From Nymphaea colorata (taxonomy: Eukaryota; Streptophyta; Magnoliopsida; Nymphaeales; Nymphaeaceae): a DNA stretch of 64,000 nucleotides. Each line of letters begins with the position of its first letter. The first letter of the stretch is position 1. The notes beneath the pieces are model-generated. The model was not told where the DNA came from. It saw nothing but the letters and a program-made list of their open reading frames with translations, and ran no database searches. The stretch is taken from positions 2,299,001-2,363,000 of the forward strand of contig NC_045142.1 of the NCBI RefSeq assembly GCF_008831285.2, written 5' to 3'. The position numbers and the translations under genes were made by a program. This document shows positions 1-64,000 of this stretch, piece by piece.

Positions 1-1085
1 GCGTAGCCAGTGAACGGACCGAGCGGCACCGGATTCTTCTGAATCCCGGACACGGACGGGCCGTAGATCAAGCCAGCGCTGTCTTTCTGAAATGAACAGT
101 AGTCCCCAAAACTCCCCACACAGTCTTGCTTCTGCTTCTCATGCCGGTTGATGCTGTAGACAGAAGCAGCGGTTGGAGCCAAATTCTGATGGTCAAATCT
201 GGCTTCATACTGCTGCAAGTGCAATTCCGGCGGATTGTGGAAAGATAGAGATAAAGACAAGCCTTGTCCTGTTGAATCCGTCTTGAAGGCTCCATGGTTG
301 GCATCATCGCCACCAACAAAACAACCTTCACCCCACTGCTGAGCTCTCAAATCCCCATGCCTGTGATTCAACTCATGAAAATCAGACTGGCCACTCTGCA
401 AATTCCCAAAGCTAGGCACAAGAAGCCCCTGGCTGTGCTCCCTAATCCTGATCTCTTGTGGAATCTGTGAAAGTAACTGAGGTTGGTGAACTGGGTGCTG
501 CTGCAGAAAGCCCAGAGGCAGTTCTGTGAAACTCTTGCTGTGCCCGTCACCTTCACCTTCATTGACAACAGAAAGAGAAGACTGAGCATCTGGGTTGTAC
601 ATGGGAAACCCACCCCCTACAGAGCCCAAAACCATAGAGCCCACAACTGGGTTCTGGGTGCCTTGATTCTGCAAGCAATTGACGATGTAGTCAGTGTTGG
701 TCTGAGAATTCAGGCCCTTCCATCCACTGTCGCTCTGAATAATGCTGTCCTTGACAGGTGGGTAATCTGCGGAGGCTTGGAAGTTAATCATCTCGGATGA
801 GATCATTCCATTGGGATCATGGAGAGGCATTAATCCTCCAATTCCGGGTAACCCGGAGAACTCACTTCTCGATAGCCCACTGTTCCTCGATTCCTCAACT
901 TCTTGAGATTGAAGAACAAAGTTGGGGATCCCAGCAGAGGGAGAAGAAGAAGAAGAGCCGGAGATGTGCTGAGCTATCCTGAGCTTGTCCCTTCTGATCT
1001 GTTGAGCAACATGAGGCTGCTGAGAGGAACCGAGCTGGTTTATTCTGTGGTGGAAAGGATGCATGAGCTCAAAACTCTCAGACAT
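1..1085 (-). CDS. BEL1-like homeodomain transcription factor, N-terminal exon (partial)
   Basis: The minus strand reads open from an ATG at 1085 to the window edge, 361 codons with no stop. The protein starts MSESFELMHPFHHRINQLGS, is rich in Ser, Gln and Asn, and carries GLSLSLSFHNPPELHLQQYE about 70 residues before the edge, which fits the Leu/Ser-rich ZIBEL motif of BEL1-like (BLH) proteins. The last visible residues, VPLGPFTGYA, are the conserved lead-in to the SKY part of the BELL domain in this family. BLH proteins are nuclear TALE homeodomain factors that act as heterodimers with KNOX proteins in meristem, leaf and inflorescence development. The BELL domain, the homeodomain and later exons lie outside the window. 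The family assignment is firm; the subgroup (SAW, PNY/PNF or BLH1 type) is not decided. Confidence 0.88.
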   Translation of the reverse strand, partial: MSESFELMHPFHHRINQLGSSQQPHVAQQIRRDKLRIAQHISGSSSSSPSAGIPNFVLQSQEVEESRNSGLSRSEFSGLPGIGGLMPLHDPNGMISSEMINFQASADYPPVKDSIIQSDSGWKGLNSQTNTDYIVNCLQNQGTQNPVVGSMVLGSVGGGFPMYNPDAQSSLSVVNEGEGDGHSKSFTELPLGFLQQHPVHQPQLLSQIPQEIRIREHSQGLLVPSFGNLQSGQSDFHELNHRHGDLRAQQWGEGCFVGGDDANHGAFKTDSTGQGLSLSLSFHNPPELHLQQYEARFDHQNLAPTAASVYSINRHEKQKQDCVGSFGDYCSFQKDSAGLIYGPSVSGIQKNPVPLGPFTGY

Positions 1086-1540
1086 GGGTTCCCTTCTTGG
1101 AGTCAAAGCTCACTCTAGGACCATCTTGTTCTCCAAGCCTGTGACTCCACAAACACACACTCTTCCTCACAATTCAATCAAACGAAGACAATAATAGTAT
1201 TTTGTGGCAAAAGAAAACAAAGTTGCACTGTTCATTGAGTGATGTACAAGCCCCACACCATTAAAGAGACAAAGAGAGAGAGAGAAAGAGAGAGAGCTAC
1301 CAACCTGTAAGGCCATCCACCCAGAGCAGGAAAAGCATAAGAAACAAGAAGATCACGAAATCAACGTCAATCTGCAGGGACGACCATGAAATAACGATAT
1401 TTAGACGGCCTTGATTTGATGCCACGCCCAGCAGGAAAAGAGAAGGAGAGAGAGAGAGAAGAAGAAGAAAAAGCAAGAGAAATTCCTGAACGCAATCAGC
1501 AACAAGAGAGTGAGAGAGAAGACCACGCATGGTTCAAAAA
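1086..1540 (-). promoter_or_regulatory. 5' leader / proximal upstream region of the BEL1-like gene
   Basis: Minus-strand DNA just upstream of the BEL1-like ATG. It is rich in CT/GA runs (1262-1294 and 1437-1475), common in plant 5' leaders. It contains a minimal upstream frame of ATG plus three codons and TGA (1124 down to 1110), ending 24 nt before the main ATG. BLH genes often have a 5' UTR intron. A possible acceptor (CACAG/GC near 1140) and donor (ACAG/GTTGG near 1305) exist, but I cannot confirm splicing or the transcription start. Confidence 0.4.
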
Positions 1541-2345
1541 CGTTTATAAACACTGCAAGGTAAGTCCACAACGCAATCTAAGAAACAGAACAGAAAGGAA
1601 AAAAGTGAAACTTCTTCAGATATTTCAAAAGAAAATTTAAAGAAAAAAATACCATAAGATCACAACAGCATGAAAATTACCCTACCAACCAACACACATC
1701 ACCAAATCTCCTTCCCTCAAAGGAAACCACACAAAATCTACACAGGCACATGACAGAAACGTATCAGAGGTTAAGATACCTATCATTTGAGAATCAAACA
1801 CTTCAAGTTTTTACCACCTTCCCTTCCGCGAGAAAAAAGAAGGAAAAGTGAGAGGAACGGTGGAGTGAAGAGGGTCGGAGGGGGGGAAACAACAGGATGG
1901 CAACAGTAGAGAAGAGAGAAGTAAGAAAAGCTTATCATTATCACACTGGCACTTGCAGTGTCAGAAGCAACAGAAGCACACCCTCCATAGACGCCACCGC
2001 CTTGATTTATGCGACCCTCCCTGAAAACCGGCTTTCACCGGTCACCGTCTCCAACGAAGCATAAATAATCTACCATTTTACTTACCAGTAAATGATAAAT
2101 ATATATTATCATATTTACTGATAGATCGACCCCTCGCTCCAAACACAGCAATCTTCACTCCCCACTTTCTCATCTCCATTTGCTTTTTGCTCATGAAAGA
2201 AAAGAAGGCAAAGGAGATCCAAATTCCAAACACCCCCCAACTGCAACCCCTTTGCCTCCCCCCTCTTACAAATCTCAGTTTCTCTCTCTTCTCTCTCTCT
2301 CTCTCTCTCTCTAGACTCTGCCGTCCAAATGCTTTTTTCTAACAC
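1541..2345. promoter_or_regulatory. probable distal promoter of the BEL1-like gene
   Basis: No coding frame is supported. The stretch holds an imperfect hairpin at 2086-2120 (arms CAGTAAATGATAA and TTATCATATTTACTG) and a long CT tract at 2278-2312. Promoter function is inferred only from its position upstream of the gene that starts at 1085. Confidence 0.3.
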
Positions 2346-4099
2346 GTAATTTATCGCCAGTTTTCATTTAGCGGCCAATTTCTCATGTTCTAATTCAGGA
2401 AACCGCCGTTTTTTTTCCAAAATTTGGCGTTGGCTGCTTTCTTTTTTATTTACGAATGACCATCCAACTTTTGGTATATTTACAAAGGTCACTTAATGTC
2501 TGACTATTTACAAAGTAATTCACATCTACATGCTTTATGATTGAAAACATTAAAATATAATTTTACTTCCAATATAAAAATGGATGCCCTTAAATACAAG
2601 GTTATCATAACTTACATCCTGTTTTTTTTTTTCTCATCAATATATGGTTGTTGCGGTTGTAACGTATGTTGTAGAGATTGGGATTACATACGAGGATGCA
2701 GAGAAATCGATTTTCAAAAAATGGCGCGAATTTTTAATGTTAAGAGTAAAATTTGTCATCGCAACTATATTTTAATACGTGTTTCGGAACTATATTCTTG
2801 GTATATTTGTAATCTTTTATATGTAAAGCAAGTTATTTAACAAATACATCAAACAGTAAGCACTTATTCACAAACTTCTCAACCAATGCAGCACACCTAC
2901 GTACTCTCATTATAGATTAGGATGCCTTGGAAGAGACCTCATATTATATAGATTCATTGAGTTAGATAACAGCCTAACAATGTTGAAATTATTGATGGTA
3001 TTCTTTCATCATAAGTCTCGACAACTTCTCGACTTAGGTGTTCTTATCATATACCATTCAATTCGAATAATGTGCAATGCGTCATCCGTGTGACACTCAG
3101 GCCGACCAGCTATGTTATTTCTGTCACAACAAAAACCTTGAAATAATTGAAATGGCTTTTTTTTTCACTTTTTGCTTGCAAGGTAAAACACAATTTGCAT
3201 ATGATTGATTGTACTTTGATGTGCATCTGTCAAAATGGACATCCAACTTCAACTGTGTGTCAATGTGGAATCAAACTTAATCATTTTTCTTACCAAATAA
3301 AACAAACCAATCATGTGAGTTCTTTTCATGGCTGTTTAAGAGTAAATCCTTTAGTGCTATAGAAGATGAGCACTCAACCCAAAACTTAACCATTTGTTGG
3401 CCAACCTAAAACAATCCTCTTCACGAGTGGAGCTATGAATTTGTTCTGAGTAACCAATTTATAGACAAGAGTCAAAATATAATTTTTTAAATTTTTTTAT
3501 GTAAGATAAATGAATTTTTTAAAAATTTACATGTAATTTCTTTTTTAGGATATGGGGGCCAAAGTTCCCTATACGACCCCTAACTTCTCTCCTGATCTTA
3601 TTAATAACAATGTCGCGTTTAGGTGCTAACATAGGCTCCTATGTTTAGTTCCTCCTCCAGGGGATCATGTCGTGGAAGGGCCAAATGGTGCCCTTTAGCC
3701 CGGACAATGGCCTCATCTATAGCTATATGTTGGCCTTGTGCTAAAATGACAAAAATATTCTTTACAATAAATCACAAGGACCCTCCTATAAAAGTAAAAA
3801 ATGGAATTTAAATGAAATGAACATTTAAAAAATATATATTATTTTGGTAAGAATGTGGAATTCAGGTAATGTGAAAGCCAGTCCCTCATAAAATGTTTAG
3901 AAATGAAATGTCCTTGAAAATTGAAACTTGTGAATATAATAGCAATAAATTTCAGAAATCAAGGGGAGCAAGAAGGTTTTCCCGACGTTAGGAAAATTAA
4001 AAACGAAGTAGGTATGAAATGACTAGAATTTTGGGCACTTCTACCATGTAGGCCCCATCTTTTTTATGATATAGGAGTACAACTCTACTTACATGTAGA
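2346..4099. other. AT-rich intergenic DNA, no gene seen
   Basis: No supported gene. The longest open frame (2541-2840, plus strand, 99 codons) is low-complexity and resembles nothing I know. A degenerate dispersed-repeat segment lies at about 3430-3600 (listed separately). Confidence 0.6.
3430..3600. repeat. dispersed repeat copy (AAATTTACATGTAATTT family)
   Basis: A segment starting near GTGGAGCTATGAA, passing through AAAAATTTACATGTAATTT and then GGGGGCC. The same order of words recurs at about 7740-7900 and 45,715-45,860, so this is a degenerate member of a dispersed family. The class is unknown; I see no coding capacity. Confidence 0.45.
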
Positions 4100-4270
4100 C
4101 AATGGCGAACCTACATATAGACAGGCATGGGCAGTTGCCCACACTAGCAACAAATTATTTATTTATTTATATATATAATTTTTTACAATTATTTATTTAT
4201 TTATATATGTTATGACCATTCAAAAACAATAATTTGAGTATCCCATAAAAAAAAATATTGGCTCCGCCAG
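4100..4270. repeat. dispersed repeat copy with GGGCAGTTGCCC palindrome
   Basis: Starts near GGCGAACCTACATATAG, includes CATGGGCAGTTGCCCACAC with the near-palindrome GGGCAGTTGCCC, then an ATTTATTTAT-rich core, and ends with TTGGCTCCGCCAG. Related palindromes occur at about 26,735 and 29,895 and a degraded form at 21,730. Probably a short non-autonomous element; boundaries are approximate and no target duplication was identified. Confidence 0.45.
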
Positions 4271-5370
4271 AATCATCTCCTCACAATATCTCCAGGCGCC
4301 AATAAGCCATGAAAATTTGTTAACTCACCGGCGCCTTTCTGAATTCCAAGGTAAAATTTGGACTTTAAACACAAAATCTCGTCAGATTACACGCCTAAGT
4401 GGCATGAACTTTCCGGGGCTACATGATGCGCGGTGAAATTACGATAGTATCCTCTACGCGGCTCTACTTGGTCGGGCTTCTGATCATTGACGTCAGTGCA
4501 TAGTCGCAAGAATAATTGGTGGATGGGAAAAAAAAAAAAAGGGAAAATCAATAAAAAGATTTTTCCAATTTCTGGTCAAATTCAAGATCTAATTATTACA
4601 TTTTGCGTCCGTATTCGCTGGCCATAAATCTCATGGCTTGGAGATTCGGACTTTCGGGTTGGACGAAAGTACCCCTACGCCCCGTCCTTCAGGTTTAAGC
4701 AGGAGATTAATTAATGGTGTTGAAAGTTCTCAACATCTGCGGAGCTTTCCATTGGCTCAATCATCATCATCATCAGTAATCAATGATTAAAGTTTCTTGA
4801 TTTCACTCCCCAACAGCGATACCTTTATTAGCGACAATCTCTGGAATCCAGGTTCGAATCCCGCGGCCTCCAAACTTCTTAGACTCCTTCTCTCTCTTTC
4901 GAACCTCTAAAATGTTTTTTTGTTTTTTTTTTTTTCAATGTGGACATTCTTTACGAGCAATAAAAAAATCTTTTTATCTTTGAAAACATTTAGTTTTTCA
5001 TATTTTCATATGTATAAAATGGTAACTATGGTTTTTTAGAGTGATCCGATTGGGATCGTCCAATCTATCACGGTAAAAAGTTTTCATTATGTTTGCATTG
5101 GTTTATATATTTTTCTTTCAATCATCAATTTAAATGGATGATTTTGAATTGTTAAAATCATTATTCACCCATTCATTCTTTATTAAACACACATATATGT
5201 ATCAATTCGATCCGAAAACAAAAGATTGTGTTGTGTGAGACTGAAAAGACAACTATCTCTTTCTTTTTCTCTTTATTTATATATATATATATATATATAT
5301 ACTGACTTTGACTCATTGTTGGTGAACGTTAACCTTAGTCCTCCTGGCACTATTTAATATGATTAAAAAG
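4271..5370. other. intergenic DNA, no gene seen
   Basis: Contains a TGACGTCA palindrome at 4488-4495, an isolated pol III B-box-like word GGTTCGAATCC at 4851-4861 without a foldable tRNA, and a (TA)n microsatellite at about 5277-5301. No coding region is supported. Confidence 0.55.
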
Positions 5371-6320
5371 CGTAGGTCAAAACGTAGGCGGAACGGCCTC
5401 AGTTCAGTGTAGGGGCATTTCGGTCATTCCATTTCACAAGGGGATCGGATAGAAGAGCGACGGTCCCGAGGGCACGAAAGCGTGGGGCCCAAAGTGAGAC
5501 CCACCGCCTAAGTGAACACAATCGACGTCATCTCCTGCGTACACGTGGTTGCATCTGACAATCAGGGCCGTACGTCCAGTGGGAGGCAGGGGCTCTTCCC
5601 CGCGACTCCCGCTGACGTCAGCCGCCCTGTTACGCCACCGCCGGATCTTTTGCTTGCGGTGGCGCCCGGGCTCGACGTCCTATCTCGGAATTAATTTTTA
5701 TCCATTTTTTAAAATAATAAATCTTTGTTTACAAACTTATTTTAATTACTTAAAATATTTATTTTTGGACTTTGAAAAGCAACTCCGGTTCTACGCTCCA
5801 ATTAAATGAGAGGAGGATCCTGAACAGGATCTGCTCCGTAATTGGGGTTCCCAAATTGACGATTTGGCCCCTAGTACTTTTGGGTGGGGTGGCAACGATG
5901 CCCTAGGGGTAAATGCGGAATTGTGTTGGGAAGGCGAATTATTCCCGCGTCAGTAAATCCGGAGCAAACCCCTCTCGAGTCTCGACTCTCTCCCACGGGT
6001 TGCGGCCATGCAAGTAACCGCGGTTAGTGGGGGACGGCAGCGAGGTCGTCGGGCTGGAACCGGTGAACAGTACGGACGGGACCCGCCTGCCAAGGCTTAC
6101 GTCACGGGCACGTGCCAGTTACGCGGCCTCCAGGACGGGGTCAGCAGGTGCGATGGAGTGGTTGGGTTTCTTCGGGGGTCAGGGTTTCCACAATTTCGGG
6201 TTTGTTGGACGAGAATGACGTCGTTTGTCCGATGGTGTCGAAATTACGTGAGCGCCCATCGTGATCGGTTTCTTCAACGGCTTTGCCACCCACGGAACTA
6301 CGGACCCGAAACTGCAAATT
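5371..6320. promoter_or_regulatory. GC-rich island dense in ACGT-core (bZIP/bHLH-type) sites
   Basis: This stretch is clearly more GC-rich than its surroundings. It contains CGACGTCA (5523-5530), CACGTG (5542-5547), TGACGTCA (5613-5620), GACGTC near 5674, TTACGTCA (6097-6104), the palindrome GGCACGTGCC (6107-6116) and TGACGTCG (6216-6223). Such cores are typical binding sites of plant bZIP and G-box bHLH factors. A 115-codon plus-strand frame at 6008-6355 looks like chance in GC-rich DNA. No adjacent gene explains the island; it could be an orphan promoter, an enhancer or the relic of a lost gene. Confidence 0.35.
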
Positions 6321-9300
6321 TAACGGTTAACTTAAGTCGATTAATTGAAAAATAATAAATATTTCTTAAAGTCTACGGCTCTTGCATTGAATCATCTGCA
6401 TCTTCATGCGTTTTCGGTTTAAACTTCAGATTTCGAGATTGATGACGTTAAGATCTGATTCCTATTATCTGGTTTTAAAAGTTTTTTGTTAAAATTGGTC
6501 TATTTGCAAAACCATGAACATGATAGCCGATAAAAGAAAGGGTCAGGAGTTCGGCCGATTCATTGATGAACGGTAACATAAAATAATATTAATCATGCAC
6601 ACCCAACAAAAGATAGAACAATATATAAAAACAGCTATGTGAATATGAGTTGATCGCCATTCTCAATTAAAAAAATTTCAGATGTTCATATTAAATAAAT
6701 AATGTAGGAATCATAGGCCTAGAACTTAGGCCCATCCTTAAAAAATAAAAAAAGTTTCTTTATCACTTAGACTCTAGCAATGCAGAACTTCCTCTCCGAT
6801 AGGACACTTGAATGGGCATGAAATGGGTGGGAAATTTTTATCTCTTTCCTCATGGAGAATGTTTTTCTCTTTCTTCTCCCTTGCTGATCTCAAGACAACC
6901 CCCCCCTCTCTCTCTTTCTGTTTGCGAAGCTCAAGTGAAATTCAGGCTGTCTTTCGACAGGATTTGACAACATGTCACCTCTGAATATGCGAAGAATTAC
7001 ATAAAAAATTTTGATTAGATTTCTTAGAGTATTGACTATGATCCAATAGCATATATATTATAATCAAACAGCCAGAAATATGCCGGCACTATGTCACGCC
7101 GCTTAACCTTCGGCTAACGTCATGCTCATATTAATGTTATAATGTACAAGCAGATCACGGACCATGAATCATTTATCATTCAAATTATTCAAAACCCACC
7201 TGAGAATAGAAGCAAAAATTTCAGTACATTGTTGCAGATCTGCTTATTGATTAATAACCTCTTGATGAATTGCTCTTTTTTTTCTTTGTTCTCCTTCTTC
7301 TTTTTGAAGAAGCAGATAGATGGGAATTCAGAAAGCATGAAAAGTTGAAAGCCCTCTTCTTTTCCTTTGCCCAACGTGCAAAAAGCTTTCCCTTCTCCAT
7401 CTTCTGCGTGCCTTTATTTTGCATCACCGGCGTTTTCTTTCGAGCATCGAGTTTCGGGTCTTTTGATTCCATCTGTTCGACGTTCTTCTTTTTTTTTTTT
7501 TTTGCTTCAAGGGAGTTGCTGTGCAAAGGAGAGCATGAATAGCTTCAGCTTTTGGAGCTCAAAAGAAGCACTTTCGGGATTGTACACACCGCGACCAATG
7601 GAGCCCTAAACTGCGGAAAAGGAAAAAAATTTACATGAAAAGTTGTGGTGGTATGGACGCCAGCTACTGGTACTTGCCAGTACGTAAAAAAATTTTCCGA
7701 GAATTCCATTGGTATCATATAATATGTTTATTGCCGGTAAGGAAACTATGTTTTGGTGATAAATGTGGTTAAAATACCATTTTTTTAAAATTTTATATAA
7801 AATAAGTAAATTTTTTTAAATTTACATGTAAATTTTTATTTTCGAGGTAGGGTCAAAACCCATGCGGACCCGCCCATGACTCTGCCCCTGGTTGGGTGGA
7901 AGCTTCTGCTCTTATATGGGTGATAGATGAAATACTCTTGGTGCTCACAAAAAAAAAAAAAACTAAAATCTCAGTACTTTTTTCCACGTTTGCCAAGATC
8001 CATGATCATCTTGCACCGTCTATCATTAGCAAATAGCAAAGGAAGATAATGACTCTCATGCTATTGTCTAAGTCAATGGGTCAAACCCTTTCATGAAACC
8101 ATTTAATTGCTTATTCTCTAAATTATAACACTCTAAAATTTGTTCTATATTGAAGATTGTGAGAAATCTTCAAAGGGTTGATTAAGTGAATGATTTTCAC
8201 GGAGCCTATTTCGTTTGCAATTGAAACCAAAGCTTTTAAAGATTGGTTGGGACTTATTAAATGAGGAGATCGTGTTGTTATACCATAGGAATGCAAAAGC
8301 AAAAGTTCTGACTTTAGCCATATTCATGTCCAAAAGGAATTTAGAAAGTCTCTATATTGAATAAGTTGAACCTGATGAAACAATGCAACATTTTTATAAT
8401 AATAATGTTTCAGTAGCTATTGTGATTAACTAGTGACCAAAATGTGCTTTATATCTGTCCACCAAGAAAATGTCATCTAGATATGTTTTCCGCTCCCTAG
8501 AGGTCACTCAATGAACACCGTTTTTACATGACTGAAAGGGCATGTTGTCACTGTTTAAAGGAATATATATAGTATATACAGTTTAGAAACGGATTAACTC
8601 TTGTAAGTTTAATTTAATTTTTCCCTCAGCAATTTGTGTGTCTCAAAGTATGATATTTTCTACAAATAGCAAAACAATAACGTATGATGTTGGGTCGTTT
8701 GACAATGAGAACAATATGTATCGGTTTCATTAATGTGTTTCAAAGATTGAAACAGATTCAAAAAAACACTAAAGTGGTTCATGAATGTGTCTTAATCTTG
8801 GGACCATGTCAATGAAGTAGGTACAAATTGCTTCTTTTGCCAAATAGACTCTTTGCATTTTAATTTATTGTTTCAAGTAGGTAGATTATGTAACCCTTCT
8901 CTCTCTCTCTCTACCGACTCTTTCTACAGTGTGCATGTATATTTAATAAGAAGAGAGAAAATAAGAAAAACACAGTGAGAGATCGAGCCGTAGAGTAGTT
9001 GCCATCTCCATGAGAGTAAATCGTGGGAAAAAAAAGTCCTCAAAAGATTTGGTGCAACGGTCGAAACAGAAGCTGGTATATGGTCAGTTCTTGTTTCAAA
9101 TAATCGGGATGTCAACTCTTTATGTTGTAAAAAGGGTGCTACTGACATGCAAGTTGAAACATGGCAAGGGTGACGTCCTTTTTGATGGATATTATTTTTA
9201 TATATATTTATGTTTACATATGCTAATGGTAACTAGATCCAACAGCTCAACAAGTTTATTTAACAGCAAGCAATGGCAGCTATATGTGCATACGCTTGCC

Positions 9301-9480
9301 TAGTGGCCACTGTATAAGTCATTTCTACCATCAAATCAGGAAACGAGTTGTATATCACGTTAAATGTTTTGGAAAAGCTAACTCTTACCTCAAAAAGCAT
9401 ATGAATAAGATTTACAAACAAAATACACTAATGAAGTCTATAGACCTATATTAATACTCGGTAGCTCTTCTAGTGTGTGT
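6321..9480. other. AT-rich intergenic DNA, no gene seen
   Basis: Poly-T/poly-A and CTT-rich runs (7270-7330, 7485-7503) create long low-complexity frames on both strands, none protein-like. A dispersed repeat fragment lies at about 7740-7900. No RNA gene was recognised. Confidence 0.55.
7740..7900. repeat. dispersed repeat copy (AAATTTACATGTAAATTT family)
   Basis: Shares the order TTTTTTAAA, AAATTTACATGTAAATTT and GGGTCAAAACCC, then a C-rich end (GACTCTGCCCCTGG), with the copies near 3430-3600 and 45,715-45,860. Degenerate, non-coding and of unknown class. Confidence 0.4.
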
Positions 9481-9671
9481 GTGACTGGTGTGGGCCACAA
9501 CCCACACCAACCTCTGGAATCTTATATTGTGGACTAAGCTGGACCTAAGTTCATAGGTCCAGCCACATGTGGTGTCCACCACAGACTTAAGTTAGTGCCC
9601 TTCAACCAAAATTTTCTGTCTCTGCCACTGGCCTTTCACCTATGATATTACCCCTCTAGCTTACATTAGAA

Positions 9672-9673
<2 letters not shown>

Positions 9674-9717
<44 letters not shown>
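9674..9717. repeat. (TA)n microsatellite
   Basis: About 44 bp of uninterrupted alternating AT, immediately left of the MITE-like element at 9724-10,068. Confidence 0.9.
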
Positions 9718-9719
<2 letters not shown>

Positions 9720-9723
9720 CACT

Positions 9724-10068
9724 AGACTACTTGGGTAAAAGACAAAAACCAAACCTATTAAACTTAATTATTATTATTATTTTTTGAAATTTAACCTTAT
9801 AATCTTAAGATGATTTGATGAGGAACATATATTAAATTGGTTGTTATATTACTTAAATAGTGTTTTTTTAATAGTAAAAAAATGAACAACTCTTAAAACA
9901 TGAAAATTTTGGTAGTACAAAAATCCATTGTTTGACAAATATGGCTTGAACTAAAACATGATTTGTATTAAATTAGTGTTTATACACACATGATAAGGTT
10001 TGTATTTTGCTCAAAATTTTTAACATGAAGTTAAGAGGTCTGGTTTTTATTCCTTACCCAGGTTGTCT
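9724..10068. mobile_element. MITE-like element, copy 1 (about 345 bp)
   Basis: The ends are imperfect inverted repeats. The left end reads TTGGGTAAAAGACAAAAACC (9731-9750); the right end (10,042-10,061) reads in reverse complement CTGGGTAAGGAATAAAAACC, and similarity extends outward to AGAC on both sides. The AT-rich body has no coding frame. The body recurs inverted at about 23,282-23,560, which supports mobility. It is flanked by simple repeats on both sides, so a target duplication cannot be read. Superfamily not assigned. Confidence 0.55.
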
Positions 10069-10076
10069 GTACCTAC

Positions 10077-10080
<4 letters not shown>

Positions 10081-10148
<68 letters not shown>
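10081..10148. repeat. compound (CT)n(AT)n microsatellite
   Basis: Fifteen CT units run straight into nineteen AT units. Confidence 0.92.
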
Positions 10149-10151
<3 letters not shown>

Positions 10152-12249
10152 CATCTTCACACAACTATATTTATGCAAACATGAACTACATTTATGCAAA
10201 CATGAATTAATGAGAGACACCCACTGTTCAAATGTACTTAAAAAGTGAAAAGGAAGACCCATGATTTTTTCTTCCAGGGTTGGAACGGACCAAAGCAAAG
10301 GGCATTTTTTTCAAAATTTTTAAAGGTTTAGACCCCATTATGCTTTTTAAGTTTTTTATAAGAGTCAAACTAAAATTTTTATAAATTGTAAGAGGTAACT
10401 TTTTTTCTTCAGGCCAGAGGCCACAGACTTCGCCAGGATATTGCCACCAAAATTTGATGAAACAATAATCTTTCAATATATTTATTCTACCCAAAATTTT
10501 GTCCTGAGTGAATATAGAACATACCCACAAGTTTAGATGAAGCAAAAAAGATGCAAGAATTGCTCTCCTAGAAACGTTTAAATATTGAAGACTTACTCCT
10601 GCCCTATCTAATACACATGTGCCCACATTTGACAGCCACCAAACTCTTGTGAACCCCACAAAGAAACAAGTCACATAGCTTCATAGGGCAAAAGAAAACG
10701 TAAACATTTCAGCAGCTCTTCCAACCAAGTAAAGACACCAGTCAGTCCCTTTCTAGTCTGAAGAAATTAATGGAGCTCATCTATTGAAGTGCTGGCGAGC
10801 AGCAGGTTAAAGGAAGTATGCACCCATAAAAGGAGCTGCATTTAATTGCCCATTCTTTTATTGTTTAACAGTTCATTTCTGCAGCAGATGTGAATTAAAC
10901 TCTCAGTTCTGTACTGACAGTAAAGAAAGCACCCAATCTTCCCTGTGTCAGTCTCACCCACTCAGACTCACCCTCACCATTCTCTCTCTGTGGCTTCTAT
11001 CAGAACAAGTAGCCAAAATCTACCTTTCTGGTTGGGAAGAAGGTGAGAAAATGATGTCCCAATCTCATGTTTCATGCGGGTGCATGCTGATCTTTCCAAA
11101 TTCACTCGTGGTAAAAGTAAACATGAGGAAGAAACCAAAACTGCATGGTGAATTTTTCATCTGCAAGTAAATCTTTCTTTTCCTTCTGTGACAAGTGCAT
11201 TGGGAACCAAAAACAACAATGGCAGTATTGGACCCACCATATGATGTGGGGAGTTGCATGTAGATGGGCTAAGCTCAAGGTGGTGGGCCAAGCTCTTGTT
11301 TATGAGTGCAGTCCAACTGATCTCTCTCTCTGTTTCTCTCTCTACCCACAATAATGCTCCTTCTTTATGTTGCAGAAAAGTGCAGCCTTTGATGTATGGA
11401 TGTAGAAAGATAACTACCTAGGGCTCTAACCAAGGGATATGGGGACAACCCATCATAGGTTTTGACCTTATTCAAAGTGTATGGACATTTCCTCCCTGAA
11501 ATTTATTTACAGAGTTTGTAAGAGTCACAAAAAAATGTAGAGAGAGAAAGTGAGAGAGATTGGTATATTATTGTTATGTTCCCTGTGGTACGATTCTGAG
11601 ATTTTTATTTTTCCTTTTGATGTGTCATGTTGGTTGCTGAATAAGGCGGGGCAGATCGTGTTTCATCACAGCAGTCATGGTACAAAACTTTCTATCTTCA
11701 AAAAAATTTGCAGAGGCCGGGGAAGAGAGCTCTGCCCATGATTGAGAGATTTTTTTCACTGGTCTTTTCGGAAAGGAACATAACATGTTACCTGCGCCCT
11801 GCCATTTCACCAGGTAACATGGTAGCTGCCACTTTGATTCATGTAAGGGAATACGTTTCAAGATATGGGTCCAGACCTCCGATTAGTGATGCAACAGGTT
11901 CGGATCCTTTGTTTTGGATTTGGATATTGGATCAATTCTAAGTTGGGATGTGACTCAAACTTGACGCCCAGCGGATTCTTAACCGAAACCAACTAACCAT
12001 TTAGATCTCAATGCATGGATCACGTCACGTGCTTCGAGACTATTGGATCTGGACTCTATTTGTAGATGATGGTATCCATCTCCAACCCTCACAGCTTTTG
12101 AGTCTTGCATGTGCAAAATCAAACCCGAAACCCGAATCTCATTTGCAACCCGGACATGTTCCATACCCAATTGTCTGGAAAGAAATTAAGAGGCATATGC
12201 TTAAACCTGTTAATGCTAGACAAAAGGTCTGATCATGATGAGTCTGGCT
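10149..12249. other. intergenic DNA, no gene seen
   Basis: A 148-codon minus-strand frame (10,228-10,674) has no recognisable domain and overlaps AT-rich repeat-like sequence, so I do not call it a gene. Short CT/GA runs occur at 11,320-11,343 and 11,538-11,560. Nothing else is supported. Confidence 0.5.
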
Positions 12250-12740
12250 TAGGGCTGCACACGAGCTGAGTCACGCTCGTGCTAGGCTAAAAAAAACTCG
12301 AGCTTGAGCTTGACTTGAACCTGAGTCGAGCTCCTTATAGCAAGCTCGACCTCGACTCAACTACACTAAATCAAGTTCGAAGTCGACTCGTTAACCCATT
12401 TAACTCTTTTAGGTGTTAACTTGTTTAACATTAACTCGAGTAAGCATTAACTCGTTTACCTTGTGCAAGTGTTAACTATGTAACTTGTGAAAATTTGTTT
12501 TTACCTTAAAAGTTAAAACTGGTGAACCTGTTTTGGCAATAATATATAGAATACCGGTTTGCAAGTCCAGTATAGTATAAACGAGTCGAGTTCCTGAAAC
12601 TCGAACTCGACTCGTTTATAGTTTCAAGTATCTTTGTAAGATCGAACTCGGCTCATTTGTAAACGAGTCGAATACAAACCGAGTTTTTTCGAGCGAGTTC
12701 GAGTCGAGCCCGAGTTGGCTAAGCTCGTTGTGCAGCCCTT
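12250..12740. mobile_element. hAT-type MITE (491 bp) with 8-bp target duplication
   Basis: The left end TAGGGCTGCACACGAGCT and right end AGCTCGTTGTGCAGCCCTT form terminal inverted repeats with one 1-nt indel and a matching T/A outermost pair. The 8-bp word GTCTGGCT flanks both sides (12,242-12,249 and 12,741-12,748). An 8-bp duplication with a TAGGG-type terminus is the signature of hAT transposons. The interior is filled with ACTCG/GAGTCGAG-like words (CTCGAGCTTGAGC, AACGAGTCGAG) on both arms and has no transposase frame, so it is non-autonomous. Confidence 0.75.
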
Positions 12741-13161
12741 GTCTGGCTATCTCTATTGATTGGTATTCAGATAGCGACATATGGACATGGAAGACCCCAA
12801 TCCACATTAGAATCGGGTGAAATTGAATCCAATTACCCGAGAATATATACTGGTCGGGTTTAAAAGAAGATTACATTTATATATTCATCCAATCTAGTTC
12901 AACCGGATTTACTAAGTAATTAATTAAAATAAACACAAAGTTTTGATATGCTTCTAAACTCGTGTAGGGACGTTGGAGTTCCTTTCTTTTTGGGGTCTTT
13001 TTGACCCGAATAGCTCGTGTTTGCATGACATCGTTCTTGTCGTGGACCACTCGTGTTTGCTATTTGGTTTGTCTAAACCGAGACAATCTTAACCAATTAA
13101 AACTTGTAAACGTTACCATTTATATTCTGTCATGTATTATACATATAATTAAGGGCAATCA
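12741..13161. other. intergenic DNA left of the copia insertion
   Basis: No gene seen. The last five bases, AATCA (13,157-13,161), are the left target-site duplication of the copia element. Confidence 0.7.
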
Positions 13162-13542
13162 TGTTAGTTACAAAGAGATGGGGCGAAAATCTCGTAAAGA
13201 GATATTAGAAGATCTACCACTTTTGGAAGAAGATTGGACGCTGATCTGGTGTGTGTTCCTCATCAAATCGTCCACACCAAGATTGTCGTGATCAAGGAGC
13301 ATCTCTAACGGCAGCAACTGAAGATTCTTGTTAATCCCTAAAAATCTGTTCCTATCTCAATCTTATAAGTGAAACCTATATAATGGGGTGTACCCCTGCT
13401 GTAAAGGTGTGAAAAAAGCAGAATGAAGAAGAGTTCCCCTTTCTCTCGTGGATGTAGGCTTCAAGCCGAACCACGTAATTACTGTCTTACAGTTTTTCCT
13501 TCACTTGCAATCTCTGTTTTTCTCATTGCATACTTCTCAACA
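13162..13542 (+). repeat. 5' LTR of the copia element
   Basis: 381 bp, TGTTAG...CAACA. It contains a TATA box, TATATAA (13,377-13,383), in the right place to start the genomic RNA. The sequence appears identical to 18,281-18,661. Confidence 0.95.
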
Positions 13543-13560
13543 TGGTATCAGAGCTTGGAG
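13543..13560 (+). other. primer-binding site (initiator tRNA-Met)
   Basis: TGGTATCAGAGCTTGG begins directly after the 5' LTR. TGGTATCAGAGC is the usual plant copia sequence complementary to the 3' end of initiator methionine tRNA, which primes minus-strand DNA synthesis. Confidence 0.92.
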
Positions 13561-14056
13561 ATGATTCGTGAGGAGCCGCTGCAAAAGGAATTCTAAGTTT
13601 TTTTCAGCAATGGGGCGACCCAATCAAGTCTGCTCTGCAACGCCTAAAAGATCATCGTAAGAGATGTCGATTTAGCCCATCTCACCCTTCCTCGCTGCCA
13701 TCCTCGCTGCCATCTTCTCCTGCCTACCTCGTTTCTCGTTTTTGATTGGAGCTCCACCAGTCGGCAACGTCCCCGGTAACGGAAAAAAAAAAAAATCTGA
13801 AGAAACTTTTTTTTTTCGTTGTGATTTATTTGTTGAGAACAGAGGCAGACACTCGTTGAAATGAACAGAGGACAATGGATTTTCTGCGTAAGTCCATTAA
13901 ATGACTTTTTGAGAATTAGTCGCTGCTTACATTTGTGCAACTCTGTTTTTTTCGTCTCTTCTCATGGGACTGATATCGGTGGGATTTTTTTGAGAATCCG
14001 GAAAGGAGTAGTCCATTGTTTTTTAAATATCGCCTGTCATCAAGTGATTTCCTGCC

Positions 14057-17000
14057 ATGGCAGATACGTCTAGTAACCAATCTAGCGAAAATTCCAGCAG
14101 TATGAAAGGAGGACACGATCAGAGCCATGGGACACTCAAGATCACTTCTATTCTCCTCAACGACACCAATTATCTCAGTTGGGCTAAATCTGCCCGTCTA
14201 TTCTTAAGCGGGCGATCCAAAGTAGGATATATCAGTGGACGAATCACACCTCCAGCAAAGAACGATCCCAACTATGAAGATTGGGAATCTGAGAATGATA
14301 TGGTAATGGCTTGGCTTATGAATTCTATGGAACCTCACATATCTAGTTTATTTCTATACAAGGAAACAGCGAAGGAAATATGGGATACATTGAGAGAGAT
14401 GTACAGCGAGCAAAACAACCTTGCCCGCGTCTATCAGCTACAACTTGACATTGCCAATCTCACCAAAGATGGTAAGCAAACCAGCCTCTACTTAAACAAA
14501 CTTCGCAGCCTGTATGATGAACTCGCCCAATACAGACCAGCCACTACCGATGCCGAGATCTATCAAAAGCGATTCGATGAAGACAAAATATTTAAAGTGC
14601 TTGCTGGTCTTGGACCTGACTATGAGAATCTTCGTAGCCAGATTCTCATGACCACTCCCTTGCCAAGCTATAATCAAGTTTGCCAAGCAATACAAAGAGA
14701 AGACACCAGAAGAAAAGTTATGAATCCCACAGACATATATGAAGAAAATCCAGAGAAGATGGCATGTCTAGCTCGATCTGAATCCAAGACATGGAAAGGC
14801 GAGACATGGAAAGGCGATTCAAAAAATCAAAGTGGTGGCGGAAATTTTCAACGAAACCGCAGCAAACTAAAATGTTCTCATTGCAAAAAAACGGGTCATC
14901 TTCGAGAAAGATGCTGGGAACTCGTCGGCAAACCTGCAAGAGACAAGGCAACAACCACTCCTCAAGTTGATCTTGCTCATTTTGTTACAAAAGAGGACTT
15001 AGAGAAATTTTTCCAAAAATTCTCAAAAACGAACCTCGTCTCTTCTCAACCGGTCAGCAACTCTATTGAAGGTAACAACCTTGCCCTCCTCACACATTCT
15101 AGTAAATCTATATGGGTTGTTGATACTGGTGCCACCGATCATATGACAAATGATCTGACAAGGCTGACCACTATTGATCATATGAACAAAAAATCCGTCT
15201 TCTCAGCTGACGGATCACATATTGCAGTTGATGGAACTGGAAAATTTTCTTTTTTTGAAAATAAATCATCTTCAGTTCTTTATGTACCACATCTCTCCAC
15301 TAGTTTGATGTCAGTTAGCAAGTTGACAAAGACTTACAATTGTATGGCTGTTTTCTCTCCCAAGAATGTGATATTTCAGGATCTGGAAACGAAGAGGGAG
15401 ATTGGTAGAGGACGGGAACAAAATGGGCTTTATGTGGTGGAGACTCCAGAGTCAAGCTTCTTAGTACACACCAATAATGAAAAGAAGAGGCAAGAATACC
15501 AGATGTGGCACGCAAGACTTGGGCATATTTCAGACAGAAGCTTGAAAATACGTGTTCCTAATGTCACCATTAATGAACACTCTTGTGATGCTTGCGAATA
15601 TTCGAAGTCAACTAGGCTGCCGTTTCAAACATCCACTGATCGATCTACGGATTTTTTTGATTTGGTACATTCAGACGTATGGGGACCAGCTCCTGTGGAA
15701 TCCAATACGGGATACAGGTATTATGTGTCTTTTATCGAAGATAAATCTCGCATGTCATGGATATTTTTTCTTAGAAATAAAAGTGAAGTTGTTAAGGTTT
15801 TTCAAGATTATTACAATTTGGTATACACTCAGTATGGTGCAAAAATTAAGAAGCTTCGATCTGATAATGGGGGGGAATATGTGAACCAACAATTTGAGGA
15901 ATTCCTGAACAAAAAAGGCATACAACCTCAACTTACATGTTCAGGGACTCCCCAACAAAATGGGGTGTCAGAAAGAAAGAACAGACAGCTTCTTAATATT
16001 GCCCGTGCCCTTATGATGCATATGAACGTACCTCAAGTTTTTTGGGCAGAAGCAGTTGGTACTGCCTGCTATCTTGCTAATAGAATTCCTAGTTCTAGTA
16101 TTGAAAATCAAGTTCCTCTTGAAGTTCTAATGCACAAAACAATCTCTATTAGACATTTAAGAATTTTTGGGTGTAAATGTTTTGTGCATATACAAGAGAG
16201 ATTTCGAAACAAACTTGAAAAGCGAGCTTTGAAATGCATCTTCCTTGGGTACTCAAGCAAGAAAAGTGGCTACAAATGCTTTGACCCAAAATCAAGAAAG
16301 TTTTTTGTGACTCGGGATGTGAAATTCTTTGAGAATGAATCCTATTATGAGGCACCAAGTCAGGGGGAGACTCAAGATCAAGGCACTAGCTCTGTTACTG
16401 CTCCTCTTGCTCTAGCTCCTCTCTCTCTTCCTCTTGTTGATGTTTTTCAAACTCATACCAAAAACCAAAACCAGCAACCTAGTGAACCTACCATCCTAGA
16501 AAACCAAAACCAAGAGAGTAACCTAAACCAAGATTTGCAGCCACTGTTGTCTAACCAAAATCAAAGCATTGAACCAACCCTTAGAAGATCAACCCGTCCC
16601 TCTAGACCACCATCAAAACTGAATGACTTTTATACCTATTTATCGACCCAACACAACCACTCCATAGAAAACTACATCAATTTCAATACCTTATCAAAGC
16701 CATACAAGTCCTATGTTCTTAATACCTACTCTCATCATGAGCCAAAAAACTATGAGGAAGCTAATACAAACATAAGCTGGCAGAGAGCTATGCAAGAAGA
16801 GTTGTCCGCGTTGAACAAAAATCAAACCTGGGAGATAGTGCCACTGCCTGAAGGGAAGAAAGTCGTCGGATGTAAGTGGATATACAAGATCAAATATCAC
16901 AGTGATGGAACTATCGAACGGTACAAAGCTCGCCTCGTTGCAAAAGGTTTCACTCAAACTGAGGGAGTAGACTTCAATGAAACCTTTGCTCCAGTCGCTA

Positions 17001-18271
17001 AGATGAATACAGTAAGAACTCTTCTTTCAGTTGCTTCAATCAAACGGTGGAAACTAGCACAACTTGATGTCAAGAATGCTTTTCTTCATGGAGAACTCAA
17101 TGAAGAAGTTTACATGGAAGTTCCTCAAAGCATACAACATAAGAAAGGGTATGTGTGCAAACTAAAAAAGGCTCTTTACGGCCTTAAGCAGTCCCCTCGA
17201 GCGTGGTTTTCACGCCTAAGTGAAGCACTAACTAAGATTGGATTTAAGCGTAGCAGCGCTGATTATACAATGTTTGTTGCTATTCGATCCTCAAAAATAA
17301 CTATTCTACTTGTTTATGTAGATGACATCATATTGACAGGTGATGATAAAGAGTTCATGGTACACGTCAAAACTTATCTCAATCAGCAATTTGAAATAAA
17401 AGACCTTGGAACCCTACGGTACTTCTTGGGTATAGAGGTGGCGCACTCAGAAAATGGAATCTTTATATGCCAAAGAAAATATACTCTAGACCTCTTAAAG
17501 GAAACTGGATGCCTGGGAGCAAAGGCTGCAGACACACCTCTTGAGATAAATTGCAAATTGAAGAAAGATGAAGGAGAAGGAATTGAAAATGTTCAAAGTT
17601 TTCAGAAATTGGTTGGGAAGCTCATATACCTGACCGTCACTCGACCAGACATCACTTATGCTGTCAGCCTGGTAAGTCAATTTATGCACAACCCAAAGTC
17701 AAGACACGTTGAAGCTGCTCACAGAATCTTGAGATACTTAAAAAGAACTCCTGGACAAGGGATCGTGATGAAACGAGATCAGAAAATGGATGTCATTGGT
17801 TACTGTGATGCTGATTGGGCGGGGGATCCAAACAATCGAAAATCTACAACAGGATACTGTACTTTTGTCGGAGGAAACTTGGTGACTTGGAAAAGTAAAA
17901 AACAATCGGTTGTGGCCCGATCAAGTGCAGAGGCAGAATACAGAGCTATGGCGTCATGTACGTGTGAATTAGTATGGATAAAAGCATTATTGAAAGATAT
18001 GAAGATTGAAGTAGAGGAGCCCATGAGGTTAATGTGTGACAACATGGCTGCTATCTATATTGGAGCAAATCCAGTTTTTCACGAACGTACTAAGCACATC
18101 GAAGTCGATTGCCATTTCATCAGAGAAAAAATACAGGATGGAACCATTATAACACCACACGTCAGAAGTGAACTTCAACTTGCTGACATTCTTACAAAAT
18201 CTCTTGGAAGAGATCGTCATACATTCATTATACACAAGTTGGGGCAGATCGATATCTGCACGCCAACTTGA
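14057..18271 (+). CDS. copia Gag-Pol polyprotein, 1404 residues, intact
   Basis: One uninterrupted frame encodes all proteins for element replication. In order: a UBN2-type Gag region; a CCHC zinc knuckle CSHCKKTGHLRERC (273-286); aspartic protease with DTGA (Asp356); the pre-integrase region WHARLGH and CDACEYSK zinc-binding residues; integrase core with Asp540, Asp603 and Glu639 (D,D-35-E spacing); reverse transcriptase with catalytic YVDD (1087-1090); RNase H starting near GYCDADW (Asp1251) and ending with the copia-typical SSAEAEYRA. The length is normal for plant copia. The start at 14,057 follows a 514-nt leader; the stop lies just before the polypurine tract. All expected catalytic residues are present, so activity is possible but not shown. 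Confidence 0.96.
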   Translation: MADTSSNQSSENSSSMKGGHDQSHGTLKITSILLNDTNYLSWAKSARLFLSGRSKVGYISGRITPPAKNDPNYEDWESENDMVMAWLMNSMEPHISSLFLYKETAKEIWDTLREMYSEQNNLARVYQLQLDIANLTKDGKQTSLYLNKLRSLYDELAQYRPATTDAEIYQKRFDEDKIFKVLAGLGPDYENLRSQILMTTPLPSYNQVCQAIQREDTRRKVMNPTDIYEENPEKMACLARSESKTWKGETWKGDSKNQSGGGNFQRNRSKLKCSHCKKTGHLRERCWELVGKPARDKATTTPQVDLAHFVTKEDLEKFFQKFSKTNLVSSQPVSNSIEGNNLALLTHSSKSIWVVDTGATDHMTNDLTRLTTIDHMNKKSVFSADGSHIAVDGTGKFSFFENKSSSVLYVPHLSTSLMSVSKLTKTYNCMAVFSPKNVIFQDLETKREIGRGREQNGLYVVETPESSFLVHTNNEKKRQEYQMWHARLGHISDRSLKIRVPNVTINEHSCDACEYSKSTRLPFQTSTDRSTDFFDLVHSDVWGPAPVESNTGYRYYVSFIEDKSRMSWIFFLRNKSEVVKVFQDYYNLVYTQYGAKIKKLRSDNGGEYVNQQFEEFLNKKGIQPQLTCSGTPQQNGVSERKNRQLLNIARALMMHMNVPQVFWAEAVGTACYLANRIPSSSIENQVPLEVLMHKTISIRHLRIFGCKCFVHIQERFRNKLEKRALKCIFLGYSSKKSGYKCFDPKSRKFFVTRDVKFFENESYYEAPSQGETQDQGTSSVTAPLALAPLSLPLVDVFQTHTKNQNQQPSEPTILENQNQESNLNQDLQPLLSNQNQSIEPTLRRSTRPSRPPSKLNDFYTYLSTQHNHSIENYINFNTLSKPYKSYVLNTYSHHEPKNYEEANTNISWQRAMQEELSALNKNQTWEIVPLPEGKKVVGCKWIYKIKYHSDGTIERYKARLVAKGFTQTEGVDFNETFAPVAKMNTVRTLLSVASIKRWKLAQLDVKNAFLHGELNEEVYMEVPQSIQHKKGYVCKLKKALYGLKQSPRAWFSRLSEALTKIGFKRSSADYTMFVAIRSSKITILLVYVDDIILTGDDKEFMVHVKTYLNQQFEIKDLGTLRYFLGIEVAHSENGIFICQRKYTLDLLKETGCLGAKAADTPLEINCKLKKDEGEGIENVQSFQKLVGKLIYLTVTRPDITYAVSLVSQFMHNPKSRHVEAAHRILRYLKRTPGQGIVMKRDQKMDVIGYCDADWAGDPNNRKSTTGYCTFVGGNLVTWKSKKQSVVARSSAEAEYRAMASCTCELVWIKALLKDMKIEVEEPMRLMCDNMAAIYIGANPVFHERTKHIEVDCHFIREKIQDGTIITPHVRSELQLADILTKSLGRDRHTFIIHKLGQIDICTPT

Positions 18272-18280
18272 GGGGGAGAC
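18270..18280 (+). other. polypurine tract of the copia element
   Basis: GAGGGGGAGAC lies directly before the 3' LTR and overlaps the last bases of the Gag-Pol stop codon. It is the standard site of plus-strand priming in copia elements. Confidence 0.9.
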
Positions 18281-18661
18281 TGTTAGTTACAAAGAGATGG
18301 GGCGAAAATCTCGTAAAGAGATATTAGAAGATCTACCACTTTTGGAAGAAGATTGGACGCTGATCTGGTGTGTGTTCCTCATCAAATCGTCCACACCAAG
18401 ATTGTCGTGATCAAGGAGCATCTCTAACGGCAGCAACTGAAGATTCTTGTTAATCCCTAAAAATCTGTTCCTATCTCAATCTTATAAGTGAAACCTATAT
18501 AATGGGGTGTACCCCTGCTGTAAAGGTGTGAAAAAAGCAGAATGAAGAAGAGTTCCCCTTTCTCTCGTGGATGTAGGCTTCAAGCCGAACCACGTAATTA
18601 CTGTCTTACAGTTTTTCCTTCACTTGCAATCTCTGTTTTTCTCATTGCATACTTCTCAACA
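18281..18661 (+). repeat. 3' LTR of the copia element
   Basis: 381 bp, same ends and same TATATAA box (18,496-18,502) as the 5' LTR, with no mismatch seen on reading both. Followed by the right target duplication AATCA (18,662-18,666). Confidence 0.95.
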
Positions 18662-18779
18662 AATCAAAACATATTTAGCGGAAATTAAGTAACTTTTCCG
18701 ATCCAAGGAACAAGAATTGGGCTTGGTTGCTCAATTATATACATGGAAGTAAAACCAATTTAATTGCGTGTCTCTCATT

Positions 18780-19305
18780 GACATAAGCATGCCAATGGAT
18801 CGAATTCAGATCAGATGTAACGTGCCATATCTAAATATCCGGGTAATGCTTAATTTGAGATGGAACAGATAGGAAAAACCATAAACCACATGAACATGAT
18901 CGGCCTCAAACTAATCGTATGTGATTTTTCTTATCTGAGTCCAACACATTGAGTTGGAACTTGATTTGAGTATTGGATCACTATCTACGAACCACGGCAT
19001 CCCTAGAGCACTCCATACGCATTCATCCTGGATCTGGATACAGTTGCAAATAAGTCGGATATATGTATGGTACCAGATTATGCCACTGTCTACAGTTCGT
19101 GCCTAAGTCAGATCTAAGTCTCAATATGTTAAGCTGATGCGTGACTAGACCTTGTTTACGGCAAATGAAAACTTAGTGATGAGATTTGAAGAACTCATGG
19201 TGGTCTTTCAGCACTGGATACGATATTCATTTCTTTCTAGTGCTGTTAAGAGACCGGCCTCAGCTATAAGTTATAATGGATCTAGAGAGAGAGAGAGAGA
19301 GCATG
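18780..19305. repeat. dispersed ~520-bp repeat, left copy
   Basis: Matches 21,090-21,623 in the same orientation along its whole length. Shared words in order include CATCCCTAGAG, TTCATCCTGGATCTGGATA, TATGTTAAGCTGA, GTTTACGGCAA and GGTGGTCTTTCA. Both copies end in a GA microsatellite. The identity is moderate, so the duplication is old. Non-coding; class unknown. Confidence 0.7.
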
Positions 19306-19394
19306 GGTTGTAGCAAAAAGATAAGTTTGTTTTTCATGATACCTATGCACTAGTGAACAAAGGTGTTATCAAGAGATGCTTGTTCGGGGTCACT

Positions 19395-19960
19395 ACCAAA
19401 TATGATTAGTTACTGTACCAAATGGGTGTTTATAATGCATTCCTCAATGAGGATTTGGATGGGAACATCTACATTGTAGCTTCCACTAGATTATTGTAGC
19501 AAATATGAAAAGAGAGTGTGCAAACTATACACATCATTGCATAGCCTTTGACAGACATCTCAGAACAGGGTTCGCCAAACTCTCTACAACCGTGCTAGCT
19601 TTGGGGTTCACCTACAAAGGAGGTAGAGACTTCGTCGTTGTGCTTGTTTATGTTGATGATTTGGTTATTGCAGGTATTGAAAGTACAATAGCATATAGTC
19701 AATTCAAAATGAAGGAATAGGTCATCTTGTGTTTTTTTTGGAACTGAATTGGCAACAAGGTATCTTCCTTTTACTGGGAAAGCATGTATGTGACATTTTA
19801 GATGAAGCAAGAAAATTGAATGCCAAACTTTCAGAGACAACAATGAAGGAAAACTATATTTATCATGAAATGCGAAAGCAAAATGTTCACCTAGCCCTTG
19901 CAGAGCTGAACCCTTCCTTCTACCAGAACTTGTGCTAGGGGGGCCATGCAGATGATGATT
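19395..19960 (+). pseudogene. decayed copia reverse transcriptase fragment
   Basis: The plus strand shows successive copia RT blocks in shifted frames: VYNAFLNEDLDGNIYI (from about 19,425; compare the DVKNAFLHGEL block of the intact element), FAKLSTTVLALGF, FVVVLVYVDDLVIAG with the catalytic YVDD intact, then LELNWQQGIFLLLGKHVCDILDEARKL read in part. Frameshifts and stops separate the blocks, and Gag, protease, integrase and RNase H are missing. It belongs to a different and much older copia lineage than the element ending at 18,661. Confidence 0.75.
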
Positions 19961-20084
19961 CATACTTCAACAATTGGCAAAGGAAGTACAAGGAGATGGT
20001 GGCAAAGCAGAAAGAGGTTCATTTAGAAGGATCACCTTTCTTAGCTCTCTGCCCGGTTGCGTAGTGATTTACATACTGCTCTGT

Positions 20085-20520
20085 TGTTGAGGGGGTGAAG
20101 TTTCTTCTTCTTTTCTACTGAAACTTTTTGAAATCTGATTTTCGGTAGATCGAGGATTTTAGCATCGTCATTGAAAGTTTTGTTTCTGTACAGAAAGGAG
20201 ATGGCGAAGCAGATTTCAAATTACACTTGGGTAGCTGAGAGTGATAAGCAGCACGGTACAGAGGAAGGAGATATTGTTTCCAAGAATATCGGATCATCTG
20301 AATCTCCACCGAGTGAGAAACATCCTACCTCCTTTTATTATCTCCAATCCGCCTACTAGAATTGGCTGTAACTGTGTGAATGAGGATTCCAATATCAAGG
20401 ATCTAGATTCTATCAATGACGATAAATAAATCTTGCTCTCTCTAGTGATTGTGTGTAAAAATACTAGAGAGAGTTTTCCCATCGTGGATGTTGGCTGAAT
20501 TCGTGACATAATAAGGGAGA
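20085..20520 (+). mobile_element. possible polypurine tract and decayed 3' LTR of the old copia element
   Basis: TTGAGGGGG (20,087-20,095) is the copia-type polypurine word and lies 3' of the RT remnant. About 380 bp further on, GAGAGAGTTTTCCCATCGTGG and GATGTTGGCTGAA resemble the end of the intact copia LTR (TTTCTCTCGTGGATGTAGGCT). Position and order fit a 3' LTR of the element whose RT remnant is at 19,395-19,960. The ends are not defined. Confidence 0.35.
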
Positions 20521-21089
20521 AAAGGTTGAAGAGAAACATCACCAATCTCATGCTTGTTTGGATTCAGAATTATCCGTGATGCACATCTCGGTCGACCTAT
20601 ACGGCGAAAAAAAGTTAGCCAACGCAAATGAAATGTTTTAGAATGAGGAGCGCTTGATTGCATCAAATAGGCGGCTCAAATATTAGTCGGTTAAAATGAG
20701 GGGTGCATAAATTCTCCAGCTTCTGTTTGTGTAGTTCATGTTAACATACTTCTTTTAGATCTGTCATTATTCTTAATTTCTCACTACCGAATCAATTTCT
20801 GTTGTTTGCTGCAACAATGATCAAACAACTTGGTTTCAGGAAGCAGCGATGCATAAACCATGCCAATCCAGACCAGTAATTGTTCTAAGATAATGGATTC
20901 GAACTTCTTGTGGAATAATTTCTAGTGGTAAATCCCATTATCAGGTAATTAAATGAGTATTTCTTGGGAGATTACGGCCAAATGCAGCTTAACTAATGTT
21001 TATATGTAGTTTTAATACATCGTTTCTTTCCTTAGTTCTAGATTATTAGTGACGAGAAGCGTCACGGCCCTAAAAAGTGACACTCCAAT
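20521..21089. other. intergenic DNA, no gene seen
   Basis: AT-rich, no supported coding frame, RNA gene or clear repeat. Confidence 0.5.
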
Positions 21090-21623
21090 TAGAAATCACA
21101 TGCCCATGGATCGAATCCAGATTGGATATAACCGTTGCCAATCTAAATATCTGGGTAATTTTGATTTGAACTGGATCCAAATCTGAATGCAAAGAATACA
21201 AAACCATATTTCTCCTTCAATATGTAACCGATTAAGATGCCCACGAGATTCAGATATTAGTTTAACGGAACAGCTGATCGGAAAAAACCACGTAGGTATC
21301 GAGTCCAACTAATTGAACTCGAACTTGAATTGAGTATCGGATCACTGTGCATGAACCACTGCATCCCTAGAGTAATCTACACACCTTCATCCTGGATCTG
21401 GATATGGATGCAAATGGGACAGACATTGATGTTGTAGTAGATTCGGCCATTTTTTAACACTACGTGGCTAAATCAGATCCAAGCCTCAGTATGTTAAGCT
21501 GAATGCTTAACTATACCTCGTTTACGGCAAGTGAAAACTCAATAATGGGTTTGAATTCAAGGTGGTCTTTCACCACTGGGTGTGATATTAGTCTATTTTA
21601 GAGAGAGAGAGAGAGAGAGAGAT
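21090..21623. repeat. dispersed ~520-bp repeat, right copy
   Basis: Direct-orientation partner of 18,780-19,305, ending in a GA microsatellite (about 21,600-21,622). With the left copy it brackets the old copia remnant. The pair could be a dispersed repeat present twice or the relic of a segmental duplication. Confidence 0.7.
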
Positions 21624-23205
21624 TTCTTCTGCCTATAATCTAATGTTGTAGCTTGTGAAGCCTATCTAATCTGGATATATTAGTTAGACAAGGTCGAACA
21701 CTACAGGATAAGTTCAAAGGGCGGAGGCATGTGTGGGCACTGTGTAGGCAGTTGCTTCCACCGACCCACAAAAAAAGTTTTTATTTTCATATTCGATACT
21801 TCAAGAAATTTCACCCATTTACAAATTGGCGCCTCTTAAAATTTTAAAATTACATAAATAGTGCACCCAAGCTACAATTTTCTGGCTCCACCCATGATAA
21901 GTTAATGCAAATCTGTATCTCTTGTATAGTGTAGTAGCTAGACCAAAGTTCAATAATATGGGGATTGATTGGATAAATTAATATGCCAGATATTGGTCAT
22001 CTTGAAGAGCTTTTTCCATTTCGTCTCATTATCTGTAAATTGGCAGGCCTCTGATTGATGAAATTTGCTCTCAAGGTCACATATGTGCTTGATAATAAAA
22101 TCTACAAAGCCGTAGTTCAACCAACAGATCGGTTCCAAATCCACAATCAGCGCTATAATCCATGCATGTTGGTACCAATACTAAAACTGATTACAAGCTG
22201 TCTGATTAACTTGATTGACGGTTTATAAGATGCCACGTTGAAATGAAAATATAAATTGTAATATAGTTTTCATGAATGATCATGGGAGATTTTCAGAATG
22301 TGATAGTAAGTTTGAACACCCATTTATTTTTTTTTTTTTTTCTGTTCAGTTTCCTAAGATTCTAACATATAATAAGATCATATGTGGATGATGCTTGGAT
22401 GGGGTTCTCAAGAAGCGCATAGCTCTGCCCCACAGTTAACAGGAGAGTTGAACGGTGCATATTAGAAAATTAGAGCTACAATAGCCTTGAGATTTCCTTT
22501 TTTTTCCTTTGCTTCCACTCTAAATTTGCTTCAGGATTTGGGCACTATAAAGTTGCTTTCGAATGTAGGCCATAAACAATACACCCAATCAACTAGAGTA
22601 TCGTACTTCTGGCAACCAGATTTTCCGGTCAAGGCGTCGTTGGGGTTAAGTCCCATAAACAATACACCTAATCAACTAGAGTACCGTACTTCTTACAACC
22701 AGACTTTCCGGACAAGGCGTCGTTGGGGTTATGTCCCAATCAGTTATTAATCAGAACTTGTGATTATGTACAACAAAAAAATGGGGCTTTAACAGCCATA
22801 TTCCATAACCACTGATTCACAAAAAGGGAACCACTGGGGATCGGGAGCCATCCATTTCCGAGCAGAAATGTCGTCTGGAACGATCGTCAAAAGTCCAGAA
22901 CAAAATGGACCTGACAACAAGACTTTCAATGACTCACCAAATGAGAAAATTATATATCTATTTTTCTTAACAATAACATACATTACACCGCTTTATATGG
23001 AGAGAAATCAATTAATGTGACGCCCTAAGGTTTTCCCCAACTATTTGGTGCCTAACACGAGGCCTTGTGTCTCTTTAAGACGAGAGGTACTTTATCATTC
23101 CTGTTAAGGCTATGGTGAAAAAAAAAGGGTGTCTATTATAAATGATCAGAACTTCCCGAAATCCTATTGCTATAAATGACCAGAATCTAGAACATTTAAA
23201 ACACA
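21624..23205. other. intergenic DNA with repeat fragments, no gene seen
   Basis: Contains a degraded copy of the GTGTGGGCA/GGCAGTTGC dispersed repeat (about 21,720-21,895, ending CTGGCTCCACCC) and the 83-bp tandem duplication listed separately. No coding region is supported. Confidence 0.5.
22571..22736. repeat. tandem duplication, 83-bp unit, two copies
   Basis: Copy 1 (22,571-22,653) and copy 2 (22,654-22,736) both begin CATAAACAATACACC and both carry AAGGCGTCGTTGGGGTTA. They differ at about eight positions. Confidence 0.88.
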
Positions 23206-23625
23206 GATTTAAGAGGTTTGGTTTTTTTGTCTGTTACCCAGGTGGTATAATGTCTACAATGTCTACATATATATATATATATCATTCATGTTAAAACTTA
23301 TTTTAAACAAAAAATGAACCTTCTAATGTGTTTATAAACACTAATTTAATAACAATCATGGTTTAGTTCAAATCTTTTTTGTATAACAATTGATCTTAAT
23401 ACTACCAAAATTTTGATCTTATAAGAGCCATTCATTTTTCACTATTAAAAGAACATTATTTAAGTAAGAAAAACAAACTAACTTAATATATGCTTCTCAT
23501 CATATTCACTCTTAAGATCATCTATGATTGACATTTCAGGAAAAAAAAATATTTTGATAAATAATTTTAATGGGTCTAATTTTTTGGTCTCTTACCTTGG
23601 TCTGGTTCTTACTAACTTTCCTATA
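23206..23625. mobile_element. MITE-like element, copy 2 (inverted relative to copy 1)
   Basis: The body at 23,282-23,560 is the reverse complement of about 9,780-10,025. Shared words include TATAAACACTAATTTAATA, ACTACCAAAATTTT, CATTTTT.ACTATTAAAA and ATTTAAGTAA. The terminal-repeat word TTAAGAGGTTTGG...TTACCCAGG at 23,208-23,242 points the same way as the right end of copy 1, and a (TA)n lies between it and the body, so the left end looks rearranged or nested. No coding frame. Confidence 0.5.
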
Positions 23626-24805
23626 TATATACACTTGCATATTTTTATGTTACTGTTCCAAACTTTAGTCTTAATGTGAGACTGAGAACGGCTGAAGAGG
23701 CGTTTAAAAGTGGCAGTATTGAGTGGAATTTTCCTTAAGGTATTGATTAATATTTTAAAACAATGTAAACCATGAGAGAAATTGCGAAAAGATAAACGTT
23801 TCTCTTACAATGAAAACCCACATTTGAATTCGAAAATTCAAGCCCACAGAAAATGCTTTGGTTTCGATTCGGAAAATGTGCTTTACTTTTCATTCTTTTC
23901 AATATAGGATAGGTTTCCAGCCTAAGAAAGTAATAGCATGTCCTTCATGAAGCAAAAAGAAATAAACAGCATGGTTCAGTATGATATTTATATTGATATA
24001 TATTGAATAAACAAATAATCTTTTTTGGTGCCTAAGTAATGACTAGGCTTGGCAGAAGCGTGGGAACTCTTCAAAATTAAATGCAATCTTCTCTTCATCA
24101 AGTAAAAGGCGACAAGCAGTATTGTACAGTATGATATTATATTTATATATATATATTAGTGAATAAACAAATAATTTTTTTGGTGGCTATATATGGGATT
24201 ACCAGGCTTGGCAAAAGCGTAGGAACTATTTAAAATTGAATGCAAATTTGTCTTCACCATGTGTTACTTGGAGTTTCAGACGGAAACGCATTCCTCACCC
24301 GAGTTTTATTCAAGTGCTTTAAGAGCTTAAGACCTGGTTTACGTGCACGTATAAACGGAGATGCTCAATCAGTGCTGAAATATTACTTTTCACACTATAA
24401 TATGGCGCGTATGGACAACCCTTAACAGTTTTATGATGAGAAGAGAGTAAGCGTGGATAGCGACAAGAGGTGAGGAAAATGTGGAAGAACTATAACGTAC
24501 GTCTTCACCGGTTCAAAAGGTATAAGTTTGAATGCAAAATTTGGTTGAATCTTGGATGTCTTTAGGTTCCAAATATAATATTATTTCTGCGCTATGCTTG
24601 CTGATGGAAGTTTCGTTTCGTCGTTTCTGGATGGTGAAGTAAGACCATGTTCATGAGCTTATTTATTATTCTGAGTCGAAACAAGTTGATAGGAACCCTT
24701 CTTTTACATCCCCATGTCCATTCCGAGTGGCAACATGGGGGTGCGCAAAAGGAAACACAGGGATGGGGTTCCTCTTAGCTTCGGAGTAGCATGTTTCCTG
24801 CACTA

Positions 24806-24985
24806 ATAGTGGAGCTAGAAAAAAAGTTTTTAGAGTGGCACCGATTCACAGGTTTTTATATCTTAAGGAACACTTATATGTATAACAAAGTAAATATTAA
24901 ACAATTCTAACATAAAAATAAAAAAAAAATTTAAGAAAATGGTGCGACACATCAACCTGTATGTGACTCCACCACTAGCCTGTAC
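24806..24985. repeat. dispersed repeat fragment (GTGGAGCTAGAA...GACTCCACCACTAG)
   Basis: Begins GTGGAGCTAGAAAAAAAG and ends GTGACTCCACCACTAGCC, with an AT-rich middle. The same end style (GGAGC...GCTCC/CTCC) marks the copies at 3430-3600, 4100-4270 and 21,720-21,895. Degenerate; boundaries approximate. Confidence 0.35.
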
Positions 24986-25887
24986 AACAGACAAGAAAGG
25001 TAAATTATGGAATGCTGCCCATGGTATCTCTTGCAACCGCAAAATTATATTTGGACTGACAGAATCACTTTCTTTCCTGAAAATTTGCTGTTGGAAAACT
25101 TACTGGGATCTTTGGAGGTTGAAAAGTTCAGCAGTAATGGACTCCAAATAGCATTCTTGCCAACAGAGGTGGTTGCATGCAATCTTCAAAGGAAGAAAAA
25201 TAATTTGGGGTCATTCCTCCTCATTAACCATTTTTTTTTATTTGGTGTCAATATTTCTGATAGAGTTTTCTAACTAAGGTTGTCCATTCATCCATCGTGT
25301 TTTGATTAGATAGATGGCTTTCGAAATGATTGTGGTTGGTGCTGGAAGAGAACTATTATTTTATTGGCAATTTTTGTCTATTTGCAAAAAGTTGACTTTT
25401 TCGGCTACCCAAACTTTTAAATAATGAAGAAAAATGTTCAAATCCCTTTCTCGAGCTTGCCCGGGTGATCGCCTTGATGTTCGTCATATATAATTACAAG
25501 CATGTTACGAAAGGAACTTACTAAAAGATGTCACATTAAAGAAAATTATTTTGTTAATCAAAAGCTCGAATGGCCACCTGCAAGCTTCGTTGAAAAGGTT
25601 GGCATGCGCTCCGAGGGGCGTAGCATAGCATAGCCGGTTACTAGTGGCGAGTCGGCAAAAACTCAATCATCATTAATTAGTTTGATTTTTGTGGGTGCTA
25701 CCATTATAGCTTACAACCGGTGGATGTGTTACATTAAAGCATTCCTGAACTAAAGAAGTAAAGAAGTAAAGCTGTTAATCGCTAATGTGTTATTCTCTAG
25801 GTAAAATTAATTTGTACAATTCTAAGCAAATCCAAGCCTAAGTTTGAGATGGGTCCTTGTCAAGCATGTTTATATCAAATTGTGATA

Positions 25888-25929
25888 AGAGAGAGAGAGA
25901 GAGAGAGAGAAGGAGAGAGAGAGAGAGAG
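25888..25929. repeat. (GA)n microsatellite
   Basis: About 42 bp of GA with one AGG interruption. Confidence 0.9.
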
Positions 25930-27344
25930 TTAGCTTTATATATGTCTGCTTTACATATAGGCAGAAGATACACTTATATGACAAGGAAAGACCCTGAGGG
26001 TCCTAATTATAGGTGGTCAAATTGGCAAGTAAGTAAAAGTTTGGTCATTAGTTTGATTTTCATTTATACTATTCTTTTGCATTGTAAATAGTAGATGCAC
26101 AATGCTCTAGTTAACTGAAGCAGTTCTGGACTTTCAAAAAATGGAGAAAGGGAAAGGGGCTTCACTCCTACATGACATAGAAGAAAAAGTTGAATTACTC
26201 CATCGTCAATCTAGCATGTTCTTTATCTCCCTTTTTTATTAAATATTCCCCGTTGAACTTTCTATAAAGTTAGTGATCGAGAGAAAAACTAAGGCTATTT
26301 GGATTGAGAAAGGTGGGGTATAGTTTTCATATAACATATGTGTACTGCATGTGAAGATATTGGCAGCCAGAGAGACACCTTATGGAAGTACTTGAATGTA
26401 TATCACACACTTCTCAATAACCTGCTGGTCCTTGTCAAAGTTTGTTTACCATGTCACAATGAAACTCAAAATAAGAGAAAGAGAAAAGAAAAGTAATGCA
26501 TATGCCTATCAAATATTTAATGGGTGGATGTTTAATTTTTTCTAGGCAGGAAGTATCATTTGGTCCTCATACCTTTTTTTTTTGTTTAAAGACAATGAAA
26601 TATGCATGATAATGGGGACCAATGAACCCCACAATATGACCCCTCACTCTCTTTCTTTCTTTCTCTCTCTAGATGTTGACATGTATGGAGTGCGCTATGG
26701 ATCTTTTGGTGGCAAAGAAGCATGTAAGCATGTGTGGGCAATTGCCCACAATATATATATGATTTCTTTAACAGCCTGTTCACATGGATCCACATACTTT
26801 CAATAGCGATGTATATATATATATATATATATATATGATTTCTTTAACACCCTGTTCCTTAACCAGAAATGCGAACGCATGCTTGGTTATTGGTTCACAT
26901 GGATCCACATATTTTCAATAGCGATGTCAAGTGATACGAAGGGCTTTTTAAGTTATTACAAATATTTCCTTAGTAAAAACTGTCTGGCTCCGCATTACCT
27001 AAAAAAATTGATGCAATTTAGGAACATTGAAAATTGAAACAAAATATATTTTTTCAATTCAATTTGCAGTTTACTAGTTTGAATTGGATGTAATTAAACG
27101 TACATATATGAAATTGTGAATACAAATGGACAATCTTACTTGGTGCATTTAGCATGAACATTTTATAAAGGGTGCACCTAGGACACATGGTACAGAGGAT
27201 TTATTTTTCTACAAGTTGCAATCATTCTTAAGAAAAGTGACAAATGCATGGGAACGCGATTCTTCTCAGTAATGGACGTCACTCCAAAGTCCAAAGTGAC
27301 TGATAATTTCTACAGTCGCCATGGATCACAGCTTCCTGTTCATC

Positions 27345-28970
27345 TCAATGGCTGACTCGGACCCACTTGGCGACGCTCGGCACTCCCTGGTTGACTGCAA
27401 ACATCATATAGTAGCTCGGCGGCGCCACGTTCGCTGACGGCGGTGCAGTACAGGAGATGGTGTACCTCAGTCGCCCGCCGCCGGCCACCGGCACGGTGGG
27501 GGAGACGGCCAGCTTCACGAGCCTCTGCCCCTGGGAGAACGAGTGCGTCGCAAAGGGCGCGCTAGCGAGGTTCACCTCCACCACCTCCACCACCGGAATC
27601 GCCGTCTCCACTACAACCGTGAAGCCGGCCCCGTAGCGCACTTCTTCCGGGGCCTCGAGCACCAGTGGCCGGAGGTTCGCGCGGTCGGGGGATAGATACT
27701 CCGGAGAGAATGCCTCCAGCCGGAGCTCCGTCGGAAAATTCCCGTTGAACTTGTAGGAATAATGGGGGTTGCTGCCGGCGACGAGAACCCGACCGTCCGG
27801 CAAAAGCACTGCCGTCGAGTGGTACATTCGCGGCACGGTGGTAGGCGCCAAGGTCATGAACCTCAGCCCGAGCGCGGCGTCCGGCCGGTAAAGAACAGGG
27901 TTCAGGCAGGGATTCGACGCCTTATCGAAGCCCTGAGAACCGGTTTGCGCGCCATTGATGATAAGGACCTCGCCGGTGGGGAGCATCACCATGTCGCTCA
28001 TGATTCTCCCAGAGGGCATCATCTCCAGCTGCCACGAGGCTTTCAAGTCAGTCGCTACGATGCGGCCACAAGTTCCCTGCGTGGGCGAGTCGACGTCATT
28101 CTTGATGAAGGCGCCGTAGGCAGCGCCGCCGCAGACGAGGACCTCGGCCTTGGTGTGCCCATAGGCGGCGGTGATCGGCAGCATCGCCGACGATCCCGCC
28201 GACGGGTAGCTCCGCGGCCCGCCCTCCAATTTCGGATACTCGTGAAGAATGCGATTCGAGGCGTAGTCATACAATATAGACCTGGTATTGGCAAATATGA
28301 ACAGGTGCCCGTTGGGTAGTAAATGTACATAGGGATACAGATTATCCATCTGTGGATCTTGAACTTCCGCTAAGAACGGAAATTGAACCAGGGGAAGACT
28401 CGAGGGATAGAATTCGATGCTGTGCGCAGCTCTGCCGCCGATGATTATGACCCTCCCGTCAGGCAACAGTTGGTTGGTCGCATACCATCTTCCGAATTCG
28501 AGCTCCGTGTGGTTCAGCTCCACCCAGTCGCAGAGCTGGTCCGCCGGACAGGGCCGGAATTGCCGGATTTTTCGGAATCCGTCAAAGTCTCCGCCGGTCT
28601 GGAGGAGGGTGCCGTCGGGGAGGAACTGGCCGGAGGAGCACCATGTGTCGGTTTGAATCCTGAGCGGGCGGAGGCGGTTGGTGGCGGGGTCGTAGAGGGC
28701 GGAGTGGGCGTAGCAGTCGCGCTTGAGGACGCGATCGTTGGGGTCGAAGCGGCACTTGTTGGCGGGGAGCTTCAGCTGGGTCGGGCCGTTGTTAGTGCGC
28801 TCGAGGAGCACGACGGTGCCGAAGCGGGTGACGGCCGTGTGCATGGAGCAGATTCCGGCGTTCTCCATGAGGAGGTCCCATTTCCCGGGCAGATTCTGTG
28901 AGTTCACAGCATGGAAGAAAACGAAGAAGAAGAAGAAGCAGAGTGGGAATGGCGGAATTGGGAAGAGCAT
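27345..28970 (-). CDS. secreted glyoxal/galactose oxidase-like protein (GLOX type)
   Basis: Intronless gene for a copper radical oxidase that would turn aldehydes (or galactose-type alcohols) into oxidised products plus H2O2 in the cell wall. The called start at 28,970 gives 541 residues; an in-frame ATG at 29,009 would give 554. The shorter form is preferred because a TATA box at 29,034-29,040 places transcription start near 29,009, and it begins directly with a hydrophobic signal peptide (MLFPIPPFPLCFFFFFVFFH) ending near VNSQ. Counted in the 554-residue form, the family's copper and Tyr-Cys cofactor residues are all present: Cys124 (TWCSSG), Tyr176 (RWYAT), Tyr396-His397 (PRMYHS) and His489 (THSFSQG). 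The kelch-like propeller repeats (LLPDGRVxxxGG) and a C-terminal E-set domain follow. One N-glycosylation motif, NHT, is at 166. GC-rich coding sequence. Substrate unknown. Confidence 0.93.
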   Translation of the reverse strand: MLFPIPPFPLCFFFFFVFFHAVNSQNLPGKWDLLMENAGICSMHTAVTRFGTVVLLERTNNGPTQLKLPANKCRFDPNDRVLKRDCYAHSALYDPATNRLRPLRIQTDTWCSSGQFLPDGTLLQTGGDFDGFRKIRQFRPCPADQLCDWVELNHTELEFGRWYATNQLLPDGRVIIIGGRAAHSIEFYPSSLPLVQFPFLAEVQDPQMDNLYPYVHLLPNGHLFIFANTRSILYDYASNRILHEYPKLEGGPRSYPSAGSSAMLPITAAYGHTKAEVLVCGGAAYGAFIKNDVDSPTQGTCGRIVATDLKASWQLEMMPSGRIMSDMVMLPTGEVLIINGAQTGSQGFDKASNPCLNPVLYRPDAALGLRFMTLAPTTVPRMYHSTAVLLPDGRVLVAGSNPHYSYKFNGNFPTELRLEAFSPEYLSPDRANLRPLVLEAPEEVRYGAGFTVVVETAIPVVEVVEVNLASAPFATHSFSQGQRLVKLAVSPTVPVAGGGRLRYTISCTAPPSANVAPPSYYMMFAVNQGVPSVAKWVRVSH

Positions 28971-29033
28971 GGCTGCAGAGGTGGTGAGCTCAAACAGGGG
29001 AAAGATCATGCTTGGGGAATTGGTCCGTCTTTG

Positions 29034-29040
29034 TTTTATA
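29034..29040 (-). promoter_or_regulatory. TATA box of the GLOX-like gene
   Basis: TATAAAA on the minus strand, 64 nt upstream of the preferred ATG and only about 25 nt upstream of the alternative ATG at 29,009. Normal plant TATA-to-start spacing is roughly 30 nt. Confidence 0.6.
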
Positions 29041-32000
29041 GAGAAGGAGGACTACTTCTCTACGTCTGCAAAAATGAATCTCACTCATATGGACCTACCA
29101 TTTCGCCATGTTTCAAGCAGTTTGCCTTCATATGTGATGATTCTTTCTTCTTTTTATTGGCATTTATTTCAAAAAGTTGTCTGGTTATTGAATAGTTAGA
29201 AGAGCATTTGTTTAGGCTAATCCCCATCTGTTAATCGTTTGCTAATACATTTTACTGGTTCGATCCCTTTCAAATTCAACCAGCATCAATTTCAACTAAT
29301 GTGAAAGTCTCATAGTTGATTTATGAATTTTCGAGGGAGTAACGGAGTTTTGTAAAAACTAGGCTTTATGAAAACCATGTTTTTTATTGAGTTTTAGAAA
29401 CTTTTGTTTTTATTGTTTGAGTGACAAATTTAAAACTTGATTTTTGAATAATCTAAAGGATCACTCCCTTTTACAAAACCAGGTTTTTCTTCATACTCAG
29501 TTTTGATGGCACTCAAATACTAAAAAAACTTGGTTTTGGAGGCAAAAACCGAGTTTTACCTCCAAAATCTGGTTTTGAAGTTTCATCCAAACACTCCCTT
29601 CATCGTTATATGAAATGCTAAAATCGTATATGAGCTAAAACTATTTTCAACTTATAACACTCTATTTACACCTCAAATATTAAATCTTTAAGTTTTTGGG
29701 CACAAAGATTCATATGTAGGGTTACCTTCACTGAAACAAGTTAGACAGGTGAACAATTGCATCCAAACCATTGGCCGAGCTAGAAAAGCTTGGTGGAGGT
29801 GGCAGTCTTTCAGAAGTTTCTATATCCTGAAGGGCACTGAAATGAATAAAAAATAATAATCTGTCAATATAAAAATAAAAAAGTACTGAGGGCTGGTGTG
29901 GGCAACTGCCCACATCAACAGACCTGTGGCTCAGCTATTGGTCCAAACTATTAACGTGTAGCTAGAGATGAAAATTCTACTAACCAACATAGATAAACAT
30001 CTAATTTAGGATGACGATATCATAGTGGAAACAACTGTTGAAAAGAAAGACAAACATCAAATGAGACTGACAGATACAACAAATAAGTCCATAAGATAGA
30101 GACAACTAAAGAAGAGGCTAAATAAAATGTAGGAAAAGTGCTATGGTGACAGAGGCAATCGGCATTTAAGAAGGTTGTTTTTGGCATAAAAAATAGCTTT
30201 TACGGGGAAAGGAATTGAGTCAAGGTTGGCTAAAATGTCTTGATTGGCCTGATCTTCTTAAATGATATTCTTAAATAAGAACCTGGATATAAATATGGCA
30301 AACTTGAAAAAAAAAGGAAAAAAATACGGAATTTTTTTAAAATTTTAAAAAACTAAAAGTGAGAGAAAAATAAAATAAGTCGGAAACTAACAACATGTTT
30401 TTTTTCGCTTTTAACATTTTAAAAAACAAAAACACGTCTTTTTCAAGTTTTAAAAGGCTAGTTAATAAAATAAGTCACTGTCACAGAAAGTATGTATTAT
30501 TAAAAAAACATGTTTACAACGTTAAAAATTGATCAGCTGAATAAAATGCGAAAAAAACACAATTTTTGAAAAAAAATTGTCAAAAGAAAAAAAATACACG
30601 TTTTATTTTTGTTTTCCCATTTTTTGTTTTTCATGTTTTTTCACATTTTCTCTGTGTTTTTTTTTCAGTTTTTAGTTGCTTGATTTTATTTTTAAGATTT
30701 TGGTTGCCTTTCTTTTTCTTGGTGAAAGATTAATTGTTTTAAATTTTACCAGAAAAAAAATACACGTTTTATTTTTGTTTTCCCATTTTTTGTTTTTCAT
30801 GTTTTTTCACATTTTCTCTGTGTTTTTTTTCAGTTTTTAGTTGCTTGATTTTATTTTTAAGATTTTGGTTGCCTTTCTTTTTCTTGGTGAAAGATTAATT
30901 GTTTTAAATTTTACCAAAATGTTCTCGTAAAAAACAACTTTGTCGTTCTATACCCATACAAAACCTCAATGTCTAAAGCCTGAAAACGATATTTGTGGCT
31001 ACAATTTAAACAAACAGCTGATTTTAAATCTATGGTTTTAAAATTCGTTTTAGATTGAAAAACTATGAATCTGAAATCCTAGGAGGAGATGAGATCTGGG
31101 GTTTTTAAGATCTCAGGTCTGGTGTCAAGTAATTGAGTATATTGAACCCAGATCTGTGTCCAATCCAATGATTTGGATTCGGAATGAAATAAAGACTTCC
31201 TACTCCGTTGAAACTGTGGAGCAGGTCTAGAGAGTTTAGAGTACTTTTGTTCACATTTCATTTGCCTTTAGATTTTCCAATTATTAGCTAAGGGGCTGTT
31301 TGGTAATGGGAGCATGCCCCCGTTAGATGAATTTTCTTGAGGCAGATTCTTGGAATACTGTGATACATCATGAATTTACGACAGATTCAATGAAACAATA
31401 AGAAACTGTTACAGTTGCCAAACTGCTGCTAAATATGGTTCCAAGTGTTTTAATATGCAGGGAGATTTTCTTTCTTTGGCCCGATATTCTGCTATAATTT
31501 TTAAAAAATAGAGGTTTTTTTTTTAATTCGTTTAGTAAGAACCACATTTTTCACAAAAAGCTGTCACATAAAGGCTTGAAGTAAACTCTATTTAACTGAT
31601 ATGGTACAAATGTAATTTAGTAATATAAGGTAATACATCTGAACTCTGCAACTTTTCAAGTTAATAAAAGTTCACTTCAAGCTCTTATGTGATGTTTTTC
31701 ATGAAAGGTGTGCCTTTAACTAAAAAAAATCACAAAAGATAGTCCTTTTTCAAAGTGGCAGGCAAAAGGTAAACTCAAATTTTAAATTTCCATTTAATTA
31801 AAGAAGTGTTGCACTCATCGAGCATTTGGAATCGATGAATAAAGAGTAAACTACCTGTACCCTTCTTTTGAGAATAATTGATATTGATGTTAAACAGGGA
31901 GCAAAGTTTACTTAATAAAAGATTGTGCAACTACTGGGTAACCACAACAAAGCATGAAAGCGGTCAAACTTTAATATAATTTCTATACTAAAACAATTAC

Positions 32001-33031
32001 AAGATTATACAGCAAAAGACCTGCAAACCCATATTAATATGGTCTTTGGATTTGCCTAGCATCGTGTTTCTTGTTGGTATATCTGATAATAATCCCTCTG
32101 ACACAAATTTGTCTATCAAAATAATGAAATTTATTCGCACATATAGCAGCGACCGTCATGGGGATGTCGTTCAAAATCTTTATTTAGATAAAGACGTGAT
32201 TCCTGATCTCCATTGTCACATACAGCACATTATATTTAGTAGTCTATTCAGAGGATGGAAAGATGCATTATAATATTTCCAGCCACATCACTGTAACTTT
32301 ATCTAGAGCCTTTTAATACAATAGTGGCTTAACCCAAGCTCGCATAAATCTGGATCCCAAGATCTAGACTGAGCAACTAATAAGTCTCTTGAACCAATTG
32401 TGGTTTCTTCAATAAATAAATAACTTGATAAAAATAAGCTACCCAGAAAGGATGTAGTCAATTTGACTCCTGTGGATTTTATTCCTCTAAACTGTAAATA
32501 GTATATGTATGATATATATGACACTTTAATTGATGAATACACCACTCTTCACTCAGGTCCTGAAGCAACCATAAGCTCTAGAGATAGCGCCATTGAGGTT
32601 CTCCCCCCTTAAAAAGCTTAAATGATAATTTAACATGGTCTGTCTTGCTATTTTCAGGTGCTACAACTGACCAACATTAATCTTGAAACCGTTTTAATTG
32701 CACCTTTATCATCTCATAATTTGAATCTGACGCCAAAGGTGAAGATTTCCACACATGGTAACATGACTGTAACAGATTTTCATCGTTTGAACTCTAACCT
32801 TTTCTGGATCCAAAGAACGGGAGCTTGTAGATCATACCGACTCGCGGTACCAACCACGTGATTTTATCTATTTCAAATGGCTCTTCAAAGCACGTTACAT
32901 TACATACCCTTGATATCAGTACATGTAGGAAAATATGCAGCCAAGAATCGGCCCTTCCCCGCAAATGAAACGAGTGAAACAATCTACAAAAATGGTCTCG
33001 TGGGCTACAGCATTAGGAAGCGGTAACCTTT
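29041..33031. other. intergenic DNA between the GLOX-like gene and HOS1
   Basis: AT-rich. No coding region is supported; the 75-codon plus frame at 32,046 has no recognisable features. A GTGTGGGCAACTGCCCACA palindrome lies near 29,895, and a low-complexity poly-A/poly-T zone with a 166-bp duplication spans 30,300-30,915. The last few hundred bases before 33,031 should hold the HOS1 3' UTR. Confidence 0.5.
30587..30915. repeat. tandem duplication, ~166-bp unit, two nearly identical copies
   Basis: Two adjacent copies share TACACGTTTTATTTTTG, TTTTTCACATTTTCTCTGTG and CTTGGTGAAAGATTAATTG with the same spacing, differing by about one base in a poly-T run. The unit is T-rich and non-coding. The surrounding 30,300-30,560 DNA resembles AT-rich sequence in HOS1 intron 6 (about 37,110-37,430). 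Confidence 0.88.
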
Positions 33032-34537
33032 CTATATTGCTCTGTAACTTCTTCTTCTTCCCCTTCTTTCCCTTGCAGGCGTTGCTGCAGGGGTTCCTAA
33101 CGTTTTCCTTGTTAAGGTTGGATCGTCTTCATCTTCACTAGTTTCGTCCGACCTCCATCTTGGAGCACGATCAACACTCGACGGCGCTGCATCACCAACA
33201 TCCCTGCAGTAGCCAAATTGGAAAATTTAAATCAGAGTACAGAAGAGACACGATCGATAGCAACCAAAATTTCAATTGAAGTAAAGGGAAAAAGGCTAGA
33301 TCAACCCTGTACGCATACTCACTCATCACACAGCTCAACAGCTTCAACCTGAAAAAGCCTCTTCCCTGAAATTAATGAAGCCGAGAAGCGGGCTTTGTCT
33401 TTGTCTGCTGTGTATCCACTTGGCATGCTAGCCCTGTCATCACTGCCTGGAAGCTCGCTTTCTGGTGAGTGATAGCAGCTCGCAGGAGTAGAGCCATTCA
33501 ATAAAGATGGAAGGGAATTTTCAGGTTGATACCCAAAGCCATTTTGATCAGCAGCATACAATATCTTCTCAGTGTGCCGTGAAGGATTCTCTGAAGAAAT
33601 AAATGAGAACCTTGAAGTGCGTCTGTTACTGTCCTTCAATAAATTGAAGTCATTAGCAAGATAATATCTTTCAGGAACACCATCAATAGCTCTAGTTTTG
33701 CTGCCTGAGAGACTAAGGTCTAAGTTACACTTGAATCTTGGCTCGGATGCTCTATCTAGAGCAGGTGAACCTATGCGACTAAGAAAACTTGGATTTCCAG
33801 AGGCAGGTGATTGCCTATAAAGAGCAGCCGATGCTTGAGGCCCACTGGAATCCAGCAAGGTACCACTACTAGCCTCTGGTAGTCTAGAATAAGTGTCAGG
33901 AACAGTTGCTTTTACAGAAGATAGAGGGGTAACATCTGGTGGAAAAATGACAGATGGAACTGAAGAAGCAACTAGCAAGCCTTTTGATACTTGAGGAGTG
34001 CCAAATAAATCAGCTTTTCCAGAGAAGCCAGTATCCTTATGAATGAGTGAGACAACATCAGTGACGCTACCACTTTTCAACTGCTGACGTTGCACCTCAT
34101 GAAGCAAGTCAACACATTTCTCCTGAAAGGTGGATGCGGTATAAGAAAATAACAGTAACACTTGAGAAAACTCATATTGCTAATGAGTGATCAATAGAAC
34201 TCGCACATGTAAATATAGACAGGTGAAAAAACAAAATTAAGGATCATATTGATGGCTTTCTTAACATTTAGTTCAAAAGTCAAGACCAAAGAATCCAAGA
34301 AATGCAACCAAATTTTCCTAGTATTGGTATTAGGTTTGTGGATGGCAACAAGAAGTACCCACATCGGAATTCAACCTTGAGATCCCTTTGAATGAAATGA
34401 TGTTCTGGAACTGTTCATGCTTTCATATGTGTGTGTCTGAGTCAAGTGTGGAAAAATGCATACACCAATCAATGAATGTCAAGCCCATAGCCCCCCAAAC
34501 CTTCTGTTTCCCTCACCTAATCAATCAGTTAGATGCA

Positions 34538-34569
<32 letters not shown>

Positions 34570-37500
34570 CATATGGCAACTTTCCTTTTTATGGTTGCAT
34601 TATTAGTTTTAAATTTTTAATGGTACAAAATAGTAAATTAAGCTACCTTTCTATGTCCAGCTCTGTGAACTATGATATGGTAACTTTTTCCATTTTATGA
34701 TTGCATTCTTAAGTTTAATGCTACAAAAATAGTACAATCAAACGGTTGCCTACCAAGTCTGACCACTTGACTTCCTTCAAACGTACAAGGGCCTTCCTAC
34801 TGGAAAACGTTTCAAGAATTCTACCAACGTATGCACAATAAAAGGTATTTTACAAGGAAGAACTCAGTGGAACGAAACATGCTATCATCAGAATGTTCAT
34901 TCAGGTGATTCACTATAAACAGATAAATCCATATGCAAAAGAAAACACACAAAAATGCTCCCAGCCACAATTGCAGAGTGTGGATGGCATCTCAAGAAAT
35001 ATGAAAAGAACGTTAAGAGAAATGAAGTGTTATATCTACAAAGTGCAGCAGCTATTGTGGAGTCATCCAGGTGCAATCTCTTGATGCTTGGTCTCACCTA
35101 CGTTGCCCTTATTGTTACATGTTAGTTGTTCCATACTTTTTTATGTCTGTGTAAATTAAACATACAAAGGGAGTGACCCCTTACAGTGAAGCATAAATTT
35201 CATCAATCTGACGGAACTTGGAGAACAGCTGATTAGGGTTCCCCAGCTGCCATCTAGTCAAACTTCAGTTAATCTGCAAGAATAAGGAATCTTACCACAA
35301 GACCAGTTCTCCATTGACTAATTGTTCTTATCCTTGATATGTTTTCTTTGTCAATACTCTTTGAGATTATACTCTCCTCAAGATTCCTAAGAGTCCAGTC
35401 TACCTCATATGCTTCAATATACCGGCACCGCTGAAATATCAAGAAAAGAAGTACACCAATGAGCATAATGGCAAAATTGATGCCTGTTGCACAGATTTTG
35501 AAAATTATATTAAAATAATATGTTTGACAAAAACAAGTGCAGTTAGGATAAAGGGGGAAAAAGGAAGCCGCCCATCTATGGCAACAAGGATGGTCATCAA
35601 GAGTCCACTCGTGAGTGAACGACTTAGACAAAGCTGAAATCCAGCACATAATCATGGTTGTCTACCTTCCTGATTGTGCAGTTCTTGAGGTACATATGTC
35701 CAGAAAAAGCCTGAATTTACAGTTCATGACAAGCAGTGCTCGCTGCCTCAAGAATGTGACTTGTTTGTCCAACACCTTAAACCAACCATGGGCCACTTTT
35801 AGGTGCCTCAGGAAAAAAAAATTCATTTGGGCAAAAAATGGCCAGTTAAGACAAACACAATTAAGAATCAAGGACATGAAACACCTATCTTGGACATAAG
35901 GTCAACCATACGGGACATTAGCATCTCATGCATATCATAAGATGACAAAGATTTAAAGAAAATTGATGGACATTTTACATTTGATATGACGTCAACTTTT
36001 AGTTGAACACTTCCTTCTTTTTATATGGTCAATAAGACAGAGGGGAGTTGGAGGTATTGGATACCAAGAAAAGGCCCCTAAGGTGAGGGATAATTCATTT
36101 ATGTGGACCGACAAGCAATGGTTCACCCTTATTTTCATGAACACGCCATTGCAGACTTGCAGTTACTTAAAGAGCCTGTACTTCCAATTTAATGACATGA
36201 CAGGTTCCACATAGATAGTTAGCAATTGCCAAAGTATCAACAAGATAGAGATGAATCAGGCATGCCAACCCCATAACCATGTTTAACACCTAGTCATATT
36301 AAAAATACTCACCAAATAAGTGAGACGTTCTCAAAAATACCTGGAGATAGTACACAACAAGAAGGCTACCAGAGTTTGATGACAAGTCCTCAAGAGCACT
36401 GCTGAGGAGGCACTTGCGTAGACACTTTTCTTCATCAACATTCCAGGGTAATTCGATCATTCTATCCACCAAGTTCCTCCGCATACACAAAAAACACATC
36501 TCCGTTACCAAAATCTCCATTTGGTGTTTCCAGTCATAATAGTTGCTTTCAAGATTCTTCGCAGATACTGAAGCAGATTTATGTTGCACTTGCTCTTCCT
36601 TTAGCCTTGAACAGTGCCTTCTTTGGTACATAAAAGCTTGAGTCAAGAGCCCACACTCAATTCGAACACGAACAGCAGTTACAGCTACATGAAGTGGGAC
36701 TGAAGGAGTTGCCTCATGCACAGAATTAGTAAACGGACTCAAACCATCATGTCCAGAACAGCGTAAAACCATCAAAGCAGCATCTGGCATTTGCCTTTCC
36801 AGCAAAACCTGAGCAACCTTAGGATGTGTTCCAGGACCGGCAATTTCAGGTAGAAGTCGACAAGCTTCCTGCGAATGTATAGATGACAAAAGAAGTGGTA
36901 ACTAGAAAAGTGACAACAAAGGGATGAACAAGTATAAGAAACCATAGTTCACTACAATAAAATCAATTGGGAAACATATCTCAACTATATAGATGCGCAT
37001 CCATATGCTCAATGTCAAGTACAACCTGCTGCCTCTAGAATGTAGTCACAAATATCATTTTTGGGTTTTAAACAGCAAGGTTTTCTCAGGTATATATAGC
37101 ACAGCACGCTTGAAAAAAAGGGGAAAAACATGAAAAATACGGTAAATTTTTTAAAAATTTTAAAAATCCTAAAAATTAGGAAAAAAGTAAAATAAACGAG
37201 AAACAAATAAGGCAACATAAAAAAATGAGTAGATAAGTAACAAATAAAAATTAAAAAATGCAAACAAGCAGTCTATCTGGCCTTAAAAAAGCATGAAAAA
37301 CAACTAAAACAAAAAACGGAAAAAAAATGCGAAAAAACGTGTTTTTTTGGCTTTAAAAAAAAACTTTTTTTTTGCACTTTTTCACGCTGACTTATTTTTC
37401 GCGTTTTTAACACGTTAAGAAAATAATACTTAACTATTTATCCAAGGAAGTTCCACAATAACCACTAAAAAAACAATATATACCTTCAAAGCTGCCTCTT

Positions 37501-40500
37501 TGTCATCATCCAAAAGGTAGAATGTCAAAGATTCTACCAGAGAGTGACTTCCAATGCCAAAAGTATTAGCATAATCATCAATCACTTTTCTCCATTCTCC
37601 ATCAGGTAGTGTCCAATAAAGATCAAACAAGTAGTACAGCAGCTGCATTTAGGTTAAGGAATCAAAAGATGGTGTCAGAGAGAAATTTGGGGCTAAAAGC
37701 ATCAAGGATACGATGGCTCGCTTTGCAACAAGTAGATCAGAGCTCCCTTGTAGGAAAAGCATATCAACAGCAGCTCGCAAGTTCTCAAATGGGTAGATTC
37801 CTGATGCTTCTTCAATTGACAATGATGAGCTGCGATCTTTCAAAAGACATGCAACTTCAAGTTCTCCAGACCCCTCCTGTCCTTGTTCCATCACAAGATT
37901 TGACAATGCATCCTCTATGAACAAAGTAGATCCTGGCTGTGCAGCTTCAGTATCATTACACATGAATTCGGGCCAACAGCGTCTCATGGCTGCTGTTTTT
38001 CTTTCATGAAATGTGGAGCGCCATGAGGAGATAGTTGAATAACGTGAAGGCATGTGCTCAAGAAACTGATGCCTTATGCACCATACCATAACTTCCAAAT
38101 GCTGGAAAAATCACAAAAGGATACCCAAAAGGGGAAAATATCAGAGAAGAAAGTGAAAACAGTCAATTTCAATGAAACAAATGTGCTCTGTTGATAAAAA
38201 AAGGTATCAGACATAATTCTTCACCCAAGTCCTCAAGAAAAAAAAAAAACATTTCTCCAAACAAAATTTATCAAACAAGCTGAAGAACATGCACAATGAG
38301 AATAAAAGACAAGGTGAATCAAGGACATAAAACTAAACAATCAACATGCAAAAGATTCAATCTGTTAACTCCAAAGGAAGATGAGAGGACAACCTACACA
38401 AAGACATTGTTATGATATCTATATGCAGTCAAAACTCTAGCAATAATGCCTAGGTGGTGAGTGTCCCCCTAAAGCCTAGGTGAGAGGCCTTTGTGGTGTT
38501 TTATACATGGTGAGGTCTCTCTCACTTAGTCAAAAACTCTAGCAATAATAACTAGGTGGTTAGTGTCCCCTAGAGCCTAGGTGAGAGGCCTCTGTGGTGT
38601 TTTATACATGCTGAGGTCTCTCTCTCTCTCTCTCCCCTACTTCCCCAACTCCCCCCCCCCCCCCACACACACACACAAAAAAAGACACACAGACATTAAT
38701 GCACCCACCCAAAATTTTACATTATTCAGTTTAATTTGATATATATGTTTCTCATATTTTATTTAGCAGAAGACATATATTACACTAGTTGTTCTTGACA
38801 CACAAATTTGTCTTTTCAGAGATAAAACATCAATGGCTCAAATGATTCAAAAGCCTCATACCTATTTAGATAAGTTTACATTTGTCAGGATATAAGCATT
38901 GTGAAAGATATTGACAGGCTTAAATCAGACTAAATAACACAAATATGTTTTTTAATTTTTGTGGGACCAAAAATGATGCCTGATCAATGGCCGGTGTAGC
39001 AACACATTCTCCCAATTCAATTTAAATAAACAAATCCATAAATATGCACATATATACATGTGTATATCTTATATAAGTTTGCTACGGTACTTTTGTATGT
39101 GGAATCTAGTTTGGATTTGCAATTTCAGTTGGTTATATGTGTTTAGCACTATATTACATGAGTGTGGGTGCAAAGTTAGGTAAAGGTGTGGAAAGAAGAG
39201 AACAACAATTCAGGAAACTTAGATATAGGAATGCGCCTATATAAAAGAATAAAATGGTCAGCATATAGCCAAATTACATTGGTAAATGGTAACAACAGAT
39301 ATAAAGTATTCACAATTACAAGGCTTAGTGGAAATGGATAATACAACTGATCAAATAAAAAATTATCAAAAGTTTCAGAGTTGTTTAGAAAAAAAAGAAG
39401 GTTAGACTGTCAAACTTGACTGGATTCAGAATTGACAAGAAAGAGCACAAGATGTGTAACCACATGTTATATGGCTTTAACCGTGACCCCTGTTCTGAAG
39501 TATTGGTACAGGTACAGCTGCCTTTTACACAGACCCTGCTATTCGTTCAGCAAGACAAAAACTTATAAATCAACTCTCTCTTTGCCTTGCCCTTTTTACT
39601 CTTCCCACCTTTCCCGACACTAAACACTAGGTTTTTTCATATAAATTCTACAATATTTCAGCCCTTAATTCTCAGATCATCAAAAAGAACCTTCATGCAT
39701 GTCAGGTTCAGCAATTCAAGAGCTGTACTCCAAATCTCCAATCAACTAACCTCATAGATCGCATATTTAGGGCTGGAAAATATCTAATCTAGATTGCGTA
39801 TCCAAATGGTAGAAAATATATATCACATATGAGACATACATATGGATTATGGTGAAAGGATAATGTTTGCTACATTTGAAACCCCTACACATACACATAC
39901 ATGGATACAAAATAACATTTGCGCCCTTTGTGGTTTCAATCCCTCAAAGAAATATTTGTAAGATAAGTATCTTTCGAATCAACATAAGTATCTTCTAGAT
40001 GTATACATTCAATTCTATATGGTTTGAAAGCTTTCTGTGAATATTGCATCTCATCAAATATAATTTATAAATCAAGATAACATTATTTACATCAATTCCT
40101 AGGTTTAGAAACACAGAAATCGCAGCAATTACCAAACCATGTTAACGAGTAGGAATTTGTAGTAGACTGATGTATTGACTCAAGCCATTTCAGTTTACGA
40201 GTTCCATGGATAACATCTGTACCTGTTTTGCTCTTAAGACATTTTCACAAAGATGATGCAGCTCCTCAAGTTGTGGAGACTGGGTCCCTTGAAAAGATGC
40301 ATCTAAAGTATCAAGCACATGTGCTAGGCCACTCAGCAGTAGCATTGGTTTTAGCAACGATGTGGAATTTCTGGTCATCTCTTTCACTTCAACTTTGTCT
40401 ACATCAAGTACCAATACAAACTTAAATTAAGACAATAATGAAAGTAAACATAACTAAAAGATAATGTTTCCCATGGTCTGGTGGTTGGTAAAATACATTT

Positions 40501-43500
40501 TGAATGCAGATCTGCTAAGGTGCTCTTGAATACCCTCTTGCACCATTCTGTCACAACAACTTCATCCAAGAGGATGGCCACAACAGGATCACTGGACACA
40601 GCACTTTCATCCATACATACATCAGTGATATCTACAAGTATATAGGACAATCACAACATACAAGAAAACGGCTTATGGAAACTAAGAAATAAGAATGAAA
40701 AGGAAGGACCCCAGGACTTACAGTGCCATGTAGACAATAGTGTCCTAAATTAAGAGAAAATGGCAACATTCAACACTAGCAGATCAAAGTATTGTTCCTT
40801 TCAGGAACCCAACCACCTTCTTCGTTCCCCACCCCCACCAAACACAACAAAAAAAAAAAGGAAAAGTGGCAACAGTATAATAAGAAAGAAACAAACTTGT
40901 GAAAAGGATACAGTGACAAATCAAAGTAACCAAATTGTTCTCCACAGCAACATCAAACAAAGAATACAATCGTTGCACATCAACTGTTGAATGTTTTTCT
41001 CCTCTTTGCTGAAACTGATCAGCATGCTCCTTAGGAATGAGACCAGCCTCCACGCATTGATCATACAAGCGCAACTGAAAGTTGTTGCCACTCCTTGGTA
41101 TTGCAGTCTTGCATATTGGGCACATGTCACATTTCTGTCTGCATTCTGCACATAGGGGTGCATGTTGACATGAGGTCAGGACATGTTGAACATAGCGACC
41201 ACAGCTTCTCAGATCTCTTGTGGCTCGACACAGTTCGAGTTTTGCTTCTTTGCACAAATCAATTGGATCAATAGAGGCAAGATGTTCTAAAGCATCCTGA
41301 AACAGAATTTCAGTCAGGAAGAAGTTGATCAAATTTGGGTAAGACTGCACCGTGAGAAAATAAAAAACAATTAACATGGAAGAACATATTTCTATACTCA
41401 TTGAGCGAGAGAGAGATGCATGCACACAATCTCCACAACAACTAAGAAAATGTCTATTCACAAAATTTTCAGTTGGCATCCTCATCAAGTAGGTGGGAAA
41501 TGTTTGCTAGCCTGATTTTTTGTATGTTAAAATATCACCTACCTTTCTATTGCTTTCTACTCCTCAATCTGAAGTTTCATCTTATTGCTTATATTGTTTT
41601 TGCTCATGAGTAGAAGTGGTTGAACTGACCAACATAAACATTGCAAAACTTCCTGCTATGCTCTAGGTCACCGAGAGGAAGTTCTATACGTCGCTCTGTG
41701 TATATAACGAGCATACGCCGGATGTGGACCCTACTATTAATATGCATATTTACTTTCATGCCCAAACATTGCATATGCATGTGCATGAGATAACAAAGAG
41801 GAATGAAATAACAAATAAGTATGAGACAATGTGTATAAGATAATAAAAGATTAATGAGATAACGAGATAACAAATAGATGTATGAGATAATGCTAAACAT
41901 AAGTATGAGATAATATTTATTGGATAACAAAAGAATTATGAGAAAATGAGATAACAGACAGATGTATAAGATAACGCTAAACATAAATATGAGATACCGT
42001 TTATGAGATAATAACATATTTGTGAGATAATGAGATAGCCGATGGATGTATGAGATAACGTTAAACATAAGTATGAGATAATGTTTATGAGATAATAAAA
42101 TATTTATGAGATAATGAGGAGATAGCCGATGGATGTATGAGATAACGTTAAACATAAGTATGAGATAATGTTTATGAGATAATAAAATATTTATGAGATA
42201 ATGAGATAACACTATGAACAGGACAAAAAAAAAGAAAACTCTTTCTTACTGCTTAGAGGGGTGTATTAGCCATAACGATATGCATATACGGACTGACAAA
42301 TTTTACCTTTATCAAATCCCCAAATCTTCTTTTTGTGTTTCCTTTTTTGTCCCTACAAAAAGTTTTTTTTTTGCATTAATCATGGGTATTTTTTTGTCAT
42401 TATTAAAATGGCACATGAAATTTCATGCACGAGGACGGCGTATATGACCAGCTTCGCATCTATGCAGCAAAAAGCTTTAGCCCACATAGGCTCCACAGGT
42501 GCAAGCTAACACTTACGATCATTTCAGTTTTCCAATTGTTTTTAAATATTACAATGCCTACAGCTTTTTGTTACTTTGGTGGACAATGTTACAATGTCTA
42601 TGTTTCCCTGTTACTTGTGATTTCTACCTCGTTGACTAGTCCCACCTAGGTGACAACCAGGGTTTTTAGGAGACTGACACCCAGCCATTGATTAGCATGT
42701 CTCATGACTTAGATGTCCACATAGAATATCTATTTGGTCTTTAGTTTTCATTACTTAGTTCCATCATAGAGTATTTGGTTTTCATTAGATGTACTATTAT
42801 ACTTCAGACACAAGGTAGGAGAATATCCATTAGCAGGACGAAAAATGAATATAAAAAGGCATATACCTAAATGCTTTTATATGCTTCAATATTCTTGGGT
42901 GATAGAGTGATGTATCGAGATCCCTCATTCTCAAACCTCATGCATTTTGGTTTCACAACCTTGTGTAAAGAATCTCAGCCACAATGAATCCAACATGGGC
43001 CAAGGAACCATGGATGGGCAGAATATCTTCTCTCCAAGTCTCTAACCCTCAAAAATCAAAGAGGTGAGGTACAGCACCAGAGAGGACACAACAGGTAGGT
43101 CCACACTCCACACCATATTGGTGGCTCACAAGCCCCATAAGATCCTCGATCTGATAATGAGGATCTAAAGCACACTCTAATTGCATGAGTAAACGGAAGT
43201 GTGTTTCCCAACATCTGCCGTCAAACGGAAGTGTGTTTCCCAACATCTGCCGTCAGACCTGTATCCATACGAAGTACTCAACCCTATATACCGGAGATGC
43301 AATCAATTAACAATGAGATGAGGTGAACATATGCGAGATATACCAGAGACCATATCCAGCTTATCACTGCCCTAATGGTCCACACCATCTAGAAAATATG
43401 TCATCTTGGTGGCGCTTCACATTGACAAGCGACATGACCACGTAAGCTGATTTCCTCTCCTTCGCATGTAAGGATACTCCATTCTTATCTGGTTGTATCA

Positions 43501-43961
43501 GATCAATAATAAAGTGTCTTTCTGATTCTTATGTGCGTTACTATCGGAGTCCGAATTATAAACCTGATTTCTATAAAACTCCATATCCACCCAGCAAACT
43601 TACACCTCTTGAAGCTTTTTAGTAATTAGACGGCACGTTGTTCCATCTATTCAATTTCCGAGAAAACTAGCAGCTTTCATGCTTCTCGACCCATCACAAC
43701 GTTCACCATAGGTGTAAAACAACCTTAAAACCAATGCAATGCAAAGCATGGCAAAACCAACAAAAATAAAGGAAAAAAACAAAAAAAAATCATTGCAGAA
43801 AACATACTCCTCGACATACAAGAGAAGATGAAAACCGAAATGAAAGACTGCCACAAAACGGAAAGAACAAATAAACGGATATGAGGTCATACTTGCACGC
43901 GGTTCGCTGGGTGAAGAGAAGAGAGCCCCGCACCCGATCTTTTACTCGAACCGTCCTTCAT
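33032..43961 (-). CDS. HOS1: HOS1: RING E3 ubiquitin ligase with ELYS-like region, 10 exons
   Basis: HOS1 ubiquitinates the cold regulator ICE1 and the flowering factor CONSTANS and also works at the nuclear pore. Exons on the minus strand: 43,893-43,961; 40,912-41,296; 40,497-40,631; 40,223-40,398; 37,712-38,101; 37,484-37,642; 36,341-36,868; 35,296-35,430; 33,323-34,122; 33,032-33,203. They total 2,949 nt, 982 residues plus stop; every junction is GT..AG and in phase. Residues 46-87 form the atypical RING (Cys55, Cys66-x-His68, Cys72, Cys75, Cys82, Cys85). The middle (VLLERQMPDAALMVLR, RRNLVDRMIELPWN) is the ELYS-like helical region. The C-terminus has RWRSDETSEDED and a basic tail RRGRRRSYRAI, a likely nuclear signal. 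The 982 residues compare with about 927 in Arabidopsis. An in-frame TGA six nt before ATG 43,961 fixes this as the first in-frame Met. No damage seen; the gene should be functional. Confidence 0.95.
37110..37430. repeat. AT-rich low-complexity insert in HOS1 intron 6
   Basis: Poly-A/poly-T-rich sequence with words such as GAAAAATACGGTAAATTTTTT and AAAACGTGTTTTTTT that resemble 30,300-30,560 (AAAATACGGAATTTTTTT, AACATGTTTTTTTTCGC). It could be two copies of one AT-rich dispersed element. No ends defined. Confidence 0.35.
38427..38628. repeat. tandem duplication, ~101-bp unit, in HOS1 intron 4
   Basis: Two adjacent copies each begin AGTCAAAAACTCTAGCAATAA-like and each contain CCTAGGTGAGAGGCCT and GGTGTTTTATACATG. 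They differ at several sites. A CT run, a poly-C run (about 38,650-38,664) and a CA run follow directly. Confidence 0.85.
41817..42211. repeat. 84-bp minisatellite in HOS1 intron 1
   Basis: Units at 41,817-41,900, 41,901-41,984, 41,985-42,068 (84 bp each), 42,069-42,155 (87 bp) and a partial unit to about 42,211. Each is built from ATGAGATAA-like words and ends AACGYTAAACAT or similar. The two distal units (42,069 onward) are almost identical and the proximal units more diverged. All length changes are multiples of three, which keeps a 202-codon hydrophobic frame open on the minus strand; no known protein matches. Confidence 0.92.
43191..43254. repeat. perfect 32-bp tandem duplication in HOS1 intron 1
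   Basis: Copies at 43,191-43,222 and 43,223-43,254, both starting AAACGGAAGTGTGTTTCCC and ending CATCTGCCGTC. No mismatch seen. Confidence 0.93.
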
Positions 43962-44360
43962 CCTTCAGTCCGAAGAGAGTTCAAATGAATGCTCCTCTTG
44001 AAACGAAGAAGGAACCCTAAATTCAAGGAACCAAATACAGCAGAAAGGAGACGGGAGCAAAAACTCGAGAAGGCATCCAAAAGAGAATCGAATGAAACCC
44101 TAGAAATTTGCAGGCCCCAGTTAAGACCTCGATCGCGGAAGAACCGACGGAATGGACGAGAGAGAGGAAGGGAGAGGAGGTGGCAGGGCGGGGAACAATG
44201 CCCTAGAATTGGCGCTATTGAGGTTTCAAAATTGTGATCCTTTCTCTCATTCGTGTTCCGAGTGAACAATGGCAGCCGTCCGGTGATTGGAACCCGGCTG
44301 GTGCTTCCTGAACTTGAACATGGACCAGCAATTTGGATCTGGACCCTACTCAAATAACTC
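43962..44360 (-). promoter_or_regulatory. HOS1 5' leader and core promoter region
   Basis: GC-richer DNA just upstream of the HOS1 ATG, with a CT-rich stretch (about 44,157-44,180). A 131-codon minus-strand frame (44,353 to 43,958) runs through it, and its TGA overlaps the HOS1 ATG as ATGA. Whether that frame lies in the mRNA depends on the unknown transcription start. No TATA box is evident. Confidence 0.4.
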
Positions 44361-45699
44361 TGAACCCAGTTTCCATAAATAATTTGCGCAGCCCCACAGG
44401 CCCTCCGAATCGAACAGAAAATGAATCGCCCGATTCAGGCGGATTTTAACAGCAGTGATTTTTACATAATTTGTTTAAATTAAATTTGAAGATAAATTCA
44501 TGCTAGATCGAGTTTCTTTCTATTAGTCATGTGATAATGTGTTTTTCTGTGATAGGAATGTTGGATCATGATTCACACCCTTGACTTCTCTTGCACTCGG
44601 CAATATCAATTTCACTGGTTAAGGCGAAACTTTTAAATTAGGGGAATTAATAAATAATAATTAAAGTTATAGATTTTTTAGAAAAAATCTTAAACCTTGA
44701 AATATGCAATAAAATGATGAAGCGTAAGAATGTGAGCTGATTGGTACTCTTAAGTATTCATTTTTTCGATATTCACATATTTGACCTCAAATTCAGATTT
44801 GAATATGAATGAAAAGGTCATATCCAAATCTGAATCTAAAATCTGCTTTCACAATTCAAATCCAGGTTTTAAATTTATATCTAAATCCAAATCCAAATTT
44901 TAAACTGTCTGAAATCTGATCAGACATTTATGTATATCTAAACCCAAATCCAATCAAATGTCATTTCATAAAATCCGAGTGCAATCTAATTACTTAATAA
45001 GATATTAAATTTGTTACCATACCCAAATTTTGGAAAAGTTTGATCGGATATCCGATCCAAACCAGATGTATTGACATCTCTTTCTCTTATTTTTCTCATG
45101 ATTTTATATGGTATCCAGTGAACAATGCAGTCATATGCTGACTACTGAAACAATCATATATATATATATATATATATAATTTTCCTTTGTCCCCAAAGTA
45201 TTGTTTTAGTGTAAAAAGTAGCACTATATAAATTGAACTAATGATCACTGGTCTGCTAATCTAACCATTCATGTTATCTTCCATGAAGCAATTGATAAAG
45301 ATTATATGGGTTATATTGATGCATGAATTTTCGTGTTTCAATATAGTTAACGATTAAAATACTTTTACTTCACACTTGGAAAATCAAACTTTTTTGTAAA
45401 AACAAAAATTAAAATAAAAAATAAAAATATTATAAAAGACATTTCTTTTTAAAAAATTACCAAAATGCTATTCGCTCCTTTACTGCCCATTATGTGCACG
45501 GCGCACACAACTTTCTCCATTTATTAAAAAGAATAAAAGAATAACTATATATACAGTTAGCCGGCAAAATAATACAAGGTTTAAGAGTGGCAAAATTTAA
45601 GATTGGAAGGAAACCAATGAGTGAACCAACAAAGCAATACAAGATGAAACCAAGAAAAAAAAGCTGTTTCATTTTACTAGTTTACTCCAATAACAAGGT

Positions 45700-45860
45700 T
45701 GGAGTTAGAAATTTTTGGTCGCAGGACAGAAAATTTTGTAGAAGCCGAAATACAATTTTTTAAATTTTATATATACATTAATTAAACTAAAACTTTTAAA
45801 ATTCATATGTAATTTTTTTATTTTATAAAAAATCTAAAGGGGGCCGTAGCCCTTGGTCAA
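45700..45860. repeat. dispersed repeat copy (AAATTCATATGTAATTTTTTT family)
   Basis: Begins near GTTGGAGTTAGAAATTTTTGG, passes through AAAATTCATATGTAATTTT and ends GGGGGCCGTAGCCC, the same order as at 3430-3600 and 7740-7900. Confidence 0.45.
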
Positions 45861-46500
45861 CAACAACAAGGGTTTAAACTTCAACCTGCAAATAGCTATC
45901 TAAAAAAGAACAAGTACTCACTCAAATTGTAGAAGTGAAGCATGATGTCTATATGCTTTCATTTATTTATTTTTCTAAATAAAATTTATTAAAAAAATAT
46001 TTTCAACCGATTCATATCAGATGAATCGTTGAATCGGCTGACTGACCAAATTGACAGCCTTGAACCAATTACGCAACAAGTTTAACAAACTAAATAAGTT
46101 GCTTCATTTAGTAAATTATTAATAAAAAAATTGTACCTGTTTGTCTAATTAATAAAATAAATGGTTTTGCGTGTCATGCAATCTTAACTAAGAGATCATT
46201 GAAGCAAGCTTCCTTACATAAACATCTAGAAAAGGAAAAATGGTTTGGAGAAAATATTTGAATATAATGCACAACATTTGCAATAAACATGAGACTAATA
46301 AACGATTAGTAGTACAAAAATAACATTATTATGAAAAAGGAATACTATTTTCAAAATCAAATTAGCTAAAAGATTAAATAACTCAAGGTACAGACATAAA
46401 ATGTATAATTAATATTGCAAAAAAAAATTTGCCGTGTCATTAAAATAGGCATGGATAAATGGCAACAGATTCAGTTTCATGGTTGATTTAGAGTATCATG

Positions 46501-46564
46501 GTTATTCAGAGTCACCCAATCATCTAAATAGGGTTATTCAGAGTCACCCAATCATCTAAATAGG
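46501..46564. repeat. perfect 32-bp tandem duplication
   Basis: Copies at 46,501-46,532 and 46,533-46,564, each GTTATTCAGAGTCACCC...CTAAATAGG. Confidence 0.93.
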
Positions 46565-47679
46565 GTCGTCGACCTAAATCCGATGGATGGTTGAAAGAAA
46601 AAAAGAGAAAAAAAATGTAAACTAATAATAGACGATGAAAATATTTGTCACTTTTTTGTTCTTGTTTTTCTCTTAAATGTTAAATTTGATAATTCGATTT
46701 TTCTCAATATCAGCAACATTAAAGTGCCTTTTTATTTATTTTTATAAATTCCATTTGCTGTCATGTTTAATGACCTAAACACCCCTTATAAAATTCTTCA
46801 AAATAATAGAATATTGATTAGGAAATTTATGTTGCTTTTAAATGTTGTTACGAAAATGAATTTATTAATTAAAAAATGTATTTGTGACAGAGGATGCTCC
46901 ACCTCCTCAAATTTGAACTGCTCGCCAGAGCATGCACATAGCACGACGTTCGTTCTGCGATTGCTTTCTATTATTGTTCACCCAGATCAACAGTTTGTGA
47001 CATTCCTTCGACCATTTCAAGAAGAGAAAGGTGCTGCTTATGTTGCCGTGCTGAAAAGCTAAAACAAGCATTAAACTTGCTCCCTGGAATTTGAGATTAA
47101 TTTTTTAACTAGTTAAAACATGTTGGGTGAGGACAAACTTTTACAAAGCATTGCCGTCTAGATGTTGATTTGTTTTTCAATTATACACAAGTAAGATATT
47201 TCAGGTTTTTCATATAAAAGTCGGAATACAAGTACTTGTAACACATTGTATAGCATATAGCTTGACTCTCAGAAACCGGTACTTCATATAATACTTCATA
47301 ATTCAACATGGTCATTTATGTATTGCTAGAAGCAAGTGTAAAGGCTTGATACATAATTTCAAATTATCACATTTGGTCAACATGGGTGTTTTAAGTTTTA
47401 ATGATCTTAACAAGTTTGAGTTGTTCTAAGTATCTAACAACACGTTTGTCACTGACTTCCTCATATTTATTTGAATCAACTTTCTAAATATTGTTGATGC
47501 TCGGCATTGGTTAACTTTGTAAACATATTACCTCAGTAGATATTGTTACGGATCGGTGCTTGTTACTGTTTTTAACATTTTTCTTTAATAATTTAAATAT
47601 AATTTGTTTGTAATTAATTTAATAAGATAACAAGCAAAAATTAAATAATTATATGTTCAACTTTAGAAGAAAAAGCAAC

Positions 47680-47736
47680 TATATATGTATATATATATAC
47701 ATACATATATATATATATATACATACATATATATAT
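47680..47736. repeat. TATA/CATACATA microsatellite
   Basis: Alternating TA with embedded ATACATACAT words. Confidence 0.85.
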
Positions 47737-47882
47737 GAAAGATGACTGCCACTGAACGTACCTCGTTTTACTTCACATGTGAAATGCGCGAGAAATGCTG
47801 CTTTCAAATAAAATTAAATCTAAAATTCAAATGATCGGTGGAGCGGATGACCAGAATGGAAGTAACCGTTTCTTGATTGCTT

Positions 47883-49026
47883 TTAGTTGCCGTTGATCGT
47901 CGTCGTCCAGAAGCTTCCGTTTCCGTCTCTTGCCTCTCCCGCGCTCCCGCGCTTCCAGCCCTCCACCACCACAACCGCTCGCTCTTCCGCCGGCGCTCTC
48001 CACCACCACCGCTGCTCGCTCTCCAGCCGGCGACCTCCACCACCACTGTCGTGACTGGCGACGCCGGCGAGTATCCGGCGGCGGTGTCGCCAGGGAAGCA
48101 CCGGCGCCGGGAGGAAGAGGGCCTTGTCGAGGCTGCCGTTGGGCATGAATTCGTAGACCAGGAGGATCTCTGATACGGCCCAGCCTACCGACCCCACCAG
48201 TCTCCCTTTCTGGTGGCACCATCCCAGAAGTTGGACAAGGTTCCGGTGGCGGAGGGCACCGATGATGGACAACTCGGATAGGAACTCTGCCTTCCCCTGC
48301 CCGCCGCTCTCATTACTACACCTCTTCACCGCCACCACGGCCCCTGTCTCCGCGATCACCCCCTTGTAGACAGTGCCGAATGCGCCGTGCCCGATTATCC
48401 GGCTGCAATCGAAGTTCCTCGTCGCCGATTTCAGCGTCCGGTAGCTGAATTCACGAGGTGCCCTGACCATCTCCGACGCCGGTATCTCAAGCAGGCCATC
48501 GGCGCGCCGCAATCGGACGCCCCGGAAGCGAAAGCAGATGATGAGGCCTGCGCAGGCGACCAGCACTAACGCGCCGGCAGTAACGGCCCCAGCGACGGCT
48601 CCCGGATCGGACTTGCAGAGGCGGTTGTGGCACGGAGAAGAAGAGGCTCGTTCTGGTGCGGGGAAGGGGCAAAAGAATTAGCCGTTGAAGAGGGTGGTGG
48701 GTAAGTGGTGGGGCTACTGCCGCTGCTACTAGCAGGTGGGCCCTGTCCCTGGAAAATATTCGTTGGCGGTGGAGGGGGAGGGGGTGGCGGCTGCGAAGAG
48801 GAAGAAGGGGAGGGGGAAGAGGAGGATAAGGAAGACGGGAGGGAGGAAGTAAAGCTCCACCACTGGATTGTATGGGTTTCGGTGCTGCCCTGGGTGGACG
48901 CAGAGAATCGGACGAATGCGTACTCCCGGAGGTGGGCGGCCATGTCCACGTGCGTCGGCCATGGCGAGGGAAGGAGGCTGCTCATGAGGGGGGTGGGTCG
49001 GCAGACGGTGACCCTAAGAACAGATT
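47883..49026 (-). pseudogene. L-type lectin receptor kinase (clade VIII-like) pseudogene
   Basis: Minus-strand relic of a plasma-membrane receptor kinase with an extracellular legume-lectin domain. Visible in order: the end of the lectin domain (HLREYAFVRFSASTQGSTET, WWSF), a Pro/Ser-rich linker, then in a different frame CHNRLCKSDPGAVAGAVTAG leading into the membrane segment, the juxtamembrane part and the kinase N-lobe with IGHGAFGTVYKG, VAVKR and the alpha-C SELSII. Defects: most of the lectin domain is missing, with an in-frame TAA near 49,024; a frameshift lies somewhere in 48,568-48,677; 11 extra residues (RLVGSVGWAVS) sit between HQKG and EILLVYEF; and the kinase stops after RRRILAGVAS near 48,050, so the HRD and DFG catalytic motifs are absent. 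It cannot make a working receptor. Clade VIII genes are normally intronless, so splicing is a poor explanation. Confidence 0.85.
47959..48070. repeat. GC-rich ~37-bp imperfect repeat at the broken kinase end
   Basis: Three adjacent units of about 37 bp each contain CTCCACCACCAC and end GCCGGCG (units ending near 47,996, 48,033 and 48,070). The last unit overlaps the final recognisable kinase codons, so the repeat begins exactly where the kinase homology is lost. Confidence 0.6.
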
Positions 49027-51599
49027 ACTTTCTGGGATTTTTTTAACGTTCCTGACCCATTCATCCATCCGCAGTGATAGCAATTTGCGAGCGAAGGTGT
49101 TGATCGAGGAGTCTCGATTCATCTCAAGCTGCATTATCTACGGTAATAGGATATCTCTCACTCACTCTCCCCCTCCGTCCATCTTTCTTTCTTTCTTTGT
49201 TTCTTTCGCTTTCTCTATCTTTCTCTCCGATTAATTGCCGTGCATTGCATGCACTTGCTCCGATTGCCAAAGGCTTCGGGTGTCGTTTCACAAGCGAACT
49301 TCTTCCCATTCTTCTTAGTTAAGATATTGTTGTCAAACTAGCTCATCAAACTAGGGCTTCGTTTGAAATCTCAAAGGTTTTCATATGTAGGCCTTTGGAA
49401 AACTTGAGTGACTAATTAAATCATGCAGACAAGTGTCCTTACATTCCTATACATACAAAAACTAAAATACGTTGATTCTTTCTCTGTTATTTTTCCAGAC
49501 TCTAAATATTGTAAGCTACCTTGAGGGTTTTCTCCCCAAAACTTCAAGATTGGTGGTTTCATGGAGTTGAAGTTTTAATTGGTTGCTAAAGGTGGATGTT
49601 AGGTAAGTAAGACTTCAGTTCCATGAACTTCATTGGTCTTGAAGGCCATACGGTTTATGGAAATTAGTTTACAAGTTAATCAGTGAACTGCTTTGTTTAA
49701 TATATCTATTTCATAAATATGCTTTGTGTATAAGTTTTACATATAAGTTATGTATTTCGTTATTGCTTTACAGATAATATGTAAGCTAATAGTCTGGTTA
49801 ACTATTTTGATTAGTGTGTTATAAGAATCATGCTTTGTTCTGCTCCTTTTCCTGTATGTTTGCTCTCTATCTTTTGGCCTGACAATATAAACATATTATC
49901 TTTATGCCTTACAATATGCGCGCATAATCTGTTTTATTGTATTTCTAATTTTGTTATATGTGATATGTTATGTATTTATGTATCTTCCTACTATATAAGG
50001 TTATTATAATTTGTATTCCTACTTATTTTTTGTTTGAAAATATTTCACCTCATGTCGTCAGATGTTTCAGTAGAATAACTTTTTTCCACCTACAGTCCAA
50101 TTACTAAAACAATTGAAATAACTGAGCCCTTCCATTCATTAATGGCAGACATTCAGGAAAAGGGACTGAAATGTGTATGTTCATGAAAAGCGTCTACAAA
50201 CAGTAGTCAAACCAAAGAATAATCATACTTAGGCTTTTCTCAATTTCCCTTTCCTTTTGGTCCCTTATTGTGCATCTTGCCTATAGAACCATAAGGCTAG
50301 GTCGTGATCTATTTCTATATAGACTATTACATTTTATGGGATAAAATTATTGATAAATTTAACCATTAATATGATTTAGTTTCTAACATTAATTGTGTTA
50401 GCTTTATCCATTTTCTAGCTTATCATTTCATGCATAAGATACTCTTCATGATGTCTCCTTGAAGTGGACAAAGGACTTAATCCATACAAGTAAATGGTCA
50501 CTGACTCACTGCTATTGACTAGAAACTTATTCCATTAAAACGTCCAATTCAATTCAACGGAGGCCCTAGTGGGTCATGGCCAAACGCATGTTGTTCATCA
50601 ATTATGGTTCAAAACATCAAATTCTTGGCTGATGGATTGTGATCTTAAGATACAGAACAACAAGTTTAGAAAGTAATGGTCTTCTTCTTTAATAGTATAA
50701 TAAACTCTTCCTTTTTATACACTTCTTTAGTTCTCATAAATTTATTTTTTATTTATGGTCACCATTCAAACTGATTTTATCTCTATCTTGCACTGCATTT
50801 ATTTCCCCTTTATCTATGGGATATTTCTGAATTTCTAAATTTACTGTTTTGTTCCAAAGGAACAAAAATTTGTGAAACAACAGAAAGGAAATGTTGCCTT
50901 TATTAACAATCTCTTTTTGCTACCCGAAAATATGATTTATTCATGTGCCCTTCTTTTAATAGGATCAATTCTTTTGGAATAACCTCATGAATGCAGGTTG
51001 CTTGAGGAACAAGATTTCTGGTACGTTTGGAGGCTCTAAATCAAACATTGTTTTACACAGCGGGCACAATAGAGGTACAGTTGCTTGTGCCTCTATCATG
51101 CTATTCGTATGCTTTAGGCTGGAGATATTCTCTGTTCTAATTGGTAGCTGATATTCAGGTTTTATGCTTTCACTTGTTTGCAAAATTTTTTGTGTCTTGA
51201 AGTTTAATCTCCTTTTCCTTGGTTAGAGGATTTATTTTGCTTTATTAGTACAATTATGTAGACATTAGCAGTTTGCAGATCACCATAACATGGCATGGTA
51301 ACAGTTACAACTTTCTTTTGCCTCTTAAATCAAGTTCAAAGGTTGGTAACCTGTGAAGTTATGCTGCTATAGCTGCTTTCAATCTGAAAATGCTTTCAGT
51401 CGCTTTGTAGTTATATGAAAGTGTTATTGGTTGCAGGTTAATTTTTAAATTTTGCTGCTTGGGTGTTTGTTATTGTTGGTTGTCCATGTATATTAAGCTT
51501 CTGTTGTTTCATGAGCCGTTCATGGTTAATTAGTAACACAACAACTGGTTTATTGTTGTTAATGCATGACTAATTGTGATAGTTAATAGCAACAAATGC
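49027..51599. other. intergenic DNA, no gene seen
   Basis: AT-rich with only short open frames. A 72-codon minus frame at 50,965-51,183 contains LCPLCKTMF but no complete RING or other domain, so it is not called. Confidence 0.5.
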
Positions 51600-51712
51600 A
51601 TCATTAATTCTATCATTACTGTTAGTGGCGCCATTCATGATGAAGAGTTGGCATCACTGATGACATTTAGTGAAGCATGGTGTACATCACTAAATGCTAT
51701 TTTCTTGTAGTG
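51600..51712. mobile_element. candidate CACTA transposon terminus
   Basis: TTTTCTTGTAGTG (51,700-51,712) is the reverse complement of CACTACAAGAAAA, the usual plant CACTA (En/Spm) end. Just inside it are short inverted words typical of CACTA subterminal DNA: CATTTAGTGA (51,664-51,673) and TCACTAAATG (51,687-51,696) pair perfectly. The other terminus was not found, so this is a remnant or the second end lies too far or has decayed. Confidence 0.5.
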
Positions 51713-51726
51713 AAGTTTAGTGAAGC

Positions 51727-54700
51727 ATGTCAACATGATGCATCGGTATCATGGTCAGTTTTATGAGGTTATGTGTGATCTTCTCGTTATGGGCGCAAAA
51801 GATGCGATGAACCCTATTCAACAAGATGAAAAACAGTGCCGTGAGACCTGGAAACTTATCAAGGAACTTGATGAAGCAATATCCCTACCATCAAGTTGAA
51901 AATGTCAATTGGATGCAATTGGGATAATTGGCTGACTGATTGTCAAAATCAATGCATAGCCAACTTGATGCATTGTTATAATGGTCAATTTTAAGAGTTT
52001 ATGTGTGATCATTTCATTATGAGCGCAAAACAAGCGATGAAACCTCTACCAAAAGAGAGTAAACAGTCCCGTGAGACCTGGGAACTGCTCAATGATCTTG
52101 ATGAAGCAACGTCCCGTCCATCAAGTTAAAAATGTCAGTTGGATGCAATTGCAATAAACAACTAATAGATTGACTCAACCAATGCATGGCCAACTTGATG
52201 CATCGTGTAATTCTCAGTTTTAGGATGTTATGTGTGATCGTCTCATTATGAGCGCAGAAGATACGATGAACCTCGTTCAACAAGGGGGTTTAATAGTCCC
52301 GTGAGACCTGGGTACTCCTCAAAGCTCTTGATGAAACAACGTCCACTCCATCAAGTTAAAATTGTCAATTAGATGCAGTTGAAATAAATGACTGACTAAT
52401 AGACACAACCAATGCATGGCCAACTTGATGCATTGGTATAATGGTGAGTTTTAGGAGTTGGTTTGTGATCATTTCGTTATGAGTGCAAAAGACGTGATGA
52501 AACCTCTTCCACAAGAGAGTAAATTGTCCCGTGAGACCTGGGAAGTCCTTAAGGATCTTGATGAAGCAACGTCACGTCCATCAAGTTAGAAATATCAATT
52601 GGAATAAACAACCAACAGATTGATGCATGGCCAACTTGATGCATGGTGTAATTCTCAGTTTTAGGATGTTATGTGTGATCGTGTCATTATGAGCGCAGAA
52701 GATACGATAAACCTCGTCCAACAAGGGGGTTTAATAGTCCCGTGAGACCTGGGGTCTGCTCAAAGCTCTTGATGAAACAACGTCCACTCCATCAAGTTAA
52801 AATTGTCAATTAGATGCAGTTGAAATAAATGACTCACTAATAGACACAACCAATGCATGGCCAACTTGATGCATTGGTATAATGGTCAGTTTTAGGAGTT
52901 GGTTTGTGATCATTTCGTTATGAGTGCAAAAGACACGATGAAACCTCTTCCACAAGAGAGTAAATTGTCCTGTGAGACCTGGGAACTGCTAAAGGATCTT
53001 GATTAAGCAACGTCACGTTCATCAAGTTAGAAATGTCAATTTGAATGGACAACTAACTGATTGATGCATGGCCGACATGATGCATGGTGTAATTGTCGGT
53101 TTTAGGATGTTATGTGTGATCGTGTCATTATGAGCGCAGAAGATACGATGAACCTCGTCCAACAGGGGGGTTTAATAGTCCCGTGAGACCTGGGGTCTGC
53201 TCAAAGATCTTGATGAAACAACGTCCACTTCATCAAGTTAAAATTGTCAATTAAATGCAGTTGAAATAAATGACTGACTAATAGACACAACCAATGCATG
53301 GCCAACTTGATGCATTGGTATAATGGTCAGTTTTAGGAGTTGGTTTGTGATCATTTCGTTATGCGTGCAAAAGACGCGATGAAACCTCTTCCACAAGAGA
53401 GTAAATTGTCCCGTGAGACCTGGGAAGTCCTCAAGGATCTTTATGAAGCAACGTCACGTTCATCAAGTTAGAAATATATATTGGAATAAACAACTAACAG
53501 ATTGATGCATGGCCAACTTGATGCATGGGGTAATTCTCAGTTTTAGGATGTTATGTGTGATCGTGTCATTATGAGCGTAGAAGATACGATGAACCTCGTC
53601 CAACAAGAGGGTTTAATAGTCCCGTGAGACCTGGGGTCTGCTTAAAGATCTTGATGAAACAACGTCCACTCCATCAAGTTAAAATTGTCAATTAGATGCA
53701 GTTGAAATAAGTGACTGACTAATAGACACAACCAATGCATGGCCAACTTGATGCATTAGTATAATGGTCAGTTTTAGGAGTTGGTTTGTGATCATTTCGT
53801 TATGAGTGCAAAAGACGCGATGAAACCTCTTCCACAAGAGAGTAAACAGTCCCGTGAGATCTGGGAACTGCTAAAGGATCTTAATGAAGCAACGTCACGT
53901 TCATCAAGTTAGAAATGTCAATTTGAATGGACAACTAACTGATTGATGCATGGCCGACATGATGCATGGTGTAATTGTCGGTTTTAGGATGTTATGTGTG
54001 ATCGTGTCATTATGAGCGCAGAAGATACGATGAACCTCGTCCAACAGGGGGGTTTAATAGTCCCGTGAGACCTGGGTACTCCTCAAAGCTCTTGATGAAA
54101 CAACGTCCACTCCATCAAGTTAACATTGTCAATTAGATGCAGTTGAAATAAATGACTGACTGATAGACACAACCAATGCATGGCCAACTTGATGCATTGT
54201 TATAATGGTCAGTTTTGTGAGTTTGTTTGTGATCATTTCATTATGAGCTCAAAAGAGGCCATGAAAGCTCTTCCACAAGAGAGTAAACTGTCCCATGAGA
54301 CCTGGAAACTGCTCAAGGATCTTGATGAAACAAAGTCCCGTCCATCAAGTTGGAAATGTCAATTGGAATAAGCAACTAACAGATTGATGCATGGCCAACT
54401 TGATGCATTGTGTAATTGTCAATTTTAGGATGTTATGTGTGATCGTGTCATTATGAGCGCAGAAGATACGATGAACCTCGTCCAACAAGGGGGTTTAATA
54501 GTCCCGTGAGACCTGTGGTCTGCTCAAAGATCTTGATGAAACAACTTCCACTCCATCAAGTTAAAATTGTGAATTAGATGCAGTTGAAATAAATGACTGA
54601 CTAATAGACACAACCAATGCATGGCCAACTTGATGCATTGGTATAATGGTCAGTTTTAAGAGTTGGTTTGTGATCATTTCGTTATGAGTGCAAAAGACGC

Positions 54701-57700
54701 GATGAAACCTTTTCCACAAGAGAGTAAATTGTCCCGTGAGACCTGGGAACTGCTAAAGGATCTTGATGAAGCAACGTCACCCTCATCATGTTAGAAATGT
54801 CAATTGGAATGGACAACTAACTGATTGATGCTTGGCCAACTTGATGCATGGTGTAATTGTCAGTTTTAGGATGTTATGTGTGATCGTGTCATTTTGAGCG
54901 CTGAAATACGATGAACCTCGTCCTACAGAGGGGTAAATAGTCCCGTGAGAGCTGGGGTCTGCTCAAAGATCTTGATGAAACAAGGTCTACCCCATCAAGT
55001 TAAAATTGTCAATTAGATGCAGTTGAAATAAATGAGTGACTAATAGACACAACCAATGCATGACCAACTTGATGCATTGGTATAATGGTCAGTTTTAGGA
55101 GTTGGTTTGTGATCATTTCGTTATGAGTGCAAAAGACGCGATGAAACCTTTTCCACAAGAGAGTAAATTGTCCCGTGAGACCTGGGAAGTCCTCAAGGAT
55201 CTTTATGAAGCAACGTCACGTCCATCAATTTAGAAATATCAATTGGAATAAACAACTAACAGTATGATGCATGGCCAACTTGATGCATGGTGTAATTCTC
55301 AGTTTTAGGATGTTATGTTTGATCGTGTCATTCTGAGCGCAGAAGATACGATGAACCTCGTCCAACAAGGGGGTTTAATAGTCCCATGAGACCTGGGGTC
55401 TGCTCAAAGATCTTGATGAAACAATGTCCACCCCATCAAGTTAAAATTGTCAATTAGATGCAGTTGAAATAAATGACTTGAAATAAATGACTGACTAATA
55501 GACACAACCAATGCATGGCCAACTTGATGCATTGGTATAATGGTCAGTTTTAGGAGTTGGTTTGTGATCATTTCGTTATGAGTGCAAAAGACGCGATGAA
55601 ACCTCTTCCACAAGAGAGTAAATTGTCCCGTGAGACCTGGGAAGTCCTCAAGGATCTTGATGAAGCAACGTCACGTCCATCAAGTTAGAAATATCAATTG
55701 GAATAAACAACCAACAGATTGATGCATAGCCAACTTGATGCATGGTGTAATTCTCAGTTTTAGGATGTTATGTGTGATCGTGTCATTATGAGCGCAGAAG
55801 ATACGATGAACCTCGTCCAACAAGGGGGTTTAATAGTCCCGTGAGACCTGGGGTCTGCTCAAAGCTCTTGATGAAACAACGTCCACTCCATCAAGTTAAA
55901 ATTGTCAATTAGATGCAGTTGAAATAAATGATTGACTAATAGACACAACCAATGCATGGCCAACTTGATGCATTGGTATAATGGTTAGTTTTAGGATTTG
56001 GTTTGTGATCATTTCGTTATGAGTGCAAAAGACGCGATGAAACCTCTTTCACAAGAGAGTAAACAGTCCCGTGAGACCTGGGAACTGCTAAAAGATCTTG
56101 ATGAAGCAACGTCTCGTTTATCAAGTTAGAAATATCAATTGGAATCAACAACTAAGAGATTGATGCATGGCCAACTTGATGCATGGTATAATTCTCAGTT
56201 TTAGGATGTTATGTGTGATCGTGTCATTATGAGCGCAGAAGATACGATGAACCTCGTCCAACAAGTGGGTTTAATAGTCCCGTGAGACCTGGGGTCTGCT
56301 TACAGATCTTGATGAAACAACGTCCACTCCATCAAGTTAAAATTGTCAATTAGATGCAGTTGAAATAAATGACTGACTAATAGACACAACCAATGCATGG
56401 CCAACTTGATGCATTGGTATAATGGTCAGTTTTAGGAGTTGGTTTGTGATCATTTCGTTATGAGTGCAAAAGACGCGATGAAACCTCTTCCACAAGAGAG
56501 TAAACAGTCCCGTGAGACCTGGGAACTGCTAAAGGATCTTGATGAAGCAACGTCACGTTCATCAAGTTAGAAATATCAATTGGAATAAACAACTAACAGA
56601 TTGATGCATGGTGTAATTCTCAGTTTTAGGATGTTATGTGTGATCGTGTCATTATGAGCGCAGAAGATACGATGAACCTCGTCCAACAAGGGGGTTTAAT
56701 AGTCCCCTGAGACCTGGGGTCTGCTCAAAGATCTTGATGAAACAACGTCCACTCCATCAAGTTAAAATGGTCAATTAGATGCAGTTGAAATAAATGACTG
56801 ACTAATAGACACAACCAATGCATGGCCAACTTGATGCATTGGTATAATGGTCAGTTTTAGGAATTGGTTTGTGATCATTTCGTTATGAGTGCAAAAGACG
56901 CGATGAAACCTCTTCCACAAGAGAGTAAATTGTCCCGTGAGACCTGGGAACTGCTAAAGGATCTTGATGAAGCAGCGTCACGTTCATCAAGTTAGAAATG
57001 TCAATTTGAATGGACAACTAACTGATTGATGCATGGCCGACATGATGCATGGTGTAATTGTCAGTTTTAGGATGTTATGTGTGATCCAACAGGGGTGTTT
57101 AATAGTCCCGTGAGACCTGGGTACTCCTCAAAGCTCTTGATCAAACAACGTCCACTCCATCAAGTTAACATTGTCAATTAGATGCAGTTGAAATAAATGA
57201 CTGACTGATAGACACAACCAATGCATGGCCAACCTGATGCATTGGTATAATGGTTAGTTTTAGGAGTTGGTTTGTGATCATTTCGTTATGAGTGCAAAAG
57301 AGGTGATGAAACCTCTTCCACAAGAGAGTAAACAGTCCCGTGAGACCTGGGAACTGCTAAAAGATCTTGATGAAGCAACGTCTCGTTTATCAATTTAGAA
57401 ATATCAATTGGAATAAACAACTAAGAGATTGATGCATGGCCAACTTGATGCATGGTGTAATTCTCAGTTTTAGGATGTTATGTGTGATCGTGTCATTATG
57501 AGCGCAGAAGATACGATGAACCTCGTCCAACAAGGGGGTTTAATAGTCCCGTGAGACCTGGGGTCTGCTCAAAGATCTTGATGAAACAACGTTCACTCCA
57601 TCAAGTTAAAATTGTCAATTAGATGCAGTTGAAATAAATGACTGACTAATAGACACAACCAATGCATGGCCAACTTGATGCATTGGTATAATGGTCAGTT

Positions 57701-60700
57701 TTAGGAGTTGGTTTGTGATCATTTCATTATGAGTGCAAAAGACGCGATGAAACCTCTTCCACAAGAAAGTAAACAGTCCCGTGAGAACTGGGAACTGCTA
57801 AAGGATCTTGATGAAGCAACATCACGTTCATCAAGTTAGAAAATATCTATTGGAATAAACAACTAACAGATTGATGCATGGCCAACTTGATGCATGGTGT
57901 AATTCTCAGTTTTAGGATGTTATGTGTGATTGTGTCATTATGAGCGCAGAAGATACGATGAACCTCGTCCAACAAGGGGTTTAATAGTCCCGTGAGACCT
58001 GGGGTCTGCTCAAAGATCTTGATGAAACAACGTTCACTCCATCAAGTTAAAATTGTCAATTAGATGCAGTTGAAATAAATGACTGACTAATAGACACAAG
58101 CAATGCATGGCCAACTTGATGCATTGCTATAATGGTCAATTTTAGGAGTTGGTTTGTGATCATTTCGTTATGAGTGCAAAAGACGCGATGAAACCTCTTC
58201 CACAAGAGAGTAAACAGTCCCGTGAGACCTGGGAACTGCTAAAGGATCTTGATGAAGCAACGTCACGTTCATCAAGTTAGAAATATCAATTGGAATAAAC
58301 AACTAACAGATTGATGCATGGTCAACTTGATGCATGGTGTAATTCTCAGTTTTAGGATGTTATGTGTGATCGTGTCATTATGAGCGCAGAAGATACGATG
58401 AACCTCGTCCAACAAGGGGGTTTAATAGTCCCGTAGGACCTGGGGTCTGCTTAAAGATCTTGATGAAACAACGTCCACTCCATCAAGTTAAAATTGTCAA
58501 TTAGATGCAGTTGAAATAAATGACTGACTAATAGACACAACCAATGCATGGCCAACTTGATGCATTGGTATAATGGTCAGTTTTAGGAGTTGGTTTGTGA
58601 TCATTTTATTATGAGTGCAAAAGACGCGATGAAACCTCTTCCACAAGAAAGTAAACAGTCCCGTGAGACCTGGGAACTGCTAAAGGATCTTGATGAAGCA
58701 ACATCACGTTCATCAAGTTAGAAAATATCTATTGGAATAAACAACTAACAGATTGATGCATGGCCAACTTGATGCATGGTGTAATTCTCAGTTTTAGGAT
58801 GTTATGTGTGATTGTGTCATTATGACGCAGAAGATACGATGAACCTCGTCCAACAAGGGGGTTTAATAGTCCCGTGAGACCTGGGGTCTGCTCAAAGATC
58901 TTGATGAAACAACGTTCACTCCATCAAGTTAAAATTGTCAATTAGATGCAGTTGAAATAAATGACTGACTAATAGACACAGCCAATGCATGGCCAACTTG
59001 ATGCATTGGTATAATGGTCAGTTTTAGGAGTTGGTTTGTGATCATTTCGTTATGAGTGCAAAATACGCGAGGAAACCTCTTCCACAAGAGAGTAAACAGT
59101 CCCGTGAGACCTGGGAACTGCTAAAGGATCTTGATGAAGCGACGTCACGTTCAGCAAGTTAGAAAATATCTATTGGAATAAACAACTAACAGATTGATGC
59201 ATGGCCAACTTGATGCATGGTGTAATTCTCAGTTTTAGGATGTTGTGTGTGATCGTGTCATTATGAGCGCAGAAGATACGATGAACCTCGTCCAATAGGG
59301 GGTTTAATAGTCCCGTGAGACCTGGGTACTCATCAAAGCTCTTGATGAAACAACGTCCACTCCATCAAGTTAACATTGTCAATTAGATGCAGTTGAAATA
59401 AATGACTGACTGATAGACACAACCAATGCATGGCCAACTTGATGCATTGGTATAATGGTCAGTTTTAGGAGTTGGTTTGTGATCATTTCGTTATGAGTGC
59501 AAAAGAGGCGATGAAACCTCTTCCACAAGAGAGTAAACAGTCCCGTGAGACCTGGAACTGCTAAAGTATCTTGATGAAGCAACGTCACGTTCATCAAGTT
59601 AGAAATATCAATTGGAATAAACAACTAACAGATTGATGCATGGCCAACTTGATGCATGGTGTAATTCTCAGTTTTAGGATGTTATGTGTGATCGTGTCAT
59701 TATGAGCGCAGAAGATACGATGAACCTCGTCCAACAGGGGGTTTAATAGTCCCGTGAGACCTGGGTCTCCTCAAAGCTCTTGATGAAACAACGTCCACTC
59801 CATCAAGTTAAATTGTCAATTAGATGCAGTTGAAATAAATGACTGACTGATAGACACAACCAATGCATGGCCAACTTGATGCATTGGTATAATGGTCAGT
59901 TTTAGGAGTTGGTTTGTGATCATTTCGTTATGAGTGCAAAAGAGGCGATGAAACCTCTTCCACAAGAGAGTAAACAGTCCCGTGAGACCTGGGAACTGCT
60001 AAAGGATCTTGATGAAGCAAGTCACGTTCATCAAGTTAGAAATATCAATTGGAATAAACAACTAACAGATTGATGCATGGCCAACTTGATGCATGGTGTA
60101 ATTCTCAGTTTTAGGATGTTATGTGTGATCGTGTCATTATGAGCGCAGAAGATACGATAAACCTCGTCCAACAAGGGGGTTTAATAGTCCCGTGAGACCT
60201 GGGGTTTCTTAAAGATCTTGATGAAACAACGTCCATTCCATCAAGTTAAATTGTCAATTAGATGCAGTTGAAATAAATGACTGACTAATAGACACAACCA
60301 ATGCATGGCCAACTTGATGCATTGGTATAATGGTCAGTTTTAGGAGTTGGTTTGTGATCATTTCGTTATGAGTGCAAAATACGGATGAAACCTCTTCCAC
60401 AAGAGAGTAAACAGTCCCGTGAGACCTGGGAACTGCTAAAGGATCTTGATGAAGCAACGTCACGTTCATCAAGTTAGAAAATATCTATTGGAATAAACAA
60501 CTAACAGATTGATGCATGGCCAACTTGATGCATGGTGTAATTCTCAGTTTTAGGATGTTATGTGTGATCGTGTCATTATGAGCGCAGAAGATACGATGAA
60601 CCTCGTCCAACAGGGGGTTTAATAGTCCCGTGAGACCTGGGGTCTGCTTAAAGATCTTGATGAAACAACGTCCACTCCATCAAGTTAAAATTGTCAATTA

Positions 60701-63700
60701 GATGCAGTTGAAATAAATGACTGACTAATAGACACAACCAATGCATGGCCAACTTGATGCATTGGTATAATGGTCAGTTTTAGGAGTTGGTTTGTGATCA
60801 TTTCGTTATGAGTGCAAAAGACGCGATGAAACCTCTTCCACAAGAGAGTAAACAGTCCCGTGAGACTGGGAACTGCTAAAGGATCTTGATGAAGCAACGT
60901 CACGTTCATCAAGTTAGAAATATCAATTGGAATAAACAACTAACAGATTGATGCATGGCCAACTTGATGCATGGTGTAATTCTCAGTTTTAGGATGTTAT
61001 GTGTGATCGTGTCATTATGAGCGCAGAAGATACGATGAACCTCGTCCAACAAGGGGGTTTAATAGTCCCGTGAGACTGGGGTCTGCTAAAGATCTTGATG
61101 AAACAACGTCCACTCCATCAAGTTAAAATTGTCAATTAGATGCAGTTGAAATAATGACTGACTAATAGACACAACCAATGCATGGCCAACTTGATGCATT
61201 GGTATAATGGTCAGTTTTAGGAGTTGGTTTGTGATCATTTCGTTATGAGTGCAAAAGACGCGATGAAACCTCTTCCACAAGAGAGTAAACAGTCCCGTGA
61301 GACCTGGGAACTGCTAAAGGATCTTGATGAAGCAACGTCACGTTCATCAAGTTAGAAATATCAATTGGAATAAACAACTAACAGATTGATGCATGCCAAC
61401 TTGATGCATGGTGTAATTCTCAGTTTTAGGATGTTATGTGTGATCGTGTCATTATGAGCGCAGAAGATACGATAACCTCGTCCAACAAGGGGGTTTAATA
61501 GTCCCTGAGACCTGGGGTCTGCTTAAGATCTTGATGAAACAACGTCCACTCCATCAAGTTAAAATTGTCAATTAGATGCAGTTGAAATAAATGACTGACT
61601 AATAGACACAACCAATGCATGGCCAACTTGATGCATTGCTATAATGGTCAGTTTTAGGAGTTGGTTTGTGATCATTTCGTTATGAGTGCAAAATACGCGA
61701 TGAAACCTCTTCCACAAGAGAGTAAACAGTCCCGTGAGACCTGGGAACTGCTAAAGGATCTTGATGAAGCACGTCACGTTCAGCAAGTTAGAAAATATCT
61801 ATTGGAATAAACAACTAACAGATTGATGCATGGCCAACTTGATGCATGGTGTAATTCTCAGTTTTAGGATGTTATGTGTGATCGTGTCATTATGAGCGCA
61901 GAAGATACGATGAACCTGTCCAACAGGGGGTTTAATAGTCCCGTGAGACCTGGGTACTCTCAAAGCTCTTGATGAAACAACGTCCACTCCATCAAGTTAA
62001 ATTGTCAATTAGATGCAGTTGAAATAAATGACTGACTGATAGACACAACCAATGCATGGCCAACTTGATGCATTGGTATAATGGTCAGTTTTAGGAGTTG
62101 GTTTGTGATCATTTCGTTATGAGTGCAAAAGAGGCGATGAAACCTCTTCACAAGAGAGTAAACAGTCCCGTGAGACCTGGGAACTGCTAAAGGATCTTGA
62201 TGAAGCAACGTCACGTTCATCAAGTTAGAAATATCAATTGGAATAAACAACTAACAGATTGATGCATGCCAACTTGATGCATGGTGTAATTCTCAGTTTT
62301 AGGATGTTATGTGTGATCGTGTCATTATGAGCGCAGAAGATACGATGAACCTCGTCCAACAAGGGGGTTTAATAGTCCCGTGAGACCTGGGGTCTGCTTA
62401 AAGATCTTGATGAAACAACGTCCACTCCATCAAGTTAAAATTGTCAATTAGATGCAGTTGAAATAAATGACTGACTAATAGACACAACCAATGCATGGCC
62501 AACTTGATGCATTGGTATAATGGTCAGTTTTAGGAGTTGGTTTGTGATCATTTCGTTATGAGTGCAAAAGACGCGATGAAACCTCTTCCACAAGAGAGTA
62601 AACAGTCCCGTGAGACCTGGGAACTGCTAAAGGATCTTGATGAAGCAACGTCACGTTCATCAAGTTAGAAATATCAATTGGAATAAACAACTAACAGATT
62701 GATGCATGCCAACTTGATGCATGGTGTAATTCTCAGTTTTAGGATGTTATGTGTGATCGTGTCATTATGAGCGCAGAAGATACGATGAACCTCGTCCAAC
62801 AAGGGGGTTTAATAGTCCCGTGAGACCTGGGGTCTGCTTAAAGATCTTGATGAAACAACGTCCACTCCATCAAGTTAAAATTGTCAATTAGATGCAGTTG
62901 AAATAATGACTGACTAATAGACACAACCAATGCATGGCCAACTTGATGCATTGGTATAATGGTCAGTTTTAGGAGTTGGTTTGTGATCATTTCGTTATGA
63001 GTGCAAAAGAGCGATGAAACCTCTTCCACAAGAGAGTAAACAGTCCCGTGAGACCTGGGAACTGCTAAAGGATCTTGATGAAGCAACGTCACGTTCATCA
63101 AGTTAGAAATATCAATTGGAATAAACAACTAACAGATTGATGCATGCCAACTTGATGCATGGTGTAATTCTCAGTTTTAGGATGTTATGTGTGATCGTGT
63201 CATTATGAGCGCAGAAGATACGATGAACCTCGTCCAACAAGGGGGTTTAATAGTCCCGTGAGACCTGGGGTCTGCTTAAAGATCTTGATGAAACAACGTC
63301 CACTCCATCAAGTTAAAATTGTCAATTAGATGCAGTTGAAATAAATGACTGACTAATAGACACAACCAATGCATGGCCAACTTGATGCATTGGTATAATG
63401 GTCAGTTTTAGGAGTTGGTTTGTGATCATTTCGTTATGAGTGCAAAAACGCGATGAAACCTCTTCCACAAGAGAGTAAACAGTCCCGTGAGACCTGGGAA
63501 CTGCTAAAGGATCTTGATGAAGCAACGTCACGTTCATCAAGTTAGAAAATATCTATTGGAATAAACAACTAACAGATTGATGCATGGCCAACTTGATGCA
63601 TGGTGTAATTCTCAGTTTTAGGATGTTATGTGTGATCGTGTCATTATGAGCGCAGAAGATACGATGAACCTCGTCCAACAGGGGGTTTAATAGTCCCGTG

Positions 63701-64000
63701 AGACCTGGGTCTGCTCAAAGATCTTGATGAAACAACGTCCACTCCATCAAGTTAAATTGTCAATTAGATGCAGTTGAAATAAATGACTGACTGATAGACA
63801 CAACCAATGCATGGCCAACTTGATGCATTGGTATAATGGTCAGTTTTAGGAGTTGGTTTGTGATCATTTCGTTATGAGTGCAAAAGAGCGATGAAACCTC
63901 TTCCACAAGAGAGTAAACAGTCCCGTGAGACCTGGGAACTGCTAAAGGATCTTGATGAAGCAACGTCACGTTCATCAAGTTAGAAATATCATTGGAATAA
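51727..64000 (+). repeat. satellite DNA array, 441-bp higher-order unit (211 + 230 bp monomers)
   Basis: Two related monomers alternate: A (about 211 bp, with GCATTGGTATAATGGTCAG and CCACAAGAGAGTAAA) and B (about 230 bp, with GCATGGTGTAATTCTCAG and CCAACAAGGGGGTTTAATAG). Both share GTCCCGTGAGACCTGGG and CATCAAGTTA. Measured A-to-A spacing is 441 bp through most of the array (for example 52,412, 52,853, 53,294, 53,735, 54,176, 54,617), with 27 A monomers in the regular part. The first monomers (51,727-52,412) are more diverged and irregularly spaced, as expected at an array edge. The array continues past the window end. The scale suits a centromeric, pericentromeric or subtelomeric satellite; which one cannot be told here. 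Confidence 0.96.
51735..51899 (+). pseudogene. open 54-codon frame in the edge monomer of the satellite
   Basis: The outermost satellite monomer reads open from ATG 51,735 to TGA 51,897-51,899. Its product looks protein-like (FYEVMCDLLVMGAKDAMN, CRETWKLIKELDEAIS). The same frame is kept in many A-type monomers except for one TAG or TAA at the Tyr10 codon; the monomer at 54,180 keeps it open as Cys for 63 codons. No known family is recognised. It may be the relic of a coding fragment that seeded the satellite, or a chance frame. Confidence 0.35.

Follow-up and report, generated by a model that had tools for sequence, protein, structure and literature searches.

A dimeric 441-bp satellite array of Nymphaea colorata and its multimeric relatives: an array probably expanded from within

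How does a tandem array come to be built of two unlike monomers in alternation, and does such an order betray a function? The question is raised by the end of the window, by which we mean the whole stretch of 64 000 nucleotides analysed (C5:2299001-2363000 of the host assembly, 407,766,735 bases in 783 contigs). We propose, with a probability of roughly 0.73, that the array belongs to a non-coding satellite family in which pairs, triplets or quadruplets of monomers are homogenised locally, that its pair of 230-bp (L) and 211-bp (S) monomers was expanded from inside, that it was seeded together with its flanks and that it has no role of its own.

Unit, length and uniformity of the array

The copies lie head to tail, all on one strand, in a tandem array that begins at 51730 and reaches the window end at 64000; the initial annotation had rightly placed an array here, with its start three bases too early, at 51727. 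Tandem Repeats Finder (TRF) describes 51731-64000 as 27.9 copies of a 441-bp period (90 % matches, score 17456), and a period of 230 bp is a poorer description of the window array (66 % matches, score 6862), so that the check by TRF proposed in the initial annotation bears out the 441-bp period; the longer unit outscores the monomer period, and multimers are more identical than monomers. Cutting at a common start motif yielded 56 monomers, the last of them truncated by the window end. From 52190 onwards L and S alternate strictly and without exception, the first L occupying 52190..52419 (+) and the first S, which is without a 10-bp and a 9-bp stretch considered below, 52420..52630 (+). Mean identity is 96.5 % among L monomers and 95.5 % among S monomers (27 copies and 351 pairs in each case) and 76.4 % between L and S (729 pairs), the two consensus sequences agreeing in 164 of 210 aligned columns. 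In a maximum-likelihood (ML) tree of 55 window monomers, the truncated last one being omitted, the 27 L monomers come together in one group (100/99), and so do the 26 S monomers in a second (97/88). The proposal of a satellite with an alternating 211/230-bp dimer is thus confirmed by TRF, by the identities and by the ML tree. The dimer had also been described as exactly 441 bp long for most units: 441 bp is indeed the modal L-to-L spacing, but exact agreement is found in only 10 of the 26 window intervals (23 lie between 435 and 442 bp, and the other three measure 403, 425 and 455 bp) and in 24 of 86 across the whole array. We take the true dimer unit to be 441 bp.

Beyond 57669, in the right-hand part of the window, many of the short L-L spacings are due to 1-bp deletions. 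Private changes in the left part (monomers up to 57669) comprise 79 substitutions, one single-base deletion and one 14-bp insertion; the right part has no private insertion, and its 13 single-base deletions stand against 16 substitutions (deletions versus substitutions, Fisher P 3e-8). Deletions common to several copies number 22 on the right and one on the left. This excess looks like residual long-read error of the kind left in an unpolished consensus, and some of the deletions may be real. That the array itself is an artefact, a long-read consensus collapsed or falsely expanded during assembly, would agree with the surplus of 1-bp deletions but is hardly credible, given that many substitutions distinguish the edge copies, that the L and S types separate cleanly, and that independent loci hold related units at other multimer lengths.

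When the next 80 kb rightward on C5 were added to the analysis, the array was found not to end at 64000 but to continue with no gap of more than 30 bp up to C5:2389148 (90148 in the frame of the window). The full array measures 38.4 kb and contains 175 monomers, and the dimeric higher-order repeat proper (L 230 bp plus S 211 bp, modal unit 441 bp) extends from 52190 through 64000 to that same end (+). Over the 175 monomers mean identity is 76.4 % at lag 1 versus 97.3 % at lag 2, which upholds the earlier view that homogenisation acts on the dimer and not on the monomer; at lags 4, 6 and 8 it is 97.4-97.5 %. A unit larger than the dimer was considered for the window array and rejected, since identity at lags 4 to 8 there is not above that at lag 2.

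Uniformity is graded symmetrically along the array. In successive tenths the identity of L to its consensus is 0.971, 0.979, 0.992, 0.996, 0.995, 0.995, 0.995, 0.986, 0.982 and 0.974, and that of S 0.950, 0.980, 0.996, 0.997, 0.998, 0.9995, 0.994, 0.982, 0.971 and 0.958; mid-array copies are thus 99.4-99.95 % like the consensus, a uniformity that assembly or polishing may overstate, and divergence increases toward both ends. Rare variants were defined as substitutions that occur in 2-10 of the 86 dimers, and the edges as 18 dimers on each side; left-right pairs have 0.56 such variants in common, compared with 0.80 per pair within the left edge and 0.46 within the right. Sharing is 0.004 and 0.009 per pair between either edge and the centre and 0.009 within the centre; the low edge-centre values are partly mechanical, central dimers holding few variants, and the edge-to-edge sharing is not. 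Striking pairs from opposite ends of the array are dimers 4 and 84, with 20 rare variants in common, 6 and 85, with 10, and 1 and 83, with 7. Because identity decays toward the ends and the rare variants common to both ends are absent from the middle, we favour expansion from within; the simplest reading of these patterns is that the edge dimers represent one older short array, between the halves of which the uniform middle would have grown. An alternative is that weakly homogenised edges have kept old variation in common.

Edge monomers and relatives elsewhere in the genome

Two 230-bp monomers stand outside the dimer at the left edge of the array. The first, m1 (51730..51959, +), recognised by monomer cutting, identity, tree and type clustering, is 76 % identical to L and to S alike, and in clustering at 90 % identity it belongs to a monomer type, A, that recurs in the tetramer arrays of C9, C200, C29 and C453. 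The second, m2 (51960..52189, +), shows 88 % identity with S against 80 % with L, and it clusters with S in the ML tree (99/94). Close to its 3' end S is shorter than m2 by stretches of 10 bp and 9 bp; both stretches are absent from all 26 complete window S copies and are kept in m1 and m2, and among the 27 L copies the 9-bp stretch occurs in every one and the 10-bp stretch in 26, the exception carrying a 38-bp deletion nearby. Since m2 groups with S and is closer to it than to L, it looks like a copy of the S lineage that predates the two deletions and was preserved at the array edge.

The family occurs at several places on several large contigs. A 17-mer from a conserved block has 540 exact copies in the assembly, a lower bound on the number of monomers, and its reversed control has none. 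Searches with the dimer and with the m1 peptide placed family loci, among the matches listed, on C3 (about 1.6, 16.1, 20.04-20.06 and 20.6 Mb), C4, C5 (2.35 and 23.80 Mb), C9 (11.5 and 24.93-24.96 Mb, with a single copy at 25.18 Mb near the contig end) and C12, and on the short contigs C29, C200, C336, C453 and C471. From 11 stretches 476 monomers longer than 180 bp were cut, shorter matches being dropped; at 90 % identity they fall into 32 types, the order of which varies by locus. In the window array the order is (L S)n. The array at C3:1.60M is a tetramer (lag 4 0.958; lags 1-3 about 0.80), as are, with variants, those of C200, C29 and C453 (lag 4 about 0.90) and part of C9:24.9M; the arrays of C471 and C5:23.80M are trimers (lag 3 about 0.95), another part of C9 is a trimer by its type string, and type order is less regular at C3:20.04M and C3:20.61M. 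Identity of about 99 % links C200, C29 and C453 with each other and, over the left flank, with C9:24.96M; these contigs may be alleles of the C9 locus and were for that reason counted with it as one.

A second regular dimer locus was found at C3:20.056-20.065M (lag 2 0.913, lag 1 0.757). Identity among the 19 L copies of this locus is 92.4 %, versus 97.5 % in the C5 sample, and they share 93.0 % identity with C5 L. Among its S copies, of which 18 of 19 were compared, one falling below the cut, identity is 91.5 %, versus 96.2 % at C5, and with C5 S it is 90.2 %. Trees were built with a sample of the C5 copies, 22 out of 87 for L and 22 out of 86 for S. The sampled L copies formed one group inside C3 L (80/89, a modest support; the bootstrap had not settled). 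Of the sampled S copies, 20 came together in a single group (100/99), and the two remaining ones, from opposite edges of the array, paired with each other among C3 S. For S the identity between C3 and C5 is below that within C3, so S alone gives no nesting in C3, and the nesting of C5 within C3 is better supported by L than by S. Judged from these comparisons, the dimer probably arose before the uniform part of the C5 array, and its amplification at C5 came afterwards.

Plasmids and viral contigs gave no match to the window satellite, and an exact 18-mer that occurs once in each of five Streptomyces/Amycolatopsis contigs is read as chance. No plant satellite match was found in open-access literature text or in sequence collections that hold no plant genomes; monomer sequence strings gave a sole match in the open-access literature, unrelated as judged by its title. 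A text search of the same literature for a satellite with a 441-bp, 211/230-bp or 230-bp unit found none, four candidates being dismissed by title, and the 441 bp mentioned for cowpea is a read length, not a satellite unit.

The course of events that we favour would start from an ancestral monomer of 230 bp, the variants of which would have diverged to about 76-83 % identity between neighbours. Two, three or four adjacent variants may then have come to be copied together at individual loci and homogenised as a block. In the window array a single L-S pair, whose S had already lost 10 and 9 bp, would have displaced an older mixed array. Unequal exchange or break-induced replication would have enlarged it from inside until it held about 86 dimers (38.4 kb), with remnants of greater age at the edges: dimers that are diverging and two monomers that predate the dimer. 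The source of the dimer would most likely be a lineage like that at C3:20.04-20.06M. We infer both the mode of recombination and the direction, from C3 to C5.

Shared flanking arms and the possibility of a mobile carrier

The arms of the array are common to other contigs, and it seems to have been seeded along with this flanking DNA. On the left, five blocks at 46884..51721 (unstranded) are 84-94 % identical to the left flank of C9:24.96M by sequence comparison, collinear with it in order and orientation, and interrupted; the same arm is 76-92 % identical to C453, and its last 397 bp are 97 % identical to C29. On the right, the arm at 90160-94715 in the frame of the window is 97.4 % identical to C3:20.030-20.035M over 4.6 kb and 91-95 % identical, in shorter blocks, to C9, C200, C453 and C29. 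The spacing differs between loci: at C9 an additional 2.4 kb, absent at the window locus, separates the left arm from the array, and about 1.2-1.3 kb, likewise absent here, separates the array from the right arm at C3 and C9. At C9 another array starts about 100 bp past the right-arm blocks. A weak collinear pair (about 70 %) links 44744-45083 with 98368-98781 in the frame of the window, both outside the arms. The left arm also contains a fragment of a protein-kinase gene (48046..48950, -; Pfam kinase domain), presumably from a truncated L-type lectin receptor kinase; the arms at C9 and C453 hold about 96 bp in its place and no counterpart of the kinase.

Arms shared in this way may reflect either a mobile carrier or segmental duplication. 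Plant transposable elements (CACTA or LTR elements) can carry tandem repeats inside, and it is possible, if somewhat doubtful, that the array is the expanding internal part of a non-autonomous element, CACTA-like or other, the distribution of the family then being that of the element. Arms on both sides that recur in collinear order at C9:24.96M, together with the long right-arm match at C3:20.03M, would suit such an element, and the kinase fragment, found in the window copy and in neither C9 nor C453, would fit gene capture. Moreover, the 13-mer CACTACAAGAAAA at 51700..51712 (-), found by motif search 17 bp before the array, is identical to a CACTA (En/Spm) terminal repeat given in a published account (PMC7210773). 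A convincing partner terminus is, however, wanting, none having been found within about 9 kb leftward in the window or at C9: allowing up to two mismatches, the 13-mer has five sites in the window versus 3.5 expected, and a one-mismatch site in the right orientation at 36950 (+), 14.7 kb leftward and past exons of other genes, is not above chance expectation. Homology between loci also continues 9 bp beyond the CACTA-like terminus, and the arrays at C5:23.80M showed no common arms. As a border of the array the CACTA end was rejected, since the C9 arm runs 9 bp past the terminus and then on for about 2.4 kb before the array; an LTR-borne array appears less likely, no direct repeat of LTR length having been found in the arms and the weak collinear pair noted above lying outside them.

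In a bolder form, which we put forward only tentatively, a carrier made of kilobase-scale arms and a satellite core, one copy of it with a captured kinase fragment, would spread between chromosomes, the core at each site growing its own 2-, 3- or 4-mer from within. Were this so, the family would be an alpha-satellite-like one with site-specific higher-order repeats outside a proven centromere, and seeding, choice of multimer and layered growth would be readable within one small genome. Local homogenisation and seeding together with flanks, by whatever vehicle, remains the reading that we prefer.

Possible functions and comparison with known systems

The array is apparently non-coding, as judged from its reading frames. 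Its longest open stretch in the window is 96 codons over six frames. One 61-codon frame in m1, whose stop is common to relatives, could mean that the monomer derives from the 3' end of a protein-coding gene that was tandemly amplified; this frame is open in 52 of 476 monomers (10 of 11 stretches) versus 0 and 3 in the other forward frames, and the best non-self genome matches listed retain the m1 peptide at about 78-86 %. We nevertheless consider such an origin quite improbable and unsupported: 416 of 1000 shuffles reach the length of the frame, the differences at codon positions 1/2/3 number 5630/4791/5445 when type consensus sequences are compared and 5138/3655/4434 when open-frame copies are, with the third position in excess in neither set, divergence is alike within the frame (0.192) and outside it (0.198), and the 61-codon peptide has no match in Pfam, NCBIfam or PDB. 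A conserved 18-bp block, AGTCCCGTGAGACCTGGG, was considered as a protein site and dismissed, its run length being ordinary against shuffled columns (P 0.10). A nucleosomal 10-bp periodicity of AA/TT was set aside as well, not being clearly above shuffles, which reach the observed value in 110 of 500 cases for L, 236 of 500 for S and 52 of 500 for L+S.

The initial annotation had likened the homogenised dimer to centromeric satellites. On that explanation CENH3 nucleosomes would be positioned on the L/S dimers, and the dimer would be selected at the kinetochore through centromere drive or break-induced replication. A length of 211-230 bp gives room for one nucleosome plus linker, so each monomer could carry one, and since the family contigs C29, C200, C453 and C471 are just 24-45 kb long, large arrays may be missing from the assembly. 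The CENP-B box is a feature of some mammalian arrays and is not required in plants; no CENP-B-like site was found on either strand of 51730-64000 (up to five substitutions in the full box, up to one in the core). Dimer repeats, divergent edges and a uniform middle are also the layout of human and macaque centromeres described by Talbert & Henikoff (2022; PMC8997354). Rather than one major array region per chromosome, however, separate loci are found on C3, C9 and C5 (contigs being taken as chromosomes by length only, in an assembly possibly incomplete in arrays), several to a large contig among the matches listed, and the assembly-wide count of the exact 17-mer, as a lower bound, is 540. Protein-coding genes identified by Pfam lie some 10-25 kb left of the array, and ORFs that appear transporter-like by reading only lie about 16 kb to its right. 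The several loci per contig and the nearby genes speak against a one-per-chromosome centromere role, in an assembly that may lack array sequence; with the lack of a CENP-B-box-like site and of a clear AA/TT periodicity in the dimer, they leave the comparison with centromeres unsupported and a centromeric role, in our view, unlikely. A clean higher-order repeat alone does not imply a centromere. By default, then, the array most likely has no role of its own and would be a product of selfish or neutral turnover of repeats; heterochromatin may form as a by-product.

Among known systems, tandem repeats borne by plant transposable elements resemble the window array in that arms around the array recur elsewhere and a CACTA-type terminus motif lies close by; they differ in that convincing paired termini or LTRs were not found around it. 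A closer likeness is offered by the AB dimer of Sorghum bicolor, as presented by Melters et al. (2013; PMC4053949), who apply the TRF and clustering criteria for higher-order repeats used here and in whose survey clear higher-order repeats are given for 76 of 171 species with Sanger data: there too the longer unit scores higher and is more identical, and A and B copies cluster apart. Unlike that dimer, ours is made of monomers of unequal length (211 and 230 bp), coexists with several other multimer sizes within one genome, and has a monomer sequence unmatched in the collections searched. Human alpha-satellite, as described by Talbert & Henikoff (2022; PMC8997354), shares with it divergent monomers within near-identical units, disordered monomers at the array edges with uniform units in the middle, and array-specific multimers; in contrast, our array is 38 kb and not megabases long, no CENP-B box was found in its window part, and there are several loci per contig. 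The origin of higher-order repeats has so far been argued mostly from megabase centromeres. The 38-kb array retains both ends and, at its edge, monomers that predate the dimer; the same dimer occurs in a more diverse relative, and sister arrays consist of trimers and tetramers. Such a complete small case with its relatives makes testable the models of unequal exchange and break-induced replication set out in that review (PMC8997354). The window array itself fits the described layout of higher-order repeats well and is of a kind already well known; less ordinary are the different multimers within one small family and the arms that its loci have in common.

A kinase fragment in the left arm and the open frame of the edge monomer

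The left arm of the array, whose blocks (46884-51721) match the left flank of the related array at 24.96 Mb on contig C9, includes a truncated receptor-kinase fragment on the minus strand (48046-48950), which carries the start of a Pfam kinase domain and at its other end what we take, by reading, to be a lectin portion. Comparison of the arms revealed no counterpart of this fragment in those of C9 and C453, and it is possible that the left arm captured a piece of a gene or else that the fragment was lost from the other arms. The first of the two 230-bp edge monomers contains a 61-codon open frame (51714-51896, plus strand), and among the matches listed, open peptides resembling it occur at many loci in relatives; coding tests on this frame and its relatives were negative. 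A further array on C3 (20610758-20614000) is small and irregular, with additional monomer types, and its left flank has pieces in common with the C9 arm.

Minor repeats around the array

A weak collinear direct repeat (~70%) lies with one copy on each side of the array, at 44744-45083 and, in window numbering continued past 64000, at 98368-98781, both outside the shared arms. A minisatellite of 84-bp units (4.7 copies, 41815-42211) falls within a 213-codon open stretch.

Flanking genes and a Copia-type element

Far to the left, a Copia-type LTR retrotransposon (13162-18661) with a 1404-codon open gag-pol frame is probably a young insertion, because its two 381-bp terminal repeats are 100% identical. 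An intact-looking glyoxal oxidase-like frame of 568 codons lies at 27345-29051 (minus strand; Pfam Glyoxal_oxid_N and GO-like_E_set). About 10 kb separates the array from a set of minus-strand ORFs at 33319-41506, presumably exons of a HOS1-like gene. One stretch of them (36299-36901) encodes an ELYS domain, and another (40784-41506) matches RING weakly, below the Pfam cut-off. To the right, ~16 kb and more beyond the array end, the stretch C5:2403001-2413000 carries two groups of ORFs that are related to each other, lie on opposite strands and appear to resemble peptide transporters.
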